Shown here one piece after another: positions 1 through 64,000 of a stretch of 64,000 bases of DNA. Below the pieces are notes generated by a model. It saw only the letters and a list, made by a program, of their open reading frames with translations, ran no database searches and was not told where the DNA came from. The position numbers were made by a program, and so were the translations under genes. The stretch lies in assembly GCF_004364865.1 (NCBI RefSeq), contig NZ_SOAU01000001.1, positions 1,302,001 to 1,366,000 on the forward strand, written 5' to 3'. How positions within the stretch are numbered: the first letter of the stretch is position 1; each line of letters starts with the position of its first letter. Source of the DNA: Ilumatobacter fluminis. Lineage in GTDB: Bacteria > Actinomycetota > Acidimicrobiia > Acidimicrobiales > Ilumatobacteraceae.

Positions 1-1050
1 GCAGGCCTGCTCGCCATCCGCCCTGTGCGGCTCCTCCTCGGCCGGCAGACCAAGCCGCCCGGCTTCCTCTTCAGCCTCGTCTGGCGCGGCCTCGCCTACC
101 TCACCCTGATCGCGACGACGGTCGCCCTGATCGGCCAGTTCCGGTTCCTCGCTGCGATCCCGCTGGGCCTACTCGGCGGCTCCGATGCCCTCCTCACCCT
201 CTGGGCGATCGGCGTCCAACCGGCGCCGCGCCAGTGGGCCCGACGTTTCCTCTTCTCGACGGTCCACTTCGGTGTGCTCGGTGCGATGTTGGCGGCGCTG
301 TTCTTCGATGCCGAGCCGAGCACGCTGTCGACGATGCTCAGCATCTACGTCGCCATGTGGCTCGGTGTGATCGTCGCTGGCATCGCCGTGCTCGGCATGA
401 ACAAGCTGAGCGCACTGGTCGACGTCGATCGGGCGCGCAAGGAAGAGCAGGTCCGGGAGCGTGAACGGCTCATGCGTGCTCACTGGCTGCACGACGACGT
501 GCTGTCGGAGGTACACCTCTCGACGCTCCGTCTCAAGAGCGTCGGCGACTTGGACGCTGCGAGAGCCGAACTCGAAGAACTCGACCACCGGCTGCGCCTT
601 CGACAACTCGACGAGGTGATGCGCGGCGGCGAGCCGCACCTCTACGAGATCCTGCAACCACACCTGAGGCGGATCCAGTCGCTCGGCATCCAGTTGTATC
701 GGGTGCCGCCACTCGAGCTCACCAACCGTCGCACCGACTCCGAATCCGCGCAGCTGTTCCACCGCGCCGTGTCCGTGCTCACGTCGAACGCGATCAATGC
801 CGACGCGACGCGGCTCGCCATCGACTTGTTCGAGGTCGACGGGGGCCAGATCAGTCTCACCGTGACCGACGACGCCGGCGGCTTCGATCTCGACGCCGTT
901 CCGGCCGGTCGCGGACTGTCCAATCTCGTCGCCGACCTCGGCGCCGATCGCGTCCGCCGGCGTGACACCCAGAACGGTTCGGCGGTCACCGTCACGCTGC
1001 CGCTCAGTCCCGAGCCCGCTCGCCGGGCCGTCTCGAAGGAAAACACATGA
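1..1050 (+). CDS. Membrane sensor histidine kinase, 5' end outside window
   Basis: The frame is open to the window edge, so the true start probably lies upstream; the first in-window start is GTG at 25. Several hydrophobic segments fill the first ~125 residues. A short linker then leads to LHDDVL, with the presumed phospho-accepting His near residue 156 (counted from the GTG), in the style of NarX/DesK HisKA_3 kinases. The C-terminal HATPase region shows an N-box-like stretch (NAINADATRL), a G1-type DDAGGF and a G2-type GRGLSNL. It overlaps the next gene by 4 nt (ATGA), so it very likely phosphorylates that response regulator. The signal sensed is unknown. Confidence 0.78.
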   Translation, partial: AGLLAIRPVRLLLGRQTKPPGFLFSLVWRGLAYLTLIATTVALIGQFRFLAAIPLGLLGGSDALLTLWAIGVQPAPRQWARRFLFSTVHFGVLGAMLAALFFDAEPSTLSTMLSIYVAMWLGVIVAGIAVLGMNKLSALVDVDRARKEEQVRERERLMRAHWLHDDVLSEVHLSTLRLKSVGDLDAARAELEELDHRLRLRQLDEVMRGGEPHLYEILQPHLRRIQSLGIQLYRVPPLELTNRRTDSESAQLFHRAVSVLTSNAINADATRLAIDLFEVDGGQISLTVTDDAGGFDLDAVPAGRGLSNLVADLGADRVRRRDTQNGSAVTVTLPLSPEPARRAVSKENT

Positions 1051-1757
1051 CCCGCATCCTCTTGGTCGACGACGCCGCCGCGATGGCGGAACTCTTCTCG
1101 AAGGAGGTGGCCTCGCGCTTCGACGCCGAGGTCGACGTCTGCGTCGCCGTGGCCGACGTCGAACTCATGCTCGCTCGCGCCCCCTACGAGCTGGCGTTGG
1201 TCGACCTGTCGTTCCCGCAGGAACACGCCAACGGCATCGATGCCATGGCCGAGATCTACCGGGCCAATCGCGACACGCGGCTGGCGATCATGACGCAGGG
1301 TGACGCGTGGGTCAGCGACCTCCTGCGCGATGCCTGGGACCTCCTGCCGGTGGCGACGGTGATCTCGAAGACGGCGCCGCTGGACTATCAGCTCGAGATG
1401 ATCGATGGGGTGCTGGCCGGTCGTGACGTCGAGCCCGACCCGGCCGTCCAGACGCTGCTGCCCGCTCGGCGCAATCCGGAGCGGACGCCCGATCGGTTCG
1501 CGGATCTGATCCAGCACAACGGACATGCCAAGGTGTGGAACGTGCTGATGGACCGCAACTTCGAAGCGACGTACAAGAACGTCTCCGACTCGACCGGTCT
1601 CAAGCTCAACACGGTCAAGAACTACCGCTCGCAGCTCCTGCCGGAACTGCGCGTGCACCGTCTCGACGACCCGAGCCTGCGCGAGATGCAGGAGTTCGCG
1701 TGGCGTTGTCGCTCGTTCCTGCGGCCGTACGTCGAGGCCTCGCTGGAAGGACGTTGA
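1047..1757 (+). CDS. Response regulator with C-terminal helix-turn-helix
   Basis: 236 residues. The receiver domain has the acidic pair D8-D9, the phospho-acceptor Asp at about residue 53 (LVDLSF), a Thr in IMTQG and the conserved Lys in VISK. The C-terminal third carries a helix-turn-helix-like stretch (VSDSTGLKLNTVKNYRSQL), less canonical than LuxR/NarL. The start sits at the ATGA overlap with the kinase, preceded by a Shine-Dalgarno-like GAAGGAAAA. The pair should form a two-component system; targets are not visible. Confidence 0.82.
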   Translation: MTRILLVDDAAAMAELFSKEVASRFDAEVDVCVAVADVELMLARAPYELALVDLSFPQEHANGIDAMAEIYRANRDTRLAIMTQGDAWVSDLLRDAWDLLPVATVISKTAPLDYQLEMIDGVLAGRDVEPDPAVQTLLPARRNPERTPDRFADLIQHNGHAKVWNVLMDRNFEATYKNVSDSTGLKLNTVKNYRSQLLPELRVHRLDDPSLREMQEFAWRCRSFLRPYVEASLEGR

Positions 1758-2131
1758 CCATCCGTTCCAGCCTGCTGCGCTTCCCGGCGGTCCGAGCCGC
1801 CGTCGGCCTCGCCGTGGGCTTCGGCGCCGCCGCCGTGACCTTTCTTGCCGTCGATCGCTACGGCACCGACGTCGACGCCGAGTTGCGGGTCGTGGTGCAG
1901 GAAGACCTCGATCACGACGGCTATTGCGCGACCATCCGAGAAGGCGGGCGAGCCCTCCGAGTGGCCGACGACGCCGAGGGGTGGCGGTGCGGCGGCTTCG
2001 TCAACGGCATGTGGAGTCCGGTCGCCCTCGACTTCGAGGCCCTGTGCGTCTGGCAGTTCGGGACCTCGGCCCTCCCTCGAGAGAACACCGCGGACGGAGC
2101 GTTCTCGACCGTCTGCATCGTTCCTGGCTGA
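1754..2131 (+). CDS. Small exported or membrane-anchored protein, unknown function
   Basis: 125 residues from TTG at 1754, which overlaps the response-regulator stop by 4 nt (TTGA). An N-terminal hydrophobic segment (VGLAVGFGAAAVTFLAV) suggests a signal anchor. The rest is a short domain with four Cys residues (YCATI, WRCGG, ALCVW, TVCIV), which could form two disulfides outside the cell. I do not recognise the family. Coupling to the two-component genes suggests an accessory or sensed protein. Confidence 0.6.
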   Translation: MTIRSSLLRFPAVRAAVGLAVGFGAAAVTFLAVDRYGTDVDAELRVVVQEDLDHDGYCATIREGGRALRVADDAEGWRCGGFVNGMWSPVALDFEALCVWQFGTSALPRENTADGAFSTVCIVPG

Positions 2132-2140
2132 GCGCGCTCA
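2129..2140. repeat. Palindrome carrying both stop codons of a convergent pair
   Basis: TGAGCGCGCTCA is a perfect 12-bp palindrome. Its first three bases are the stop of the plus-strand gene and its last three, read in reverse, the stop of the minus-strand gene. With no loop it is a weak terminator candidate at best. Confidence 0.4.
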
Positions 2141-3697
2141 GTCGCCGCTGTAGACGCGAATCATGTCCATCGCGTTGAACACTGCGTTCTCCAGTTCCGT
2201 CCGTGGGTCGTTGCCGGCGTCGATGGTGTATGCCGCACCGAGCTCGATCGCTTGCAGGAACTCGACCATCGGCCCGACCTGGATGCCGACGGCAGCCGGC
2301 GTGCCTGGCGTTGCCGCTACTTGTTCGTACGCGACCTCGAACTGCGGATGCTCGTTCCAGGCCGCAACGGTGATGGGATCGGCGACTGCGGCGGGAGTCG
2401 TCGGGACGTAGCCGGTGAACGCCGCGAGTTCGGCGATCTGCTCCGGCTGGGTCATCCAGTCGATGAACTGCCACGCTGCGGCGACCTTGTCGGAGTCGGC
2501 GCCGTCGGTGAGCCACCACGAGCCCCCGCCCGGGATCGCCCCGGCGGCCGGCCCGGGCATCGGTGCGACTCGCACGTCGACATCGATCGAGCCTTGATCC
2601 TGCAGCCGGAAGATCTCTCCGAGTGCTGCCGAGGTGTGCATCGTCATCGCGCTGCCCTCGAGCGGGGTGATCAGCGCGATCAGGTCCTCGTCGCTCTGGT
2701 TCTCCTTGGTCCACGAGATGATGCCATCGGCCTTCATTCGTCGGAGCTCGTCGAGCAGGGCGATTGCATCGTCGGTGACGATCTTCGCGATCTCGACGGT
2801 GTCGACGTCGTGGCCGTTGTTCGGTTCGAGCAGGAGGCGGGCTTCCTTTGCCGCCGTCTCGGTGATCAACCAGAGTGCCGACTTGTTGTACAACACGAGG
2901 CCGGCCTTCGCAGCGCCGGCCTCCTGGAGTTCGACGGCGGTCGCAAGCAGCTCATCGACCGTCTCGGGTGGGCGGTCGGGGTCGACCCCGGCGTTGCTCC
3001 ACACGTTGCCGTCGTACATCAGGACCGGCGTCGACACGTTGAACGGCGCGCCCCACAGCGTGCCGTCGACTCGGTAGGTGAGGTCGACCGCGGGAAGGAG
3101 GCCGTCGAACTGCGGCGGGATGGAACCGCCGGTGCACGCCTCGACGGGGATGAACAGGCCGGACTCGGCCTGGGCCTTGACCGTGAGGTTCGACCCGTAC
3201 AGGACGTCCGGTCGGACACCATCGGGGTCGGCGAACTCGAGGAGGCCGCTCGGGTACTGCGCGTCGGCCTTCTCGAACTCGACGGTGATGCCGGGGTGCT
3301 GCTGCTGGAACTTGCCGATGGCAGACGGGAGGTAGCTCGACTCGGCGTCACCGCCGAGGCCGTGCCACACCGTGATCGTGACCGGGCCGGAGGGTTCGAT
3401 GCCGTCGCCGCATCTCGGTGGGACCGCTTCGGTGGTCGGAGGCGGCTCGGTCGCCTCCGACAGCGGCTCGGCCGTCGCCGGTGTGACGGTGTCGGACGGG
3501 GCGTCGGTGGAGCTGGCGGGGTCGCTCTGGTCGGTCGGCTCGTCGGCTGCTGCAGCGGCATCGGACGGATCGTCGTCGCCGGTACACGCCGTCGCCACGA
3601 GACATCCGGCGAGCAGCACCGAGACGGTGCGCCGCCGGACGCGGGGCGATGCGAGCCAGTGGTCACGTGGGGTTCCCGCCCACGAGTGGTGTGGCAT
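2138..3697 (-). CDS. Extracellular solute-binding lipoprotein (family 1, sugar-type ABC)
   Basis: 519 residues from ATG 3697, chosen because it is followed by an Arg-rich n-region and a lipoprotein signal (VSVLLAGCLVATAC). A long Ser/Thr/Pro/Asp-rich linker of about 60 residues follows. The mature domain opens with VTITVWHGLGG, and the fold signature of family 1 binding proteins continues through PFNVSTPVLMYD and WQFIDWMTQPEQIAEL. It should sit on the outer membrane face and capture a sugar or polyol for an ABC importer. No permease or ATPase gene is adjacent, so it is an orphan and its partner must be elsewhere. Confidence 0.86.
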   Translation of the reverse strand: MPHHSWAGTPRDHWLASPRVRRRTVSVLLAGCLVATACTGDDDPSDAAAAADEPTDQSDPASSTDAPSDTVTPATAEPLSEATEPPPTTEAVPPRCGDGIEPSGPVTITVWHGLGGDAESSYLPSAIGKFQQQHPGITVEFEKADAQYPSGLLEFADPDGVRPDVLYGSNLTVKAQAESGLFIPVEACTGGSIPPQFDGLLPAVDLTYRVDGTLWGAPFNVSTPVLMYDGNVWSNAGVDPDRPPETVDELLATAVELQEAGAAKAGLVLYNKSALWLITETAAKEARLLLEPNNGHDVDTVEIAKIVTDDAIALLDELRRMKADGIISWTKENQSDEDLIALITPLEGSAMTMHTSAALGEIFRLQDQGSIDVDVRVAPMPGPAAGAIPGGGSWWLTDGADSDKVAAAWQFIDWMTQPEQIAELAAFTGYVPTTPAAVADPITVAAWNEHPQFEVAYEQVAATPGTPAAVGIQVGPMVEFLQAIELGAAYTIDAGNDPRTELENAVFNAMDMIRVYSGD

Positions 3698-3747
3698 CGC
3701 CGCACAGCATGCCCTGCCTGGGGCTTCACCGCAAGTTGACGCAACGA

Positions 3748-3768
3748 GGCAACAGCTGTGCTGTTGCC
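3748..3768. promoter_or_regulatory. 21-nt perfect palindrome upstream of the binding-protein gene
   Basis: GGCAACAGC, TGT, GCTGTTGCC: two 9-bp perfect arms around 3 nt, 51 bp upstream of the lipoprotein start and about 86 bp beyond the thioredoxin stop. The size and symmetry fit a LacI/GntR-type operator. It could instead form a hairpin at the end of the thioredoxin transcript, though no U-tract follows. Confidence 0.45.
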
Positions 3769-3854
3769 AGTCCGCGACAGCGCCCGACGGTTCGGTGGGG
3801 GGAGGGGCCCGAACCGCCGGGCGCAGACTGGTGCCGCTCGGCCGGCGGCGTCGT

Positions 3855-4226
3855 TCAGCTGGGGCTGTCGGCCTCGTCGGCCATCTGCTTGCGAACCTCG
3901 TCCATGTCGAGTTCACGGACCTGGCGGAGCAGGTCGTCGAGCGCGTTCTTGGGGAGAGCGCCCGCCTGGCTGAAGAGCTGGATGCCGTCGCGGAAGATCA
4001 TCAGCGTGGGGATCGACATGATCCCGAGGGCGCCGGCGAGCTGCTGCTCGGCTTCGGTGTCGACCTTGGCGAACGTGACGTCGGGGTTCTCCTCCGACGT
4101 CTCTTCGAAGATCGGGCCGAACATCTTGCAGGGGCCGCACCATTCGGCCCAGAAGTCGACGAAGGTGATGCCGTCGCCGGTCACCGTCTCTTCGAAGGTG
4201 TCCATCGAGAGCGTGGTCGTCGCCAT
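3855..4226 (-). CDS. trxA: Thioredoxin
   Basis: 123 residues, a normal size for a single-domain cytoplasmic thioredoxin. The active site WCGPCK is at residues 29-34, followed by the cis-Pro segment SIPTLMIF. A C-terminal extension of about 15 charged residues (DMDEVRKQMADEADSPS) is slightly unusual. ATG 4226 is preceded by GAAAGGA about 7 nt away, a clear ribosome-binding site. It reduces disulfides in cytosolic proteins; no thioredoxin reductase is nearby. Confidence 0.92.
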   Translation of the reverse strand: MATTTLSMDTFEETVTGDGITFVDFWAEWCGPCKMFGPIFEETSEENPDVTFAKVDTEAEQQLAGALGIMSIPTLMIFRDGIQLFSQAGALPKNALDDLLRQVRELDMDEVRKQMADEADSPS

Positions 4227-4346
4227 GTGTGTTTCCTTTCGCTGGGGGGTCGCTGGGGGAGCGTTGCGTTCGTGTGGGCCTCGGAGGGTCAGGCCCGACA
4301 TGCAATGAAACGGACTGGCCGGTCTCGTTATTCCCCGGTCGACCAC

Positions 4347-4352
4347 TACGGT
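4347..4352 (+). promoter_or_regulatory. Candidate -10 (TACGGT) of a leaderless transcript
   Basis: The hexamer ends 7 nt before the PHP-gene ATG at 4360, so transcription would begin at or next to the start codon. This also argues for ATG 4360 over GTG 4357. Confidence 0.5.
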
Positions 4353-4359
4353 CTGGGTG

Positions 4360-5373
4360 ATGACGCCCGAGGCCGCGCTGCTGCGAGTGATCCACTGTCT
4401 CGACCGGGCGCTGGCATCGCCGTACAAGACCCGAGCGTTCGTCGGCGCCCTCGACGTCGTGCGGGCCATCGACCCGGTCGAGCTGGCAGAGCGCGCCCGC
4501 GACGGGCGACTCATCGAACTCGACGGCATCGGCGATGCGACCGCCGGTGTGATCACCGAGGCCCTTGCCGGGCTCACCCCGAGCTACCTGGCCAAGGTCG
4601 AGGCAGAGTCGCAGATCGAACTCACCGATGCGGGCCGCCCGTACCTCGATGCTCTGCGGGGTGACTGCCACCTGCACTCGACGTGGAGCGACGGCGGAGC
4701 GCCGATCGAGGCGATGGCCGCCACGGCGATCGACCTCGGCCACGAGTACATGGTGCTCACCGACCACTCGGCTCGCCTGACCGTCGCCCACGGGCTGAAC
4801 GAGGAACGTCTCCGCGAACAACTCGTCGAGATCGACCGGATCAACGACGAGATCGCCGCTGCCGGCCACGACTTCCGCATCCTCACGGGTATGGAGGTCG
4901 ACATCTTCGAGGACGGCAGCCTCGACCTGTCGGACGAGCTCCTCGGTGAACTCGACGTCGTCGTGGCGTCGGTGCACTCGAAGTTGCGGATGGACGCGGA
5001 CCAGATGACCCGGCGCATGGTCGCCGCCGTCGCGAACCCACACGTCGACATCCTCGGTCACTGCACCGGCCGCAAGGTCGGCAAGCGGCCCGAATCACAG
5101 TTCGACGCCGACTACGTGTTCGCGGCCTGTGCCCAGTTCGGCACGGCCGTCGAGATCAACTGTCGACCGGAACGACTCGATCCGCCGAGAGCGCTGATCG
5201 ATCTGGCGATCGGGTACGGCTGCCACTTCTCGATCGACTCCGACGCCCACGCGACCGGACAGCTCGAGTGGCAGCCGTACGGCTGCAACCGGGCGGCCGA
5301 GCGTGAGGTACCGATCGACCGCATCGTCAACACGTGGTCGGCCGACGAGCTGCTCGCCTGGACCGAGTCGTAG
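4360..5373 (+). CDS. PHP-domain phosphoesterase (PolX C-terminal type)
   Basis: 337 residues. Residues 1-90 carry a helix-hairpin-helix-like stretch (ELDGIGDATAGVITEAL) reminiscent of the N-terminal part of family X polymerases. The PHP metal site begins with GDCHLHSTWSDGG (about 101-113). Further metal ligands are in LTDHSA, GMEVDIF, VASVHSK, ILGHCTG and SIDSDAHAT. No polymerase palm is seen, so it is a stand-alone PHP hydrolase, either a histidinol-phosphatase-like or a nucleic-acid phosphoesterase. The next gene starts 2 nt after its stop, implying co-transcription. Confidence 0.82.
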   Translation: MTPEAALLRVIHCLDRALASPYKTRAFVGALDVVRAIDPVELAERARDGRLIELDGIGDATAGVITEALAGLTPSYLAKVEAESQIELTDAGRPYLDALRGDCHLHSTWSDGGAPIEAMAATAIDLGHEYMVLTDHSARLTVAHGLNEERLREQLVEIDRINDEIAAAGHDFRILTGMEVDIFEDGSLDLSDELLGELDVVVASVHSKLRMDADQMTRRMVAAVANPHVDILGHCTGRKVGKRPESQFDADYVFAACAQFGTAVEINCRPERLDPPRALIDLAIGYGCHFSIDSDAHATGQLEWQPYGCNRAAEREVPIDRIVNTWSADELLAWTES

Positions 5374-5375
5374 CG

Positions 5376-6047
5376 GTGGACGACCCGCCCGGCCCACTCC
5401 TGGCGAGCGGCCGATCCGCCGACATCTACGACGTCGGCGGCGGACGTGTCTTGCGACGTCGGCGGGTGGGCACGATCGGCGATCATGAGGTGATCGCGAT
5501 GCGAGTGGCGCGCGATGCCGGAGTCCCGGCCCCTCGGGTCTTCGACGTCGATGGGGCCGACCTGCTGATGGAACGTGTGGTCGGACGCACGATGATCGAC
5601 GAGCTGGGTCGCCGCCCGTGGGCAGCCGGACGGTTCGGGCGCGAGTTGGCTCGGTTGCACCTCGCGCTCCGAATGGTGGCAGCGCCGGACGGGCTGCGCG
5701 GCGACGGGCCCGTGCTCGTGCACAACGACCTGCACCCGGGCAACGTCGTCGTCACCGCCGACGGGCCCGTCGTCATCGACTGGGAGAGCGCGGAGGCCGG
5801 CCCGCCGGATCGTGACGCGGCGCAGATGTGGCTGCTCGGGGAGATCGCCGAGGTGGACGATCTGGCACCGTGGCTCCGCCCCGTCGTCGGAGCGGTCCGT
5901 GGGCGGATGCTGACGTCGTTCTTGGAGTCGGCCGGGCGGCCGACGAGGGAGACGGTGGCCGCCGTGTGCGCCGATCGGCTGATGGACCGCAACACTCGGG
6001 TGTCGGAGCAGGACGCCATCCGGTCGTTCGCACAGCGGCATGGGTGA
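5376..6047 (+). CDS. Aminoglycoside-phosphotransferase-family small-molecule kinase
   Basis: 223 residues from GTG 5376, two bases after the PHP stop. It has the kinase-like fold: a P-loop-like SGRSADIYDVGGGRVLRR, the catalytic loop HNDLHPGN, and the metal-binding VVIDWESAEAG. It is shorter than classic APH enzymes, and the substrate cannot be read from sequence. Resistance is not implied; many family members phosphorylate metabolites. Confidence 0.75.
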   Translation: MDDPPGPLLASGRSADIYDVGGGRVLRRRRVGTIGDHEVIAMRVARDAGVPAPRVFDVDGADLLMERVVGRTMIDELGRRPWAAGRFGRELARLHLALRMVAAPDGLRGDGPVLVHNDLHPGNVVVTADGPVVIDWESAEAGPPDRDAAQMWLLGEIAEVDDLAPWLRPVVGAVRGRMLTSFLESAGRPTRETVAAVCADRLMDRNTRVSEQDAIRSFAQRHG

Positions 6048-6086
6048 TCCCGTCGGCCCAGGGGTGGGACTCCGTCGGTTTCTCCA

Positions 6087-6092
6087 TAGACT
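6087..6092 (+). promoter_or_regulatory. Candidate -10 (TAGACT) of the bL37 gene
   Basis: The hexamer is separated from the bL37 ATG by 9 nt. There is no Shine-Dalgarno sequence in between, consistent with a leaderless or near-leaderless mRNA. Confidence 0.5.
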
Positions 6093-6101
6093 GTTCTGCC
6101 T

Positions 6102-6188
6102 ATGTCGAAGAAGACCAAGAAGCGCAAGGCTCGCCTGCGTCGCAGCAAGGCGAACCACGGCAAGCGCCCCAACATGGGTCGCGGCTGA
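6102..6188 (+). CDS. Ribosomal protein bL37 family mini-protein (28 residues)
   Basis: A 28-codon frame. The product begins MSKKTKKRKARLRR and continues SKANHGKRPNMGRG; roughly half its residues are Lys or Arg. SKANHGKRPN matches what I recall as the signature of bL37, the tiny actinobacterial large-subunit protein first seen in mycobacterial ribosome structures. The homology is recalled, not searched. It is easily missed because of its length. It stands alone between the APH-like kinase and the oligopeptidase, with its own -10 and a strong hairpin 36 nt after the stop, so it is probably a monocistronic, highly expressed gene. Confidence 0.85.
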   Translation: MSKKTKKRKARLRRSKANHGKRPNMGRG

Positions 6189-6224
6189 CTCGCGCCACTC
6201 CACGAATCGAACGATTCCCTTCGG

Positions 6225-6250
6225 TGCCGCCGGCGGAGATGCCGGCGGCA
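6225..6250 (+). terminator. Strong hairpin after bL37
   Basis: TGCCGCCGGC and GCCGGCGGCA form a perfect 10-bp stem around a 6-nt loop (GGAGAT). No T-run follows, as is common for actinobacterial terminators; only TTG comes directly after. Confidence 0.75.
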
Positions 6251-6304
6251 TTGTCGCGTCCGGCCACGGATGCGAAAACCGCCGACGAACCGGCGCCGCG
6301 GGGG

Positions 6305-6310
6305 TACCGT
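6305..6310 (+). promoter_or_regulatory. Candidate -10 (TACCGT) of the oligopeptidase gene
   Basis: Lies 8 nt before ATG 6319 and supports that start over the longer upstream frame, which has no homology-like character. Confidence 0.5.
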
Positions 6311-6318
6311 TGCGGCCG

Positions 6319-8337
6319 ATGTCCACACCATCGATCCCGACGCCCCGCCACGACGTCGTCGATGAGTACCACGGCACGTCGGTCCCCGACCCGTACCGTT
6401 GGCTCGAAGACGGCAGTTCCTCGGACACGCAGGGTTGGGTCGATGCGCAGAACCGAGCGACCAGGGAGGTCCTCGACGCGATCCCGGCGAGAAGCGCGTG
6501 GCACGCCGACCTGGTCGGTTTCATGCAACTCCCGGTCGTCCAGGCGGTCCAGGTCCGTGGTGACCGGCTGATCCTCCTCGAACGCGAGCGCGGGGCCCAG
6601 CAGGCCCGCCTGGTCGTCCGCCCGCTCGCCGACCCGGCGAGCGAGGTCACCGTGATCGCCGACCCTGCCGCCGGCACCGGCGACGCCGCCGCCGCGGTCG
6701 ACTGGTTCGATACCAGCAACGACGGTCGCCTCGTCGCGTACGGCGTCAGCGAGGGCGGCACCGAGAACTCGATCCTGCACGTGGCCCGGACCGACGACGG
6801 CGCTGCGCTCGACGACCGCATCCCGAACTGTCGAGCCGCCTCGGTTGCCTGGGATCCGGACGCTGGTGGATTCCACTACACCCGCTACCCCGAAGGCGAC
6901 GAGTATCACCGAACGGTCCACCATCACACGCTCGGCGCCGACTGGCACGACGATCCGGTCGTCTGGAACGACCACCCGACCCCGCAGACCTGGCCCAACG
7001 TCTCGGCATCGAGCGACGGCAACTACCTGCTCGTCGAGGCCATGGTCGGCTGGAGCCGGACCGATCTGCACCTGCTCGATCGGGTGACCGGTCGATGGAC
7101 CGGCATCCAGGTCGGTATCGACGCGGTGACCGACCTCTCGTTCGACGGTGACCGCCTGATCGGCACGACGACGCTCGATGCGCCGCGCGGACGCGTGATC
7201 GCAGTCCCGCTCGACGACGTCGGCGACTGGACCACCTTGGTCGCGGAGCGTGACGTCGTGCTCGACCAACTCGTCCCCACCGCCGACGGCTTCCTGCTCT
7301 CGACGTCGGCGACCGGGATCGGAGCGATCGAGCGGCACGGTCGTGATGGCGCCTCGGTCTCGGTCGCAGGCGTCGACGTGTCGACCGTCGTCCAGCTCGC
7401 CGCCGACCTCGACCACGGCGTCGAGCTGGCGATCGTCACGGGCTTCGACGCACCGGCGACCATCCACCGCATCGACGGGACCACGGCCCGGGAGATCTAT
7501 CCCGACCGTGACGACGACATCGTGCCGGAGCTATCGGTCAGCCACGTCGAGTACCCGTCGTCCGACGGCACGAGGATCGGGTTGTTCCTCATCCACCGGG
7601 CCGACGTCGATCTCGGACCCGACACGCCCACCATCTTGAACGGCTACGGCGGGTTCGCGATCACCGAGTCGCCGATCTGGTCGCCGACGATCGCAGCGTG
7701 GTGTGCCCGTGGCGGCCTGTACGCGATCGCCGGGCTGCGCGGCGGCTTCGAGCACGGCGAGGAGTGGCACAGCGCCGGGAAGCGAGCAAACAAGCAGAAC
7801 GTGTTCGACGACTTCCACGCTGCCGCCGACTGGCTCGTGGGCGAGGGCATCACGACCCGTGACCGATTGGCGATCGCCGGCGGTTCCAACGGAGGGCTCC
7901 TCATGGGCGCGGCGATCACCCAACGCCCCGACCTGTGCCGTGCCGTCTGGTGCGCCGTTCCGCTGCTCGACATGGTGCGATTCCCGAACTTCCTGATCGC
8001 CAGGCTCTGGACCGACGAGTACGGCGATCCGGACGTCGCCGAGGAGTTCGGGTGGCTGTGGAGCTACTCGCCGTATCACCGCATCGAGGAAGGGCAGCGG
8101 TACCCCGCGGTCCTCTTCACGACCGCCGAAGGAGACACCCGCGTCGATCCGCTCCACGCCCGGAAGATGGCGGCTGCGCTGCAGCACGCCACCGCCGAGG
8201 TTCCCGGCGCGGCTGACGGACCGATCCTGTTCCACCAGGAGGGGCGGGCCGGCCACGGCGTCGGAAAGCCGGTCGGCAAGCGGGCCGACGAACAGGCCGA
8301 CGTGCTCGCGTTCTTCTCATGGCAGCTGGGCCTGTGA
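6319..8337 (+). CDS. Prolyl oligopeptidase family serine peptidase (S9A)
   Basis: 672 residues, a typical S9A length. The N-terminus has the family entry motif VPDPYRWLED. Residues ~80-400 form the beta-propeller that gates the active site, and the C-terminal alpha/beta-hydrolase domain has the nucleophile in GGSNGG (Ser ~523). Candidate Asp lies in GDTRVDP and His in GRAGHGVGK. No signal peptide, so cytosolic: it cleaves short Pro-containing (or basic) peptides. Upstream in-frame codons are rejected because the TACCGT -10 sits just before this ATG. The following VOC gene overlaps by 4 nt. Confidence 0.88.
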   Translation: MSTPSIPTPRHDVVDEYHGTSVPDPYRWLEDGSSSDTQGWVDAQNRATREVLDAIPARSAWHADLVGFMQLPVVQAVQVRGDRLILLERERGAQQARLVVRPLADPASEVTVIADPAAGTGDAAAAVDWFDTSNDGRLVAYGVSEGGTENSILHVARTDDGAALDDRIPNCRAASVAWDPDAGGFHYTRYPEGDEYHRTVHHHTLGADWHDDPVVWNDHPTPQTWPNVSASSDGNYLLVEAMVGWSRTDLHLLDRVTGRWTGIQVGIDAVTDLSFDGDRLIGTTTLDAPRGRVIAVPLDDVGDWTTLVAERDVVLDQLVPTADGFLLSTSATGIGAIERHGRDGASVSVAGVDVSTVVQLAADLDHGVELAIVTGFDAPATIHRIDGTTAREIYPDRDDDIVPELSVSHVEYPSSDGTRIGLFLIHRADVDLGPDTPTILNGYGGFAITESPIWSPTIAAWCARGGLYAIAGLRGGFEHGEEWHSAGKRANKQNVFDDFHAAADWLVGEGITTRDRLAIAGGSNGGLLMGAAITQRPDLCRAVWCAVPLLDMVRFPNFLIARLWTDEYGDPDVAEEFGWLWSYSPYHRIEEGQRYPAVLFTTAEGDTRVDPLHARKMAAALQHATAEVPGAADGPILFHQEGRAGHGVGKPVGKRADEQADVLAFFSWQLGL

Positions 8338-8951
8338 CACGCCTCGCAACCGTCGACGTCGGCGCGTCGGCCGACGCCTGGGCGGCGCTCGGCTTCACGA
8401 CCACCGACGGGGTCATCGGCCTCCGCAACGGGGCGATCCGACTCGTCACCGACCGAGCCGGGCTGGGCGCGATTGGCGTGACCGGTATCGAAGCGCCGAC
8501 CAGCGCCGACGGCCTCACGATCACGCCGGTGGACGACCTGTCGATCGCCGATCATCCCAACGGTGCCCGATCGATCGATCATGTGGTGGTGATGACCGAC
8601 TCGCTCGACCGCACGTCGGCGGCGATCGAAGCATCGCTCGGGCTCGAGCGCCGCCGGCTCCGTGAGACCTACACCGTCCGGCAGGCCTTCCACCGATTCG
8701 CCGACCCGATCGATGCTGCGGCCGCAGGGGAGCGGGGCTGCATTCTGGAACTGGTCGAGAACCTGCGCACGCCACACCCCGAGTTCTGGGGCCTCGTCGT
8801 CATCGTCGACGACATCGATGCGCTGCACGGAGCACAGCCGGATCTCGTCGCCCCGCCGAAGACCGCAGTCCAGCCCGGCCGTCGAATCGCCACCGTCCGC
8901 CGGGAAGCCGACCTCGGTACCGCCGTCGCGTTCATGACCCCGTCACGATGA
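8334..8951 (+). CDS. Glyoxalase/VOC-like protein
   Basis: 205 residues from GTG 8334, overlapping the oligopeptidase stop (GTGA); an in-frame ATG at 8319 is possible. The central stretch [21 protein letters not shown] matches the opening beta-alpha unit of a VOC module, ending in [13 protein letters not shown] second half-module is GCILELVEN plus [13 protein letters not shown]. The N-terminal 80 residues look like a degenerate first module. Metal ligands are plausible (His in IDHV, Glu in LELVE) but the substrate is not inferable. Confidence 0.68.
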
Positions 8952-8958
8952 CCGAACG

Positions 8959-10134
8959 GTGATCGATCGCTTCCGGGGCCTCGCCGCTCGACTGATCTGG
9001 CCGGACGCTCGGCCCCACCGTCGAGCTCGCACCGTGGTGTGCCACGAATGGCTCGCAGTACTCGGAGGGAGCGACAAGGTCGCCGCTGAACTCGCCGGGG
9101 TCGCGGAGGCGGACGTCGTCTACACCTTCGCAGTCGACGCGGGTTGTGTGGACGAGCTCGGCTTCGACGCGCCGGTCGTGACCTGGCGCCTCGGACGATG
9201 GGCCGGCCGGTCGAGGCGCTTCACCCTGCTCCTGCCGATCATGCCGATCGTGTGGTGGGCGCTCGACCTCGGGCACGCCGACCTGGTCGTGACGAGCTCA
9301 CACTCGTGCGTGAACTCGATCCGCACACCTGCCGCCCGTCGTGTGTCGTACTGCCACACACCGATGCGATACGCCTGGGATTGGCGGCTGGAACGCGAAC
9401 GAATGCCGCGGCCACTCCGTCCGCTCATGCCGATCGGTGCGGCGGCGTTCAGGCGGCTCGACCGTCGATGGTCGAGCCGGGTCGACACCTACATCGCGAA
9501 CTCGTCGTTCGTCGCCGGTCGCATCGCTGCGGCCTATGGGCGCGCCGATGCAGTCGTGATCCCGCCGCCGATCGACGTCGCTGCTCCGGAACCGGGCCGG
9601 GTGGTTGACGCCGATGTCGTGCCCGATGTGCGGTACTTCGTGACCGCAGGTCGTTGGGTGCCCTACAAGCGCTTCGACCTCGCGATCGAAGCAGCGGTGC
9701 TCGCCGAACGGACACTGGTCGTGGCAGGCGGAGGTCCCGACGCCGCCCGCCTCCGCCTCGCTGCCGGGCCGACTGTGCGCTTCGTCGACGAACCGGACGA
9801 CTCGACCCTGTGGGCACTGCTCGGCGCTGCCGATGCGTTCTTGTTCTGCGGCGTCGAGGACTTCGGCATGCTGCCGGTCGAGGCGCAAGCCACCGGCACG
9901 CCGGTGGTCGCTCGCGACGAGGGCGGCGCCCTCGACTCGGTGATCGACGGCGAAAGCGGAACGCTCGTGCACGGCGACGACCCGCTCCGATGGGCCGAGG
10001 TGCTCCGCGCGTTCGACCCGGACCGCTTCGACGCCGAGCGGATCCGGGCACACGCAGCGTCGTTCGGTTCCGATGTGTTCCGCCGCCGGGTCGGTGCCGT
10101 CGTGGCCGGTCGTCCGGTCGAGACGACCGGCTAG
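8959..10134 (+). CDS. GT4-family glycosyltransferase
   Basis: 391 residues, GTG start 8 bp after the VOC stop. The N-terminal half has the acceptor-binding Rossmann features ([41 protein letters not shown]). The C-terminal half has the nucleotide-sugar domain, with the E-x7-E type motif in [21 protein letters not shown]. It resembles mannosyltransferases of capsule loci. First gene of the surface-glycan region. Confidence 0.85.
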
Positions 10135-10137
10135 GGT
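10132..10137 (+). promoter_or_regulatory. Candidate -10 (TAGGGT) overlapping the GT4 stop codon
   Basis: The TAG stop of the preceding gene forms the first half of the hexamer. It lies 7 nt before ATG 10145, so the GT2 gene may have its own leaderless transcript. Confidence 0.45.
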
Positions 10138-10144
10138 CCGACCG

Positions 10145-11140
10145 ATGCCGTCGTCTCCGCGCGCCTCGGTCGTGATCGTCGCACGCAACGAGGAGGCGAA
10201 CATCGGGCGGGCGATCCGTTCGGTGCTCGACCAGGACGTCGACGACATCGAGATCGTCGTCGTCGACGACAACTCCGACGACGACACCGGCGCAGCGGCT
10301 GCATCGTTCGCCGGTGTGCGCGTCGAGGAGAATCCGGGTGTCGGGATGGCCGACGGACTCGTCCACGGTCTTGCGGTGGCTCGCAGTGACTCCATCGTGA
10401 AGGTCGACGCCGACGACTGGCACCTCCCCGGTTCGATCGAGAAACTGCTCGCGCCCCTCGAGGCCGATCCCGCTGTCGCCGTGGTCGGCGGCTCGGCTCG
10501 TTCGGTCGACGAAGCCGGCCGCGAACTCGACCTCCACATGAGCGTTCCGACCTCCGACCACATGGCGCTGGTCGCCATGGTGAACTGTCCGATCGAGCAC
10601 ACGGCCTGCGCGTTCCGCAGGTCGGCGGTCCTCGAGGTCGGCGGGTACCGCCGGGTCGACGGTGTCGACATCATCGAGGACTACGACCTGTGGCTCCGTC
10701 TCCTCGATGCCGGGATGACCTTCGTCGGTCTCACCGACCTCGTCGCCGTGCACGTGATCTCGCCGACCACCGTCACGAACCGGCGGCGTCAAGCCGGTGT
10801 CGATCGCGGACGATCGCTGCGGACCGACTTCCGGCAGCGGCACGCTCCGACGCTCTGTACGTATCGCCGGATCAGCGAACTCGGCTCGTCGGTCATCTCC
10901 TGGCGTGACGAGCCCGAGCGTTCCGACCGGTTTGCGTTCGTGCTGATCCGACTCGCCCACCTGTCGGTCGGTGATCGCGAGTATCGACGCGCGGCGTCCG
11001 TGTTCGCCGCCACCGTGCGGTGTGGTCCGTTCAGCGTTGCCCGCGGCGTCGTTCGCACTGCGCTCGCCCGCCGGCGTCGGCGTCAGGCCCGCGGCTGGAT
11101 GAGCGCATCAGCGGTCGTCGAGTTCGTTCGCGGGAAGTGA
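10145..11140 (+). CDS. GT2-family glycosyltransferase
   Basis: 331 residues with the GT-A signature: SVVIVARNEEANIGRAIRSV, VVVDDNSDDDT, DxD in KVDADDW, and the catalytic acidic motif in IIEDYDLWLRL. The C-terminal ~90 residues are Arg-rich without clear membrane helices. The last 33 nt overlap the convergent ABC-transporter gene. Sugar and acceptor are unknown. Confidence 0.85.
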   Translation: MPSSPRASVVIVARNEEANIGRAIRSVLDQDVDDIEIVVVDDNSDDDTGAAAASFAGVRVEENPGVGMADGLVHGLAVARSDSIVKVDADDWHLPGSIEKLLAPLEADPAVAVVGGSARSVDEAGRELDLHMSVPTSDHMALVAMVNCPIEHTACAFRRSAVLEVGGYRRVDGVDIIEDYDLWLRLLDAGMTFVGLTDLVAVHVISPTTVTNRRRQAGVDRGRSLRTDFRQRHAPTLCTYRRISELGSSVISWRDEPERSDRFAFVLIRLAHLSVGDREYRRAASVFAATVRCGPFSVARGVVRTALARRRRRQARGWMSASAVVEFVRGK

Positions 11141-12883
11141 TGCGAAGAAGTCGACGGTGTCGACGATCTCCGATCGTGGGCCGAACGCCACCACGCGCCC
11201 TTCGTCGAGCACCAGCAGGTCGTCGCACAGATCGAGCGTCGACAGCCGGTGTGCGATGACGACCATCGTGACGCGGCCTCGCAGCTCGCCGAGGGTCTGT
11301 TGAAGCCCCCGCTCGCTGTGGCGATCGAGGGCACTCGTCGGTTCGTCGAGCACGAGGAGCGACGGTTCGGAGATCAGCGCTCGCGCGATGGCGAGGCGCT
11401 GGCGCTGTCCGCCGGACAGCCCTCGGTTCCGGGACCCCAGCTCCGTGTCGTAGCCGTGTTCGAACTGTGCGATGTCGGCGTGCAGGTGACTCGCCCGCGA
11501 CGCTCGCTCGACGTCGTCTCGGCTGAAACCGTCGCGCAGGAAGACGATGTTGTCAGCGATCGAGGCTCGACGGATGCGTGGGTCTTGCGGCACGATCGTC
11601 ACGAGCCGATGCCAGTCGTCGATCGACAGGACGTTCGCGTCGACACCATCGACCAGCAGCCGCCCCGCGCTCGGCTGACGCATCCGGAGCAGGAGTTCGG
11701 CGACCGTCGACTTCCCGGCTCCCGAACGCCCGACCACGCCGAGCACTCGATCGGGCTCGATGCGGAACGAGATGTCGTCGAGTGCCAAGCGACCGTTGGG
11801 GTACCGATACGACACGTGATCGAACTCGATGGAGCCGATCGTCGAGACCGGGTCGCCACCGTGCTCGTCCACCGCCGACTCGAGCTCGTCGAGTCGGCGG
11901 TCGAGTTCGACGACCGCAGGTCCTGCCTCGACGACGTTCTGGTAGGCGTTGTAACCCTGCTGGGCATAGCCGAGCATGCGGATGACGAGCAGGATCGCGG
12001 CGGCCGCCGAGGGTTGTGAGAGGTCCCAGATCAGGTTGATCACGCCGACGACCACGATGAACATGAGCAGCGCAAGATCTTTGAACCAGTAGGCCGCCAG
12101 CCGCGAAGCGAAGCGGGCACGACGCATCGAGTGCACGGTCGAGTGGTTGACGTCGTCGAGCTGTTCGAGTTGACGATCGGTGACACCGAACGCCCTGAGC
12201 TCGAAGGCGAGCGCGTCGGTCGAGGCGACGTCTTCGGACAGATGGCCGGTCTGCGCGATGTTCTCGCTGGCCCGTCGGCGAGCTTGACCGCTGATCGGGC
12301 GGAGCAACACGACGATCGGGATCACCGAGACGATCAAGACGCCGGTGAACACCGGCGAGATGACGATCGCCGCGACGAGGAGCGCGAGCATGATGACAAG
12401 ACCGTTGAAGACGCTGGAACCGAACGACGCAGCCATCGAGGCGTGTTGCGACAGGTGGAACATCGAGTCGTAGAGCGCACCGTCGCGCTGTTCGGCTTGG
12501 GTCGACCAGTCCGCCCGAAGGAAGGCCCGCGACACACGTCGACGAGCTTGCTCGAGCACGCGCAATGATGCGTCGGCGGCCATGCGTGCCTGCACGGCAT
12601 GGAGTCCTCCTGCGCAGAGGATCGCGACCGCGGCCGCGAGCAGCGTCGCCGACGTCGAGATCTCGAGATCGAGTGGCCCGAGATCGGTCGCAGCGTCGTT
12701 GCCGGTGGCCCGTAGCGCTCCGGCCGTGAACAGCACGAGGGCGAGCGCTTCGAAGCTGCCGGCGACGGCTCCCGCACCGATGAACGATGCGATGACGCGA
12801 CGGGCGTGCCCGTGCAGGTCGGCGAGGATCCGAACGACCTGACCGGGCGGTGGCTTCGTCGTGGGGTCGGTGTCGATGCTCAT
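11108..12883 (-). CDS. ABC exporter, fused membrane and ATPase domains
   Basis: 591 residues from ATG 12883, which overlaps the upstream sulfotransferase stop (ATGA). Residues ~20-330 are a six-helix exporter membrane domain. The ATPase domain has Walker A VGRSGAGKST, the signature LSGGQRQRLAIARAL, Walker B LLVLDEPTSALD and the switch His in VIAHRLS. Half-transporters of this type (MsbA-like) flip lipid-linked glycans or export peptides. Its position suggests export of the product of this locus. Confidence 0.88.
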   Translation of the reverse strand: MSIDTDPTTKPPPGQVVRILADLHGHARRVIASFIGAGAVAGSFEALALVLFTAGALRATGNDAATDLGPLDLEISTSATLLAAAVAILCAGGLHAVQARMAADASLRVLEQARRRVSRAFLRADWSTQAEQRDGALYDSMFHLSQHASMAASFGSSVFNGLVIMLALLVAAIVISPVFTGVLIVSVIPIVVLLRPISGQARRRASENIAQTGHLSEDVASTDALAFELRAFGVTDRQLEQLDDVNHSTVHSMRRARFASRLAAYWFKDLALLMFIVVVGVINLIWDLSQPSAAAAILLVIRMLGYAQQGYNAYQNVVEAGPAVVELDRRLDELESAVDEHGGDPVSTIGSIEFDHVSYRYPNGRLALDDISFRIEPDRVLGVVGRSGAGKSTVAELLLRMRQPSAGRLLVDGVDANVLSIDDWHRLVTIVPQDPRIRRASIADNIVFLRDGFSRDDVERASRASHLHADIAQFEHGYDTELGSRNRGLSGGQRQRLAIARALISEPSLLVLDEPTSALDRHSERGLQQTLGELRGRVTMVVIAHRLSTLDLCDDLLVLDEGRVVAFGPRSEIVDTVDFFASLPANELDDR

Positions 12884-13776
12884 GTGAGGCCGTCCGGACG
12901 GTACCAGCGGGACGCGATGTCGCCGGCGATCGCCCAGATCCGATCGAGTTCGTCTGCGGTCAGGGTCGAGATGGTCGAACCGAGGATGTCGGCGCTCGCC
13001 CGACGGAACTGCTGGGTTCGCCCGGCCGGATCGGCAGCGGCGACGTCGCCGGAGGTCAGGCGCCGGAGACGTCGTTCGCTTCGATCCGACCACGGAATAC
13101 CGGTCGCCGCACGCAGTTCGGCGATGGCTTCCGAGGGACGGGCGCTCATGAGTTCGTGGACGACCAGCCGGCCGTCGCCGAGACCGGCGAGGGCGGCTCG
13201 GTAGTTCATCCGCCAGAACAGCGCGACGCCGTCGAGATCGGCGTCGAGCTGGTCGACCCAGTCGAGTTCAACGTCGTCGAGGAGCCCTTCCGCCGCGAAC
13301 CGCCGCATGGTGGTGCCCGCCTTCCAGCCGAGCCGACGCATCGACGCGACCACCGCTGCAGGGTGACGAACCATGACGATCACCGTGCAACCCTGAGCCT
13401 CGAACCACTCGATCGAACGCATGGCGAACGGGTCCTTGACCACGACGTGTTCGCGTCTCGGTAGCGCCCGAGCCTTGGCGAGTTGGAGCGGACCCCGACC
13501 GGCCACGAGTCGCTTTCCGAGGCGAACGATCGCCGTGTCGGTCGGATAGACGTTGCCTCGCAGGCGGCCGCGCAACTCGAACAGCTCGAGCATCTCGTCG
13601 GCGACCGCCGCCGATGACGGGTCGGCGAGATCGGCGAACCGGTGCGATGCGGAGGGGAGACCGCAGTCGGGGTTCAGCGGCTCGTGGAGGTACGCCACCC
13701 TCGGAGCCGAGGCGAGCACGCTCCCGACGAACGTCGTCCCGCTGCGCGGGCAGCCGGTGACGAGGACCCGGTTCAC
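12880..13776 (-). CDS. PAPS-dependent sulfotransferase
   Basis: 298 residues from GTG 13776. The longer upstream frame overlaps the divergent gene and lacks homology-like character, so the start just before VNRVLVTGCPRSGTTF was chosen. That motif is the 5'-phosphosulfate loop. The 3'-phosphate binding segment is MVRHPAAVVASMRRLGW. Likely transfers sulfate to a sugar hydroxyl of the surface glycan. It forms a two-gene unit with the ABC exporter on the opposite strand to its neighbours. Confidence 0.83.
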   Translation of the reverse strand: MNRVLVTGCPRSGTTFVGSVLASAPRVAYLHEPLNPDCGLPSASHRFADLADPSSAAVADEMLELFELRGRLRGNVYPTDTAIVRLGKRLVAGRGPLQLAKARALPRREHVVVKDPFAMRSIEWFEAQGCTVIVMVRHPAAVVASMRRLGWKAGTTMRRFAAEGLLDDVELDWVDQLDADLDGVALFWRMNYRAALAGLGDGRLVVHELMSARPSEAIAELRAATGIPWSDRSERRLRRLTSGDVAAADPAGRTQQFRRASADILGSTISTLTADELDRIWAIAGDIASRWYRPDGLT

Positions 13777-13927
13777 GATCGGGTCGACCTGCGCGGAACG
13801 GAGGTGGGCGGGAGGAAGCTCATCGAGATGGTGCGGCGGCGTTTGCCGTCGTCGGCCTGGGCAATCTACCGCTGACACGGTTCGGGTTCGGGAGCACGGC
13901 GGGGCCGAGCTGGTAGAACGAGAACGG

Positions 13928-15292
13928 ATGGACGGCGCCATGACCACACCTGCCACTGGTGCGGGGCGGTTCGCCCGCTCACCGAGTTCGCTCGCGGCGA
14001 TCGCCTTGGTCGTGCTCGTCGTCGCCGCGACGATCTCGGACGCGGACGCGTTGAGCGCCTTCCTGGTCGCGGTCGGTCTGCTGGTGGGAGCCTGGCCTGC
14101 ATGGACGATGCGGCGGGATCGCATCGTCATCGTCGCTGGGACGATCGTCGCCACATGGCTCGTCTACGGGCTGATCGTGGGGTCCCTCCCGTCGCCGAAC
14201 TCGACCGGCGACGTCGCCGACTGGGCGAGCACCGAGGGGCGAGTGCTCGTCGTGGTCGCAACGATCGCGATCGCGTCGGCGGTGACCTCGATCGTCGATC
14301 TTCGCTGGACGGGACGTTCGATCGTGCTGGCCGTGACCGCCGCCCACGTCCTGGCGTTCGTCGCGTTCGGCGCCGGATCGTCGCTCCCGGGCTTTCGCGT
14401 CGATCTGAACGGGCTGTTCATGGGTCTGTCGAGCTCGCATCACGTGGTCGGCTTCGTGGCTGTCGGCGTGCTGATGATCGTGCTGTCGTGTCCGTCGTGG
14501 TTCGTGTCGTGGCAGCAGGCCGTCGCCGGTCTGGTGGCGTTGGCATCGATCGTTGCGGCCGGCTCGCGCACCTCGTTGCTGGCCTTGCTGTGCGGTGGCG
14601 CCGTGATCGCATGGCGTCGGCTCGACCGTCGCCGCTTCGTGATCGCCGTCGTCATCGTCGCTCTCCTCGGTGCCGCGCTGGTCGCATCCAGCGCACGTTT
14701 TCGGACCACGGTCGACGTGATGACACGTCCGGAGTTCCCGTCCGAGGTGTGGCGTTCGTTCACGAACGGTGGGACGCAGGGCATCCGCGACATGTCCGAC
14801 TCTGCGCCCGAGGCGAACATCTTGTTGCGCGTCGCTCTCTGGGGAGTCGCTGCCGAAGATTTCGTCGACAGCCCGATCGTCGGTATCGGAGTGTTTCGTC
14901 AGAACGACGACGACCTCGCGTTCGAGGGTGTTCGACACGTCGTCTTCGTCGCGACATCGGGGGAGAACCGGTTCGGCGACGACGAACCCCACAACGTTCT
15001 GCTCTTCCTCGGGCAGGAAGTCGGTGTGCTCGGCGTGGCCCTGTACGCCACTCCGTACATGATGGCTTGGCGTCGGACCCGTCGGCGGGACGAGGGTCCC
15101 GATGACGGGGGTGTCGTCGGCCTCGATGAGGTTCGACTGCTCACGCGGGCGACGATCGTGATGGCCTTCGCCGGGAGCATGGTCAGCAGTGGCGTGCTGG
15201 CGACCGGTCTCGGGCTGGTCTCGAATGCCATGATCTTCGCGGCGGCCGCCGTCGTCACAGCGGCTCGGCGGGACAGGGAGATCACCACGTGA
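13928..15292 (+). CDS. O-antigen ligase/polymerase-like membrane protein
   Basis: 454 residues; ATG 13928 (alternative ATG 13940). About ten hydrophobic segments, plus one large polar loop between ~260 and 370 containing the substrate-type region (FVDSPIVGIGVFR ... DEPHNVLLFLGQEVGVLG). The P-x-x-G-x-G and H-N motifs there are typical of the Wzy/WaaL superfamily. It should polymerise or ligate lipid-linked oligosaccharides on the outer membrane face. Overlaps the next gene by 4 nt. Confidence 0.78.
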   Translation: MDGAMTTPATGAGRFARSPSSLAAIALVVLVVAATISDADALSAFLVAVGLLVGAWPAWTMRRDRIVIVAGTIVATWLVYGLIVGSLPSPNSTGDVADWASTEGRVLVVVATIAIASAVTSIVDLRWTGRSIVLAVTAAHVLAFVAFGAGSSLPGFRVDLNGLFMGLSSSHHVVGFVAVGVLMIVLSCPSWFVSWQQAVAGLVALASIVAAGSRTSLLALLCGGAVIAWRRLDRRRFVIAVVIVALLGAALVASSARFRTTVDVMTRPEFPSEVWRSFTNGGTQGIRDMSDSAPEANILLRVALWGVAAEDFVDSPIVGIGVFRQNDDDLAFEGVRHVVFVATSGENRFGDDEPHNVLLFLGQEVGVLGVALYATPYMMAWRRTRRRDEGPDDGGVVGLDEVRLLTRATIVMAFAGSMVSSGVLATGLGLVSNAMIFAAAAVVTAARRDREITT

Positions 15293-17448
15293 GCACGAGC
15301 GAGTTCGAGGGCGGCTGGCAGGCCGATGCGCCACTGGGACGCGTCGCGCTCGGGTTGGTGGCCGGGCTCGTCGTCTTCGCGACCGGCGTCCGCCCGACCG
15401 GCAATGTGGTGATCGATCTGATCGAGACGGTGATCGCTGTTGCGGTCGTGGTCGTCGTGGGGGCACGAGCACCGTGGTGGATGCTCGTCGCCGCGGCCGG
15501 CATCGCGGGTGCTGTGGGCTTGTCGGTGTGGCCGATCCTGGTGGCCGTCATGGCCTTCGCGCTGGCTGCGTGGGTGTCGCCGGTCGATGCCGACGCGGCG
15601 GCACGTGCCGATGTCGGCGCGTTCAGTGTCTCGTTGACGATGGTCTCGTTCTCGCTCAGCGAGCTCGACATCGTCACCGGCGCGTCGGCGATGGTCGGTA
15701 TCGGGACCGGGTTGGCGCTGATCGTCGGAGGCCTGGGTTCGTTGACGGCGTTCGTGCGCAAGCGTCTGCTCGTCGTCGGTGGCGTGGCAGTCGCGGTTGC
15801 CGTGGCCGGAACCGCCGCGCTCGGTGTGGCGGCGAACGGCGCTCGAGACGACCTCGGCTCCGGTGTCGACAACGCTCGCGCCGCTGCGAGGCAGGCTGCC
15901 GATCTGGAGGCCGACGCTGCGGCCGACGACATGCGGACCGCGGCGAGCGATCTCGAGGCGGCGAACGAACGAATCGACGCGTGGTGGACCCAACCCGCTC
16001 GACTGGTGCCGATCGTCGCCCAGCACCGGACTGCCGCTGCTGACCTCACCGAGGAGGTCTCCGACCAGCTCGACGCCGCCGCCGACGACCTGGAGGACAT
16101 GTCGCTCGATCGGTTGCAGGTCGTCGATGGCGCGGTCGACATCGACGCACTCCGGATGCTCGCCGAGCCGGTCGAACGGTTTGCGGAACGGATCGACCGC
16201 CTCGGCACGCTCGCCGACGAGGTCGACAGCGTGTGGCTCGCCCCGCCGGTGAAGGACAAGCTCGACGAGGTCGACGACGAGCTCGTCGATCTCGGCCCAC
16301 AGCTCGATCGAGCGCAGCTGGCGCTCGAGTCGTTGCCGGCCATGTTGGGGGAGAACGAAGCTCGCCGCTACCTGCTGCTCTTCACCACGCCGTCGGAGGC
16401 GCGCGGGCTCGGCGGGTTCATCGGCAACTATGCGATCGTGTCGATCGACGACGGGCGGCTCCGAGTCGACGAGGCGGGCAGGCGCTCCGAACTCGAGCGA
16501 GTGGCGGTCGAAGCAGAGGTCGTGATCGACGGCCCACCGGGCCTGCTGGCGACGTACGGAAAGTTCGGTCTCGGCGGTGACGGTGAGCCGGTGGGGCCAC
16601 GGAGCTGGTCGAACCTCACGCTCGAGCCCGATTGGCCGTCGTTCGCGTCGGCTGCTCATCAGCTCTACAACGATGCCAACGACGACGACGTCCACGGCGT
16701 CGTCGTGATGGATCCATATGTGCTCGGACAGCTCTCGGAGTACACGGGGCCGGTCGAGACGAACGACGGGCAGCGGCTCGAAGGAGACGAACTCGTCGAC
16801 TACATCCTGCTCGGGCAGTACGCGTCCGAGCAGCGTCTCGATGAGCTCGAGACCTTGTCGACCCAGCTCGTCGACGCCTTCTTGGACTCCTCCCTTCCCA
16901 AGCCTCGCCGGCTCGCACGTGACTTCGAGCCGCTCGTCGACGAGCAGCGGTTGCTGGTCTGGGCAGCGGACGAGACCGAACAGGCGATGCTCGTCGAGGT
17001 CGGTGTCGGGGACGGCCTGCCCGATCCGACCGGCCGAGACGCCTTCACGCTCGCGCTGAACAACAGCGGTGGCAACAAGATCGACGCCTTTCTCGAGCGG
17101 GAGGTCACCCTCGAGCGTGCGGGCGACGTCGTCCGAGCCACGGTCGAACTCACCAACGAAGCGCCGACCGACGGGTACACCGACTACGTGATCGGCAACC
17201 TCTCCGGGCTCCCGACCGGCACCAGCCGCCTGTATCTGGTGGCGTACACGAGCGATCAGGTCGACACGGCGACGGTCGACGGCGCGCCGGCGGCCATCGA
17301 ACGCGGCGACGAACTCGGCTGGTCGACGTCGGCCCACTACGTGGTGCTCGGGCCGGGGGAGCGGACCGAGGTCGTGTACGAGTTCCCGGCCCGCTCGACG
17401 GATTCGGCGATACTGGAGCGGCTCCAGCCACTGGCGACCCGTGAGTGA
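15289..17448 (+). CDS. DUF4012 membrane-anchored extracellular protein
   Basis: 719 residues from GTG 15289. Residues 1-180 hold several membrane segments, followed by an Ala/Asp/Glu-rich helical stretch likely to form a coiled coil (~185-340). The recognisable DUF4012 core starts at AMLGENEARRYLLLF with EARGLGGFIGNYAIV. DUF4012 proteins sit in actinobacterial polysaccharide loci next to priming transferases, as here, and resemble LytR-CpsA-Psr-like surface attachment proteins in context only. No biochemical function is established that I know of. Confidence 0.75.
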   Translation: MSTSEFEGGWQADAPLGRVALGLVAGLVVFATGVRPTGNVVIDLIETVIAVAVVVVVGARAPWWMLVAAAGIAGAVGLSVWPILVAVMAFALAAWVSPVDADAAARADVGAFSVSLTMVSFSLSELDIVTGASAMVGIGTGLALIVGGLGSLTAFVRKRLLVVGGVAVAVAVAGTAALGVAANGARDDLGSGVDNARAAARQAADLEADAAADDMRTAASDLEAANERIDAWWTQPARLVPIVAQHRTAAADLTEEVSDQLDAAADDLEDMSLDRLQVVDGAVDIDALRMLAEPVERFAERIDRLGTLADEVDSVWLAPPVKDKLDEVDDELVDLGPQLDRAQLALESLPAMLGENEARRYLLLFTTPSEARGLGGFIGNYAIVSIDDGRLRVDEAGRRSELERVAVEAEVVIDGPPGLLATYGKFGLGGDGEPVGPRSWSNLTLEPDWPSFASAAHQLYNDANDDDVHGVVVMDPYVLGQLSEYTGPVETNDGQRLEGDELVDYILLGQYASEQRLDELETLSTQLVDAFLDSSLPKPRRLARDFEPLVDEQRLLVWAADETEQAMLVEVGVGDGLPDPTGRDAFTLALNNSGGNKIDAFLEREVTLERAGDVVRATVELTNEAPTDGYTDYVIGNLSGLPTGTSRLYLVAYTSDQVDTATVDGAPAAIERGDELGWSTSAHYVVLGPGERTEVVYEFPARSTDSAILERLQPLATRE

Positions 17449-18163
17449 CAACGACGACCCCATGACTCCCGCGACCCACCCGACCGTCGACGCAGCAACC
17501 GATGCGACGCGCGTCGATGCTGCGGCACGGGTCTCCCAACCGCCCGTCGGGTTGCTGTATCGGTCGTTCAGGCGAACGACCGACGTCGTGGTGAGCTTCG
17601 TCGGTTTGGTGTGCAGCCTGCCGCTCTTCCTCGTCGTCGCTGCGATCATCGCCACGTCGAGCCGAGGGCCTGTGTTCTTCAGCCAGGAACGGGTCGGACT
17701 CGACGGCAAGCGGTTCCTCGTCGTGAAGTTCCGCACGATGCGGCAGGGGACCGACCGTGAAGTGCTGACCGATCCGGCGGCGTACGAGGCGTACGTCGCG
17801 AACGGATACAAGCTGGGCGAGGACGATCCCAGGATCACGCGGATCGGCCGGTGGTTGCGCAAGACATCGCTCGACGAGCTGCCCCAGTTGGTGAACGTGC
17901 TCGCGGGTCAGATGTCCGTGGTCGGGGTCCGTCCGCTCGTTCCCGACGAGTTCGCCGCACGCGCCCCGTCCGACCGGGCCCTGTACGTGCGGTTGCGTCC
18001 CGGGCTCACGGGGCTGTGGCAGATCGCCGGCCGTTCGTCGCTGACGCCGGCGAACCGGATCGAACTCGACCGGGAGTACCTTCGGGCGCCGTCGATTCGC
18101 CACGACCTCGCGATCCTGTGCAAGACACCCGCGGCGCTGTCCCGGACGCAGGAGGCCCATTGA
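17441..18163 (+). CDS. Priming polyprenyl-phosphate sugar-1-phosphate transferase
   Basis: 240 residues, GTG 17441, 8-nt overlap with the DUF4012 gene. A single membrane hairpin (VVVSFVGLVCSLPLFLVVAAI) precedes the cytosolic catalytic part with FFSQERVGLDGKRF, VVKFRTMR, the TSLDELPQLVNVL block and VGVRPL. This is the short WcaJ/WbaP C-terminal type. It transfers a sugar phosphate to undecaprenyl (or decaprenyl) phosphate to start the glycan repeat unit. Confidence 0.9.
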   Translation: MSDNDDPMTPATHPTVDAATDATRVDAAARVSQPPVGLLYRSFRRTTDVVVSFVGLVCSLPLFLVVAAIIATSSRGPVFFSQERVGLDGKRFLVVKFRTMRQGTDREVLTDPAAYEAYVANGYKLGEDDPRITRIGRWLRKTSLDELPQLVNVLAGQMSVVGVRPLVPDEFAARAPSDRALYVRLRPGLTGLWQIAGRSSLTPANRIELDREYLRAPSIRHDLAILCKTPAALSRTQEAH

Positions 18164-19077
18164 GCGACCGCGAGCACGAGCTCGCCGTCCACCCGATTCC
18201 GCGGTGGGTGGGCCGTCTCGCTCGAGCGCAGCGCCCCACGGCGTTCGAGGACCTCGCCGCTCACGACGACATCGCTCCGAGCCCGGATGGCGTCACCGAC
18301 ACCGTCGTCGTCGCTGCAAGCCCGCGGACAGGTTCGAACTTGCTCGTCCACACCCTCCGGGAGCTCGGTGTCGGGGCGGGTGAAGAGTTCTGGACCGAGC
18401 GGATGATCTGGGCGGGCCGAGCCCGCTGGGGGGTGCCGACGATCGACACCCGAGGCGTACTGGGCCAGACGAAGCGGGCGTTGCTCCGGCGTGAACGCTG
18501 GTGGCTGAGCCGGAGCTTCGACGCGGACCAGTTCCTCCGCTATCAGCGTCTCCTCGAGCAGCATCGCTCGACACCCGACGGCGTGTTCGTGATCAAGGTG
18601 TTCCGGCTCCACCTCGATCAGCTCGAGCGTCGGAACCAGTTGTCACCGATCGACGTGCTCCCCGGACGGCTGCACTGGGTGTATCAGTGGCGGCGCGATC
18701 GCGTCGGTCAGGCGATCTCCTACCTCCGGGCGGATGCAACGGCGTCGTGGATCGACACCGACGGGACACGGACGCCCACGTTCGATCCCGACCGTCTGGT
18801 CGATGACGACTATGCCGAGCTCCGACGACTCGTCGAACGGTTCGATCGCAGTGACTCGTGGTGGCGAGCGTGGTTCGATCGACACGGCGTGACGCCGCTC
18901 GAGTTCGAGTACGAACAGCTCGTCGGCGACCTCCGCTCGGCCGTTGCACGAGTTTTCGAATCGCTCGGTCGACCGGTCCCCGACGACGTCGTCGGCGCGA
19001 CGGTCCGCCAACGCGACGATGCGAACGACGAGATCCGTACCCGTCTCCTCGATCGGTACCCGGAGCTCGACCGGTGA
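18160..19077 (+). CDS. Stf0-type sulfotransferase
   Basis: 305 residues. The start is TTG 18160 (TTGA overlap), set by a GGAGG Shine-Dalgarno at 18151-18155. The PAPS loop is VVAASPRTGSNLLVHTL, followed by an active-site region FVIKVFRLHLDQL and YQWRRDRVGQAISYLRA, the pattern of trehalose 2-sulfotransferase Stf0. It differs in family from the sulfotransferase at 12880-13776. Probable role: sulfation of a second position or a different acceptor in the same glycan or a glycolipid. Confidence 0.82.
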   Translation: MSDREHELAVHPIPRWVGRLARAQRPTAFEDLAAHDDIAPSPDGVTDTVVVAASPRTGSNLLVHTLRELGVGAGEEFWTERMIWAGRARWGVPTIDTRGVLGQTKRALLRRERWWLSRSFDADQFLRYQRLLEQHRSTPDGVFVIKVFRLHLDQLERRNQLSPIDVLPGRLHWVYQWRRDRVGQAISYLRADATASWIDTDGTRTPTFDPDRLVDDDYAELRRLVERFDRSDSWWRAWFDRHGVTPLEFEYEQLVGDLRSAVARVFESLGRPVPDDVVGATVRQRDDANDEIRTRLLDRYPELDR

Positions 19078-20162
19078 CCCGACGAGGGCCGCTCACGCTG
19101 AGCGGGCGCGAGCTCGACCTGATCCGAGCCGCGGTCGCGCCGCCCGCCGAGGCGGGCGCTGCGTGGAGCCGCTGGGCTGCCGAGCAGCCGCCCGCAGCCG
19201 CCGACTGGCGATCGCAGCAGCTGCTCGCCTACGTCGTCGAGCGTCTTGGCCCCGATGTGGTCGACGCTCCGACGCGAGATTGGGTCAAGCTGCAGCGACG
19301 TCGCATCTGGGCCGACAACCAGCTCGACCTCGCCGCGCTCGGGTCGGCGATCGACCTGCTCGCCGATCTGGTCTCCGAGCCGATCGTGATCAAGGGCGCT
19401 GCGATGATCGACACGGTGTACCCCCCAGGGCTGAGAGCGATGGGAGACGCCGACCTGGTCGTGGGGCCCGACGCCTACGAAGGGGCCATCGAACGATTGC
19501 TCGAGGCGGGATGGACGGCGGTCGACCGGGTCAGCGACCGGCACGTGTCGCGGGCTGTGGCGCTCGCGAGCCCGAACGGTCGCTCGCTCGACCTGCATCG
19601 GTGGGTGCTGTTCCCGCGTTCGATTCGCCGGCCGGGTGTCGAACTGATCGATCGTGCCGTGCCTGACGGGCCGTTCGGTGCCCGCCGTCTCGATTGGGCC
19701 GACTCGATCGTCCTCGCCGCGCTGCAGGGACCCGACGGTGGCCAGGCGAGTTCGCTGCGATGGCCGATCGATGTCGCCGTGCTGGCTCGACACGCCGGCG
19801 GCGACGTGTGGGACCGTGTCGAGCAGGGAGCCGAGTCGCTCGGGGTCGGGCGACCCGTCGGCGAGTCGCTCGACTGGCTCCGACGTGAGACCGGGGTCGG
19901 GCCGGAGGCCGAGCGGTGCGCTCGGATGTGTCGCCAACCGTACGATCGGTGGTTGGCCGCCGAGTGGGCGTGGCGTCGACGCGGTGGCAGCACGGACGCC
20001 AAGCTCAGGACCTACCGCGACATCAGCCGCGCGCTCGATCGCCGCCCGACGCCGGTCGGTTACGCCGCGGCCCGTTGGGCGGTGTTTCGCGAGAGCGGAG
20101 GCGCCGGTCCGTTCCTCCGGCGACGTTGGGCGCAGCTGAATAACACGTTCCGTGGCGATTGA
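19074..20162 (+). CDS. Nucleotidyltransferase-5 family protein (PF14907-like)
   Basis: 362 residues from GTG 19074 (GTGA overlap). The diagnostic centre is EPIVIKGAAMIDTVYPPGL followed by RAMGDADLVVGPDAY: an IKG motif and an acidic D-x-D pair that would hold the metal. A C-terminal helical part contains His/Trp-rich patches (SLDLHRWVLFPRS). These proteins co-occur with PqqD- and HPr-kinase-like genes in lasso-peptide and glycan loci, but their reaction is not settled. Family assignment is from memory of the motif. Confidence 0.7.
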   Translation: MTRRGPLTLSGRELDLIRAAVAPPAEAGAAWSRWAAEQPPAAADWRSQQLLAYVVERLGPDVVDAPTRDWVKLQRRRIWADNQLDLAALGSAIDLLADLVSEPIVIKGAAMIDTVYPPGLRAMGDADLVVGPDAYEGAIERLLEAGWTAVDRVSDRHVSRAVALASPNGRSLDLHRWVLFPRSIRRPGVELIDRAVPDGPFGARRLDWADSIVLAALQGPDGGQASSLRWPIDVAVLARHAGGDVWDRVEQGAESLGVGRPVGESLDWLRRETGVGPEAERCARMCRQPYDRWLAAEWAWRRRGGSTDAKLRTYRDISRALDRRPTPVGYAAARWAVFRESGGAGPFLRRRWAQLNNTFRGD

Positions 20163-20241
20163 AGTCGGACATGCGCACTGAGCGCGATCGGACATCGAGC
20201 GTTCACGAACAAAGGGTGGACTCGGGGACATGCCGCACGAC

Positions 20242-20247
20242 TAGAGT
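20242..20247 (+). promoter_or_regulatory. Candidate -10 (TAGAGT) of the LPXTG-protein gene
   Basis: Lies 7 nt before ATG 20255. A GTTCACGAAC near-palindrome at 20201-20210 lies about 30 bp further upstream and might be an operator. Confidence 0.5.
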
Positions 20248-20254
20248 GGCTGAC

Positions 20255-20797
20255 ATGGTGGACAAGAGCGTGTTCAAGCGGGCCGGCCTCCTCATGGCGT
20301 TGGCAGGCGGCGGCCTGCTGGCAACAGGAGCCGTGGCGCAGGCATACCCGCCCCTCGAGCCGGCCGTGTCGGTCGACGACCCGACGCCCGACCCGAGCGG
20401 TCCGGTGATCGCCACCGTCACCGGGTGCCAGCCCGGCGAGACGGTCGAGTTCGAACTCGTCGACTCCACCGACACCGACACGTGCGTCGAAGTCAACGGC
20501 GCCGGGTTCGCTCAGGTCGCCGTCGCCGACGGAACCGCCACCGGCGACCTCGAGGCACCCGCCAGCCCGGGCACCTACCAGGGCACCGCCGAACTGCTCA
20601 CCACCGAAGCGACGTTGCCGTTCCAGATCGTCGTCGAGGCCGGGGTCACCCCGCCGCCGACGCCGACCACGCCCGTCACGCTGCCGAGTACCGGTGGCGA
20701 ATCGGGTCAGATGGTGCCGCTCGCCGTCGGCTTGCTCGCAGCGGGCGCCGGCCTGCTTGCCGTGGCGTCGTTCCGACGCCGACACGCCGAGGCCTGA
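20255..20797 (+). CDS. Sortase-anchored small surface protein (LPXTG)
   Basis: 180 residues. Signal peptide FKRAGLLMALAGGGLLATGAVAQA (cleavage after AQA). The mature domain of about 110 residues resembles a small beta-sandwich (DPSGPVIATVTGCQPGETVEF) with one Cys pair (VTGCQ, TDTCVEV). Then a Pro/Thr spacer, the sorting motif LPSTG, a hydrophobic stretch and the RRRH tail. A sortase should cleave T-G and link it to the cell wall; none is in the window. It sits mid-locus and may be an acceptor of the glycan. Confidence 0.83.
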   Translation: MVDKSVFKRAGLLMALAGGGLLATGAVAQAYPPLEPAVSVDDPTPDPSGPVIATVTGCQPGETVEFELVDSTDTDTCVEVNGAGFAQVAVADGTATGDLEAPASPGTYQGTAELLTTEATLPFQIVVEAGVTPPPTPTTPVTLPSTGGESGQMVPLAVGLLAAGAGLLAVASFRRRHAEA

Positions 20798-20855
20798 TCC
20801 GATCGGCGGCGTCGCTGCCGCCGATGTGATCGACCTCCGGCAGGAGGTCGCGCAC

Positions 20856-20861
20856 TACCGT
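20856..20861 (+). promoter_or_regulatory. Candidate -10 (TACCGT) of the PqqD/HPrK/GT operon
   Basis: Lies 8 nt before ATG 20870 and probably drives the six-gene cassette that follows, in which every junction overlaps. Confidence 0.5.
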
Positions 20862-20869
20862 TGTCCTCC

Positions 20870-21259
20870 ATGCCTCGTTATCGCGCCTCTGCATCCACCG
20901 CCGCCGAGATCCTCGACGGCGAGGCGATCGTGATCGACCTCGCATCGGGGGCGTACTTCAGCTTCACCGGCTGGACCACGTGGGCGTGGGAGTCGTTGAC
21001 CGCAGGCGCCGACAGCGACGAGATCGCTGCGGTGTTCGCCGACCATGGCGGCATCGACGAGTTCGTCGAACAACTCACGAGCGCCGGCCTGCTCGTCGCT
21101 CGCGACGGCGGCGATCCCGAGCCGATGCCGCAACGTCCTGACGGCGACGTCGAGCCGCTGCAGTTCGACCGGTTCGACGACATGGCCGACATGATCAAGA
21201 TCGATCCCGTGCACGACGTTTCCCAGGAGGCCGGGTGGCCACAGCCGGCCGACGGCTGA
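20870..21259 (+). CDS. PqqD-like peptide-binding protein
   Basis: 129 residues from ATG 20870. Residues 1-85 match the PqqD winged-helix fold: an ILDGEAIVIDLASGAYFSFTG strand pair, then TTWAWESL and a helical VEQLTSAGLLV. Such domains bind leader peptides in RiPP pathways or accompany kinases. An acidic tail of about 45 residues ends DPVHDVSQEAGWPQPADG and is not part of the PqqD core. The HPr-kinase-like gene starts inside this tail's coding region, so the two are tightly coupled. Confidence 0.72.
   Translation: MPRYRASASTAAEILDGEAIVIDLASGAYFSFTGWTTWAWESLTAGADSDEIAAVFADHGGIDEFVEQLTSAGLLVARDGGDPEPMPQRPDGDVEPLQFDRFDDMADMIKIDPVHDVSQEAGWPQPADG
21225..21230 (+). promoter_or_regulatory. Shine-Dalgarno AGGAGG inside the PqqD-like gene
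   Basis: Perfect AGGAGG 4 nt before GTG 21235; it fixes that start for the kinase-like gene and creates a 25-nt overlap. Confidence 0.7.
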
Positions 21260-22281
21260 CCTCCGATCCACGACGGGCGATCGCCGAACTGCGTGCGTCG
21301 TGGACAGCGTGCACCGGCCCGGTCACGTCGTTTGCGTTCCGGCTCGGCGGCCTGACGATCCGACTGCACGGTGCGGGCACGGTGCTCGAACGGTTGGTGC
21401 CGGCGTTCGAACATCACCCGCCCGTCGAGGACACGACCGTCGCCCCGGATCTCACGGTGCTCGTCTGGGATCTGTCGATCACCGAGCACCGGCCCCACCT
21501 CGCCGGCGACGTGTTCCACGTCGACGGCGACCACGACGAATCCCGCTCCGGTGGCGAGGTCCGGGTCCGATACGACTGGCCTCAGCAGGCGATCCAGGTC
21601 TGGGACGCCGACGAGGCGACCGGCTACTGGGTGATCGAGGACCCCGACCGCCTCGCGTGGTGGGAGGAAGCAGCCCCGCTGCGCCCGATGCTCGCCTGGT
21701 TCCTCACGGCACAGGGGTGGTACTTCGCTCACGGTGCGGCGGTCGCCGTCGACGATCGGGCCGTGCTGCTGGTGGGTCCGGGCGGCTCCGGGAAGTCGAC
21801 CACGGCATTGCGGTGTCAACGTGCCGGTCTCGACTACCTCGGCGACGACTATTGCCTCGTCGGCACGTTCGGCGACGATGATGGGTACGTGGTGGCGTCG
21901 CTGTATCGCACGGCCAAGCTCCGACCCGTCGACGGCCCGGGTTTCGAGGCGGAGCTGACGCGAAACGAGGAGGGCCGCAAGATCGTGCTCACGGTCGACG
22001 ATCGGCACGGCGGCGCCGTCATCGGCCGAGCCCGACTCCTCGGCGTCGCCTCCGTCGAGGTCGGCAGCGGAGCGACGACCGAGTTCTCCGCCGGTCACGC
22101 CGGCACCGTCCTGCAGGCCCTGGCACCGACCACGTTCGAACAGCTCCCAGGGGTCGGAGCCCGAAGCCTTCGGGCGTTCGCAACGATGCTCCGGAGCGTG
22201 CCGACCGGAATCATTCGACTGGGCCACGACACGGCCGGCGTGGTCACGGCGGTACGGGACCGAATCGAGGACTGGTCATGA
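21235..22281 (+). CDS. HPr-kinase-like serine kinase
   Basis: 348 residues. Walker A LLVGPGGSGKSTTAL near residues 178-192 and the HPrK-type second motif DYLGDDYCLV about 20 residues later. The N-terminal half (FRLGGLTIRLHG ... DLTVLVWDL) resembles the non-catalytic domain of this group. There is no HPr or PTS gene here. Related kinases phosphorylate lasso peptides (paeninodin PadeK) or unknown targets beside PqqD- and nucleotidyltransferase-5-type genes. The natural substrate is unknown; a peptide, the PqqD tail or a glycan are all conceivable. Confidence 0.75.
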   Translation: MATAGRRLTSDPRRAIAELRASWTACTGPVTSFAFRLGGLTIRLHGAGTVLERLVPAFEHHPPVEDTTVAPDLTVLVWDLSITEHRPHLAGDVFHVDGDHDESRSGGEVRVRYDWPQQAIQVWDADEATGYWVIEDPDRLAWWEEAAPLRPMLAWFLTAQGWYFAHGAAVAVDDRAVLLVGPGGSGKSTTALRCQRAGLDYLGDDYCLVGTFGDDDGYVVASLYRTAKLRPVDGPGFEAELTRNEEGRKIVLTVDDRHGGAVIGRARLLGVASVEVGSGATTEFSAGHAGTVLQALAPTTFEQLPGVGARSLRAFATMLRSVPTGIIRLGHDTAGVVTAVRDRIEDWS

Positions 22282-22982
22282 CGGACACCGCCGACCCTCT
22301 GGCCGTGACGGTGGTCGTCCCGATGCACAACAGTGTGGCGTACCTGGCCGAGACGTTGGAAGCGATCGGGGCCCAGACCCGCCCGGCATCCGAAGTCCTG
22401 GTCGTCGACGATCGTTCCACCGACGGCTCCGCCGACCTCGCCCGTCGCGTCCTCCCGCGCGTCCGGATCGAACGCGCCGACTTCGGCCATCCCGAACGAT
22501 CGCGCGGCTACGGCGTGCAATCGGCGTCGCACGAGCTGATCGCGTTCTGCGACGCCGACGATGTGTGGCTGCCGCACAAGCTCGAGCGCCAACTCGATGC
22601 CGTCGCCGACTTCGACCCGGCCGGACCACTGCTCTGTTGGACGAAGCTCGACGAGTTCGTGTCGCCCGAACTGTCCCCCGACGAATATCAGGGACGCGAA
22701 CCGTTCCTCGACCACGCGGCACGGCTCGTGTCGTCGCTGCTCACCACGAGGTCGACGTGCACGACCTCCTCGCCGACCCTCCAGGAGAGCGGCAGCTGGG
22801 TCGAGTGGGTGTCGGGCCTCGCTCCCGATGTTCCCTCGGTCGCCGTCGACGAGGTGCTGATGCGGCGTCGCCTCCACCTCACCAACCACAGCGCGGTCAC
22901 CCGCTCGTCCGATCAGATCGAGGCGTGGCTCCGCGCAGCACGCCAGGCGGCAGCCCAACATCGTGAGGACGGGAAACAGTGA
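22278..22982 (+). CDS. GT2-family glycosyltransferase (short)
   Basis: 234 residues, ATGA overlap with the kinase gene. GT-A motifs: TVVVPMHNSVAYLAETL, VVDDRSTDGS, and DxD in FCDADDVWLPHKLERQ. The usual C-terminal E-D-x-x-L motif is reduced (WVEWVSGL), so acceptor handling may be unusual. First of three consecutive short GT2s that bracket a nucleotidyltransferase-like gene. Confidence 0.8.
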   Translation: MTDTADPLAVTVVVPMHNSVAYLAETLEAIGAQTRPASEVLVVDDRSTDGSADLARRVLPRVRIERADFGHPERSRGYGVQSASHELIAFCDADDVWLPHKLERQLDAVADFDPAGPLLCWTKLDEFVSPELSPDEYQGREPFLDHAARLVSSLLTTRSTCTTSSPTLQESGSWVEWVSGLAPDVPSVAVDEVLMRRRLHLTNHSAVTRSSDQIEAWLRAARQAAAQHREDGKQ

Positions 22983-23671
22983 CGCAGCCGGATGTCACGG
23001 TCGTCGTGCCCGTTTACAACCGGGGGAGCGTCGTCGGCGACGCCGTCGCCAGCATCGTGCGACAAGATGTCCCCGCCCGGATCGTCCTGGTCGACGACGG
23101 CTCGTCCGACGACACGCTCGCCGTCCTGACGAGCCTCGCCGAGACGTCGGGGGGACGGGTGAGCGTCGTGGCCCAGGACAACGCCGGGCCCGCCGCTGCC
23201 CGCAACGCCGGCGTCGCGGCGAGCTCGACCGAACTCGTGACCTTTCTCGACAGCGACGACCTCATGGAGCCCGGCCGGCTGCAGCGGCAGATCGACGCGT
23301 GGCGTGAGGCGCCGGGCCAGGTCGTGGTGATCGGCCACGAGCGGGTCGAGATCGCCCCCGGCGTGGAGCCGCCCGACCACATCGCGACCCGGATGTCGAC
23401 CGGGCAGACGCTGTACCACACATCGGTCTTGCTCTCGCGGGCGCAGTACGACGCGGTCGGCGGGTTCGACGACACCATGCGGCTGGCTGAGGACGTCGAC
23501 TTCCTGATCAGGCTCGAAGAGGCGGGGAACGAGGTCGTCGACCTCGGGGACGTCGTGATCACCCGGCGGATCCTGGGCGACAACCTTGTCTACGACCCGG
23601 CGGTCGGGCGATCTCTGTTCCTCCTCCTCCGGCGTCGGGCAGAGCGGGCGAGGGAATCGGGTCGGCGATGA
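22979..23671 (+). CDS. GT2-family glycosyltransferase (short)
   Basis: 230 residues, GTG 22979 with GTGA overlap. Motifs: VTVVVPVYNRGSVVGDAVAS, LVDDGSSDDT, GPAAARNAGV, FLDSDDLMEPGRLQRQ, and the acceptor motif LAEDVDFLIRLEEAG. It closely parallels the protein at 24708-25418, including a C-terminal NLVYD and Arg-rich helix. The two probably arose by duplication and may add successive residues. Confidence 0.85.
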   Translation: MTQPDVTVVVPVYNRGSVVGDAVASIVRQDVPARIVLVDDGSSDDTLAVLTSLAETSGGRVSVVAQDNAGPAAARNAGVAASSTELVTFLDSDDLMEPGRLQRQIDAWREAPGQVVVIGHERVEIAPGVEPPDHIATRMSTGQTLYHTSVLLSRAQYDAVGGFDDTMRLAEDVDFLIRLEEAGNEVVDLGDVVITRRILGDNLVYDPAVGRSLFLLLRRRAERARESGRR

Positions 23672-24711
23672 CGCCGCGCGAGCGGCAGCGGCTCGCCGCG
23701 TTGCTCCGGGCAGCGACCTCGACCGGCGTCGCATCCATCGACGCGTGGCAGTCGCTGCCCGACGACTTCGACCTCGACGAGATCTGGGACCGGGAGCTCG
23801 GCCGACTCCTGCCGTCGATCGGCCGCAATCTCTCCGATGCCGGCGCCGACGTTCCCGAACTGCCGAGACTGCGAGGCTTCCAGCGCAAGTGGTGGGTCGA
23901 GCAACAGCTGACGGCGCGCTGGCTCGCCGAGCCGATCGACGTCCTCGCATCGGCCGGTCTCGACGTGGCCGTCGCCGGTGGTCTCGCGTGGTCGGCGAAC
24001 GCATGGGGGTATGCCGACCGACCAGGGGTTCGGTGGGCGGACGACACCCATCTGCTGGTTCGCGCGGACGATGCGGTGCGGGCCCATGCTGCGCTCGTCG
24101 GCGTCGGCGCGCACGGCCGTCCCGAGGAGCGCGTCGCTCGACGCGTGCGTTTGCACGTCGGGACACCGCTGCATGTCGACGAACGATGGACGACGCTGGG
24201 GTGGCTGCCGACCTCCGGAGTCCGGAGAACGGCCGACTGGTGGACGGATACGGTCGAGATCGAGGTCGGCGAACGCCAGGCCCATGCGCTCGAGCCCAAC
24301 GCAGCCTTCGTCGCCCGGTGCGGTGATCTCGCAGCGGGCATCGATGTGCCGAGCGCTCTGCTCGACCTGTGCCGCGTCCGGCAGAGCGCGACGTTCGACC
24401 GTTCGATGGTCCGGGCCGTCGCCGGTCGCTGGGGTCTCGACGACGCGGCCGCCCGATGGTCGACGGTCGTCGACCAGGTGCTCGACCCGACCGACGACCG
24501 CTGGATCGACGCCGTCGCTCCCATCGGCCGGCTCGAGGCGGCCCGACGTTCGTGGTCGACCACCGTGGGCCGACTCGGTCGACGCCGAGCGGTCGCAGCC
24601 GGCCCCGAACTGCTCGCCGAACGGTGGCACCTGTCGCATGTCGGCGAACTGCCGGCCGGACTCGCACGTCGGCTTCGTGATCGAACACGACGGTTCCGAG
24701 GCGCAGCGTGA
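23668..24711 (+). CDS. Divergent nucleotidyltransferase-5-like protein
   Basis: 347 residues, ATGA overlap. The layout follows the protein at 19074-20162: a long N-terminal helical region (FQRKWWVEQQLTARWL), then VLASAGLDVAVAGGLAWSAN and RWADDTHLLVRADDA where the paralogue has IKGAAM and MGDADLVV. The Lys of the IKG motif is absent and the D-x-D is rearranged to DDTHL, so catalysis may be altered or lost. Family placement is inferred from this comparison and position; I am only moderately sure. Confidence 0.55.
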   Translation: MTPRERQRLAALLRAATSTGVASIDAWQSLPDDFDLDEIWDRELGRLLPSIGRNLSDAGADVPELPRLRGFQRKWWVEQQLTARWLAEPIDVLASAGLDVAVAGGLAWSANAWGYADRPGVRWADDTHLLVRADDAVRAHAALVGVGAHGRPEERVARRVRLHVGTPLHVDERWTTLGWLPTSGVRRTADWWTDTVEIEVGERQAHALEPNAAFVARCGDLAAGIDVPSALLDLCRVRQSATFDRSMVRAVAGRWGLDDAAARWSTVVDQVLDPTDDRWIDAVAPIGRLEAARRSWSTTVGRLGRRRAVAAGPELLAERWHLSHVGELPAGLARRLRDRTRRFRGAA

Positions 24712-25418
24712 CCCGCTCGCCGTCCGTCGCCGTCGTCGTCCCGGTCCTCGATCGTCCGATGGTCACCGATGCGGTCGACAGTGCCCTCGCTGCGATCGGG
24801 GTCGACGTCGAGATCGTCGTCGTCGACGACGGTTCCGGGCCTGAGACATCCGATCTGGTCGATCGCCTGGCAGCGGCGCATCCCGCCGTCTCGGCGATCC
24901 ACCAACCGAACCGGGGACAGTCGGCCGCGCGCAACACCGGCGTGGCGTCGTCGGTCGCCCCGGTCGTCGCCTTCCTCGACAGCGACGATCTCATGGTCCC
25001 GGACCGCCTGGTCCGTCAGATCGAGGTGCTGACCGCCTCACCCGACCGGTCGTTCGTCCTCGGACAGGAGGAACTCGTGGTCGCCGACGGAGTCCAGTTG
25101 CCCCGTCAGGAGGCGGCGCGAGCAGAGCGCGGCGAACGTACCTACTTCTCGTCGGTGCTGCTCCGACGGTCCGACTTCGAGTCGATCGGTGGCTACGACG
25201 AGTCGCTCCGCTACGGCGAGGACATCGATCTCGTCGTCCGCCTCACCGATGCGGGCTTGTCGATGGTGACGATCGACGACGTCGTGGTGAGGCGGCGGAT
25301 CCATGGCGACAACCTCGTGATGGACGAGGAGGCCGTCGATCGGGCAATCTTCGAGGTGTACCGCCGCCGCGCTCGACGGCGAGCGAGTCAGGACCGGTCG
25401 TCGTCGGCGGCCAAGTAG
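24708..25418 (+). CDS. GT2-family glycosyltransferase (short)
   Basis: 236 residues, GTG 24708 with GTGA overlap. Motifs: VAVVVPVLDRPMVTDAVDSA, VVDDGSGPET, QSAARNTGVASS, FLDSDDLMVPDRLVRQIE, and LRYGEDIDLVVRLTDAG. Paralogue of the 22979 gene. Ends the cassette; its last 31 nt overlap the convergent nuclease gene. Confidence 0.84.
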   Translation: MTRSPSVAVVVPVLDRPMVTDAVDSALAAIGVDVEIVVVDDGSGPETSDLVDRLAAAHPAVSAIHQPNRGQSAARNTGVASSVAPVVAFLDSDDLMVPDRLVRQIEVLTASPDRSFVLGQEELVVADGVQLPRQEAARAERGERTYFSSVLLRRSDFESIGGYDESLRYGEDIDLVVRLTDAGLSMVTIDDVVVRRRIHGDNLVMDEEAVDRAIFEVYRRRARRRASQDRSSSAAK

Positions 25419-26320
25419 GCCTGGCCCTCGTCGCACTCCGAGGCCATCGGGCACCACTTGCACGACACACCCGGACGCTTGACCGGCGTCCGCCCCTCGA
25501 CCTGGAGTTCGATCTCGGCGTGTATGGCGTCGAGGGTGCGTCGTGTTGCCGTGAGCAGGATCCGTTCGTCGACGTCTTCGACGACCGGCTCGCCGGCATC
25601 GAGGTAGAACGACGCCAACTTGCGCGGTGGAACGCCGGTGCGGAGTGTCTCGACGAGGGCGTAGAAGCGGAGGTCTTCACGATGCTTCGGTGACACCCAC
25701 CCGGTCTTGAGGTCGATGATCACCTTGCGGCTCTCGGCACCGGCCGGCCGGCCGATCGTGAGGTCGACCTTGCCGGACAGGACGATCGGGCCCTGGATGG
25801 GCCACCGCACGGATGATTCGGTGGTCGGCGCTGCCCGCCGGTCGAGCGGCGGGAAGCACTCGACGAACTTGATGACCTTGTCGACCGCGAAGCCGGTGAG
25901 GTCAGCGCGGTCCGCTTCGCTCAGCCGCTCGATCCACTCGCCGAGTGACGTGTCCTCGTCGGCCAGGCGTGCGATCGCCTCGTCGACCAGGTCGGCCGGG
26001 ACCGGATCGCCGCGCCAGTTGATGCCGATCTGGATCGCACGATGCGCGACCTGCCCGCCGGCGACGGCCGGCGACCACGAGAAGTCGTCGGGCAGGAGGT
26101 GCTGGACCTCGCATCCGAGCACGCTCGTGACGCGGTGCTTGCTCAGGAACAGGGTCGTCGTCCCGAGTCGCTCGGCGAACTCGGCGAAGGCGTCGTCGAC
26201 GTCGCTGCGGATCGAAGCGACGAACGCCTGGTCGAACACCAGCGGATCGGGCGCTCGCCGGAGCAGCCCGAGCGTCTTGTTCTGCAGCGGCGTGAGTTCG
26301 GGGGGAGCCTTGTCGGTCAT
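25388..26320 (-). CDS. PD-(D/E)XK nuclease family protein (Cas4/RecB-like)
   Basis: 310 residues from ATG 26320, which overlaps the GT4 stop by 4 nt (ATGA). The nuclease core is GKVDLTIGRP followed by KVIIDLKTGW (the D and D-x-K of PD-(D/E)XK) and a downstream helix EDLRFYALVETL. C-terminal cysteines in VSCKWCPMASECDEG together with an upstream LGCEV could ligate an Fe-S cluster, as in Cas4 and AddB. No cas or helicase genes are near. Probably a DNA repair exonuclease; why it is co-transcribed with a glycosyltransferase is unclear. Confidence 0.78.
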   Translation of the reverse strand: MTDKAPPELTPLQNKTLGLLRRAPDPLVFDQAFVASIRSDVDDAFAEFAERLGTTTLFLSKHRVTSVLGCEVQHLLPDDFSWSPAVAGGQVAHRAIQIGINWRGDPVPADLVDEAIARLADEDTSLGEWIERLSEADRADLTGFAVDKVIKFVECFPPLDRRAAPTTESSVRWPIQGPIVLSGKVDLTIGRPAGAESRKVIIDLKTGWVSPKHREDLRFYALVETLRTGVPPRKLASFYLDAGEPVVEDVDERILLTATRRTLDAIHAEIELQVEGRTPVKRPGVSCKWCPMASECDEGQAYLAADDDRS

Positions 26321-27306
26321 GATGGGGTTCCGGTGATCAGTCTCCGGTAGACCCCCACCGTACGGTCCGCGACCTCGTCCCACGACGACACGAAGGCGGC
26401 GGGCGCTGGGCTTGCCAGGGCGTCGATGATGCCCTGCTCGATCGACCGATGGCGTCGAACCGCGACGAAGCGCGTTCCTGCCCAGGCCGCCTCGATGCTC
26501 GCGAACCCGAATCCCTCGTCGTACGAACCGTCGACGACCAGGGTCGCGGAGCGGTACAGATGGGCGAGCTCGCCCCAGTCGGGCTGGCTGACGAGGACGG
26601 CCGTCTTCTCCTCCTCGATCCGCTCGAGCAGCGCCGGCGTCGCGACTCTGGCTCCGGCCACGACCAGAGGGAGCCCGGTCGTCTCGGCGATCGTCGGCCA
26701 GACATCGAGGAGTTCGGCGATGCCCTTGCGGGGGTTTCCGTCGCCGACCGTGAGGGCGAACCGGTCCGGAAGACGTACCGCCGGACTCGTGGGCGTTGCC
26801 GACGCGAGCACGCCCGGAACCGCTGCACCGGCGTCGACGACCGGCGTCTCGGCCGGCACGTACTCCGTCGCGAGGCTCGCCATCCGTGCGTCGAGCGTGA
26901 CGACGGCGTCGGCGTGCCGGAGCGAACGTCGGAACAGCGGCGGGAGAACGACTCGTTTGAGTCGGTCGTAGTCGTCGGGACGCGTCAACGCGAAGTCGTC
27001 GTGGAACGTGAGAACGGTCGGGACACGCAGGCCGAACGGTACGAGCTGCCGGGTCGCATGGACGACGTCGACGTTTGCGTCGTGCAGCCGCCGCGCCGCC
27101 ACGGCGACGCCGAGCTGTTCGACGCTGCGACGAGCCGGGACAGCGATGACCTCGCTCGGCTGCACCGAGAGTTCGGCGATCGCGTCGTCGGAGCCGAGGG
27201 CGACGACGTCGACGTCGCGCCGTCGGTCGAGTGCGGCGACGAGCTCGCGCGCGTACGTCGCTGTACCTCCGTAGCCGGTGGGTCCGACGGTGACGGCGAC
27301 GCGCAC
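26317..27306 (-). CDS. GT4-family glycosyltransferase
   Basis: 329 residues from GTG 27306. It opens VAVTVGPTGYGGTATYARELV (the glycine-rich GT-B entry) and includes TVLTFHDDFALTRP, FALTVGDGNPRKGIAELLDV and the catalytic YDEGFGFASIEAAWAG. Divergent from the GT2 at 27350, with back-to-back -10 elements, and upstream partner of the nuclease gene. Confidence 0.84.
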   Translation of the reverse strand: MRVAVTVGPTGYGGTATYARELVAALDRRRDVDVVALGSDDAIAELSVQPSEVIAVPARRSVEQLGVAVAARRLHDANVDVVHATRQLVPFGLRVPTVLTFHDDFALTRPDDYDRLKRVVLPPLFRRSLRHADAVVTLDARMASLATEYVPAETPVVDAGAAVPGVLASATPTSPAVRLPDRFALTVGDGNPRKGIAELLDVWPTIAETTGLPLVVAGARVATPALLERIEEEKTAVLVSQPDWGELAHLYRSATLVVDGSYDEGFGFASIEAAWAGTRFVAVRRHRSIEQGIIDALASPAPAAFVSSWDEVADRTVGVYRRLITGTPS

Positions 27307-27313
27307 CGGATCG

Positions 27314-27319
27314 AATCTA
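27314..27319 (-). promoter_or_regulatory. Candidate -10 (TAGATT) of the GT4/nuclease operon
   Basis: Seven nt separate it from GTG 27306. The -10 of the divergent gene is only 18 bp away, so the two promoters probably interfere or are co-regulated. Confidence 0.5.
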
Positions 27320-27337
27320 GCGATGTGCCCCGGACAC

Positions 27338-27343
27338 TACGCT
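27338..27343 (+). promoter_or_regulatory. Candidate -10 (TACGCT) of the divergent GT2 gene
   Basis: Six nt separate it from GTG 27350. Confidence 0.5.
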
Positions 27344-27349
27344 CGGCGC

Positions 27350-28234
27350 GTGACTGCGGAACTCACGGTCGTCATCCCGACGTATCAGCGGCCCGACCTC
27401 TGCCGGCGGTCGATCGCGTCGGTGCGACGCGTCGCCGAGGTGATCGACGTCGACATCGACCTGATCGTGGTCGAACAGGGCGCCGAACCGAGCTATTCCA
27501 TCCCGCTCGACTTCTCGGGTCGCTGGTTGTACTCGCACCGGTCGGGCGTGTCGTACGCCCGAAACCTGGGCCTGGCCCATGCCGAGACGCCCTACGTCAT
27601 CTTCGTCGACGACGACGCCGAACTCCTCCCGGGGGTCTCCGAGCTCCTCGACGCCGCACGTCAGCCGGGGGTCGACGTGGTCTGTGGGCGGATGATCTCG
27701 AGCGGGGGCACGACGATCCGGGGAACGGACCGGCCGCGCCGTATCAGGCCGTGGAACGCGTTCCGTCTGTTCGTCGAGCCCGCAGCCGTGTGGCGCACCG
27801 ACTCGATGAACGTCGTCGACGGCTTCGACGAGCGGCTCGGTCCGGCCAACCGGCTCGGCGCCGAGGAAGGCGCTGGGCTCCTGGCCAGACTGTCGCGTAC
27901 GCCGGGCGGGCGTCAGGCGTTCGTCCCGGCCGATGTCGTGGTCCACCCGGAGTTGGGGTCGACCCCGGACGACAAGGCACGGCGGTACGGCGCCGGCACG
28001 TCCGGGTTGATGGTGCTCGCTCCGGGGACGTGGTCGACGATCTATGCGATGAGCAGTGTGACTCGGCGGGTCGGGGGAGTGATCCGGAGTCGGCTTCGCG
28101 GCGATCGCGCCGGTGTGGCGCACCGGCGGGCCTGGCTCCGCGGATTCGCATCCGGGGTTCGCACCGCCCGGTCGCTCCGGGCATCACCGCGCAACACCCC
28201 GGCGGCCGACGTGCTCGTTCGTGTGGAGTCCTGA
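27350..28234 (+). CDS. GT2-family glycosyltransferase
   Basis: 294 residues. TVVIPTYQRPDLCRRSIASV, VVEQG in place of the usual DDGS, SYARNLGLAHAETPYVIF, DDD in FVDDDAELLPG, and a C-terminal acidic motif around GAEEGAGLLARL. The Arg-rich C-terminus may lie on the membrane surface. Last gene of the glycan region. Confidence 0.82.
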   Translation: MTAELTVVIPTYQRPDLCRRSIASVRRVAEVIDVDIDLIVVEQGAEPSYSIPLDFSGRWLYSHRSGVSYARNLGLAHAETPYVIFVDDDAELLPGVSELLDAARQPGVDVVCGRMISSGGTTIRGTDRPRRIRPWNAFRLFVEPAAVWRTDSMNVVDGFDERLGPANRLGAEEGAGLLARLSRTPGGRQAFVPADVVVHPELGSTPDDKARRYGAGTSGLMVLAPGTWSTIYAMSSVTRRVGGVIRSRLRGDRAGVAHRRAWLRGFASGVRTARSLRASPRNTPAADVLVRVES

Positions 28235-28241
28235 GAAACCT

Positions 28242-28263
28242 CGTCACACCCCTTCGGCATGAT
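28242..28263 (+). promoter_or_regulatory. Candidate DNA-damage type promoter, site 1
   Basis: CGTCA, 11 nt, CATGAT, then 7 nt to ATG 28271. It matches site 2 (46186-46207) at 18 of 23 positions from GTCACACCCC through CATGATGG. The spacing equals that of the actinobacterial RecA-independent damage promoter (TTGTCR...TANNNT, activated by PafBC); the -10 here starts with C rather than T. Confidence 0.45.
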
Positions 28264-28270
28264 GGGAACC

Positions 28271-28615
28271 ATGCCGTCCGCCCCCCGACCCGCCGGTCCC
28301 ACGTCCGCCGACTTCGCGTCTGCCGCGCGCCTCCTGTCGGCCGAGGCCCGCCGGATGGGCTTGGTCGGGCCGAGTTTCCGGTGCCCACCGCGTCTGGTGG
28401 GGGTCGATCGCACCATTCGACGGCGGGGCGAGGGCGCGATCGTGTCGGTGCGGCTCAAGGGGCGGCCGTGGCCTGCCGTCGTCGCCGACATGATCGAAGG
28501 TGTCGTGGTCGCGAACCGGCTCGATCCGCCCCGCTCCGACCGCCTTCGCTCCGAGTTGTGGGAGCGAGCCGAGTCGGCGACCGGGTTGTCCGAGCCCGAG
28601 CGCCGCGTGGCCTGA
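28271..28615 (+). CDS. Conserved-looking hypothetical protein
   Basis: 114 residues from ATG 28271, chosen because the candidate -10 lies 7 nt upstream. A Pro/Ala-rich start is followed by a helix (TSADFASAARLLSAEARRMGL), then GPSFRCPPRLVGVDRTIRRR and VVADMIEGVVVANRL. No domain recognised; no signal peptide. The shared upstream element with comF hints at a DNA-damage-linked role, which is inference only. Confidence 0.6.
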   Translation: MPSAPRPAGPTSADFASAARLLSAEARRMGLVGPSFRCPPRLVGVDRTIRRRGEGAIVSVRLKGRPWPAVVADMIEGVVVANRLDPPRSDRLRSELWERAESATGLSEPERRVA

Positions 28616-28704
28616 CCCAGATTCTGGTGATCCGGGCTCAAGTCACCCGGCCGAGCGACCGATGCACCACTCGCAGGCTTTCGAGACGGAAGGACCCGCT
28701 TGCA

Positions 28705-29166
28705 ATGCGATTGAGTGCAGAACCGAACTCGGCGATGATGGGAGCCGCGAGCCTGTCCACGGGCTACGGCACCGCCGCGTCGTCGGGCGCCCCGGTCGAG
28801 ATCTCCGCTCGATCCGTTGCCGGCCTCCGATCGATGCGTCACGAGCTCGAGCGGACGATGACGTCGGCGAGATGGCTCCGGAGCGAGATCGCCGATGCCC
28901 AGTTGGTGCTGGCCGAGCTGGCGACCAACGCGTTCACACACGACGGTGCTCCCGAGTTCTCGGCAGTCGTCACGTGCTCCAATCGGCAGCTCGAGATCAC
29001 GACGTTCCATCGCGGACGCGTGCTCCCGCCGTCGCCGCCGGTGCCGCCGGCCGACGACGGCACCCCGGGCGGTCGAGGGCTGATCATCGTCGATCAGATC
29101 GTCAGCGAGCGGCTCGTCTCGAATCGAGCCGGCACCACCTCGACCTACGTGCGGCTTACCCGCTGA
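28705..29166 (+). CDS. RsbW-like anti-sigma/ATP-binding protein
   Basis: 153 residues from ATG 28705, with GGAAGGA upstream. HATPase_c features of the serine/threonine anti-sigma kinase family: the N-box DAQLVLAELATNAFTHDGAPE and the G-box TPGGRGLIIVDQIVSERL. A low-complexity N-terminus of about 30 residues precedes the domain. Probably binds a sigma factor or STAS partner; its cognate is not identifiable. Paralogue at 34212-34682. Confidence 0.8.
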   Translation: MRLSAEPNSAMMGAASLSTGYGTAASSGAPVEISARSVAGLRSMRHELERTMTSARWLRSEIADAQLVLAELATNAFTHDGAPEFSAVVTCSNRQLEITTFHRGRVLPPSPPVPPADDGTPGGRGLIIVDQIVSERLVSNRAGTTSTYVRLTR

Positions 29167-29351
29167 CCGGTTCGGGTCATGGACGTCGCCACACAGCGAG
29201 ACGCTGTGATGGTGGCCACCACGGCTCGTAACACTGTCATCAAGGGATCCGCAAGGTCCGCAGATTCCGGTTTCGGACCGGAGCATGGTGGGAAAAAGCG
29301 ACGCCACAACGCCTTCGCGACACCAGGGAACACAGGCGGAAAGAAGCAGCC

Positions 29352-30137
29352 ATGAACACGACCACCCCCCAGCCCGACCACGGCGACGCGCCGAGCGCCG
29401 TCGTGGCGCTCGACAGCGACTCGCCGATCGTCGAGGGACGCACGCCGCTCTCGGAAGCCGAGATCGACCGTCTGCGAAACGAGTTGTACCGGCTCGTCAG
29501 CGATACCCGCCCGACCGTCGCGGTCGAGCCGATCGTCCACATCCAGTCGCGCACCCGCGTCGGCGGGGAGGCGCTCGCCCGCTTTCCCGGCTCGGCGTCG
29601 ACGCAGGAGTGGTTCAACACCGCTGATGCGCTCGGGTTGAAGACCGAACTCGAGATGCGCATCATCGAAGAGGTCGTCCGCAATACAACCGTCGGTCGCG
29701 GCTTCATCAGCGTCAACGTCTCACCCGAGACGCTGCTCGACCCGCGCTGTCTGCCGCTGCTCTCGAGCGCCGACGGCGCCGAACTCGTCGTCGAGATGAC
29801 CGACCACGAGTCGGTGCCGAGCCTGTCGTTGCTGCGGCCCCATCTCGATGCCATTCGCGATGCCGGTGTGCGGGTTGCCGTGCACGTCTCGTCGTTCGGC
29901 ACGGAGATCACCCGACTCCTGATGCTCGCGAACCCTGACGTGGTCAAGCTCGATCCGCCGCTCAGCGCTGCGATCGTCGCCGGCGGCCACCAGACGGCGG
30001 CTGCTCGCAACTTCTTCTCCTACTGCCGTCGCCACGGTGTGTTCATCGTCGCCGTCGGGGTCGGCGACGGCGACCTCGCGAAGCTCCACGACGCCGGCGC
30101 CGACGCCGTGCAGGGACGCTCGCTCAGCATCGGCTGA
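29352..30137 (+). CDS. Degenerate EAL-domain protein
   Basis: 261 residues; ATG 29352 preceded by GGAAAGAAG. The EAL scaffold is clear (VAVEPIVHIQ, GGEALARFPG, FISVNVSPETLLDP, VVEMTDHE, VVKLDPPL, VQGRSLSIG). The metal-binding DDFGTG is replaced by VSSFGTEI and the AEGVE loop by AVGVGDGD. It therefore probably binds c-di-GMP or a partner without hydrolysing it. It lies among stress-signalling genes. Confidence 0.82.
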   Translation: MNTTTPQPDHGDAPSAVVALDSDSPIVEGRTPLSEAEIDRLRNELYRLVSDTRPTVAVEPIVHIQSRTRVGGEALARFPGSASTQEWFNTADALGLKTELEMRIIEEVVRNTTVGRGFISVNVSPETLLDPRCLPLLSSADGAELVVEMTDHESVPSLSLLRPHLDAIRDAGVRVAVHVSSFGTEITRLLMLANPDVVKLDPPLSAAIVAGGHQTAAARNFFSYCRRHGVFIVAVGVGDGDLAKLHDAGADAVQGRSLSIG

Positions 30138-30375
30138 GACGGCCGTCACGCGATTGCACTGGCCACCTCATGCATCTGCATGATGCCAGCTCAGCGTTGG
30201 TGCAAGGTTCGGTCAAGACCGGCTCGAAATGGGTTTGAAACGGTCAAGAGACGTCGCTGCGGGCCGATGAAAAAGCATCGCCACCTCGACCACGCCCATC
30301 GACGCGGCTGAGAGCCTGACCGAGAGTCGGCTCGGCAGTACCGACGTCGCGACACTGCGCACCGACGCCCTCGTC

Positions 30376-31971
30376 GTGTGCGGTGTCCTCATCGGGTACT
30401 ACGTCGGCGCCGTCGCTGCCTACGAGATGCTCGAGTTGTCGAGCCTCGGTGCGGCATTCTTCCCGCCCGCCGGCGTTGCGCTCGCCGCCTTGATCGCGAG
30501 CCCGACCCGACGGTGGGCCCCCATCTTGATCGCCGTCGCGATCGCCGAGACGTTCGTCAACATCCAGCACGGCGTCGCCATCGGACTACCGCTCGCCGGA
30601 TTCGCGCTCGCCAATGTGCTCGGCCCCCTCGTCGGCGCCTTCGCAGTGACGCGACACTCCCATCGCATCGACCTGGCGCGCGTGAGCGACCTGATGTGGT
30701 TCATCGGTGGCGGTGTGCTGCTCGGACCACTCGTGAGCGGGCTGGTCGGGGGCACCACGGTGTGGATGACCACCCCCCGACCGTTCGTCGATACCGCCGC
30801 CGCATGGTGGCTCGGTGATGCGCTCGGGGCCATGATCGTCGGCGCACTCATCATCTCGATGTTCGCAACCGACCTGCCGCGCTTCTCGCTCCCGGAGACG
30901 GTGCTGACGGTTGCCTTCACGGGTGGCGTCGCATTCGTCATCCACTGGTGGACGACCCAGCCGGCCGGCTTCATCGCCATCATCCCTCTCATGTTCCTCT
31001 CGGCTCGCAATGGCACCCGAGCTGCAGCGATCGGTTCGATGCTGATCACAGCCGTGGTCGTCGCCTCATGGGTGGGTGGACACGGATCCGTCTCGGGTTT
31101 CTCCGCCGAAGGCGGCGTCCTGCTGACCAAGCTGCAACTGCTGACGATGGCCGCCGCAGCGCTCCTCGTCGCCGCCGAAGCGGCCGAACTCGAGGCCGCG
31201 TCCCGGCTGGCCGGCGTCCAGTACGAGACGGTGCAGCTGCTGCGCCGGGCGCTTGCACCTGACACCGAGATGCACGGCCGGTTCGCCGACGCCGAGGGCG
31301 TGTCCCGGTCGGCCGATCAGCGGCTCGAGGTCGGCGGCGACTGGTACGACATCATCGAGACCGACGACGACCGTGTCGGCATCGTCATCGGCGACGTCGT
31401 CGGCCACGGTGAGGAAGCCCTGATCCAGATGGGGCAGCTGCGCTTCGCCGCTCAGGCGTTCGTCATGATGAGCCGCGACAGCGGTCAGGTGCTCGAATGG
31501 CTCGCGTACTACGCCGACACGTGCACGGGCGGCACCTATGCCACGTGTCTGGTCGCCTACTACGACCCCGCCACCGGTCAGCTGAACTACGCCTCCGCCG
31601 GCCACCCGCCGGGCCTCGTCGGTTCGGGGGACGGGTCGTGGCGCTGGCTCAGCGGGGCGCGATCGACCCCGATCGGCGTTCCGTCGAACAAGCAGCGAGT
31701 GTCGGAGACGATCGAGGTCGACGGCGATGCCTCGCTCGTCGTCTACACCGACGGCGTCGTCGAGCGTGCCGGTGAGATCATCGACACCGGCCTCGCCCGG
31801 ATGTTCGACGCCGTGTCCGGACCCGAGCACAACTCGGTGACCCAGCTCGTCGACCGTCTGGTGACCGCCGGCTCCGACGACGCGTCGTTCGTCCGGGTCG
31901 AACTGCGGCGCGGCCAACCGGTCGTCGCCGTGCCCTCCGACGGCAGCGCCCCCTTCCCACCCCCGGCCTGA
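30376..31971 (+). CDS. MASE1 membrane sensor with SpoIIE/PP2C phosphatase
   Basis: 531 residues from GTG 30376, but the frame is open from 30271 and the true N-terminus is probably longer, as the first membrane helix would otherwise be cut. About eight membrane segments fill residues 1-270 (MASE1 pattern: GAAFFPPAGVALAALI, NVLGPLVGAF). The PP2C domain has LEVGGDWYDII, IGDVVGHGEEA, YASAGHPPGLV and VVYTDGVVERAG. It should dephosphorylate a STAS antagonist such as the 33695 product. See the findings for a possible frameshift in an A5 run at its 5' end. Confidence 0.82.
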   Translation: MCGVLIGYYVGAVAAYEMLELSSLGAAFFPPAGVALAALIASPTRRWAPILIAVAIAETFVNIQHGVAIGLPLAGFALANVLGPLVGAFAVTRHSHRIDLARVSDLMWFIGGGVLLGPLVSGLVGGTTVWMTTPRPFVDTAAAWWLGDALGAMIVGALIISMFATDLPRFSLPETVLTVAFTGGVAFVIHWWTTQPAGFIAIIPLMFLSARNGTRAAAIGSMLITAVVVASWVGGHGSVSGFSAEGGVLLTKLQLLTMAAAALLVAAEAAELEAASRLAGVQYETVQLLRRALAPDTEMHGRFADAEGVSRSADQRLEVGGDWYDIIETDDDRVGIVIGDVVGHGEEALIQMGQLRFAAQAFVMMSRDSGQVLEWLAYYADTCTGGTYATCLVAYYDPATGQLNYASAGHPPGLVGSGDGSWRWLSGARSTPIGVPSNKQRVSETIEVDGDASLVVYTDGVVERAGEIIDTGLARMFDAVSGPEHNSVTQLVDRLVTAGSDDASFVRVELRRGQPVVAVPSDGSAPFPPPA

Positions 31972-32085
31972 CTTCATCCGAGTCGGTGTCGGAGGGAACG
32001 GAGACGGAGTCGACGTTTCCGGAGATCCCCTGACCCGGGTATCGCCACCGATCTCGGACCCTCCCTTGATGACCTCTTGACGACA

Positions 32086-32124
32086 AAACCCCAGGTCAGG
32101 GGTTTGATTCGCCCGATTTTCGGG
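32086..32124. repeat. Two small adjacent inverted repeats before the glycosidase gene
   Basis: AAACCCC / GGGGTTT (32086-32092 and 32099-32105, 6-nt loop) and CCCGA / TCGGG (32112-32116 and 32120-32124). They end one base before ATG 32126. They may terminate the phosphatase transcript or structure the glycosidase leader. Confidence 0.4.
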
Positions 32125-32125
32125 A

Positions 32126-33673
32126 ATGGCCCGGGACGTGAGCACGTCCCCCCGACGCACACGGCGACCCGCCGAAATCGGCCTGGCGGCCGTCGCCGCC
32201 GTGGCCGTCGTGGGTGTGGCCGTCGGGGCGGTCGCGAGTCGCTCGTCGTCGGCCGGCGATGTCGTCGTAGCCGCCGGGGACAGGTCCCCGAACCTGGTCG
32301 TGCCGGTGACGGGTGCCGAATCGGCGTCGCAGCCGTCCGCCCCTCCCGCACCGACGCCGACCAGCACGCCGGAGACCAGCACATCGACGACCGCGACCAC
32401 GGTGCCGACGCCGTCGGTGTCGACGCGGGTCCTGGCCGGATCTGCTTCGTCGACCGCCGACTCGTGGGAGTTCCTGGTCGCTCGACCTGCCACCGACCGC
32501 GATGGCGTCGACCACCGCATCGAGATCGACACCGCCGCGACGAGGCAGACCTGGGAAGGAGTCGGCGCAGCCCTGACCGACTCGTCCGCTGCGCTGCTCA
32601 CTGCGCATCCCGATGCCGTTGTCCGTCTCTTCGCCGAGCCGGCCGACGGGGGAGCGGGCCTCGACCTGGTTCGCCTGCCTCTCTCGGCGACCGACTTCTC
32701 GCTCACGGACTGGACGTGGCAACCGACCGACGACGGCACCGCGATCCCATCTCCGGAAGCAGAAGCGTCGCTCGCCGTGCTCGACTCGATCGAACTCGTT
32801 CGGCCAGGACTCGGGGTTGTCGGTGCCGCATGGACCTCGCCGGCATCGTTCCGAACCCAGCCCGACCAGCGCGGCGGCGTCCTGCGAGACGACTCGGTGG
32901 CCGCCTACGCCGATCTGCTCGCCGACCAGGTCTCGGTGCTGACCGATCGTGGCATCGACCTGCGGGCGGTCAGCGTCGGCAACGAACCCGGCCACGTGGG
33001 CGACTACCCGACGCTCGGCATGACCGACGACCAGATGCTCGCCATCGCCGAACGGATCGCCCCGGCCCTCGACGCCCATGGCGTCGACCTCCTCGCCCTC
33101 GACCACAACTGGTCAGATGCCGAACGGGCCGCCGGTCTGCTCCGACGAGGGGCCTTCGACGGTGCCGCCTTCCACTGCTACGACGGCGATCCGGCGTCGA
33201 TGGCGCTGGTCAACCGACCCATCATCACCGAGTGCACGGCGACGACGGGCGGGTGGCGGACATCGGTCGGGTGGATGGCTCGACAACTCGTCGGCGAGGC
33301 GGTCCGTGCCGGGTCGACGGGCTTGTTGACCTGGAACCTGGCGCTCGACCCGCAACACGGCCCGAAGGCGCCGGGCGGGTGCGAGGAGTGCCGGGGGTTG
33401 CTGACGGTCGATCCGTCCGCCGGCACCGCGCAGGCGACGCCCGAGTACGCGGTGATGCGGCACCTGTCGGCCGCCGCCGATCCTGATGCGGACGTCGTGG
33501 AAACGCCGACGATCGACGGTCTGCCGTTGGCTGCGTTCGCCAACACCGACGGAACCGTCGGCGTGTTCGGTCACAACGACACCGAGGAACCCCTACTGGT
33601 CGAGGTCGTCGTCGACGGTGCGGCGCAGCGGTTCGAGATCGAGCCGTGGTCGGTGTTCTCGCTGAGGGGCTGA
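32126..33673 (+). CDS. GH30-like secreted/anchored glycoside hydrolase
   Basis: 515 residues. An N-terminal membrane anchor or signal (IGLAAVAAVAVVGVAVGAV), then a Ser/Thr/Pro linker to residue ~105. The catalytic domain opens with TWEGVGAALTDSSAALL, typical of GH30 glucosylceramidase-like enzymes. The acid/base Glu is in VSVGNEPGH (Glu ~287) and the nucleophile Glu in IITECTA (~369). A C-terminal beta-sandwich follows (GTVGVFGHNDTEEPLLVEVVV). It would act outside the cell on beta-glycosides, perhaps the organism's own glycan. GTG 32138 is an alternative start. Confidence 0.82.
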   Translation: MARDVSTSPRRTRRPAEIGLAAVAAVAVVGVAVGAVASRSSSAGDVVVAAGDRSPNLVVPVTGAESASQPSAPPAPTPTSTPETSTSTTATTVPTPSVSTRVLAGSASSTADSWEFLVARPATDRDGVDHRIEIDTAATRQTWEGVGAALTDSSAALLTAHPDAVVRLFAEPADGGAGLDLVRLPLSATDFSLTDWTWQPTDDGTAIPSPEAEASLAVLDSIELVRPGLGVVGAAWTSPASFRTQPDQRGGVLRDDSVAAYADLLADQVSVLTDRGIDLRAVSVGNEPGHVGDYPTLGMTDDQMLAIAERIAPALDAHGVDLLALDHNWSDAERAAGLLRRGAFDGAAFHCYDGDPASMALVNRPIITECTATTGGWRTSVGWMARQLVGEAVRAGSTGLLTWNLALDPQHGPKAPGGCEECRGLLTVDPSAGTAQATPEYAVMRHLSAAADPDADVVETPTIDGLPLAAFANTDGTVGVFGHNDTEEPLLVEVVVDGAAQRFEIEPWSVFSLRG

Positions 33674-33694
33674 CGAGTCGGCGACGGGCCGAGT

Positions 33695-34012
33695 TCAGCT
33701 GTGGCGGATGTCGAAGAAGTCGTCGAGCGAGCTCAGTTCGAAGACGCGCTCGACCGGCGACGACGGATCGGCGATCACCATCGACGAGTTGCGGGCAGCG
33801 AACGCCTGGTGGTGCTGCACGAGGACGCGCAGGCCGCTCGAGTCGACGAAATCGGTCTCGGACAGGTCGAGGACGACGTCGCCGTCGATCGCTTCGAGGG
33901 CCTGACCCAGTCGGGGGGCGGTGTGGGCGTCGATCTCACCACGGACGAGGAGTCGGTTGCCGTCGGCCTCCACGGAGAGGTCGTCCACACTCGGGTCTGA
34001 TTGGTGGTCCAT
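33695..34012 (-). CDS. STAS-domain anti-sigma factor antagonist
   Basis: 105 residues; ATG 34012 with GGAGAG upstream. The hallmark phosphorylation loop is FVDSSGLRVLVQ (Ser 58), as in SpoIIAA/RsbV. It is expected to cycle between an RsbW-like kinase and a SpoIIE-type phosphatase, both encoded within 6 kb. Confidence 0.87.
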   Translation of the reverse strand: MDHQSDPSVDDLSVEADGNRLLVRGEIDAHTAPRLGQALEAIDGDVVLDLSETDFVDSSGLRVLVQHHQAFAARNSSMVIADPSSPVERVFELSSLDDFFDIRHS

Positions 34013-34211
34013 CGCTCTCCATCCTGGCAGCGTTTGACACGGAAACTCGGCACTTTACGCAATAAGTGCATTATCGAACACGATGCGTGACCGATTCACT
34101 GGGTCGGTCACTCGATGCTGCCAGTCTCGGTCGACGGCCGTCAACATCTGGATTCGGTCTAGATCGGCTCGCCGGCGTTTGGATCGCGTCGATGCGGGAG
34201 ACGCTCCGCAC

Positions 34212-34682
34212 ATGACCACGTCGGCCACGATCAACGGTGCAGTGAGCTCGTCTTCGTTGAGCCTCCCGATTGGCGACGTCTGGCGTTCGTGCGTCGAACT
34301 CGACGGCGACGAGCGAGCCCCGAAGGCTGCCCGAGCGGCAGTCAATGAGGCGTGCGGACATCGATTCGGCGCATCGACCGTCGTCGACATCCAGCTCGTG
34401 GTCTCGGAATTGGTGACCAACTGCATCGAACACGGGCACGCCGATCTTGTCCGGCTCTGTCTCGCCGGCGTCGGTGAGAAGGTCTCGGTCACGGTGGCAT
34501 CGGCCGCACCGCTCGACGGCGTGCCGCACCCCGATGCCTGGTGTCTGCCGACGGCGACCGCATGTTCGGGTCGCGGCCTGGCCATGGTCGGCAAGATCGG
34601 CTCGGCCGGTCTGCGGTTGACCGACTCCGCCGACGACGCCTGGTCGGCGGTCACCGTGTCGATCGAACCCCGCACTGCCTGA
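34212..34682 (+). CDS. RsbW-like anti-sigma/ATP-binding protein
   Basis: 156 residues from ATG 34212 (weak GGGAG upstream). N-box VVDIQLVVSELVTNCIEHGHAD and G-box CSGRGLAMVGKIGS. It is divergent from the STAS gene across about 200 bp, the natural kinase/antagonist pairing. No sigma factor gene is adjacent. Confidence 0.82.
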   Translation: MTTSATINGAVSSSSLSLPIGDVWRSCVELDGDERAPKAARAAVNEACGHRFGASTVVDIQLVVSELVTNCIEHGHADLVRLCLAGVGEKVSVTVASAAPLDGVPHPDAWCLPTATACSGRGLAMVGKIGSAGLRLTDSADDAWSAVTVSIEPRTA

Positions 34683-34718
34683 CGTCGGGCCACGCACGCC
34701 AGGTACCGTACGTGTCTG

Positions 34719-34804
34719 GCCCGGGTGGTGGAACTGGCAGACACGGGGGGCTTAAACCCCCCTTCCGCTCCGGTGGAGTGCGGGTTCGAGCCCCGCCCCG
34801 GGCA
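34719..34804 (+). tRNA. tRNA-Leu, anticodon UAA
   Basis: 86 nt, class II with a long variable arm. Acceptor stem GCCCGGG / CCCGGGC with discriminator A. The anticodon arm is GGGGG-CTTAAAC-CCCCC, giving anticodon TAA, which reads UUA. T arm GCGGG-TTCGAGC-CCCGC. CCA is not encoded. A TACCGT at 34704-34709 could be its -10. In a genome this GC-rich, UUA is a rare codon, the situation of streptomycete bldA. Confidence 0.95.
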
Positions 34805-34808
34805 CGTG

Positions 34809-34840
34809 TCGACGGACGGCGCCGAAGCGCCGCCCGTCGA
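34809..34840. terminator. Hairpin between tRNA-Leu and the lipoprotein gene
   Basis: Arms of 13 nt (34810-34822 and 34827-34839) with one A-C mismatch and a CGAA tetraloop. GC-rich, 5 nt after the tRNA, and able to act for the convergent gene on the other strand too. No T-run. Confidence 0.65.
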
Positions 34841-34863
34841 AGGAGGAGATCGACGGTCTGCGA

Positions 34864-36744
34864 TCAGACGGTCGCCGTCACGGTGCCGGCCAGCTCGCCC
34901 GCCACGGCGACCTCGTCGTAGAGGCCGGTGGCCGAGTCGCCGTCGACCGAGCCGCCGAGATAAACGTCGTAGGACTCGCCGGCGACGAGATCGGGCGACG
35001 AGAACACGATCACGCTGTAGTCGTTCTCGGGTGCGAAGGTGACGAGGCTCTCGCCATCGGTGGTCTCGATCTGGACCACGGTGCCGGCGCCGATCGTCGA
35101 ACCCGAGGTCAGATACAGCGACGCCTGGCTGGAGCCGGTGCCGACGCCCTCGGAGTTGCGACCGTCGACGTTCGTGCCGATGAGGAGGCCGCCGCTCATG
35201 CTGAACGAACCACCGCTGTAGTCCAAGGCGCTGTTGCGGGTGTCGGTCGGGCCGCTCACGGCGACCACGCCACCGGTCATCACGATGTGGCCGTTGGCAT
35301 CGATGCCGTCGCCCTGCTCGGCGAGCGCTCCGGTGACCGTGATCGCGATCGTCCCGCCGTTGATGTTGATGTAGTAGTCGCCGACGGCTTCGTCGCCGGG
35401 GGCGCCACCGGGAGCGCCGCCACGTCCGAGGCCTTGGTCGCCGGCCTCTGTCGTCGTGCTCGCTTCGGCGCTCGCGACGTTCAGGCCGTCGTCGTTCGAG
35501 GTGATGTCGATGATCCCGTCGTTGACGGTGATGACTTCCGACTCGATGCCCTCGAACGAGTCGGTGACGGTGATCGTGCCGCCATTGATCGTCACGGCGA
35601 GGTCACCGTGGATGCCGTCGTCGCCCGATGCCAGGACGATGGTGCCGCCGTCGATCACGACCTCGTTGTTCGAGTGGATCGCGTCGTCGACCGAGGTGGC
35701 GTCGATCACGCCACCACCGATGGTCACCAGGACGTCGCCTTGGACGGCTCGTCCGGTGCCGGACACCGTCCCGGCGTCGATGGTCAGTTGGCCGCCGGTC
35801 ACCTCGACGTCGGTGGCGGCCTGGATGCCGTCGTCGCCTGCCGTGATGCCGATCACGCCGTCCGCGACGAGGACATAGCCGCGCTCGGCATCCTCCTCGT
35901 TGTCGGCCTTGAAGCCGTCGCCGGCGGCGTCGACCGTGATCGTGCCGCCCTCGACGATGAGGTAGTCCTTGCCGCGAATGCCGTCGTCGGCGGCGACGAC
36001 CGAGATGGTGCCCGACTCGATGACCAGGCCATCCTTGCTCGTGATGCCGTCGTTGTAGTTGGCCTCGACGACCAGTTCGCCGGTGCCGGCGATCGTGAGG
36101 TCGGCGGCCGAGTACAGGGTTGCGTTCGGTTCGTCGGTGTCGGCGTCGGGGAAGCTGTAGGTGGCTCCGTCGGTGAGTTGGTTCGTGGTGCCGTCGGCCA
36201 GCATCACGACGGCGCTGTCGGCCTCCATCACGGCAATCGCCGCGCCGTCGGCGTTGGTGATCTCGACACCGTCGAGGATCAGGATCACGTCGTCGGTGTC
36301 GGCCACGTCGACCACCACCTGGCCGTCGGCCAGGCTTCCGCTCAGCGAGTAGGTGCCCGCGGCGGAGATCGTGACGGTCGAACCGTCGACCGACACATCG
36401 CCGGAGTCGGCGGTCGCCGTGGTGCCGTCGAGTGCGATCGTCACGACCGCCGAGTCGTCGTACTCGAGGTCGGCCTCGTCGAAGTGCGACTCCTGGTTCT
36501 CGGTCGTCGCCGCCTCGATGGCGGTCGCCTCGTCGTCGGTGTCTCCAGCGGTGTCGGTCTCGACGTCGCCCGTGGTCTCGACCGTCGCTGCGCCGTCGCT
36601 TCCGGCCGCGGACTGCGACGATTCGCCGGCCGAACAGCCGGCGATCACCAGGAGCGTGGCGACGAGCGGTGCCAGATACCAAGTGTTCCTGCGGCTCGAC
36701 GTCGAGCGGGTGTCGGTGGTGGGGGCGGGGGTGCTGCGATGCAT
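34864..36744 (-). CDS. Carbohydrate-binding-domain lipoprotein (DUF4353/Cthe_2159-like)
   Basis: 626 residues from ATG 36744. Lipoprotein signal LVATLLVIAGC, then a Thr/Asp/Glu-rich linker. The body is a series of short beta-helix-like rungs with recurring DDGI and GGTI(T/V) units (DDGIRGKD, DDGIQAATD, DDGIHGDLA, NDDGLNVAS). This is the pattern of the Cthe_2159 polygalacturonate-binding family, with acidic rungs able to hold Ca. Strongly acidic overall. Likely binds a polysaccharide at the cell surface. Confidence 0.82.
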   Translation of the reverse strand: MHRSTPAPTTDTRSTSSRRNTWYLAPLVATLLVIAGCSAGESSQSAAGSDGAATVETTGDVETDTAGDTDDEATAIEAATTENQESHFDEADLEYDDSAVVTIALDGTTATADSGDVSVDGSTVTISAAGTYSLSGSLADGQVVVDVADTDDVILILDGVEITNADGAAIAVMEADSAVVMLADGTTNQLTDGATYSFPDADTDEPNATLYSAADLTIAGTGELVVEANYNDGITSKDGLVIESGTISVVAADDGIRGKDYLIVEGGTITVDAAGDGFKADNEEDAERGYVLVADGVIGITAGDDGIQAATDVEVTGGQLTIDAGTVSGTGRAVQGDVLVTIGGGVIDATSVDDAIHSNNEVVIDGGTIVLASGDDGIHGDLAVTINGGTITVTDSFEGIESEVITVNDGIIDITSNDDGLNVASAEASTTTEAGDQGLGRGGAPGGAPGDEAVGDYYININGGTIAITVTGALAEQGDGIDANGHIVMTGGVVAVSGPTDTRNSALDYSGGSFSMSGGLLIGTNVDGRNSEGVGTGSSQASLYLTSGSTIGAGTVVQIETTDGESLVTFAPENDYSVIVFSSPDLVAGESYDVYLGGSVDGDSATGLYDEVAVAGELAGTVTATV

Positions 36745-36923
36745 GGAATCGTCCGATCTGTGGTGTTCGATCTGGTGATTCCGGTGTACGCGCCGAACCT
36801 GTGAGTCGGCAGGGAGCCGGCCGAGAACTCTGCGGGGAGGTGGTCGCGATCGATCGGCCCGGCACGCATGAGCCACCGTCCCACCGGATCGAGCGATGCG
36901 GTGTCCGACGTCGGACGGGCCGG

Positions 36924-37583
36924 TCAGCCGAGTCGGCAGGTCAGGACGCAGCCGCCCTGATGCGGGTCGACGACCGCCAGATCCTCGACGGTGATCGAGC
37001 CGGCTCGTTCCGCGATGCCCATTGCCATACCGCGGTGCAGTTCGCACACGACCTTCGGCGCCAGCGCTGCCGTCGACGCGAACGGGCACGGCCCGAGCAC
37101 AAAGCGCACCGTCGAGTCATCGACCTCGACGGTCGGGTCGAATCCCGTCGAGGTCAGGTGTGCCGTCAAGGCGTCGACGGCCGATGTCTCGGGATCGATG
37201 GGATCACCGGCCGTCGCTCGCCGGCCGATCTCGACCGGCGTGGTGTCCGAGGTGGCGAGTTCGGTGAGGAGCCACGACAACCGTTCGTACGGCCCGTTCG
37301 GGCCCCATCTGCTGTCGGTGGACGGGTCGACTCGGTAGACGAGCTTCGGTCGCCCGGGTCCGCCGTTCGGAACGGTGGACTCGACGATCAACTCGGCGTC
37401 GAGGAGCTTGGCGAGGTGTTGTCGGATGGCGTTGTGGTGCAGCCCGAGGTGCGCGGTCAGCTCGGCCACGTCGACAGCGCGGGAGTGCTCGACGAGGTAC
37501 TGGAAGATCGCGTGACGGGTCGGGTCACCCAGCGCACGTGCTTGGGTTTGCAGACTGGTCATATGTGGTCGGTCGGAGACCAT
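36924..37583 (-). CDS. SufR-like (COG2345) Fe-S transcriptional regulator
   Basis: 219 residues from ATG 37583 (ATG 37562 possible). The N-terminal winged helix is LGDPTRHAIFQYLVEHS ... LGLHHNAIRQHLAKLLDAEL. The C-terminal half ends with four Cys in the SufR arrangement (GPCPFAS, VVCELHRGMAMG, GGCVLTC), suggesting a redox-sensitive Fe-S cluster. It is divergent from the DsbA-fold/cupin operon with a palindrome between, so it probably represses that operon and itself. Confidence 0.8.
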   Translation of the reverse strand: MVSDRPHMTSLQTQARALGDPTRHAIFQYLVEHSRAVDVAELTAHLGLHHNAIRQHLAKLLDAELIVESTVPNGGPGRPKLVYRVDPSTDSRWGPNGPYERLSWLLTELATSDTTPVEIGRRATAGDPIDPETSAVDALTAHLTSTGFDPTVEVDDSTVRFVLGPCPFASTAALAPKVVCELHRGMAMGIAERAGSITVEDLAVVDPHQGGCVLTCRLG

Positions 37584-37594
37584 AGCACTGCGGT

Positions 37595-37618
37595 TATTTC
37601 TAGCAGAGCACAGAAATA
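37595..37618. promoter_or_regulatory. Candidate operator of the SufR-like regulator
   Basis: TATTTCT and AGAAATA form perfect 7-bp arms 10 nt apart, in a conspicuously AT-rich patch. The site covers the -35 position of the divergent DsbA-fold gene and lies 12 bp from the regulator start. Confidence 0.6.
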
Positions 37619-37622
37619 CCTC

Positions 37623-37628
37623 TATGGT
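37623..37628 (+). promoter_or_regulatory. Candidate -10 (TATGGT) of the DsbA-fold/cupin operon
   Basis: Lies 7 nt before GTG 37636 and supports that start over the ATG at 37624, which is inside the hexamer. Confidence 0.5.
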
Positions 37629-37635
37629 GTCCGTC

Positions 37636-38238
37636 GTGAGCCCCGCACTCGTCGTCTACGGCGACTTCAACTGTCCGTACAGCGCACTGGCCTCCGAGCG
37701 AGCCGCTCGCCTCGAACAACACGGTGCGGCGCGGGTCGAATGGCGTTGCGTCGAGCACGATCCGTCGATCGGCCCGGACGAGTTCCCGATGACCGGTGCG
37801 CATCACGACCAGTACGCGACCGAGATCGAGCACGTTCGAGCGCTGTCCTCCGACGGCGAGGCCGATGGCTTTCGGGTGCCCTCGCGCCGGCTCAACACGC
37901 GCGACATCAACCACACCTACGCGTCCGCCGACTCGGTGCGTCGGGCGGGGCTCCGCCAGACGTTGTTCGCCGCGTACTGGATCCGTGACCTCGACGTCAC
38001 CGACGACGCGGTGATCGAATCGCTGGTCGCCGACGTGCCGTCGTCGCTGTCGGACGACGAGTCGTCGTCGCGCAGCGACGTGGCCGAGTTCTTCGTGCGG
38101 ACCTGGACGGCGGAGTGGCGTGAGGTGGGCCGAGGCACGGTGCCGGTCGTCGTCACCGACGCCGGCACCGTCGCCCGTGGGCTCGACGCGCTCGAGTTGC
38201 TCAGTGAGCTCGGACGAACGGATCGGGTCGATGCCTGA
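37636..38238 (+). CDS. DsbA-superfamily (FrnE/HCCA-isomerase-like) thioredoxin-fold protein
   Basis: 200 residues from GTG 37636. Opens LVVYGDFNCPYSALASERA, the FrnE-type active-site region but with CPYS instead of CPYC, so it has a single redox Cys. A helical insertion follows, and a C-terminal strand VPVVVTDAGTVARG carries the cis-Pro. No signal peptide: cytosolic oxidoreductase or glutathione/mycothiol-type transferase. First gene of a three-gene operon under the SufR-like regulator. Confidence 0.78.
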   Translation: MSPALVVYGDFNCPYSALASERAARLEQHGAARVEWRCVEHDPSIGPDEFPMTGAHHDQYATEIEHVRALSSDGEADGFRVPSRRLNTRDINHTYASADSVRRAGLRQTLFAAYWIRDLDVTDDAVIESLVADVPSSLSDDESSSRSDVAEFFVRTWTAEWREVGRGTVPVVVTDAGTVARGLDALELLSELGRTDRVDA

Positions 38239-38350
38239 GCGCCCCGATCGGGCCGACGAGCCATCGCACCCGGCGCTCGCCGCCGGTCTCCTCATGCTCG
38301 GCGTCGTCGTTCTCTTGGTGGTCGTCGCCACGCTCGAGGCGGTCTCGTGA
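38231..38350 (+). CDS. 39-residue single-pass membrane protein
   Basis: ATG 38231 overlaps the upstream stop by 8 nt and its own stop overlaps the cupin GTG by 4 nt. A charged N-terminus (MPERPDRADEPSHP) is followed by one hydrophobic helix of about 20 residues. Tight overlap on both sides supports real translation. Function unknown. Confidence 0.6.
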   Translation: MPERPDRADEPSHPALAAGLLMLGVVVLLVVVATLEAVS

Positions 38351-38703
38351 CCGGCGAGGGCGGCGAGGCGGCCTGTTGGGCGCACCTCGTCGACGCCGAC
38401 GATGCCCGACCCGGCAGCGGCGTGGTGTGGAGCCTGCCGCACGGCGGCGACCTGGACGGCAACCTGGTGCACCTGCGCCCCGGGGCCGTCATCGACCCAC
38501 ACGTCAACGCCGAGCTCGACGTGCTGATCGTCGTCTGGAGCGGGAGCGGCCGACTCACCGTCGACGGAGTCGCTCGGGAGCTGGAGCGAGGCGTGGCCAC
38601 GGTCGTGCCCAAGGGTGCCGAACGGTCGATCGCAGCGCTCGACGACCTCCGCTACCTCAGCATCCATCGACACCGTGACACGCTGAGCATCTCACCGCGC
38701 TGA
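38347..38703 (+). CDS. Small cupin-domain protein
   Basis: 118 residues from GTG 38347. A single cupin barrel: LVHLRPGAVIDPHVNAELDVLIVVWSGSGRLTVDG (motif 1, with one His and Glu ligand) and ATVVPKGAERSIAA (motif 2). Part of the histidine set is missing, so metal binding may be weak. A sensor or isomerase role cannot be chosen. Confidence 0.75.
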   Translation: MTGEGGEAACWAHLVDADDARPGSGVVWSLPHGGDLDGNLVHLRPGAVIDPHVNAELDVLIVVWSGSGRLTVDGVARELERGVATVVPKGAERSIAALDDLRYLSIHRHRDTLSISPR

Positions 38704-38724
38704 GGTCGGTCGTGATCCGGCCCG

Positions 38725-39570
38725 TTACGGAGCGGTGTGGAGCACGCGCTGCGGGAACGCGATGACGATGCCGTTGGCGTCGAGATCGCGCTTGACGGCG
38801 CGCATGGCACGATCCTTGACCGACCAGCGGGTGATCGGATCGGTCCAGATCCAGACCTTGGCGTTGATGGTCGAGTCGCCGAATTCGTCGATCAGCACCT
38901 GTGGCCCGGGGCTCGCGAGCACACCGTCGACCCCGGCGAGGGTCTCGGCCGTGAGCGCGACGGCGCGATCGAGGTCGGTCGAGTAGTCGAGGCCGATCAC
39001 GAACTCGACGCGAATGCGGTCGGGACGTGCCGCCGACACGATCGGGTCGTCCATGAACTGGCTGTTGCGCATGCGTACCATCCAGCCGTCGAAGGTGCGC
39101 ACGTGCACGACACGACCGTCGATCTCCGTCACGACGCCTTCACGGCCGCCGCAGACCTGCACCACATCGCCGATCTGTACCGGTTGGCGCGCCTGCAGGA
39201 CGACGCCGGCGCCCAGGTCGGCGAGCATCGGCCGGCCGATCAGGACGGCGATCAAGGCGATCATCAGCAGCAGCGTGATCACCGGGCCGAAGCTGAGCCC
39301 GAGCGCGCTGAACGCGATCACGAAGCCGAACACGACCACGACGTAGCCGGCGAGTCGGGCGAGGATGCTGCCCGTCGTCGGACGGACGCCGGGAACGGTC
39401 GCGATGAGACGGGCGACCGCCTTCCTCGTGATCGCGCCGAGGACGAACCCGGCGACGATCGCGATGCCGGCGACCAGAAGGTCGGTCGCAGTCAGTGTGC
39501 TCGTCTCGAACTTGGCGGTCACCGCCTCGACGTCGATCGGGATCGGTGGTGTCACGGTCACACGGTGCAT
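38725..39570 (-). CDS. MscS-family mechanosensitive channel
   Basis: 281 residues; ATG 39570 with AAGGAG 7 nt upstream. Membrane helices at about 30-50, 70-90 and the pore-lining ~95-125, then the conserved beta domain VQIGDVVQVCGGREGVVTEIDGR and VRMRNSQFMDDP. A C-terminal alpha/beta domain follows. Acts as a tension-gated release valve on hypo-osmotic shock. Confidence 0.87.
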   Translation of the reverse strand: MHRVTVTPPIPIDVEAVTAKFETSTLTATDLLVAGIAIVAGFVLGAITRKAVARLIATVPGVRPTTGSILARLAGYVVVVFGFVIAFSALGLSFGPVITLLLMIALIAVLIGRPMLADLGAGVVLQARQPVQIGDVVQVCGGREGVVTEIDGRVVHVRTFDGWMVRMRNSQFMDDPIVSAARPDRIRVEFVIGLDYSTDLDRAVALTAETLAGVDGVLASPGPQVLIDEFGDSTINAKVWIWTDPITRWSVKDRAMRAVKRDLDANGIVIAFPQRVLHTAP

Positions 39571-39642
39571 GTCGGCTCCTTCGGTCGCACGGCGTGGTCG
39601 TGACGCTATGGCATGCGGTCGGCTCGGTCGTGCCGTCCGGTG

Positions 39643-40938
39643 TCAGCTCACGATCGACGAGTCGGGCCGGAAGGTGGACCAGGCGAACCAGAAGGTGTCG
39701 ACATGGGGGAGCTGTTCGAGCTGGGTCCCGGTGAGTTCGCCATCGGTCGCCCGGCCGAACACGTTCCACGTCGAACCGGTCTGCTCGTCGACGAACCCGT
39801 CGCCCTCCGCCCGGAAGTCGAGCACGACACCGTCGACCTCGCGCTCGAACACCCCGGTGGTGCCGACGTCGGCGCCTCCGCTCACCGTGTTGGCATCCAG
39901 GGCTGACGCCGTGCCGGGTGTCCAGAACGCGACGATGTCGTCGTCGTCGAACTCGGTGGCGACGAGGCGTTCGTCCTCGAGGAGCGCCAGCTGGATACCG
40001 AGTGCCACGCCGTCGCGTTCGACGCCGACGATCCGGGTCATCGCCGTGAAGCGGCCGTCGACCTCCCCCTCGAACAGGAACGGGGTGCCGTCGATGTCGT
40101 CGTAGCCGGGGTACGGGTTGCGGCCGTAGTCGCGTTCGCGGCCCGTGTCACGAGTGAGAACGATGCCGTCCGGATGCTGCTCGCGCCACTCGGCCCAGCC
40201 GATCGTGGTGAGGGGGAAGTCGACCAGTTCGGTACCGGTGAGTTCACCGGCGATCGCCTGACCGGTGAAGTGGCTCCAGAGCGATTCGGTCTGGCGGTCG
40301 TACATGACGAGCGCCGAGTTCCAGAGACTTCCCGACGTGCCGAACTCGAGGATGCGATCGCCGACGCGACGGTCGTAGGCCACGGCCGAGTTGCACAGTG
40401 GGCAGTACGTCACCGAGACGGGGATCCCGCCGACCGTGTCGTTGACGATCTCGTGCCAGATCAGGATCTGGACCGGGTAGGCGCGCACGTCGCCGTCGAT
40501 GTCGAGCGAGAGCACGGGTTCGTCGTCGTCGAGGAAGTCGATGGAGTCGGGTCGCGCGAACTGCGGGTCGTCGATCGACGGGATGCCGTCGGGCGGCGGG
40601 CCGCCACTCGTGATCTCGGCGAGCGGCACGATCGGATCCGGCAGTGCGCTGTCGTCTGGTTGGCGGTCCAGCCGGAGCAGATCGAGCCCGGACTCCTGCA
40701 CGTCCGGCGGTGATGGCTCGATCCGGTCGATGACGACGGGGTCCGTGGAGCGCGGCGGGTCGTCCGTCGTGTCATGTGTCGTGTCGTTCGATGTGACCGT
40801 CGAACCCGAGGGGTCGTCCGAGTCGGACGAGCTGCCATCGGTCGAGCCGGGGTCGTCGGACGATCCGCAGGCGGCGAGGAAGAGTGCTGCCGCGACCAGG
40901 GCGGCCGAGCGACGGGTCGCGGTCGGGTGTGGTCCCAT
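39643..40938 (-). CDS. DUF3179 lipoprotein
   Basis: 431 residues from ATG 40938. Lipoprotein signal AALVAAALFLAACGSS and a long Asp/Ser/Thr linker to ~75. The DUF3179 core includes FLDDDEPVLSLDIDGDVRAYP, ILIWHEIVNDTVGGIPV, VTYCPLCNSAVAYDR and SLWSHFTGQAIAGEL. The CPLC and His residues look like a metal or redox site. Function unknown in the family; extracytoplasmic. Confidence 0.83.
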   Translation of the reverse strand: MGPHPTATRRSAALVAAALFLAACGSSDDPGSTDGSSSDSDDPSGSTVTSNDTTHDTTDDPPRSTDPVVIDRIEPSPPDVQESGLDLLRLDRQPDDSALPDPIVPLAEITSGGPPPDGIPSIDDPQFARPDSIDFLDDDEPVLSLDIDGDVRAYPVQILIWHEIVNDTVGGIPVSVTYCPLCNSAVAYDRRVGDRILEFGTSGSLWNSALVMYDRQTESLWSHFTGQAIAGELTGTELVDFPLTTIGWAEWREQHPDGIVLTRDTGRERDYGRNPYPGYDDIDGTPFLFEGEVDGRFTAMTRIVGVERDGVALGIQLALLEDERLVATEFDDDDIVAFWTPGTASALDANTVSGGADVGTTGVFEREVDGVVLDFRAEGDGFVDEQTGSTWNVFGRATDGELTGTQLEQLPHVDTFWFAWSTFRPDSSIVS

Positions 40939-41000
40939 GAGGTGAGAACCCTGCAGCCGGGTGGGCGCTTCCCGATGCCCGTGCACAGTGCCCGCTCGCT

Positions 41001-41006
41001 TAGCGT
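41001..41006 (+). promoter_or_regulatory. Candidate -10 (TAGCGT) of the acyl-CoA dehydrogenase gene
   Basis: Lies 7 nt before ATG 41014. Confidence 0.5.
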
Positions 41007-41013
41007 TGCCCGC

Positions 41014-42159
41014 ATGCGCGCACTGTTCGACGACGAGCACGAAGCCTTTCGTGACAGCTTCTCCACCTGGATCGACAACGAGGTCGTCCCCGATTACATG
41101 GAGTGGGAAGACGACGGCATCGCGCCCCGGTCGATGTACACCTCCGCCGGCAAGTACGGCTTCCTCGGGATGCAGATCCCCGAGCGGTTCGGCGGGGGCG
41201 GATCGCACGACTTCCGCTTCAACCAGGTGATCGCCGAGGAGTTCTCGGCGAAGGGCATCGGCGGCGCCGGGCTCGGGCTCACGCTCCACAACGACATCAC
41301 GACGCCGTACTTCCTTGAGTTCACCAACGACGAGCAACAGGAGCGCTGGCTACCGGGCATCGCGAGCGGGGAACTGATCACGGCCATCGCCATGACCGAA
41401 CCCGGCACCGGCTCCGACCTCGCCGGGGTCGCCACGACGGCGATCCGCGACGGGGACGAGTACGTCGTGAACGGTTCGAAGACGTTCATCACGAACGGCA
41501 TCAACGCCGACCTCGTGATCGTCGCCGCCAAGACCGACCCGAACGAGCGACACGCAGGCATGTCGTTGCTCGTCGTCGAGCGCGGCATGGAGGGCTTCGA
41601 ACGCGGTCGCAACCTCGACAAGATCGGGATGCACAGCAACGACACGGCCGAACTGTTCTTCACCGACGTCCGGGTGCCCGCCGCCAACCTGCTGGGGGAG
41701 GAGGGGAGCGGCTTCCGTTCCCTCACGAACAACCTCGCGCAGGAGCGGTTGTCGATCGCCATCACCGGCATCGCATCCGCCCGTGCCGCGCTCGGCTGGG
41801 CGCTCGAGTACGTCCAGGAACGCCAGGCCTTCGGGGCTCGCGTCGCCGATTTCCAGAACACCAAGTTCGTGCTCGCCGAGGTCGCCACCGAGGTCGACAT
41901 CGTGCAGGCATACGTCGATCAGTGTGTGCTCTCACACAACCGCGGGCAGCTGTCGGCCGCCGACGCGGCCAAGGCGAAGTACTGGTGCACCGACCTGCAG
42001 AAGCGTGCCGCCGACCGGTGTCTCCAGCTGTTCGGTGGCTACGGCTACATGACCGAGTACCCGATCGCCCGTGCCTACGCCGATGCCCGCGTGACCAGCA
42101 TCTACGGCGGCACCAACGAGGTCATGAAGACCATCATCGCCAAGTCGCTCGGCCTGTAA
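41014..42159 (+). CDS. Acyl-CoA dehydrogenase (long-chain-like)
   Basis: 381 residues, family length. FAD/substrate motifs: ITAIAMTEPGTGSDLAG, GSKTFITNGINADL, RQAFGARVADFQNTKF, QLFGGYGYMTEYPIARAYADAR and the terminal YGGTNEVMKTIIAKSLGL. The GGTNE form, instead of the EGT carrying the catalytic Glu in medium-chain enzymes, is what long-chain types show, where the base sits on another helix. Catalyses alpha,beta-dehydrogenation of an acyl-CoA and passes electrons to ETF. Its TAA stop lies in the first palindromic repeat. Confidence 0.9.
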   Translation: MRALFDDEHEAFRDSFSTWIDNEVVPDYMEWEDDGIAPRSMYTSAGKYGFLGMQIPERFGGGGSHDFRFNQVIAEEFSAKGIGGAGLGLTLHNDITTPYFLEFTNDEQQERWLPGIASGELITAIAMTEPGTGSDLAGVATTAIRDGDEYVVNGSKTFITNGINADLVIVAAKTDPNERHAGMSLLVVERGMEGFERGRNLDKIGMHSNDTAELFFTDVRVPAANLLGEEGSGFRSLTNNLAQERLSIAITGIASARAALGWALEYVQERQAFGARVADFQNTKFVLAEVATEVDIVQAYVDQCVLSHNRGQLSAADAAKAKYWCTDLQKRAADRCLQLFGGYGYMTEYPIARAYADARVTSIYGGTNEVMKTIIAKSLGL

Positions 42160-42283
42160 CAGAAGGGGTCAGGCACCTTCTGTTCCACAGGTGAGTGACG
42201 GCCCCGCACTCCCTGTAACAGAAGGTGCCTGTCCCCTTCTGTTCACGCACTCCCTGAACAGATAGTGCCTGACCCCTTCTGTT
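42158..42283. repeat. Cluster of three REP-like palindromic units
   Basis: Units at 42158-42184, 42217-42243 and 42257-42283, each 27 nt with 9-nt arms AACAGAAGG / CCTTCTGTT around a 9-nt centre. The third has a degenerate left arm (AACAGATAG). Centres: GGTCAGGCA in the first and TGCCTGTCC / TGCCTGACC in the others, so unit 1 is inverted relative to units 2 and 3. Units 2 and 3 share the flank GCACTCCCTG. The cluster fills the space between two convergent genes and touches both stop codons. Confidence 0.85.
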
Positions 42284-43764
42284 CAGGCGGGGACGTGTGC
42301 CTGTTCGAAGTGGAGGGCGTCGTCGGCGATCGGGGAGTCGACGATCAGACCGATGTCGCCCTTGTAGTTCTGGAGGGCGACCCACGGTTCACGATCGCCC
42401 TGCTTCGGCAGCATCGGCACCATGCGCTGGATGTAGCCGGCCGAGAAGTCGTCGATCCACGGACGCTGCTCCATCTCCTGATCGTCGGCGCGGAGCCGTG
42501 GCACGACGACGTCGGTGTCGGTGGCCCGCATGTAGTTCAGCACCCGACAGACCCAGCCGCACACGATGTCGGCCCGCAGCGTCCACGACGCGTTGACGTA
42601 GCCGAACGTCGACGCCAGGTTCGGGACGTTCGAGTAGGCGACGCCCTTGTAGGTGAACGTCTGTGAGAAGTCGACCGGTTCGCCGTCGACGGTGAAGTCC
42701 ATCTCGCCGAGCGTGACGAGCTGGAGGCCGGTCGCCGTGACGACGATGTCGGCGTCGAGGTGCTCGCCCGAGCTGAGCTGGATTCCGGTCTCGTCGAAGG
42801 TCTCGATCGTGTCGGTCACCACCGACGCCGAGCCGTCGTTGATGGTCTCGTACAGATCGCCGTCGGGGATCAGGCACAGGCGCTGGTCCCACGGGTTGTA
42901 GCTCGGCGTGAAGTGCTGGTCGACGACATCGTCGCCGAGCTGCTTGCGCGACATGTCGAGCAGCTGCTTCTTCACCTTCTCGGGCTTGGTGCGGGTCTGC
43001 TTGTAGAAGAACTGCCCCATGGCGATGTTCTTCTTCCGGGTGAGCTTGTAGGCGAGATCGTCGGGCAGCACCTTGCGGAGCCCGTTGGCGATCGCATCCT
43101 TCGCCGGGCGCGACACGACGTACGTGGGGGAGCGCTGCAGCATCGTGACGTGCCCGGCGCCGCTGCGAGCCATGGCGGGCACCAGCGTCATCGCCGTGGC
43201 GCCCGAACCGATCACGACGACCTTCTTGCCCTGGTAGTCGAGATCGTCGGGCCACTGCTGCGGGTGCACGAACGTCCCGCCGAAGCGCTCCTCGCCCGGG
43301 AAGTCGGGTCGGTAGCCGCCCTTGTACGAGTAGTAGCCCGAGCACATGAACAGGAACGAGCACGTGTAGCTGACCGGCTCGTCGGTGGCCGTGTCGCGAG
43401 CGTGCAATGTCCAGCGTGCGTCGGCGCTCGACCATTCGGCCCGCTCGACGTGGGTGTTGAAGCGGATGTACTGCTCGAGGTCGAACTCGGCGACCGTCTC
43501 GCGCAGGTACTCCATGATCGACGGGCCGTCGGCGATCGCCTTCTCGTGTTTCCACGGCTTGAAGCTGTAGCCGAGGGTGTGCATGTCGCTGTCGGAGCGG
43601 ATGCCCGGGTACTTGAAGAGGTCCCAGGTGCCCCCGATGTCGGCCCGCCCTTCGAGGACGACGAAGCTTCGGTCGGGGCATTGTTGGTTGAGGTGGTAGG
43701 CGGCGCCGATCCCGGAGATCCCCGCGCCCACCACGACGACATCGACGTGCGGCAGCTCGCTCAT
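42283..43764 (-). CDS. EthA-like flavin-containing (Baeyer-Villiger type) monooxygenase
   Basis: 493 residues from ATG 43764, close to mycobacterial EthA (about 490). FAD site VVVVGAGISGIGAAYHL; the EthA-like block GGTWDLFKYPGIRSDSDM; NADP site VVVIGSGATAMTLVPAMA; LQRSPTYVVSRP; and the NASWTLRADIVCGWVCRVLNYM segment. It should oxidise ketones or sulfur compounds with NADPH and O2. No EthR-type TetR gene is adjacent. The stop codon overlaps the last palindromic unit. Confidence 0.9.
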   Translation of the reverse strand: MSELPHVDVVVVGAGISGIGAAYHLNQQCPDRSFVVLEGRADIGGTWDLFKYPGIRSDSDMHTLGYSFKPWKHEKAIADGPSIMEYLRETVAEFDLEQYIRFNTHVERAEWSSADARWTLHARDTATDEPVSYTCSFLFMCSGYYSYKGGYRPDFPGEERFGGTFVHPQQWPDDLDYQGKKVVVIGSGATAMTLVPAMARSGAGHVTMLQRSPTYVVSRPAKDAIANGLRKVLPDDLAYKLTRKKNIAMGQFFYKQTRTKPEKVKKQLLDMSRKQLGDDVVDQHFTPSYNPWDQRLCLIPDGDLYETINDGSASVVTDTIETFDETGIQLSSGEHLDADIVVTATGLQLVTLGEMDFTVDGEPVDFSQTFTYKGVAYSNVPNLASTFGYVNASWTLRADIVCGWVCRVLNYMRATDTDVVVPRLRADDQEMEQRPWIDDFSAGYIQRMVPMLPKQGDREPWVALQNYKGDIGLIVDSPIADDALHFEQAHVPA

Positions 43765-43771
43765 GCCAGCG

Positions 43772-43777
43772 ACCGTA
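43772..43777 (-). promoter_or_regulatory. Candidate -10 (TACGGT) of the monooxygenase gene
   Basis: Seven nt upstream of ATG 43764 on the minus strand. Confidence 0.5.
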
Positions 43778-43834
43778 CCCGTCGGTAACGACTCGCTGCG
43801 TGTCGAGCCGATCGAGCCTGCGAAGCTGACGCCC

Positions 43835-44797
43835 ATGATCGACGTCGAGTTCACGAACGTCGCCAACGGCGACATCACCATCCGCGTGGCGACCATGGGT
43901 TCCGGCCCGCTGATCGTGTTCGTCCACGGCTGGCCCGAGCTCTGGTACTCGTGGCGCCACCAGATGACCCACGTCGCGGAGCGCGGCTACCGAGCCGCTG
44001 CCATCGACGTGCGCGGCTACGGCGGCAGCTCCAACCCGACCGACGTCGAGGCGTACACGATCCGCGAGCTCACCGGCGACGTCGCCGCCGTGATCGACGC
44101 CCTCGGCGACGGCGAGCCGGCGATCGTCGTCGGACACGACTGGGGTGCGCCGATCGCCTGGAACACCGCCCGGCTGCACCCCGATCGGGTTCGGGCGGTC
44201 GCCGGGTTGAGCGTGCCGTACCTGCCGCTCGGGCCCACCTCGGCGCTCGAGATCTTCCGACAGCTCTACGCCGACCGCTTCTTCTATCAGCTCTACTTCC
44301 AGGAGCCCGGCCGTGCCGAGGCCGACTTCGGCGCCGACAGCGCACGATCGTTGCGGATGATCCATCACGGCGCCAGCGCCGACGGCCGTGGGACGTTCCT
44401 CGCCGACAAGCCTGCCGACGCAGCGTTCCTCGACGGGATGGTCGATCCGGAGATGCCGCTGTCGCATCTGTCGGAGGACGACCTCGCCGTGTATGTCGAG
44501 GCGTTCGAGCAGAGCGGTTGGCACGGTGCGATCAACCGATATCGAGCGCAGGATCTCGACGCGGCCGACGTCGGCCAACTGGGAGGCGGCGAGATCGATC
44601 AGCCGGCGGTGTTCATCGGTGGAGCGCTCGACGCCGTCCGCGACTTCATCCCCGGCGCCGACCTGTACGACGCAGCACCCGGCGCCTGCACCGACTTCCG
44701 CGGCACCACCATCATCGACGGGGCCGGGCATTGGGTGCAGCAGGAACGCCCCGACGAGACCAACGCCGCCCTCGACGCGTTTCTCGACTCGCTCTAA
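43835..44797 (+). CDS. Epoxide hydrolase/alpha-beta hydrolase
   Basis: 320 residues from ATG 43835. Oxyanion motif HGWPELWYSWRHQM, nucleophile elbow VVGHDWGAPIAWN (Asp nucleophile, as in epoxide hydrolases and haloalkane dehalogenases), cap domain rich in aromatics (FFYQLYFQEPGRAEADF), and catalytic His in IDGAGHWVQQERP. Hydrolyses an epoxide or ester; substrate unknown. Divergent from the monooxygenase, which could supply related substrates. Stop overlaps the convergent phosphatase stop (CTAA). Confidence 0.87.
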   Translation: MIDVEFTNVANGDITIRVATMGSGPLIVFVHGWPELWYSWRHQMTHVAERGYRAAAIDVRGYGGSSNPTDVEAYTIRELTGDVAAVIDALGDGEPAIVVGHDWGAPIAWNTARLHPDRVRAVAGLSVPYLPLGPTSALEIFRQLYADRFFYQLYFQEPGRAEADFGADSARSLRMIHHGASADGRGTFLADKPADAAFLDGMVDPEMPLSHLSEDDLAVYVEAFEQSGWHGAINRYRAQDLDAADVGQLGGGEIDQPAVFIGGALDAVRDFIPGADLYDAAPGACTDFRGTTIIDGAGHWVQQERPDETNAALDAFLDSL

Positions 44798-46149
44798 CGC
44801 GGGCGAAGGGTGCGGACCACGGTGGTTCCGTCGGCGTGGACGAACGTCGTCGTCAACGCTTCCGGTGTCGCGTCGAGGAGGAGGTAGCCGTGGCGGTCGA
44901 GGTCGAGGTGGTCGATGCCCGGGTTCAGCCGGGTCAGGATCGTGTGCACGAGCCGCTGCGGGAGCAGGGTGCGGTCGCGGACCGCCTCGGCGAAAGTGGC
45001 GCCGGCGATCGACGGTGACGTGAACTCGTGCGCGACGGCGCTGCCGTCGTCGGCGAGGAAACGGCGTGACCAGCCGGCGTGGAGATCGCCCGACACGACG
45101 ATCGGCGTTCCCCGCACGCGCTGCAACAGATCGGCCAGGCGTCGCCGATCGTCGGGGAACCCGTCCCACTGGTCGGGGTTGACGACCCGGCGCCAGGGCG
45201 GCCACCCGAACGTCGGCGCGTAGGCGAGCGTCATCGGTGACACCTGCACCTGGTTGGCGAACACGAACCAGGGGGCCGTCGACCGCTCGACCGCCTCTTC
45301 GACCAACGACCACTGCCGCTCCGAGAGGATCGGGCCATCGGCCCGGTCGGTGGTCGGCCCGTCGGTGTCGGTCGGGGTGCGTCCGCCGAACCGGGCGTCG
45401 ACGAGGACGAGATCGAGCAGACCGTCGATGTGGCGGACACGATCGAGGCCGGCGACCGCCGGGTCGATCGGCATCCACTCGTGCCACGCCTGGATCCCGG
45501 CCGCACGGCGTGCGACCGACTCCTCGTCGGGGGCGTTGTCGATCACCTCGTGGTCGTCCCAGACGGCGAGGAACGGCCGGTCGGCGTGCAGCGCTCGCAG
45601 CCCGGCGTCGGTCCGGTGCTGCGCGTGACGTCGGCGATAGTCGTCAAGGGTGCGGCATTCGTGCGGCGGGTCGGTCATCTGCCCCGTCGGGGTCGTCTCG
45701 CCGATCTCGTAGATCGAGTCACCGACGTGGAGCACGAGATCGGGTTCGTCCCGCGCGATGCGCCCGTACAGCTCGAAGCCCGGCCAACCCCATCGTGAGC
45801 AACACGCCACGGCGATCCGGAATCGGTCGGCGGCGAGCGGGAGCGTCGTGGTGCGGCCGACCTCCCGGTCACCGAACGCTTCGACGACGAGATGGTAGGT
45901 CGTGGCGGGTCGCAACCCGTCGACGGCGACATGGCAGGTGAAGTCGCTGTCGGGGCTCACGTCGACGACGCCATCCGAGATGGCAGCGCCGTCCTCCGCC
46001 CACACCGACCAGCGGACCGGCCCGGAGACCGCGGCGCCGGCCGGGGGTACCGCGCGCGTCCAGAGCACGAACGAATCGTGGGTGACGTCGCCGGTCGCCA
46101 GCCCGGAGCGGAACACCCGGCGGTCGCTGCTCGGCGTCGAGATCGTCAC
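44794..46149 (-). CDS. PhoD-like alkaline phosphatase/phosphodiesterase
   Basis: 451 residues from GTG 46149, chosen because a TACCGT -10 lies 6 nt upstream; GTG 46191 is also in frame. An N-terminal Fn3-like domain (VFRSGLATGDVTHDSFVLWTR) is followed by the metallophosphatase core: VLHVGDSIYEIGE, VWDDHEVIDN, FANQVQVSP, VVSGDLHAGW, EFTSPSIAG. Unlike typical PhoD there is no twin-arginine signal, so it may be cytosolic. Confidence 0.85.
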   Translation of the reverse strand: MTISTPSSDRRVFRSGLATGDVTHDSFVLWTRAVPPAGAAVSGPVRWSVWAEDGAAISDGVVDVSPDSDFTCHVAVDGLRPATTYHLVVEAFGDREVGRTTTLPLAADRFRIAVACCSRWGWPGFELYGRIARDEPDLVLHVGDSIYEIGETTPTGQMTDPPHECRTLDDYRRRHAQHRTDAGLRALHADRPFLAVWDDHEVIDNAPDEESVARRAAGIQAWHEWMPIDPAVAGLDRVRHIDGLLDLVLVDARFGGRTPTDTDGPTTDRADGPILSERQWSLVEEAVERSTAPWFVFANQVQVSPMTLAYAPTFGWPPWRRVVNPDQWDGFPDDRRRLADLLQRVRGTPIVVSGDLHAGWSRRFLADDGSAVAHEFTSPSIAGATFAEAVRDRTLLPQRLVHTILTRLNPGIDHLDLDRHGYLLLDATPEALTTTFVHADGTTVVRTLRPR

Positions 46150-46155
46150 CTCTCG

Positions 46156-46161
46156 ACGGTA
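46156..46161 (-). promoter_or_regulatory. Candidate -10 (TACCGT) of the PhoD-like gene
   Basis: Six nt from GTG 46149 on the minus strand. Confidence 0.45.
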
Positions 46162-46185
46162 ACCGTCCTCGTCGCTCGGAAACCC

Positions 46186-46207
46186 TGTCACACCCCCTGA
46201 TCATGAT
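46186..46207 (+). promoter_or_regulatory. Candidate DNA-damage type promoter, site 2 (comF)
   Basis: TGTCA, 11 nt, CATGAT, 7 nt, ATG 46215. Near-copy of the element at 28242-28263, with the same spacing as the PafBC-dependent damage promoter of mycobacteria. Confidence 0.5.
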
Positions 46208-46214
46208 GGCCGTC

Positions 46215-46892
46215 ATGTTCTTCAACTCGTCGTGCGCCGGCTGTCATCGCCCCGGTCCGGTGTTGTGCCGGACCTGTCGTTTCGTGCTCGCAGCGCCGCC
46301 CGCCATGCCGGCGAGCGGCGACGTCGTCGCCGCCGTGCCGTTCGTCGGTCGTCCGCGGCAGGTGCTCCTCAACTTCAAGTACGGCAATCGCCGCCAGCTC
46401 GGTCACCACCTGGCCGGTCTCGTCGTCAACCGCCTGCTCGAGAGCGGCATCGGCCCCGACGAGGTCGACGTCGTCACGTGGGCGCCGACGAGCGCGAAGC
46501 GCCGTCACCGGCGTGGGTTCGATCAGGCCGAACTCGTGGCGCGTCGTGTGGCGCTCCAGCTCGGGGTGCCGTGCCGCCGGCTGCTGCGCCGAGACGGTGT
46601 GGCCCCGCCCCAGACGGGCCTCGATCGCGCCCAGCGACTCCACGGCCCGGTCTTCACCGCCTCGCCGGCGGCGCACGGTCAGCGCGTCCTGGTGATCGAC
46701 GACGTCGTCACGACCGGCGCCACGCTCCGCTCGGCGACGCACGCACTCCGGCTCGCTGGTGCGGTCGATGTGATCAAGTCGGCGGTCGCCACGACGCCGG
46801 CCGTCGTCACCGACCGCCGCCGCGAGGCGCCCCGGGCGCGCAAGCGGCCCGCCGCCACGCACACGTTCGTGCACGGGCAGCGGGCCGCCTGA
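46215..46892 (+). CDS. comF: ComF family phosphoribosyltransferase-like protein
   Basis: 225 residues from ATG 46215. An N-terminal zinc-finger-like CAGCHRPGPVLCRTC is followed by the PRTase fold: LLNFKYGNRRQLGHHLAGLV, VVTWAPTSAKRRHRRGFDQAE and the PRPP loop VLVIDDVVTTGATLRSA. Participates in DNA uptake or processing of incoming single strands in competent bacteria; the exact reaction is not established. The damage-type promoter suggests induction upon DNA stress. Confidence 0.87.
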   Translation: MFFNSSCAGCHRPGPVLCRTCRFVLAAPPAMPASGDVVAAVPFVGRPRQVLLNFKYGNRRQLGHHLAGLVVNRLLESGIGPDEVDVVTWAPTSAKRRHRRGFDQAELVARRVALQLGVPCRRLLRRDGVAPPQTGLDRAQRLHGPVFTASPAAHGQRVLVIDDVVTTGATLRSATHALRLAGAVDVIKSAVATTPAVVTDRRREAPRARKRPAATHTFVHGQRAA

Positions 46893-46898
46893 ACGCGA

Positions 46899-48692
46899 TC
46901 AGCCGGGTCGCTTGGCGATCGCGATCGCGCCGCCGCCCATCGCGAGCAGGGCGAGGGCGATCAACGCCATCGTCGACTCACCGTCACTGCCGGTGGGCGG
47001 CAGGATCGGTGCGACGGTGGTCGGCACGGCGGCAGCCGGAACCGTGGTCGTCGGCGCGGCCGTCGTGGTCGTCGACTCGACGGGCTCCGGCGCGACCTCG
47101 ACCTCGAAGAGGCGGACGGTGCCGCTCACCTCGTGCGACACGGCCAGGAGCGGGTTGTCGGTCGGGCTGTCGGCCGCCGGCACGAAGGCGATCCCCTCGG
47201 GCGAGATGTCCGCTGCCGATGCGGCCTCGGTCAGTTCGGTGGCCGGCGTCGTGGCCGTGTTGACGTAGGTGATGAACTCCGGCGCCGACGGGTCGCTGAC
47301 GTCGTACATCATGATGCCGCCCGAGCGCTCGAGGCCGATGAACGCGAAGGTCCGGCCCTCGGCCTCGCCGACGGCGATCGCCTCGGGCTCGGCGCCCTTG
47401 TCGTCGGAGCGGCCGTCGGTCTCGTCCTCGTCGAGATTGAAGAACGGCGAGCCGAGCAGGAGCTGCGAGAAGTCGTCGCCCGAGTCGAACACGAGGTCGC
47501 CGCTCGCGTCCCAGATCGAGAACGAGCGGGCACCGTAGCCGTAGATCTGCGGCACCATCTGGCTGCCGTCGAGTTCGGTCGGGAACGCCGTCGTCGTCTT
47601 CAGTCGGCCGAGTTCCTCGTCGGCGAGGTCGCCGGCCACGTACGGCGCCGCGAGGCCCATCGCCTCGACGCCGTCGACGAGCGTCCCTTCTCCGGCCTCG
47701 AAGTCCTTCACGCGGACTTCCTCGGAATAGCAGTCGTAGTCGCGAGCATCACCCTCGTTGGCGGTGAAGAGGTAGGTCGAACCGTCGATGTCGGCGGCTG
47801 CGATCGCGTCGGGCATGTACATGCCGAGCACGTTGCGGGTCGTGATCGCTTCGGCGCCGTCCTCGTTCGACGGATCGAGGCCGTTGCCGGCCTGCGAGTG
47901 GTCCTTGTAGCCGAGCGGGACGATGTCGGTCACCGTGGCGGTCGCGATGTCGACCACCGCGAGCGCGTTGTTCTCCTGCAGCGTGACGTAGGCGGTGGTG
48001 CCACCGTCGTTCACGGCCACGTACTCCGGTTCGAGGTCTTCCGACACCGACGCGCCCGGGAAGAAGATGCGGACGCCCGCTGCCTTCAAGGCCGCCTCGT
48101 CGTCGTCGAAGTCGTTGAAGTCGGCGTTGGCGACCGTCCCGGCGCCGAGATCGATGATCGAGATCGAGCCCTCGGGGTCGAACTCGGCCTCGCAGACGGG
48201 CTCACCCTCGTTGGCGACGATCACCTTGGATTTGTCGGGGGTGAACGTGACCATGTCCGGCAGGAAGCCGACGGTGTAGGTCGCCTGATGGACGCCGGCG
48301 GTGGTGAAGATGACGACCGAACCGGGGTCGGTCGGATCGGCGGCCGACACGGCGACGGCGATCACACCGTCGCCGACCGCGACGCTCTGAACGCCGTCGC
48401 CGTAGGCGTCGAGCGCGATGCTCGTCACGAGCGTGGGTGCCGACGGGTCGAGGATCGAGATGATGTCGATCGAGTTGCTCGCCCCGTTGGTGCTGTACAC
48501 CTGGGTCGTCGCGGCATCGAACGCCACGATCTCCGAGCCGCCCTCGCCTTCGGGCGTGGCGTACACGCCGAGGGCCGTCAGCCCGTCACCGTCGGCTGCC
48601 GAGGCCGATCCGAATCCGCCCGCCGCCACCGATGCAACGATGGCGGCCGGGAGCAGGGCCGCACCGATGCGATATCCACGTTTGTTGATCAT
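46899..48692 (-). CDS. LPXTG-anchored choice-of-anchor I family protein
   Basis: 597 residues from ATG 48692. Signal peptide ALLPAAIVASVAAGGFGSASA. A beta-propeller-like body with recurring strands (NSIDIISILDPSAPTLV, GSISIIDLGAGTV, NALAVVDIATATV, GIMMYDVSDPSAPEFI) and many DxDxD-like loops. C-terminal Thr/Pro spacer, sorting motif LPPTG, hydrophobic helix and KRPG tail. Related proteins carry alternative surface anchors, hence the family name. Acidic, probably Ca-binding; enzymatic role unproven (phytase/esterase-like). Confidence 0.86.
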   Translation of the reverse strand: MINKRGYRIGAALLPAAIVASVAAGGFGSASAADGDGLTALGVYATPEGEGGSEIVAFDAATTQVYSTNGASNSIDIISILDPSAPTLVTSIALDAYGDGVQSVAVGDGVIAVAVSAADPTDPGSVVIFTTAGVHQATYTVGFLPDMVTFTPDKSKVIVANEGEPVCEAEFDPEGSISIIDLGAGTVANADFNDFDDDEAALKAAGVRIFFPGASVSEDLEPEYVAVNDGGTTAYVTLQENNALAVVDIATATVTDIVPLGYKDHSQAGNGLDPSNEDGAEAITTRNVLGMYMPDAIAAADIDGSTYLFTANEGDARDYDCYSEEVRVKDFEAGEGTLVDGVEAMGLAAPYVAGDLADEELGRLKTTTAFPTELDGSQMVPQIYGYGARSFSIWDASGDLVFDSGDDFSQLLLGSPFFNLDEDETDGRSDDKGAEPEAIAVGEAEGRTFAFIGLERSGGIMMYDVSDPSAPEFITYVNTATTPATELTEAASAADISPEGIAFVPAADSPTDNPLLAVSHEVSGTVRLFEVEVAPEPVESTTTTAAPTTTVPAAAVPTTVAPILPPTGSDGESTMALIALALLAMGGGAIAIAKRPG

Positions 48693-48843
48693 GGGCGCCC
48701 AGGTCAGCACGCCCAGGTGAACGCCAGGCGGCCACCGGGTGGTCGGCAGGGGGCCGGATCGTGAAGGCCGTGTGAAAGTGGCCCCGCCCGATCGGGAAGC
48801 GGTCGGTTGAGGCCGCTGAGCCGGTGAGCTGGGGCCTCGCCGG

Positions 48844-48849
48844 TAGCAT
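48844..48849 (+). promoter_or_regulatory. Candidate -10 (TAGCAT) of secA
   Basis: Ten nt before ATG 48860, so a very short leader at most. Supports this start over ATG 48848. Confidence 0.45.
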
Positions 48850-48859
48850 GGTCCGCCTC

Positions 48860-51658
<2,799 letters not shown>

Positions 51659-51664
51659 GCCGCC

Positions 51665-52777
51665 ATGCGTGACTTCACCGACGATCTGCGCGAACAGCGC
51701 CGGCGCCTCGACGAGGCATCCGGCTACCTGAACATCGCCGAGGGACGAAACCGTCTCGTCGAGCTCGAGGCCGAGATGCAGCGCCCCGACCTGTGGGACG
51801 ACGCCGACCTCGCGAAGCGAGTCAACGCCGAGTACGCCAACGTCAAGGACGACATCGAGCTCTATGACGGGCTCACCGGCCGCCTCGACGACGCCGAGGT
51901 GCTCCACGAGCTGGCGCGCGAAGAGGGCGACGAATCGCAGGAAGGCGACATCGAGGCCGAGATCTCGGCGATCAGCGGCAAGCTCGACGAGCTCGAGCTG
52001 CGCAGCCTGTTCACCGGCGAGCACGACGACAGCCCGTGCATCGTGCAGATCAACGCGAAGGACGGTGGCGTCGATGCCCAGGACTTCGCCGAGATGCTCG
52101 TGCGCATGTACGCCCGCTGGGCCGAGCGGCGCGGGTTCGACATCACGCTCAACTACGAGTCCGAGGGGGCCGAAGCCGGTATCAACTCGGCCGAGTTCAC
52201 GATCACCGGTCGCTACGCGTACGGCTTGATGACCTCGGAGCGTGGCACACACCGACTCGTGCGCATCAGCCCGTTCGACAACCAGGGTCGTCGCCAGACC
52301 AGCTTCGCTGCGGTGCAGGTGTGGCCCGAGATGGAAGCGCCCGACCTCGAGATCAACGACGCCGACATCCGGATGGAAGTGTTCCGGGCGTCGGGTGCCG
52401 GTGGTCAGCACATCAACAAGACCTCGTCGGCCGTCCGCCTGATCCACGAACCGACCGGTCTCGTCGCCTCGTCGCAGGAGGAGCGCAGCCAGCTCCAGAA
52501 CCGTGAGCGAGCGATGAATCGCCTCAAGGGTCTGCTGGCCGCCAAGCTCGAAGAAGAGCACCAGGCCGAACGCGACGCGATCGGTGGCAAGCAGGCGCAG
52601 GTCGGCTGGGGGAGCCAGATCCGTTCCTACGTCATGCAGCCGTACCAGATGGTGAAAGACCTGCGTACCGAGGTCGAGACCGGCAACGTCGACTCGGTGC
52701 TCGACGGTGACATCGACGTCTTCATGGAGGGCTACCTCTCGTGGCGTCGAGCCCAGGAACAGGCCGAGGCGAACTGA
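51665..52777 (+). CDS. prfB: Peptide chain release factor 2
   Basis: 370 residues. Stop-codon recognition motif ISPFDNQGRR (SPF, specific for RF2) and the catalytic GGQ in ASGAGGQHINKTSSAVR. The frame is continuous with no in-frame UGA near codon 25, so the E. coli-type programmed frameshift is absent. Releases peptides at UGA and UAA. Probably co-transcribed with secA. Confidence 0.97.
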   Translation: MRDFTDDLREQRRRLDEASGYLNIAEGRNRLVELEAEMQRPDLWDDADLAKRVNAEYANVKDDIELYDGLTGRLDDAEVLHELAREEGDESQEGDIEAEISAISGKLDELELRSLFTGEHDDSPCIVQINAKDGGVDAQDFAEMLVRMYARWAERRGFDITLNYESEGAEAGINSAEFTITGRYAYGLMTSERGTHRLVRISPFDNQGRRQTSFAAVQVWPEMEAPDLEINDADIRMEVFRASGAGGQHINKTSSAVRLIHEPTGLVASSQEERSQLQNRERAMNRLKGLLAAKLEEEHQAERDAIGGKQAQVGWGSQIRSYVMQPYQMVKDLRTEVETGNVDSVLDGDIDVFMEGYLSWRRAQEQAEAN

Positions 52778-52798
52778 TCCGTCGCCCGGCGGACGTCG

Positions 52799-54163
52799 TC
52801 AGACGACCTTGCCGGGATTGAGGATGCCGTTCGGATCGAGGGCGTCTTTGAGGCGTCGCATCAGGGCGATCTCGGTCGCCGAGCGTGACCGGTCGAGATA
52901 GGGCTTCTTGACGGTGCCGATGCCGTGCTCGGCCGACACCGACCCGCCGAACTCGGCGACCGTGTCGTACACGACGTGGTCGACCTGTTCGACGGTTTCC
53001 GGATCGTCGCTGCCGACCGTCGGGTTGCAGTGCACGTTGCCGTCGGCGATGTGGCCGAACGGGTACACCACCACGTCCGGCCACCGTGCCGCGAGCCGTT
53101 GCTCGACCGTGGTGACGAATCGGTCGATGTCACCGGTGGGCAAGCCGACGTCGAAGTGCAGCAGACCGACGATCCCGTCCGTCGGCCCCGCTTCTCGCAT
53201 CGCCCAGATCGCCTCCGTGTCGGCGGCCGACCGGGCCAGGAACGCGTCGGTGACGGTTCCCTGCTCGATGGCCTGGCCGATCATCGACTCCATGAGTCCG
53301 AGATCGCCGTCGGGGTCGTCGCCGGACAGTTCGACGACGGCGGCACGGCCGGCCCCGATGTCGATCGGGGGTGTGACGCCACCGCGCCGTTCGGCGATCA
53401 CGTCGTAGTACGTCGGCCACATCACTTCGAACGCCGACAGGTGCGGCACACGGCGGAACGATGCGAGGTTGCTCAACACGGCGTCGTAGTCGGGGCAGGC
53501 GAGGAGGGCCGTCGTGCGCGAGGCGGGTGCGGGGCGGAGCCGGAAGACGATGCGGGTGACGACGCCGAGCGTGCCTTCGGTCCCGATGAACAGTTGCTTC
53601 AGGTCGTATCCGGCGTTGTTCTTCAGCAGCTTGTTGAGTGACGACACCACGGTGCCGTCGGCCAACACGCCCTCGAGACCGAGGACGTGCTCGCGGGTCA
53701 TGCCGTACCGGATCACCCGGTTGCCGCCGGCGTTCGTCGCCACGTTGCCGCCGACCGTTGCGGTGCCGCGGGCACCGAGGTCGTAGGTCAGTTCGAATCC
53801 GGCGTCGAGTGCGGCCAGTTGCGCCGCTTCGAGCGTCGTGCCCGCCCACACGGTCATGGTCGCAGCTGCGGGGTCGATCTCGTCGACGCCGGTCATCCGT
53901 TCCAGGCTGAGCGCAACGTCGCCGGGTCGGGGCACGGCACCGCCCGCGAGGCCGGTGAGGCCTCCTTGTGTCACGACGGTCTGACCGTGGCGATCACAGA
54001 TCGCCAGCGCCGCCGAGACCTGTTCGGTGGTGCGCGGCCGGACGAGCGCGACCGGAGCGGTGGGGGAGGAGCCCGACCAGTCCGTCCGGTATCGCTCGCT
54101 GATGTCGTGCAGCTCGACGATGCCGTCGCCCAACTCCGCCACCAACGCCTCGATCGCCGTCAC
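52799..54163 (-). CDS. FAD-linked oxidase (GlcD/D-lactate dehydrogenase type)
   Basis: 454 residues from GTG 54163. The VAO-fold FAD domain shows PVALVRPRTTEQVSAAL, TQGGLTGLAGGAVP, GTATVGGNVATNAGGNRVIRYG and KNNAGYDLKQLFIGTEGTLGVV. The C-terminal substrate domain ends with YPFGHIADGNVHCNPTV (metal-type His) and SAEHGIGTVKKPYL. Oxidises a 2-hydroxy acid such as glycolate or D-lactate. Downstream of the TetR gene on the same strand, separated by a REPIN-like element. Confidence 0.9.
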   Translation of the reverse strand: MTAIEALVAELGDGIVELHDISERYRTDWSGSSPTAPVALVRPRTTEQVSAALAICDRHGQTVVTQGGLTGLAGGAVPRPGDVALSLERMTGVDEIDPAAATMTVWAGTTLEAAQLAALDAGFELTYDLGARGTATVGGNVATNAGGNRVIRYGMTREHVLGLEGVLADGTVVSSLNKLLKNNAGYDLKQLFIGTEGTLGVVTRIVFRLRPAPASRTTALLACPDYDAVLSNLASFRRVPHLSAFEVMWPTYYDVIAERRGGVTPPIDIGAGRAAVVELSGDDPDGDLGLMESMIGQAIEQGTVTDAFLARSAADTEAIWAMREAGPTDGIVGLLHFDVGLPTGDIDRFVTTVEQRLAARWPDVVVYPFGHIADGNVHCNPTVGSDDPETVEQVDHVVYDTVAEFGGSVSAEHGIGTVKKPYLDRSRSATEIALMRRLKDALDPNGILNPGKVV

Positions 54164-54176
54164 GAAGGCGAACGTA

Positions 54177-54279
54177 GTCGGTTGATGTCAGACATGAACC
54201 GACCAGGTGAGGTGATGTTGCGTTCCTGGTCGGTCGGTTCATGTCTGACATCAACCGACATCAACCGACCTCAACCGAC
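54177..54279. repeat. REPIN-like double palindrome plus 10-mer tandem repeat
   Basis: Two 27-nt arms (54177-54203 and 54233-54259) are perfect inverted copies. Each arm is itself nearly palindromic: GTCGGTT ... AACCGAC outside, ATGTC / GACAT inside. The 3' copy is followed by repeats of the 10-mer CATCAACCGA (54249-54258, 54259-54268, then a one-base variant 54269-54278), the last overlapping the TetR stop. Confidence 0.85.
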
Positions 54280-54831
54280 GGCGAGGGTGGCGAGGGCGCG
54301 CTCGTACCTGGCTTCGGCCTCGGGGGTGTCGTGGGGGCCCATGCCCGACATCTCGAGCATGACGTAGCCGTGGACGGTGGCGAATAGGTGGTAGGCGTGG
54401 TCTTCCGCGTCGTCGCGCTGCAACGCGCGGGCGACACCCTCGGTGAGTCCGGCGAACGAGGCTGCGGCCCGTTCGAGCGCGGCGGGGGAGGGTTCGAAGT
54501 CGGGCACCGCCCTGCCGAACATGACCATGTACTGGGTGGGATGGTCGAGTGCCCAGCGGCGGTAGGCCCGGCCCGCGGCCGTGAGATCACCGGCGATCAA
54601 CGACGGGCCGACCGCCGCGTCGAACCCCTCGAACCCCTCGACGAAGATGGCCTCGACCAGCCCCGACTTGCCACCGAAGTAGGTGTAGATCCCGGTCGTC
54701 GAGCACCCCGCCTCGGCCGTGATGTTCCGCACCGTCAGGGCAGCGGCGCCCTCTCGACGCAGCACCGTCAGCGCGGCACGCACCAGCTCGTCGCGCATGG
54801 ATGGATTCGATCTTGACACCGTCAAGCTCAT
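54271..54831 (-). CDS. TetR-family transcriptional repressor
   Basis: 186 residues from ATG 54831 (ATG 54798 also in frame). N-terminal HTH: MRDELVRAALTVLRREGAAALTVRNITAEAGCSTTGIYTYFGGK in segments, the classic TetR entry. The C-terminal helical ligand domain is aromatic-rich (YRRWALDHPTQYMVMFG). Divergent from the carotenoid-oxygenase gene across 66 bp containing a perfect palindrome, so it likely represses that gene and itself. Confidence 0.88.
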   Translation of the reverse strand: MSLTVSRSNPSMRDELVRAALTVLRREGAAALTVRNITAEAGCSTTGIYTYFGGKSGLVEAIFVEGFEGFDAAVGPSLIAGDLTAAGRAYRRWALDHPTQYMVMFGRAVPDFEPSPAALERAAASFAGLTEGVARALQRDDAEDHAYHLFATVHGYVMLEMSGMGPHDTPEAEARYERALATLAVG

Positions 54832-54837
54832 CTGCGC

Positions 54838-54843
54838 ACCATA
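54838..54843 (-). promoter_or_regulatory. Candidate -10 (TATGGT) of the TetR gene
   Basis: Six nt from ATG 54831 on the minus strand; the operator palindrome lies immediately upstream. Confidence 0.5.
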
Positions 54844-54855
54844 TCCGTCGTGACC

Positions 54856-54872
54856 ACGTAACAAAGTTACGT
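54856..54872. promoter_or_regulatory. Candidate TetR operator
   Basis: ACGTAAC, AAA, GTTACGT: perfect 7-bp arms around 3 nt in the 66-bp divergent gap. Binding here would cover the promoter region of both genes. Confidence 0.68.
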
Positions 54873-54897
54873 CACCCACCCAGACGGAGTACGAACC

Positions 54898-56295
54898 ATG
54901 AGCACGACCGACGACACGTCCACCCACGCAGGCACCGACACGAGCCTGTACCTCTCCGGCAACTATGCACCGGTCACCGAGGAGGTGACTGCGTTCGATC
55001 TGCCCGTGATCGGTGAGCTGCCGGTCGAGCTGAACGGCCGCTACCTCCGCAACGGCCCCAACCCGATGGGCGATGTCGATCCGGCCACGCATCACTGGTT
55101 CATGGGCGACGGCATGATCCACGGCATGCGCCTGCGCGAGGGCAAGGCCGAGTGGTACCGCAACCGCTACGTCGGCTCGGCGGGTGTGCAGACGCTGCGA
55201 GGGCAGCCCGACATCCCCGGTCCGAACTGGAACGACAGCCCGCACGGCCCGAACACCAACGTGGGCGGCTTCGCCGGCACCACGTGGGCGATGGTCGAAG
55301 CCGGCGGTTGCCCGGTCGAGTTGACGTACGAACTCGACACGGTCGGCCGCAACGACTTTTTCGGCACCCTGCCCGGTGCGTTCACCGCCCACCCCAAGGT
55401 CGACCCCGACACCGGTGAGATGCACGCGATGGTCTACGCCTGGGGCCAGTGGCTCGACCACATCCAGTACGTGGTCGTCGGACGCGATGGCCGGGTGAAC
55501 CGGACGGTCGACATCCCGCTCGGCATGACGATGCTTCACGACATGTCGCTCACCGGCCGCTACGCCGTGGTGTACGACCAGCCGGTCACGGTCGACATCG
55601 ACCTGGCGTTCGCCGGCCGCTTCCCGTTCCGATGGACGCCCGACTACGGCAACCGCATCGGGCTCCTGCCGCGTGACGGGCAGGCCGACGACATCATCTG
55701 GATCGACATCCCCATCGGGTACGCGTTCCACCCGCTCAACTCATACGACACCCCCGACGGCAAGGTCGTGATCGACATCTGCAACTACCCGAAGATGTTC
55801 GACGCCGACATCCTCGGCCCGTTCGGCGACCGGGCGATGGCGAAGCTCGAACGCTGGGAGATCGACCCGGTCGCCCGAAGCGTGTCGGTCACGGTGATCG
55901 ATGAGACGTCGAACGAGTTCCCTCGCCATCGCGGCTCGCTCACCGCCAAGCCGTACCGCTACGGCTACTGCGCGTCGCCGTCGCTCGACGGGGCAGCCGG
56001 ATGGCCGACGATCAAGCACGATCTGCAGACCGGCGCCCGCCGGGTGTTCGATCACGGCCCCGGCCGTGCCGCCGGTGAGCCGGCGTTCGTCGCCCGCCCC
56101 GATGGCACCGAGGAGGACGACGGCTGGCTCGTCACGTACGTGCACGACCTCGGGCGGAACTCGGCCGAGTTCGTGGTGCTCGACGCCGCCGACTTCGACC
56201 GCGGCTACGTCGCACGCGTCCCGCTGCCGCAGCGGGTCCCGTTCGGATTCCACGGCAACTGGGTGAGCGACCGCAGCGTTCCGGAGCCGGGCTGA
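54898..56295 (+). CDS. Carotenoid cleavage oxygenase family protein
   Basis: 465 residues from ATG 54898. Retinal pigment/lignostilbene dioxygenase fold: GRYLRNGPNPMGDVDPATHHWFMGDGMIHG near the N-terminus (in parts), and four presumed Fe ligands in FTAHPKVD, MLHDMSL, YAFHPLNSY and FGFHGNWV. Cleaves a conjugated or aryl-alkene double bond with O2. Translationally coupled to the next small gene (TGATG) and probably controlled by the divergent TetR. Confidence 0.9.
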   Translation: MSTTDDTSTHAGTDTSLYLSGNYAPVTEEVTAFDLPVIGELPVELNGRYLRNGPNPMGDVDPATHHWFMGDGMIHGMRLREGKAEWYRNRYVGSAGVQTLRGQPDIPGPNWNDSPHGPNTNVGGFAGTTWAMVEAGGCPVELTYELDTVGRNDFFGTLPGAFTAHPKVDPDTGEMHAMVYAWGQWLDHIQYVVVGRDGRVNRTVDIPLGMTMLHDMSLTGRYAVVYDQPVTVDIDLAFAGRFPFRWTPDYGNRIGLLPRDGQADDIIWIDIPIGYAFHPLNSYDTPDGKVVIDICNYPKMFDADILGPFGDRAMAKLERWEIDPVARSVSVTVIDETSNEFPRHRGSLTAKPYRYGYCASPSLDGAAGWPTIKHDLQTGARRVFDHGPGRAAGEPAFVARPDGTEEDDGWLVTYVHDLGRNSAEFVVLDAADFDRGYVARVPLPQRVPFGFHGNWVSDRSVPEPG

Positions 56296-56636
56296 TGCCG
56301 ACGCTGCGTCACACCGACGCCGACGACCGAGCTGGGTTCACGTTCCGGAGTCGTCTGCCACTCGAGTCACGTCGCTCGACGCTGCCGTTCCTGATCGACA
56401 CCCTGCGGTTAAAGCGGTCGCTCGACGCAGCTGTCGAGCGCGGCGAGCTGTACCGGTACGAACTCGGTGCCGACCTGCTCGGCAACGTGTTCACGACCGA
56501 CAGCACATGGGCCGACGAGGACGCGTTCGTGGCCTGGGTCGGCACCGAGCTGCACCGTCGCATCATGGCCAAGTACGGCGATCGACTCGGCACACCGACC
56601 TTCGAACGGATCCCGGGGCCGACCACCGTCGGGTGA
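56295..56636 (+). CDS. Hypothetical protein coupled to the carotenoid oxygenase
   Basis: 113 residues; its ATG shares one base with the upstream TGA. No motif recognised: the sequence is basic N-terminally (FTFRSRLPLESRRSTLPFLI) and continues ELGADLLGNVFTTDSTWADEDAFVAWVGTEL. It contains a TTA Leu codon at 56409-56411, very rare in this region. Perhaps an accessory to the oxygenase. Confidence 0.62.
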   Translation: MPTLRHTDADDRAGFTFRSRLPLESRRSTLPFLIDTLRLKRSLDAAVERGELYRYELGADLLGNVFTTDSTWADEDAFVAWVGTELHRRIMAKYGDRLGTPTFERIPGPTTVG

Positions 56637-56744
56637 ACGATCGGCCCGCTGATCCGATCCGAGAAGGACGCACGACGTCGGCTTCTGAGGGCACGCTGTG
56701 GTGGGAGTCATCGCGGCTGCCGCCATATGACGGTTCGGTGACGA

Positions 56745-56750
56745 TACGCT
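56745..56750 (+). promoter_or_regulatory. Candidate -10 (TACGCT) of ftsEX
   Basis: About 39 nt before ATG 56790, so this transcript would have a normal leader, unlike most promoters here. No clear Shine-Dalgarno is seen. Confidence 0.35.
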
Positions 56751-56789
56751 CGTGACGGCCCACGAGCCCGCTGTGGGCAGGTTCCCCTC

Positions 56790-57467
56790 ATGATTCGTCT
56801 CGAGAACGTCACCAAGAGCTACTCGACCGAGGTCGTCGCGCTGCGCGATGTCAGCTTCGACGTCGCCAAGGGCGAGTTCGTCTTCCTCGTCGGACCGTCC
56901 GGCTCGGGCAAGAGCACGATGCTCCGCCTGCTCAACCGTCAGGAGCGCCCCGAGCGTGGCGCGGTCTGGGTCGCCGGGCGCAACATCATCGACATGCCGC
57001 CGTCGCGTGTGCCGCACCTGCGACGCAACATCGGCAACATCTTCCAGGACTACAAGCTCCTGTCGAACAAGACGGTCTTCGAAAACGTCGCATTCGCCCA
57101 GGAAGTGATCGGTCGCCCGAAGCACGTCATCCGCCAGCAGGTGCCGGCCGTGCTCGACCTCGTCGGCTTGGCCGGCAAGGAAGACCGCTTCCCGCACCAG
57201 CTCTCCGGTGGTGAGCAGCAGCGCGTGTCGATCGCCCGGGCGTTCGTCAACCGCCCGCTGATCCTCATCGCCGACGAGCCGACCGGCAACCTCGACCCCG
57301 GCACGGGTGAGGGCATCATGCGCCTCCTCGACCGGATCAACAAGACGGGCACCACCATCGTGATGGCCACCCACGACCAGCGCATCGTCAACACGATGCG
57401 CAAGCGAGTCATCCAGCTCGACCGTGGCGTCGTCGTCCGCGACCAGGCACGAGGGGTGTACCAGTAG
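56790..57467 (+). CDS. ftsE: Cell division ATP-binding protein FtsE
   Basis: 225 residues. Walker A FLVGPSGSGKSTMLRLL, Q-loop GNIFQDYKLLSNKTVFENV, signature LSGGEQQRVSIARAF, Walker B LIADEPTGNLDPGTG, switch His ATHDQRIV. With FtsX it regulates peptidoglycan hydrolases at the septum. The last codon abuts the ftsX ATG. Confidence 0.96.
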   Translation: MIRLENVTKSYSTEVVALRDVSFDVAKGEFVFLVGPSGSGKSTMLRLLNRQERPERGAVWVAGRNIIDMPPSRVPHLRRNIGNIFQDYKLLSNKTVFENVAFAQEVIGRPKHVIRQQVPAVLDLVGLAGKEDRFPHQLSGGEQQRVSIARAFVNRPLILIADEPTGNLDPGTGEGIMRLLDRINKTGTTIVMATHDQRIVNTMRKRVIQLDRGVVVRDQARGVYQ

Positions 57468-58376
57468 ATGTTCTCCCGTTTGGGCTACACGTTCCGTGAG
57501 ACGTACGCGAGCTTCCGCCGCAACGTCACCCTCACCGTCGCCGCCATCATCACGGCAGCGGTGTCGCTGCTGATCTTCGGCCTCACCCTCCTCATCCAGC
57601 GCGGGTTCGACAACCTGCTGCAGCGGTGGGAAGGCGGCGTCGAGATGATCGTTTTCGTCAACGCAGGCACCCAGCCGGACGGGCTCCAGTTCATCAGCGA
57701 CGCGCTGCAGGAACAGGTGAACTCGGGCACAGTGCAGTCGTTCGAGTACTGCGACGTCGACTGTTCGCTCGCCGACGCCGACGTCGTGCTCGCCGGCGAC
57801 CCGACCACTCGCGAGCTGCTCGACGAGACCAACATCCCGACCCTGTTCAAGGTCGTTCCGTCCGAGTCGACCGACGTGACGTTCCTGCGTGGGTTGAAAG
57901 AGGCGTACCAGACGCTGCCGTCGGTGCACTCCGTCACCCTCGCCGAAGACCAGCTCGATCTGATCTCGAAGCTGCAGGGCTTCGTGAGTACCTACACCAC
58001 CGGTCTGTGGATCGCGCTGATGGCGGCCTCCGGCCTGCTGATCTGGAACACGATCCGCACGGCGATGTTCGCCAGACGTCGCGAGATCGAGGTGATGAAG
58101 CTCGTCGGCGCGACCGACTGGTTCATCCGAATACCGTTCATGCTCGAAGGACTGATCCAAGGCGTCCTCGGAGCGTTCGCCGCCATCGGGGCGATGCTGT
58201 TCATCAACTGGAGATGGACCGAGGGCGTGAAAGACTTCCCGGACTCCTCCGGCATGACCGCGCTCGTCGTGGTCGACGGCTACCAATGGTGGGTCGCGCT
58301 GATCATCCTCGCCTTCGGCGCCCTGGTCGGCATGATCGGCTCCGGTATCGCCGCCAGCAGGTTCTTGGACGTCTAG
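57468..58376 (+). CDS. ftsX: Cell division protein FtsX
   Basis: 302 residues. An N-terminal cytosolic tail and first helix (TLTVAAIITAAVSLLIFGLTLLI), a large extracellular domain of about 120 residues with a Cys pair (EYCDVDCSLAD), then three helices with the conserved FARRREIEVMKLVGATDWFIRIPFMLEG in two parts. Forms the transmembrane half of the FtsEX complex; the extracellular domain should contact a hydrolase such as RipC. Confidence 0.95.
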   Translation: MFSRLGYTFRETYASFRRNVTLTVAAIITAAVSLLIFGLTLLIQRGFDNLLQRWEGGVEMIVFVNAGTQPDGLQFISDALQEQVNSGTVQSFEYCDVDCSLADADVVLAGDPTTRELLDETNIPTLFKVVPSESTDVTFLRGLKEAYQTLPSVHSVTLAEDQLDLISKLQGFVSTYTTGLWIALMAASGLLIWNTIRTAMFARRREIEVMKLVGATDWFIRIPFMLEGLIQGVLGAFAAIGAMLFINWRWTEGVKDFPDSSGMTALVVVDGYQWWVALIILAFGALVGMIGSGIAASRFLDV

Positions 58377-58431
58377 TACCGTCTCAGCAGGGCCGGGCCG
58401 CTGCTCTCGGACCCGAGGTCCGGGAGGTGGC

Positions 58432-59112
58432 ATGAATCGATGGTCGTCGGTGCCGATCCGACCGACGCAGAATCTTCCCGATCCGTCCGGCATGCGCCGC
58501 TACCTCGACGGGCTGTGGGCAGTCCTCGTGGCGCTGCTCGCTGTTGCTGCGTGCTCCTCGAGCGGCTCGCAGGGCGCGCTCGTCGTCGACGGGGACGTCT
58601 CGAGCGACCTCAGCGGACTGGCCAACGGCATCGCGACGATCGAGGCGACCGTCGTCGCCACGGACGGACTCGACATCGAGGAGTACCTCGACGGCATCCC
58701 GAACGACGCCGCTCTCGACGACTTGCCGGTGTTGGTCGTCGACGACACCGTGCTCATCCGCGACGGCGAGCGCGGAGCACAGTTCGTCGACGAGATGCAG
58801 GCGCTTCGCACCGAAATCGCATCCGGCAGCTCGATGAGGCTCCTGTACACGAACGGTTCCTACGACGTGGGCCGCCGCTACGTCATCGTTCTCGGCGGAT
58901 GGGGCGAGGGATTCTCGGCCATGTTTGGCTACGACCTGGCGGCGGGCCGACCGGTCGAGGGTTTCGACAGCCCGTGGTCTCGGCAGGTGCTCGCCGGTCT
59001 GATGGAGAGGGCGGGTTCCGCTGACGCGTCGACCACGATCGGGGAGGTCGTGGTCGAGATCAATCGCACGGGGTTCGTCCCGGTGGATGGATCGGTGCCC
59101 GACGGCGAGTAG
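58432..59112 (+). CDS. Putative lipoprotein of unknown function
   Basis: 226 residues; ATG 58432 fixed by GGGAGG 4 nt upstream. The N-terminal 20 residues precede a second Met (58492) that begins a clean lipoprotein signal WAVLVALLAVAACSSS, so the shorter start is possible. The mature domain is acidic (GLANGIATIEATVVATDGLDIEEYL) with no known motif. A TACCGT at 58377-58382 overlaps the ftsX stop and may be its -10. It occupies the place where smpB often follows ftsX in actinobacteria. Confidence 0.65.
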   Translation: MNRWSSVPIRPTQNLPDPSGMRRYLDGLWAVLVALLAVAACSSSGSQGALVVDGDVSSDLSGLANGIATIEATVVATDGLDIEEYLDGIPNDAALDDLPVLVVDDTVLIRDGERGAQFVDEMQALRTEIASGSSMRLLYTNGSYDVGRRYVIVLGGWGEGFSAMFGYDLAAGRPVEGFDSPWSRQVLAGLMERAGSADASTTIGEVVVEINRTGFVPVDGSVPDGE

Positions 59113-59165
59113 TAGGGCCGTCCGCTCAATCTCAACCCGATCCGTCTGGCGAACCGGTTGCTGGC

Positions 59166-59171
59166 TACGGT
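59166..59171 (+). promoter_or_regulatory. Candidate -10 (TACGGT) of the enoyl-CoA hydratase gene
   Basis: Seven nt before GTG 59179, supporting this start over the upstream TTG. Confidence 0.5.
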
Positions 59172-59178
59172 CGCTTTC

Positions 59179-60042
59179 GTGGCTGAGTACGAGCAGATTC
59201 TTTTCGACGTCGAGGATCACATCGCGACGATCACCCTGAACCGTCCCGACAAGCTGAACGCGTTCACGGGGACGATGATGAACGAGATCATCGATGCGTT
59301 CGACCGCACCGACGCCGATGACGACGTCCGTGCCGTGATCGTCACCGGTGCCGGTCGTGCCTTCTGCGCCGGCGCCGACCTGTCGGCACGCGGCGACACG
59401 TTCTCCCAGGGCGGCTCCGACGTGCAGACCGACGCCGGTGTGCCGCGCGACGGCGGTGGCATGACGACCCTGCGCATGTTCGACTCGAAGAAGCCGGTCA
59501 TCGGCGCCATCAACGGTGCCGCGGTCGGCGTCGGCGTCACGATGACGCTGCCGATGGACATCCGGATCGCCAGCAACGCCGCCCGCTTCGGATTCGTGTT
59601 CGCCCGACGTGGCATCGTGCCCGAAGCGGCCTCCAGCTGGTTCCTGCCGCGTCTGGTCGGGATCAGTCAGGCACTCGAGTGGTCGTACTCGGGGCGCGTG
59701 TTCGAGGCCGACGAGGCGCTCCAGGGCGGGCTCGTCCGCAGCCTCCATGCTCCCGACGAGCTGCTGCCCGCCGCACGCGAGATCGCCGCCGACATCGCCC
59801 AGCACTCGGCACCCGTGTCGGTGTCGCTCACCCGGCAGATGATGTGGCGGATGCTCGGCGCACCGCACCCGATGCACGCCCACCGTGCCGACAGTCGTGC
59901 GATCCTCGAACGGGGCCGCAGCGCCGATGCCAAGGAGGGCGTCGAGAGCTTCCTCGACAAGCGGGCTGCGGTGTACCCCGACCGGGTCAGCGACGGCTTG
60001 CCCGACGTCTTCCCGGGCTGGGAAGACCCCGCGTTCGAGTAG
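59179..60042 (+). CDS. Enoyl-CoA hydratase/isomerase family protein
   Basis: 287 residues from GTG 59179. Crotonase fold: ITLNRPDKLNAFTGTMMNEI, AFCAGADLSARG (first oxyanion loop), AINGAAVGVGVTMTLPMDIRIA (second), and the catalytic Glu in RRGIVPEAASSWFLPRLVG. The second catalytic Glu position is Gly/Val-rich, so exact chemistry is open. Acts on an acyl-CoA in fatty-acid or related catabolism. Confidence 0.9.
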   Translation: MAEYEQILFDVEDHIATITLNRPDKLNAFTGTMMNEIIDAFDRTDADDDVRAVIVTGAGRAFCAGADLSARGDTFSQGGSDVQTDAGVPRDGGGMTTLRMFDSKKPVIGAINGAAVGVGVTMTLPMDIRIASNAARFGFVFARRGIVPEAASSWFLPRLVGISQALEWSYSGRVFEADEALQGGLVRSLHAPDELLPAAREIAADIAQHSAPVSVSLTRQMMWRMLGAPHPMHAHRADSRAILERGRSADAKEGVESFLDKRAAVYPDRVSDGLPDVFPGWEDPAFE

Positions 60043-60196
60043 TTCGTCACGACTTCCTCAGGCGCCACGCAGCGTGTGTCCAACGGCACATCGGCACTCA
60101 GGAATGATTCAAGAACTTGATGGTTGACTCCGATGAATGTTTCACACGGCGACGCACGAGGTACTTCCGTCGCCACACACACGGAGAACGAAGAAG

Positions 60197-60388
60197 ATGA
60201 CCACCCTGTTGAACGAACTGATCGAAACCGGCGACGTGATCGAGGTCAAGCTCGGCGACGACGTCGCCAGCGCCTTGGTGCTGCTCGCCACTGACGAATT
60301 CGTCATTCTCGACGCCTGCGACGGCTCGACCCCGTTCGTCGTCAAGCGCGACGAGCTGATCGAGTACCGCAAGTTCATCCCGGCCTGA
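60197..60388 (+). CDS. 63-residue conserved-looking hypothetical protein
   Basis: ATG 60197 preceded by GGAGAA. Predicted as a compact beta-rich protein (GDVIEVKLGDDVASALVLLATDEFVILDA in alternating strands) ending RDELIEYRKFIPA, like a small SH3/Sm-type barrel. No Cys, no signal. Followed by two inverted repeats and then the haemoglobin gene. Confidence 0.62.
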   Translation: MTTLLNELIETGDVIEVKLGDDVASALVLLATDEFVILDACDGSTPFVVKRDELIEYRKFIPA

Positions 60389-60413
60389 TCGGCCGACCCG
60401 GCTGACGCCGGAC

Positions 60414-60433
60414 CGACCCGACACACCGGGTCG
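60414..60433. terminator. Small hairpin after the 63-residue gene
   Basis: CGACCCG / CGGGTCG, 7-bp perfect stem, 6-nt loop (ACACAC), 25 nt after the stop. No T-run. Confidence 0.45.
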
Positions 60434-60451
60434 ACAATCAGACCTTCCCCC

Positions 60452-60457
60452 TAAGCT
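60452..60457 (+). promoter_or_regulatory. Candidate -10 (TAAGCT) of the haemoglobin/ABC operon
   Basis: Seven nt before GTG 60465. The last five bases are also part of the long inverted repeat. Confidence 0.5.
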
Positions 60458-60493
60458 GGGCGCCGTGACCGACGAGGACACGGCGCCCAGCTT
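60453..60493 (+). terminator. 15-bp perfect inverted repeat spanning the haemoglobin start codon
   Basis: Arms AAGCTGGGCGCCGTG (60453-60467) and CACGGCGCCCAGCTT (60479-60493), an 11-nt loop, then GTTTTCC. It has the form of an intrinsic terminator for read-through transcripts, yet contains the GTG start of the next gene at the end of its left arm. Confidence 0.6.
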
Positions 60494-60911
60494 GTTTTCC
60501 CGGGCCGGAGGAGCCGAGTTCTTCGACCGGCTCGTCGCGGCCTTCTACCGAGGGGTCGCCGACGACGAGGTACTGGCCCCGCTCTACCCCGAAGCCCCCG
60601 ACTTCGGCCCCGCCGAACGGCGGCTGTCGTTGTTCCTGCAGCAGTACTGGGGCGGGCCGATGACCTATCTCGAGGAGCGCGGGCACCCGCGGCTGCGGAT
60701 GCGACACTTCCCGTTCCACGTCGGGCCGCTCGAACGCGACCGGTGGCTGGTGCACATGGCCGCCGCCGTCGAGGAGACGTGCAACGGCATCGACGACGGC
60801 GACGCCATCGCAGCCGAGCTCATGGGCTACTTCGTGCCCGTCGCCGAACACATGCGCAACGACACTGGCCTGCCGATCACGCCCGGCAACTACCCCCGAG
60901 GAGGCGCATGA
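60465..60911 (+). CDS. glbO: Truncated haemoglobin, group II
   Basis: 148 residues from GTG 60465. Globin motifs of the trHbO type: GGAEFFDRLVAAFYRGVADD, LYPEAPDFGPAERRLSLFLQQYWGG, the proximal His in RMRHFPFHVGPLERDRWL (with the G8 Trp) and a C-terminal helix. Binds haem and O2/NO for detoxification or O2 supply. ATGA overlap with the ABC ATPase, an uncommon pairing. Confidence 0.92.
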   Translation: MTDEDTAPSLFSRAGGAEFFDRLVAAFYRGVADDEVLAPLYPEAPDFGPAERRLSLFLQQYWGGPMTYLEERGHPRLRMRHFPFHVGPLERDRWLVHMAAAVEETCNGIDDGDAIAAELMGYFVPVAEHMRNDTGLPITPGNYPRGGA

Positions 60912-61828
60912 GCGCGATCACGATCTCCGGTCTGCGCAAGACCTACGGCGACAACGTCGCCGTCGACGACCTGTCGTTCGAGGTGGCCGACGGTGAGGTG
61001 TACGGCCTGCTCGGTCACAACGGCGCCGGCAAGTCCACGACGATCGAGATCATGGAGGGCCACCGCGAGCGCACCAGCGGCGACGTGACGGTGCTCGGGA
61101 TCGACCCCGAGCAGGGCGGTCGCGAACTCCGGGACCGGATCGGCATCGTGCTGCAGACGTCGGGCACCGATGTCGAGTTGACGGTGCGGGAATCGATCGA
61201 GCTCTACGGCGCCGCCTACCGACGTCGTCGCACCGTCGACGAGATCGTCGAGCTGGTCGGTCTCGAGGAGAAGGTCGATGCGCGAGTCGGATCGCTGTCG
61301 GGTGGCCAGAAGCGTCGCCTCGATCTCGGACTCGGCATCGTCGGCTATCCCGAGCTGCTCTTCCTCGACGAGCCGACCACCGGTTTCGACCCGGCCGCGC
61401 GCCGCCGCTCGTGGGAGATGATCCAGGGACTGTGCTCGCTCGGGACGACCGTCGTGCTCACGACGCACTACCTCGACGAAGCCGAACAGCTCGCCGACCG
61501 GGTCGGTGTCATGGCCCGCGGCAAGATGGTCGCCGAAGGAACGCCGGCCGAACTCATGTCGGCGTCGCCGACCACCACGATCTCGTTCGAGGTCCCGGAG
61601 GGTGTCGATCCCGATGCCCTGCTCGTCCCGGCCGACTCGACGTTCGACACGTCGGGCAACGCCACGACGTGTGTGATCGAGACCGCCGAACCGACCCGAG
61701 TGTTGGCCGAGGTGATGGGCGCTGCAGCGGCGCGTGGGCACGAGCTGGCGGGCATCTCCGTCCGACGTCCGTCGCTCGAGGACGTGTTCCTCGGCCTCGC
61801 CGGTGAGCGTGAGGGGAGCGAGCAGTGA
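60908..61828 (+). CDS. ABC-2 type exporter ATPase
   Basis: 306 residues from ATG 60908. Walker A LLGHNGAGKSTTIEIMEG, Q-loop IGIVLQTSGTDVELTV, signature SLSGGQKRRLDLGLG, Walker B LLFLDEPTTGFDP, switch His LTTHYLDEAEQ. The C-terminal part matches the DrrA/CcmA-like extension (SISVRRPSLEDVFL equivalent). Works with the following permease; overlaps it by 4 nt. Confidence 0.92.
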   Translation: MSAITISGLRKTYGDNVAVDDLSFEVADGEVYGLLGHNGAGKSTTIEIMEGHRERTSGDVTVLGIDPEQGGRELRDRIGIVLQTSGTDVELTVRESIELYGAAYRRRRTVDEIVELVGLEEKVDARVGSLSGGQKRRLDLGLGIVGYPELLFLDEPTTGFDPAARRRSWEMIQGLCSLGTTVVLTTHYLDEAEQLADRVGVMARGKMVAEGTPAELMSASPTTTISFEVPEGVDPDALLVPADSTFDTSGNATTCVIETAEPTRVLAEVMGAAAARGHELAGISVRRPSLEDVFLGLAGEREGSEQ

Positions 61829-62649
61829 GCTGGCCATCGACGTTCTCGCTCCTGGTCCGCCAGATCCGCTACCAGATGCTGATCTTCTGGCGGACCCCGG
61901 TCGCCCTGTTCTTCACCCTGGCGCTGCCGCTGTTCATCCTGCTGCTCTTCAGCGCGCTGTTCGGCGACGCCACCGTGACGGTGCAGGGGAGCGAATGGCC
62001 TGCCCGTCAGTTCTTCACGGGCGGCCTCGCCGCGTTCACAGCGGTGTCGGCCACGTACACGAACCTGGCGAACATCGTCCCGATCCGTCGTGAGGAAGGC
62101 ATCCTCAAGCGCTGGCGGAGCACCCCACTGCCGACGTCGGTGTACATCGGCGGGTTCGTCGGTTCGGCGCTCGTGCTGGCCTTCCTCGGTGCGCTGCTCA
62201 TGATCGGTGTCGGGGTCGTGTTCTACGACCTGCAGGTCGAGGCCGCCAAGATGCCCGGCGCGATCCTGATGTTCTTCGTCGGGGTGTCGGCGTTCGCCGC
62301 GCTCGGCATGGCGGTCGCCGGCATGGTGCCGACGGCGAGCTCCGCCGCCGCCGTCGCGAACGCCACGATCCTGCCGTTGGCCTTCATCTCGAACGTGTTC
62401 ATCGTGACCGGCGACGACGCCCCCGGCTGGATGACCACGGTCGGCAACCTGTTCCCGCTCCGGCCGTTCGTCGTGTCGATCCAGGACTCGTTCAACCCGT
62501 TCGTCGAGGCACCCGCCATCGACTGGGCGCGGATGGGCTTCGTGGCGCTCTGGGGCCTGGTCGGCCTGGCGCTCGCGATGAAGTTCTTCACCTGGGAACC
62601 GAATCCGGGCGGCACCACCACGCGACGCCGTCGCCGCAGCGCCGACTGA
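61825..62649 (+). CDS. ABC-2 type exporter permease
   Basis: 274 residues from GTG 61825. Six membrane segments (FFTLALPLFILLLFSALFG, GLAAFTAVSATYTNLANIV, GSALVLAFLGALLMIGVGVVFY, AILMFFVGVSAFAALGMAVAG, AAAVANATILPLAFISNVFIV, GFVALWGLVGLALAM) with the ABC-2 loop REEGILKRWRSTPL. Exports a hydrophobic drug, lipid or similar compound. Its stop is one base from the convergent methyltransferase stop. Confidence 0.9.
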   Translation: MSWPSTFSLLVRQIRYQMLIFWRTPVALFFTLALPLFILLLFSALFGDATVTVQGSEWPARQFFTGGLAAFTAVSATYTNLANIVPIRREEGILKRWRSTPLPTSVYIGGFVGSALVLAFLGALLMIGVGVVFYDLQVEAAKMPGAILMFFVGVSAFAALGMAVAGMVPTASSAAAVANATILPLAFISNVFIVTGDDAPGWMTTVGNLFPLRPFVVSIQDSFNPFVEAPAIDWARMGFVALWGLVGLALAMKFFTWEPNPGGTTTRRRRRSAD

Positions 62650-62650
62650 C

Positions 62651-63481
62651 TCAGCCGAGCGCGAAGCAGGCCACCGCGGTCGCAGCAGCGGCGTTGAGCG
62701 AATCGACCTCGGCCGCCATCTCGATGCGCACCGGGGTCGTCGCCTCCAACACGGCGTCGCTCAGACCGGCCCGCTCCGAACCGATCAGCACGGCCCGCTT
62801 GCCCGACGGTCGCACGTCACGCAGATCGATGGCACCCGCTGCCGGGGTCAGTGCGTAGAGCTCGAAGCCGTCGAGCTGATCGAGGGCGCCGAGCAGGTCG
62901 CTGGTGCGGGCGTGGGGGAGCGAGAACGCCGTGCCCATCGCGACCCGGAGCGCCCGACGGGCGAGCGGATCGGCGCTGGTGTGGTCGAGCAGGAGGCCGT
63001 CCCAGCCCAGCCCGGCCGCGTTCCGCACGATCGAGCCGACGTTGACCGGGTTGTCGACGCCCTCGACGACCACGAGCCGTTCACAGCGGGCCGCCAGCTC
63101 GGCAGGCGAGGGGCGAGCGGGGCGGTGGAACAGGGTGACGATCGGGTGCGGGATGCCGAGCCCCGTCACCATCGTCTGGACGGCGGCGCCACCGAGATAG
63201 ACCTCGGCGCCGGCGGCGGCGAGATCGTCGGTGATGTCCGGAACCCGAGCAGCGTCGGCGAGGACGGCGAAGGGCCGGCATCCGGCGGCGAACGCACGCT
63301 CGACCACGAGATCGCCCTCGGCCAGGAAGAGGCCGGCCCCGGCGTCGTCACGCTTGTCGGCCCGCGACGCCAGCCCCCGCTCGTTCAGCCGGAACGGCGC
63401 CAACCGAGGATCGTCCGCCTCCTCGACGACGACGAACGGGGTCGGATACGTTTCGTCGGGAGGAGCTCCGGTGTCGTCCAT
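62651..63481 (-). CDS. TrmH/SpoU-family RNA methyltransferase
   Basis: 276 residues from ATG 63481, the only ATG available. SpoU motifs: motif 1 VVVEGVDNPVNVGSIVRNAAG, motif 2 LIGSERAGLSDAVLEA, motif 3 RIEMAAEVDSLNAAAATAVAC, forming the trefoil-knot SAM site. The N-terminal substrate domain starts near residue 17. Residues 1-15 are encoded within a palindromic repeat. Probably 2'-O-methylates rRNA or tRNA. Confidence 0.87.
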   Translation of the reverse strand: MDDTGAPPDETYPTPFVVVEEADDPRLAPFRLNERGLASRADKRDDAGAGLFLAEGDLVVERAFAAGCRPFAVLADAARVPDITDDLAAAGAEVYLGGAAVQTMVTGLGIPHPIVTLFHRPARPSPAELAARCERLVVVEGVDNPVNVGSIVRNAAGLGWDGLLLDHTSADPLARRALRVAMGTAFSLPHARTSDLLGALDQLDGFELYALTPAAGAIDLRDVRPSGKRAVLIGSERAGLSDAVLEATTPVRIEMAAEVDSLNAAAATAVACFALG

Positions 63482-63507
63482 GTCAGCGACGAAACGTATC
63501 CGACCCC
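63438..63507. repeat. 21-bp perfect inverted repeat around the methyltransferase start
   Basis: Arms at 63438-63458 and 63487-63507, 28-nt spacer. The right arm ends CGTATCCGACCCC, resembling GGTGCCTGACCCC in the 42.2-kb units. The ATG at 63479-63481 lies in the spacer. Confidence 0.8.
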
Positions 63508-63517
63508 ATTCGTGGGC

Positions 63518-64000
63518 TCAGTAGTAGTAGGGGAAGTCGGACCAGTCGGGGGCGCGCTTCTCGAGGAAGCTGTCGCGGCCCTCGGCGGCTTCGTCGGTGC
63601 CGTAGGCGAGGCGGGTGGTCTCGCCGGCGAAGATCTGCTGGCCGACCAGGCCGTCGTCGACCAGGTTGAAGGCGTACTTCAGCATGCGCTGCGCCGTCGG
63701 ACTCTTCGAGCAGATCTCCCGGGCCCACTCGAGCGCGACGCTCTCGAGTTCGGCGTGCGGCACGACTTCGTTGACACCGCCCATCTGGTGCATCTGTTGT
63801 GCGGTGTACTCGCGTCCGAGGAAGAAGATCTCCCGTGCGAACTTCTGGCCGACGAAGCGGGCGAGGTACGCCGAGCCGAAGCCGCCGTCGAAGCTGGCCA
63901 CGTCGGCGTCGGTCTGCTTGAAGCGGGCGTGCTCCTCGCTGGCGAGCGTGAGGTCGGAGACGACGTGCAGCGAGTGGCCGCCACCGGCCGCCCATCCCGG
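63518..64000 (-). CDS. menB: 1,4-dihydroxy-2-naphthoyl-CoA synthase, C-terminal part
   Basis: The frame is open to the window edge, so the N-terminal part lies beyond it; about 160 residues are visible. Crotonase features: GWAAGGGHSLHVVSDLTLAS at the edge (oxyanion loop), TDADVASFDGGFGSAYLARFVG, and the MenB-specific terminus FLEKRAPDWSDFPYYY. Ring-closure step of menaquinone synthesis. No other men genes are in the window. Confidence 0.9.
   Translation of the reverse strand, partial: PGWAAGGGHSLHVVSDLTLASEEHARFKQTDADVASFDGGFGSAYLARFVGQKFAREIFFLGREYTAQQMHQMGGVNEVVPHAELESVALEWAREICSKSPTAQRMLKYAFNLVDDGLVGQQIFAGETTRLAYGTDEAAEGRDSFLEKRAPDWSDFPYYY

Follow-up and report, generated by a model that had tools for sequence, protein, structure and literature searches.

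A recurrent bacterial cassette of a tail-bearing PqqD-like protein, an HprK/PEPCK-fold kinase and short glycosyltransferases, possibly for RRE-guided phospho-glycosylation

What do a PqqD-like protein, an HprK-like kinase, NTP_transf_5-type proteins and three short glycosyltransferases do together? The question is raised by a locus of Ilumatobacter fluminis lying in a stretch of 64,000 nucleotides (contig NZ_SOAU01000001.1), which is called the window here and whose own numbering is used throughout. The genes, and the larger segment that they close, are as follows.

8959..25418, no strand assigned: glycan island with GT4, GT2, ABC transporter, sulfotransferases, Wzy, DUF4012 and priming transferase, then the cassette; missing from congeners
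19074..20162, + strand: NTP_transf_5 nucleotidyltransferase (Pfam 6e-21, above cut-off), catalytic motif intact (KG...R...DAD)
20246..20797, + strand: LPXTG surface protein (Pfam 1.6e-4, 22 bits against a cut-off of 20), between the NTP_transf_5 gene and the cassette
20870..21259, + strand: PqqD-like RRE domain with a conserved C-terminal tail (about residues 101-124, RFDDMADMIKIDPVHDVSQEAGWP)
21235..22281, + strand: HprK/PEPCK-fold kinase (His166, Walker A G181-S188, D204-D205)
22278..22982, + strand: short GT2 glycosyltransferase, DADD motif (Pfam 3.5e-23)
22979..23671, + strand: short GT2 glycosyltransferase, DSDD motif (Pfam 2.2e-29)
23668..24711, + strand: NTP_transf_5-like protein, degenerate catalytic motif (hhalign 96.9%, E 1.3e-10)
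24708..25418, + strand: short GT2 glycosyltransferase, DSDD motif (Pfam 1.2e-20)

The six genes between 20870 and 25418 form a run in which every neighbouring pair overlaps, once by 25 bp and four times by 4 bp, with the NTP_transf_5 and LPXTG genes upstream, exactly as the first-pass annotation had described it. The LPXTG gene has an alternative start at 20159. The same annotation counted a pair of NTP_transf_5 genes. This is true of the intact gene at 19074; the degeneration of the gene at 23668 had gone unnoticed. The latter's protein has no NTP_transf_5 match in Pfam and is placed solely by profile comparison, and in its motif DxH replaces DxD and KG is lost; from its sequence it looks inactive. 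An RRxHxxN motif considered as a GT2 signature occurs in 44 of 90 GT2 domains of the cassettes and in 4 of 10 outside them, and is thus not specific.

The PqqD-like protein and the kinase both fall below every curated cut-off when taken singly (Pfam PqqD E 0.059; HprK_rel_B 26.8 bits against 200), so that their assignment relies on relatives and on models. NCBIfam lasso_PqqD_Bac is matched at E 0.01 or better by 21 of 25 PqqD family members, and the window protein matches none. In the PDB the PqqD model matches B1 proteins that were solved with leader peptides; the best fold match is one of these, the lasso B1 protein TbiB1. A B1-type RRE domain, by which lasso clusters are recognized, is present as judged from the NCBIfam matches of family members and the fold match of the model.

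The profile of the kinase matches HprK in the PDB (E 4.6e-6). Its model superimposes on PEPCK with Z 18.0 over 298 residues and on HprK with Z 14.1 over 138 residues; overall it is closer to PEPCK, which leaves room for a small molecule or a sugar as substrate. The kinase shares with HprK/P and ATP-dependent PEPCK the P-loop kinase fold, the His, the Walker A motif and the Asp pair that mark the superfamily, but it differs from HprK/P in lying below the HprK family cut-offs and in having an additional PEPCK-like N-terminal part. The HprK/PEPCK ATP site is retained, and the active-site residues persist in nearly all of 45 cassette kinases. A phosphonate kinase model is weakly matched by five of 16 kinases.

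It had been suggested that PqqD-like and HprK-like genes might be conserved together with GT2s, and this proved correct. The cassette (PqqD, kinase, GT2 and usually NTP_transf_5) was found in 48 non-redundant places in eight phyla, after 60 tailed places had been merged where they shared at least 70% identity across 90 residues. Fifteen of the 48 loci came from the window, kinase searches or a plasmid (two of them, L112 and L114, being the kinase-found contigs L067 and L069 fetched again), and the remaining 33 from PqqD searches, although two of these, L111 and L113, sit in genomes reached via the kinase. Left out of the 48 were L107, whose tail FDNLRELLLMDPVH..GWP has N for the first Asp; L121 and L131, with the tail variant LDPP; L130 and L093, without such a tail; and L080, with a weak kinase match only. 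The variant-tailed PqqD of L107 adjoins a kinase, a GT2 and an NTP_transf_5 gene.

Within 6 kb of the 33 PqqD-found tailed places there is a kinase in 30, a GT2 in 27 and NTP_transf_5 in 23, and where at least 6 kb is available on both sides all three are present in 14 of 16. Conversely, the kinase profile led to 16 loci, and 15 of them have a tailed PqqD. All 45 PqqD-kinase gene pairs share a strand, and in 39 of them the gap is below 150 bp. Neither PqqD, kinase, NTP_transf_5 nor short GT2 was found in any of eight control stretches, hand-picked at other places on long carrier contigs and one of them only 5 kb; an ABC match occurs in one of the eight. Recurrence in distant genomes and the empty controls place the set beyond chance. 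The set is not invariable: NTP_transf_5 is missing within 6 kb in 13 of 48 loci (35 have it), and the kinase in three (the second copy of L115, and L119 and L120), some of these loci being on short contigs. PqqD and kinase tree distances are correlated (r 0.58, equalled in 0 of 2000 permutations), whereas kinase and NTP_transf_5 distances agree poorly (r 0.29, 18 of 2000).

The conserved tail of the PqqD protein, overlooked at first pass, is the defining mark of the cassette. It has the pattern [FYH]xD[ML]x[DE]LLLxDP[IV]H[DE]V..GWP. In an alignment of 25 PqqD sequences D104, D112, P113, H115 and G122 are invariant and the W is nearly so; this alignment was built without the tail search pattern and is therefore independent evidence for the tail. 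Among the 48 loci the search pattern itself imposes the first D, DP and H, but the flanking positions give further independent evidence, being [YFH] in 48, [DE] in 46 and GW in 46. The model has pLDDT above 90 for residues 1-100, a mean of 72 for 101-110 and about 55 for 111-129 (tail modelled alone), so the tail is predicted to be flexible. Such a flexible segment, the sole short conserved peptide found in the cassette, might itself be the acceptor: the tail or nearby residues would be phosphorylated and glycosylated, and the PqqD protein would serve as a carrier or be exported in modified form. The pattern's absence outside PqqD frames from all reading frames of the examined stretches (12107 frames in all) agrees with this. 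Nevertheless, the alignment of 25 holds no invariant Ser or Thr in the tail, and conservation of D, P, H, G and nearly W suits docking better than a product, making this explanation quite unlikely.

The kinship of the parts with phosphorylated lasso-peptide clusters, proposed at first pass, is borne out by the matches of the PqqD fold, of B1 type, and of the HprK-like kinase. The paeninodin and pseudomycoidin clusters have a B1-type PqqD, an HprK-like kinase and a nucleotidyltransferase in common with the cassette, in which no cyclase, B2 protease or local precursor was found. The lasso clusters of Butyrivibrio fibrisolvens contain a GT2 as well (PMC7533575). The conserved tail is missing from the PqqD of L093, the one lasso cluster checked.

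The reported lack of lasso cyclase and protease holds near the cassette, in the window and among the families listed for relatives. The I. fluminis genome has three Asn_synthase matches, the nearest about 168 kb from the cassette, and Transglut_core3 has no match in the proteins scanned between 8959 and 28231. Beside the relatives' cassettes neither family is among the 25 listed, so that each could account for no more than 2 of 85 neighbour proteins in one tally and 1 of 78 in the other. In L093, the positive control, the real cyclase was matched at 6e-10 and Transglut_core3 at 3.4e-10; single-seed cyclase and protease profiles from L093 recovered their own seed alone and were uninformative, and Pfam tallies were used instead. 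A degenerate lasso cluster that has lost cyclase, protease and precursor would account for the kinship with lasso B1 proteins and lasso-cluster kinases, but it is very improbable: eight phyla have retained the cassette together with a tail-bearing PqqD of its own, the kinase active-site residues are preserved, and 43 of 45 cassette kinases separate from nine other HprK-like kinases in a tree without support values. One of those nine adjoins a lasso cyclase.

Two other systems resemble the cassette, as judged by model names. The NCBIfam "HPr-rel-A system" (HprK_rel_A, PqqD_rel_X) also combines an HprK-related kinase with a PqqD protein. TIGR04352 is matched at E 0.01 or better by 16 of 16 kinase family members, but the window kinase scores 22.0 bits against a cut-off of 200, and only three of 25 PqqD members match PqqD_rel_X (best 0.0025). 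Nine of 25 PqqD members match ScmD and seven of 16 kinases match ScmC of SynChlorMet, for which the window kinase scores 16.9 bits against a cut-off of 125. The SynChlorMet cassette includes radical SAM partners. No description of such an RRE-kinase-glycosyltransferase cassette was found in the papers examined.

A conserved small precursor was sought among 359 small ORFs at the 60 tailed places (20-150 codons, at most 30% overlap with called genes, locus spans plus 2 kb on each side), and no family is common to unrelated loci beyond one weak pair. Five groups join different stretches: four lie within the sister loci L115/L116/L117, one of these also joining an ORF of L090, and the fifth is the weak pair L088-L120 (E 2.6e-4). 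A precursor gene, if there is one, may be variable, overlapping or distant. The LPXTG protein was rejected as a conserved substrate, because a motif scan of called genes in 48 loci gave one credible sorting signal outside the window. Five LPXTG-like C-termini were seen: those at 20246 and 46899 in the window, the latter more than 20 kb from the cassette; one in L081 (1884-2675), more than 6 kb from the cassette there; and those of L124 and L086, which are probably not sorting signals. The protein at 20246-20797 is probably outside the conserved cassette. The I. fluminis genome has six sortase matches.

The segment 8959-25418 is wholly missing from five of six congener stretches read and is thus an island; nothing convincing was found by way of attachment repeats at its edges or a nearby tRNA. 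The LPXTG protein, DUF4012 and the priming transferase, which the first-pass annotation had drawn into the system, do not recur as partners, and the sulfotransferases, also drawn in, are not supported as regular ones. Bac_transf has a single match in the tally of 78 neighbour proteins, namely the protein of the window itself, and is absent from the 25 families listed for the remaining 85. A cassette that makes or decorates a glycan is nevertheless possible, if tentative. The kinase would phosphorylate a sugar or sugar nucleotide, NTP_transf_5 would transfer a nucleotide or sugar-phosphate, and the GT2s, frequently joined by GT4s, epimerases or an ABC exporter, would build a phosphorylated oligosaccharide. 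The PqqD protein would then act solely as a scaffold, its tail holding the enzymes in one assembly. The most recurrent extra neighbours are indeed glycan enzymes: Glycos_transf_1 in 17 (9 + 8) and Epimerase in 6 (3 + 3) of 163 proteins scanned, and Sulfotransfer_3 and FkbM methyltransferase each in 3 of 85. In 12 of 48 loci there is an ABC match at a distance of 6 kb or less, though some of these are unrelated importers. The kinase model spanning both PEPCK-like parts, the position of the window cassette in an island with Wzy, priming transferase and ABC genes, and the failure to find a precursor gene point the same way. On the other hand, the PqqD domain is of the leader-binding B1 type, and several cassettes are flanked by unrelated genes. 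We know of no glycan pathway that needs a B1-type PqqD domain.

We favor, at a probability of about 0.4, a stand-alone module for RRE-guided phospho-glycosylation with its acceptor encoded elsewhere; the glycan-phosphorylating alternative is nearly as likely. Any phosphorylation and glycosylation of a peptide or glycan by the cassette is itself inferred. In the RRE-guided module the PqqD domain would hold an acceptor, peptide or protein, whose gene lies at another place in the genome, and the flexible tail of PqqD would dock a partner enzyme, for which the kinase is the likeliest candidate. The kinase would phosphorylate a hydroxyl of the acceptor, probably of serine; NTP_transf_5 might set the first sugar on that phosphate, by analogy with the pseudomycoidin nucleotidyltransferase, which reportedly attaches a hexose to the phosphate that the kinase has introduced; and the short GT2s would then lengthen the glycan. 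Gene content, conservation, the tail, the retained active-site residues and the failure to find a cyclase or a local precursor are observations; the peptide acceptor, the docking role and the order of reactions are presumed. This interpretation is favored by the co-occurrence of the four families, the same-strand pairs and short gaps, the likeness of the PqqD model to leader-bound B1 proteins, the preserved kinase active site, the fusion of kinase and GT2s in L089 and L090, and the PqqD-kinase tree correlation. It is weakened by the failure to find an acceptor, the PEPCK likeness and weak phosphonate kinase matches of the kinase, the gaps in NTP_transf_5 and kinase occurrence, the poor kinase-NTP_transf_5 correlation and the inactive-looking second NTP_transf_5. 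A bolder reading, unlikely but with the greatest novelty, is a new class of RRE-dependent system in which the tail-bearing PqqD is a dedicated carrier and a phosphate-linked glycan is built on or through it by the kinase, NTP_transf_5 and the GT2s, without any precursor gene.

RRE domains are beacons for finding ribosomal peptide pathways. An acceptor encoded elsewhere, if true, would mean RRE-guided protein modification in trans; alternatively, the cassette puts a peptide-binding fold to another use. Its kinases and short GT2s may make phosphate-linked glycans. The conserved tail provides a well-defined signature for genome mining and an easy starting point for experiments.

PADLOC gave no match for the seven proteins of 19074-25418 (the LPXTG protein left out), and a defence system was rejected. 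Carriage by phages was likewise discarded, the kinase query having no match in phages or viral contigs. A nuclease neighbouring the cassette weakly matches DruK. The cassette is spread thinly and widely. In an Ensifer plasmid the match extends over no more than 14% of the kinase, and one plasmid, of Crinalium, bears a cassette.

The coordinates of the cassette and the two genes upstream of it, as first annotated, match the gene model of the window.

19074-20162: first NTP_transf_5 gene
20246-20797: LPXTG protein
20870-21259: PqqD-like protein
21235-22281: HprK-like kinase
22278-22982: GT2
22979-23671: GT2
23668-24711: second NTP_transf_5 gene
24708-25418: GT2

The host genome is a single contig of 4.78 Mb, in which the window occupies positions 1302001-1366000. 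The six genes between 20870 and 25418 overlap successively by 25, 4, 4, 4 and 4 bp. Assignments that hold up in Pfam are those of the first NTP_transf_5, all three GT2s and the LPXTG motif. In the window, neither the PqqD-like protein nor the kinase reaches a curated cut-off of any family model. Evidence from relatives and models fills this gap: the NCBIfam model lasso_PqqD_Bac is matched by 21 of 25 PqqD-family members (best 5.8e-14), and in the PDB the profile of the kinase family picks up HprK (E 4.6e-6). The second NTP_transf_5, not recognized by Pfam, aligns with the profile of the other NTP_transf_5 proteins (E 1.3e-10); DxH replaces DxD, suggesting from sequence that this protein may be inactive. 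Its degenerate catalytic motif lies near the intact paralogue at 19074, and a regulatory or scaffold copy is possible.

Two genomes of the host's family, from other genera, repeat the PqqD-kinase-GT2 order among unrelated neighbours, and one of them has the exact series PqqD-kinase-GT2-GT2-NTP_transf_5. A kinase-profile scan of genome contigs gave 16 loci, with record titles naming Actinomycetota or Actinomycetes, Acidobacteria, Sumerlaeota, Anaerolineae, Burkholderiales, Rhodospirillaceae, Eremiobacterota, Planctomycetia and Dormiibacterota. All except the Dormiibacterota locus (15/16) have a PqqD protein with a conserved C-terminal extension, the tail. Together with a plasmid of the cyanobacterium Crinalium, which also bears the cassette, they span eight phyla, given the phyla to which we take the recorded orders and classes to belong. 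The co-occurrence of PqqD and kinase with GT2s that the first-pass annotation proposed to seek elsewhere is found across this range.

Merging sixty places with a tailed PqqD at 70% identity left 48. Of these, 45 have a kinase within 6 kb, 42 a GT2, 35 an NTP_transf_5 and 12 an ABC match. The 33 places from PqqD searches have a kinase in 30, a GT2 in 27, an NTP_transf_5 in 23 and all three in 21; where 6 kb or more is available on each side (16 places) the numbers are 15, 16, 15 and 14. No kinase accompanies the PqqD of L119, of L120 or of the second L115 copy (L-numbers denote fetched stretches of other genomes). All 45 PqqD-kinase pairs share a strand, and the gap is below 150 bp in 39 of them. 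None of eight control stretches from elsewhere in carrier genomes (seven spanning about 20 kb and one 5 kb) contains PqqD, kinase, NTP_transf_5 or a short GT2. Tree distances, in permutations that leave shared host ancestry in, correlate between PqqD and kinase (r 0.58; 0/2000 permutations as high) and between PqqD and NTP_transf_5 (r 0.46; 0/2000), and only at r 0.29 between kinase and NTP_transf_5 (18/2000). In both L115 and L116 a second tailed PqqD gene lies about 11-15 kb from the first; a kinase is seen in L115 and not in L116. In one genus a single protein (L089:9777-12293, L090:9608-12151) fuses the kinase with two GT2 domains.

The tail consensus is [FYH]x-D-[ML]-x-[DE]-LLLx-DP[IV]H[DE]V...GWP. 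In an alignment of 25 PqqD sequences D104, D112, P113, H115 and G122 never vary, and W123 hardly does. L107:9766-10227, outside this alignment, has N at the first conserved Asp of the tail and an otherwise complete cassette. In L121 and L131 the tail ends in LDPP(M/I)PG instead of DPIH, and kinase, GT2 and NTP_transf_5 adjoin; in L091 and L092 DPIHD is retained and GLTIRN or GFTIRN replaces GWP. In whole-genome surveys PqqD matches either run to the profile end (tail) or stop at about 90-114 (ordinary PqqD). By our rough tally from match ranges, scoring only the best candidates per genome and including each centre genome, picked for having the cassette, tails occur in 15/296 genomes of the window's class and 5/396 of its phylum, and in the phyla of a Burkholderiales (6/398), an Anaerolineae (6/271), an Acidobacteria (9/247) and a Planctomycetia genome (6/246); longer but incomplete matches in two Acidobacteria-survey genomes and one Anaerolineae-survey genome are left out. 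This distribution is thin and patchy and phyla are intermixed in the kinase tree, so the cassette has likely spread horizontally.

A real lasso cluster from the class survey (L093) contains Asn_synthase (6e-10) and Transglut_core3 (3.4e-10). Its PqqD has 88 residues and no tail, unlike the tailed PqqD of the cassette. In a midpoint-rooted tree, read without support values, its kinase and eight other HprK-like kinases separate from 43 of 45 cassette kinases, the exceptions being L089 and L136. In agreement with the lack of a lasso cyclase and protease noted at first annotation, both families are absent from those listed for 163 neighbour proteins (159 from other cassettes, four from the window), and given the length of the lists could occur in at most 2/85 and 1/78. 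The host genome has three Asn_synthase matches, at 146, 750 and 1155 kb; the cassette is at 1323 kb. Apart from one weak pair, no small ORF family is common to unrelated cassettes.

The PqqD model has a pLDDT above 90 for residues 1-100, 72 at 101-110 and about 55 beyond; residues 105-110 form a short helix. In the PDB its fold comes closest to lasso B1 proteins solved with leader peptides, TbiB1 5v1v (E 3.2e-4, the sole match below 0.001) and 6jx3 (E 0.031), making the domain, as modelled, an RRE (a leader-binding domain type) by fold. The tail is an additional conserved and flexible motif of the kind expected of a docking element.

By our reading, 44 of the 45 cassette kinases fit the Walker A pattern (L132 has a variant); L135 and L136 lack the Asp pair, and L078 and L089 the His. 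With a mean pLDDT of 85.6, the kinase model bears out the proposed likeness to HprK in part of its length: VIA-align 2 aligns it with L. casei HprK/P over residues 160-348 (Z 14.1, rmsd 2.9, 138 aligned), and with ATP-dependent PEPCK, the nearest structure among many tied PEPCK rows, over 10-348 (Z 18.0, rmsd 4.3, 298 aligned). The model of the phosphonate monophosphate kinase FomB draws weak matches (best 2.8e-6) from five of 16 cassette kinases, which hints at a small-molecule substrate.

A review (PMC8498205) reports for lasso clusters that the precursor is phosphorylated on its C-terminal Ser by an HprK homologue, and for pseudomycoidin that a nucleotidyltransferase puts one or two hexoses on the phosphorylated peptide. 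Butyrivibrio fibrisolvens lasso clusters resemble the cassette in having a nucleotidyltransferase, an HPr-type kinase and a GT2 (PMC7533575). By analogy, the PqqD domain would hold an acceptor that the cassette would phosphorylate and glycosylate, a tentative reading to which we give a probability of roughly 0.4. A glycan-directed role is nearly as likely, because the kinase taken whole is closest to PEPCK and the additional genes that recur nearby encode glycan enzymes. Among 85 and 78 neighbour proteins there are 9 and 8 Glycos_transf_1, 3 and 3 Epimerase and 2 and 4 ABC_tran, and the 85 include three each of Sulfotransfer_3 and FkbM methyltransferase. A literature search, with subscription journals mostly outside its scope, gave no description of a set of PqqD, HprK-like kinase, NTP_transf and GT2 that lacks lasso enzymes; the two gene lists checked, in PMC10040529 and PMC7829367, concern lasso genes. 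The original statement that no such system is described holds within that literature. The cassette is real, conserved and, as far as searched, undescribed, and would represent a variation on RRE-linked phospho-glycosylation.

Six stretches from other Ilumatobacter genomes were read around the equivalent of the nuclease at 25388-26320. In five (L156, L157, L159, L160, L163) the equivalent of 8334-8951 directly adjoins the nuclease; L158, the sixth, is too short to decide. The two are also adjacent in L162 from another genus, and L161 has the S9 peptidase gene there instead. Two further congeners outside this set have matches and one has none. Among the genomes seen, 8959-25418, comprising glycan locus and cassette, is thus an island confined to this species. 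A kinase search of nine congeners gave nothing better than 5.8e-5. Here the cassette arrived, or elsewhere was lost, together with the glycan locus. The suggested tie between the two stands as a joint island and a possible link in this species; it is not general, and unrelated genes surround the cassette in other genomes. Beyond the nuclease, L156 and L157 likewise lack a GT4 and a GT2 (26317-28234), so the same spot gained glycan genes on both sides.

The Crinalium epipsammum plasmid (L094; NC_019735, 5896-17248), typed mobilizable, carries PqqD, two NTP_transf_5, a kinase, an FkbM methyltransferase, two GTs and SMP-30-like, TPR and ABC genes, possibly a self-contained version of the cassette.
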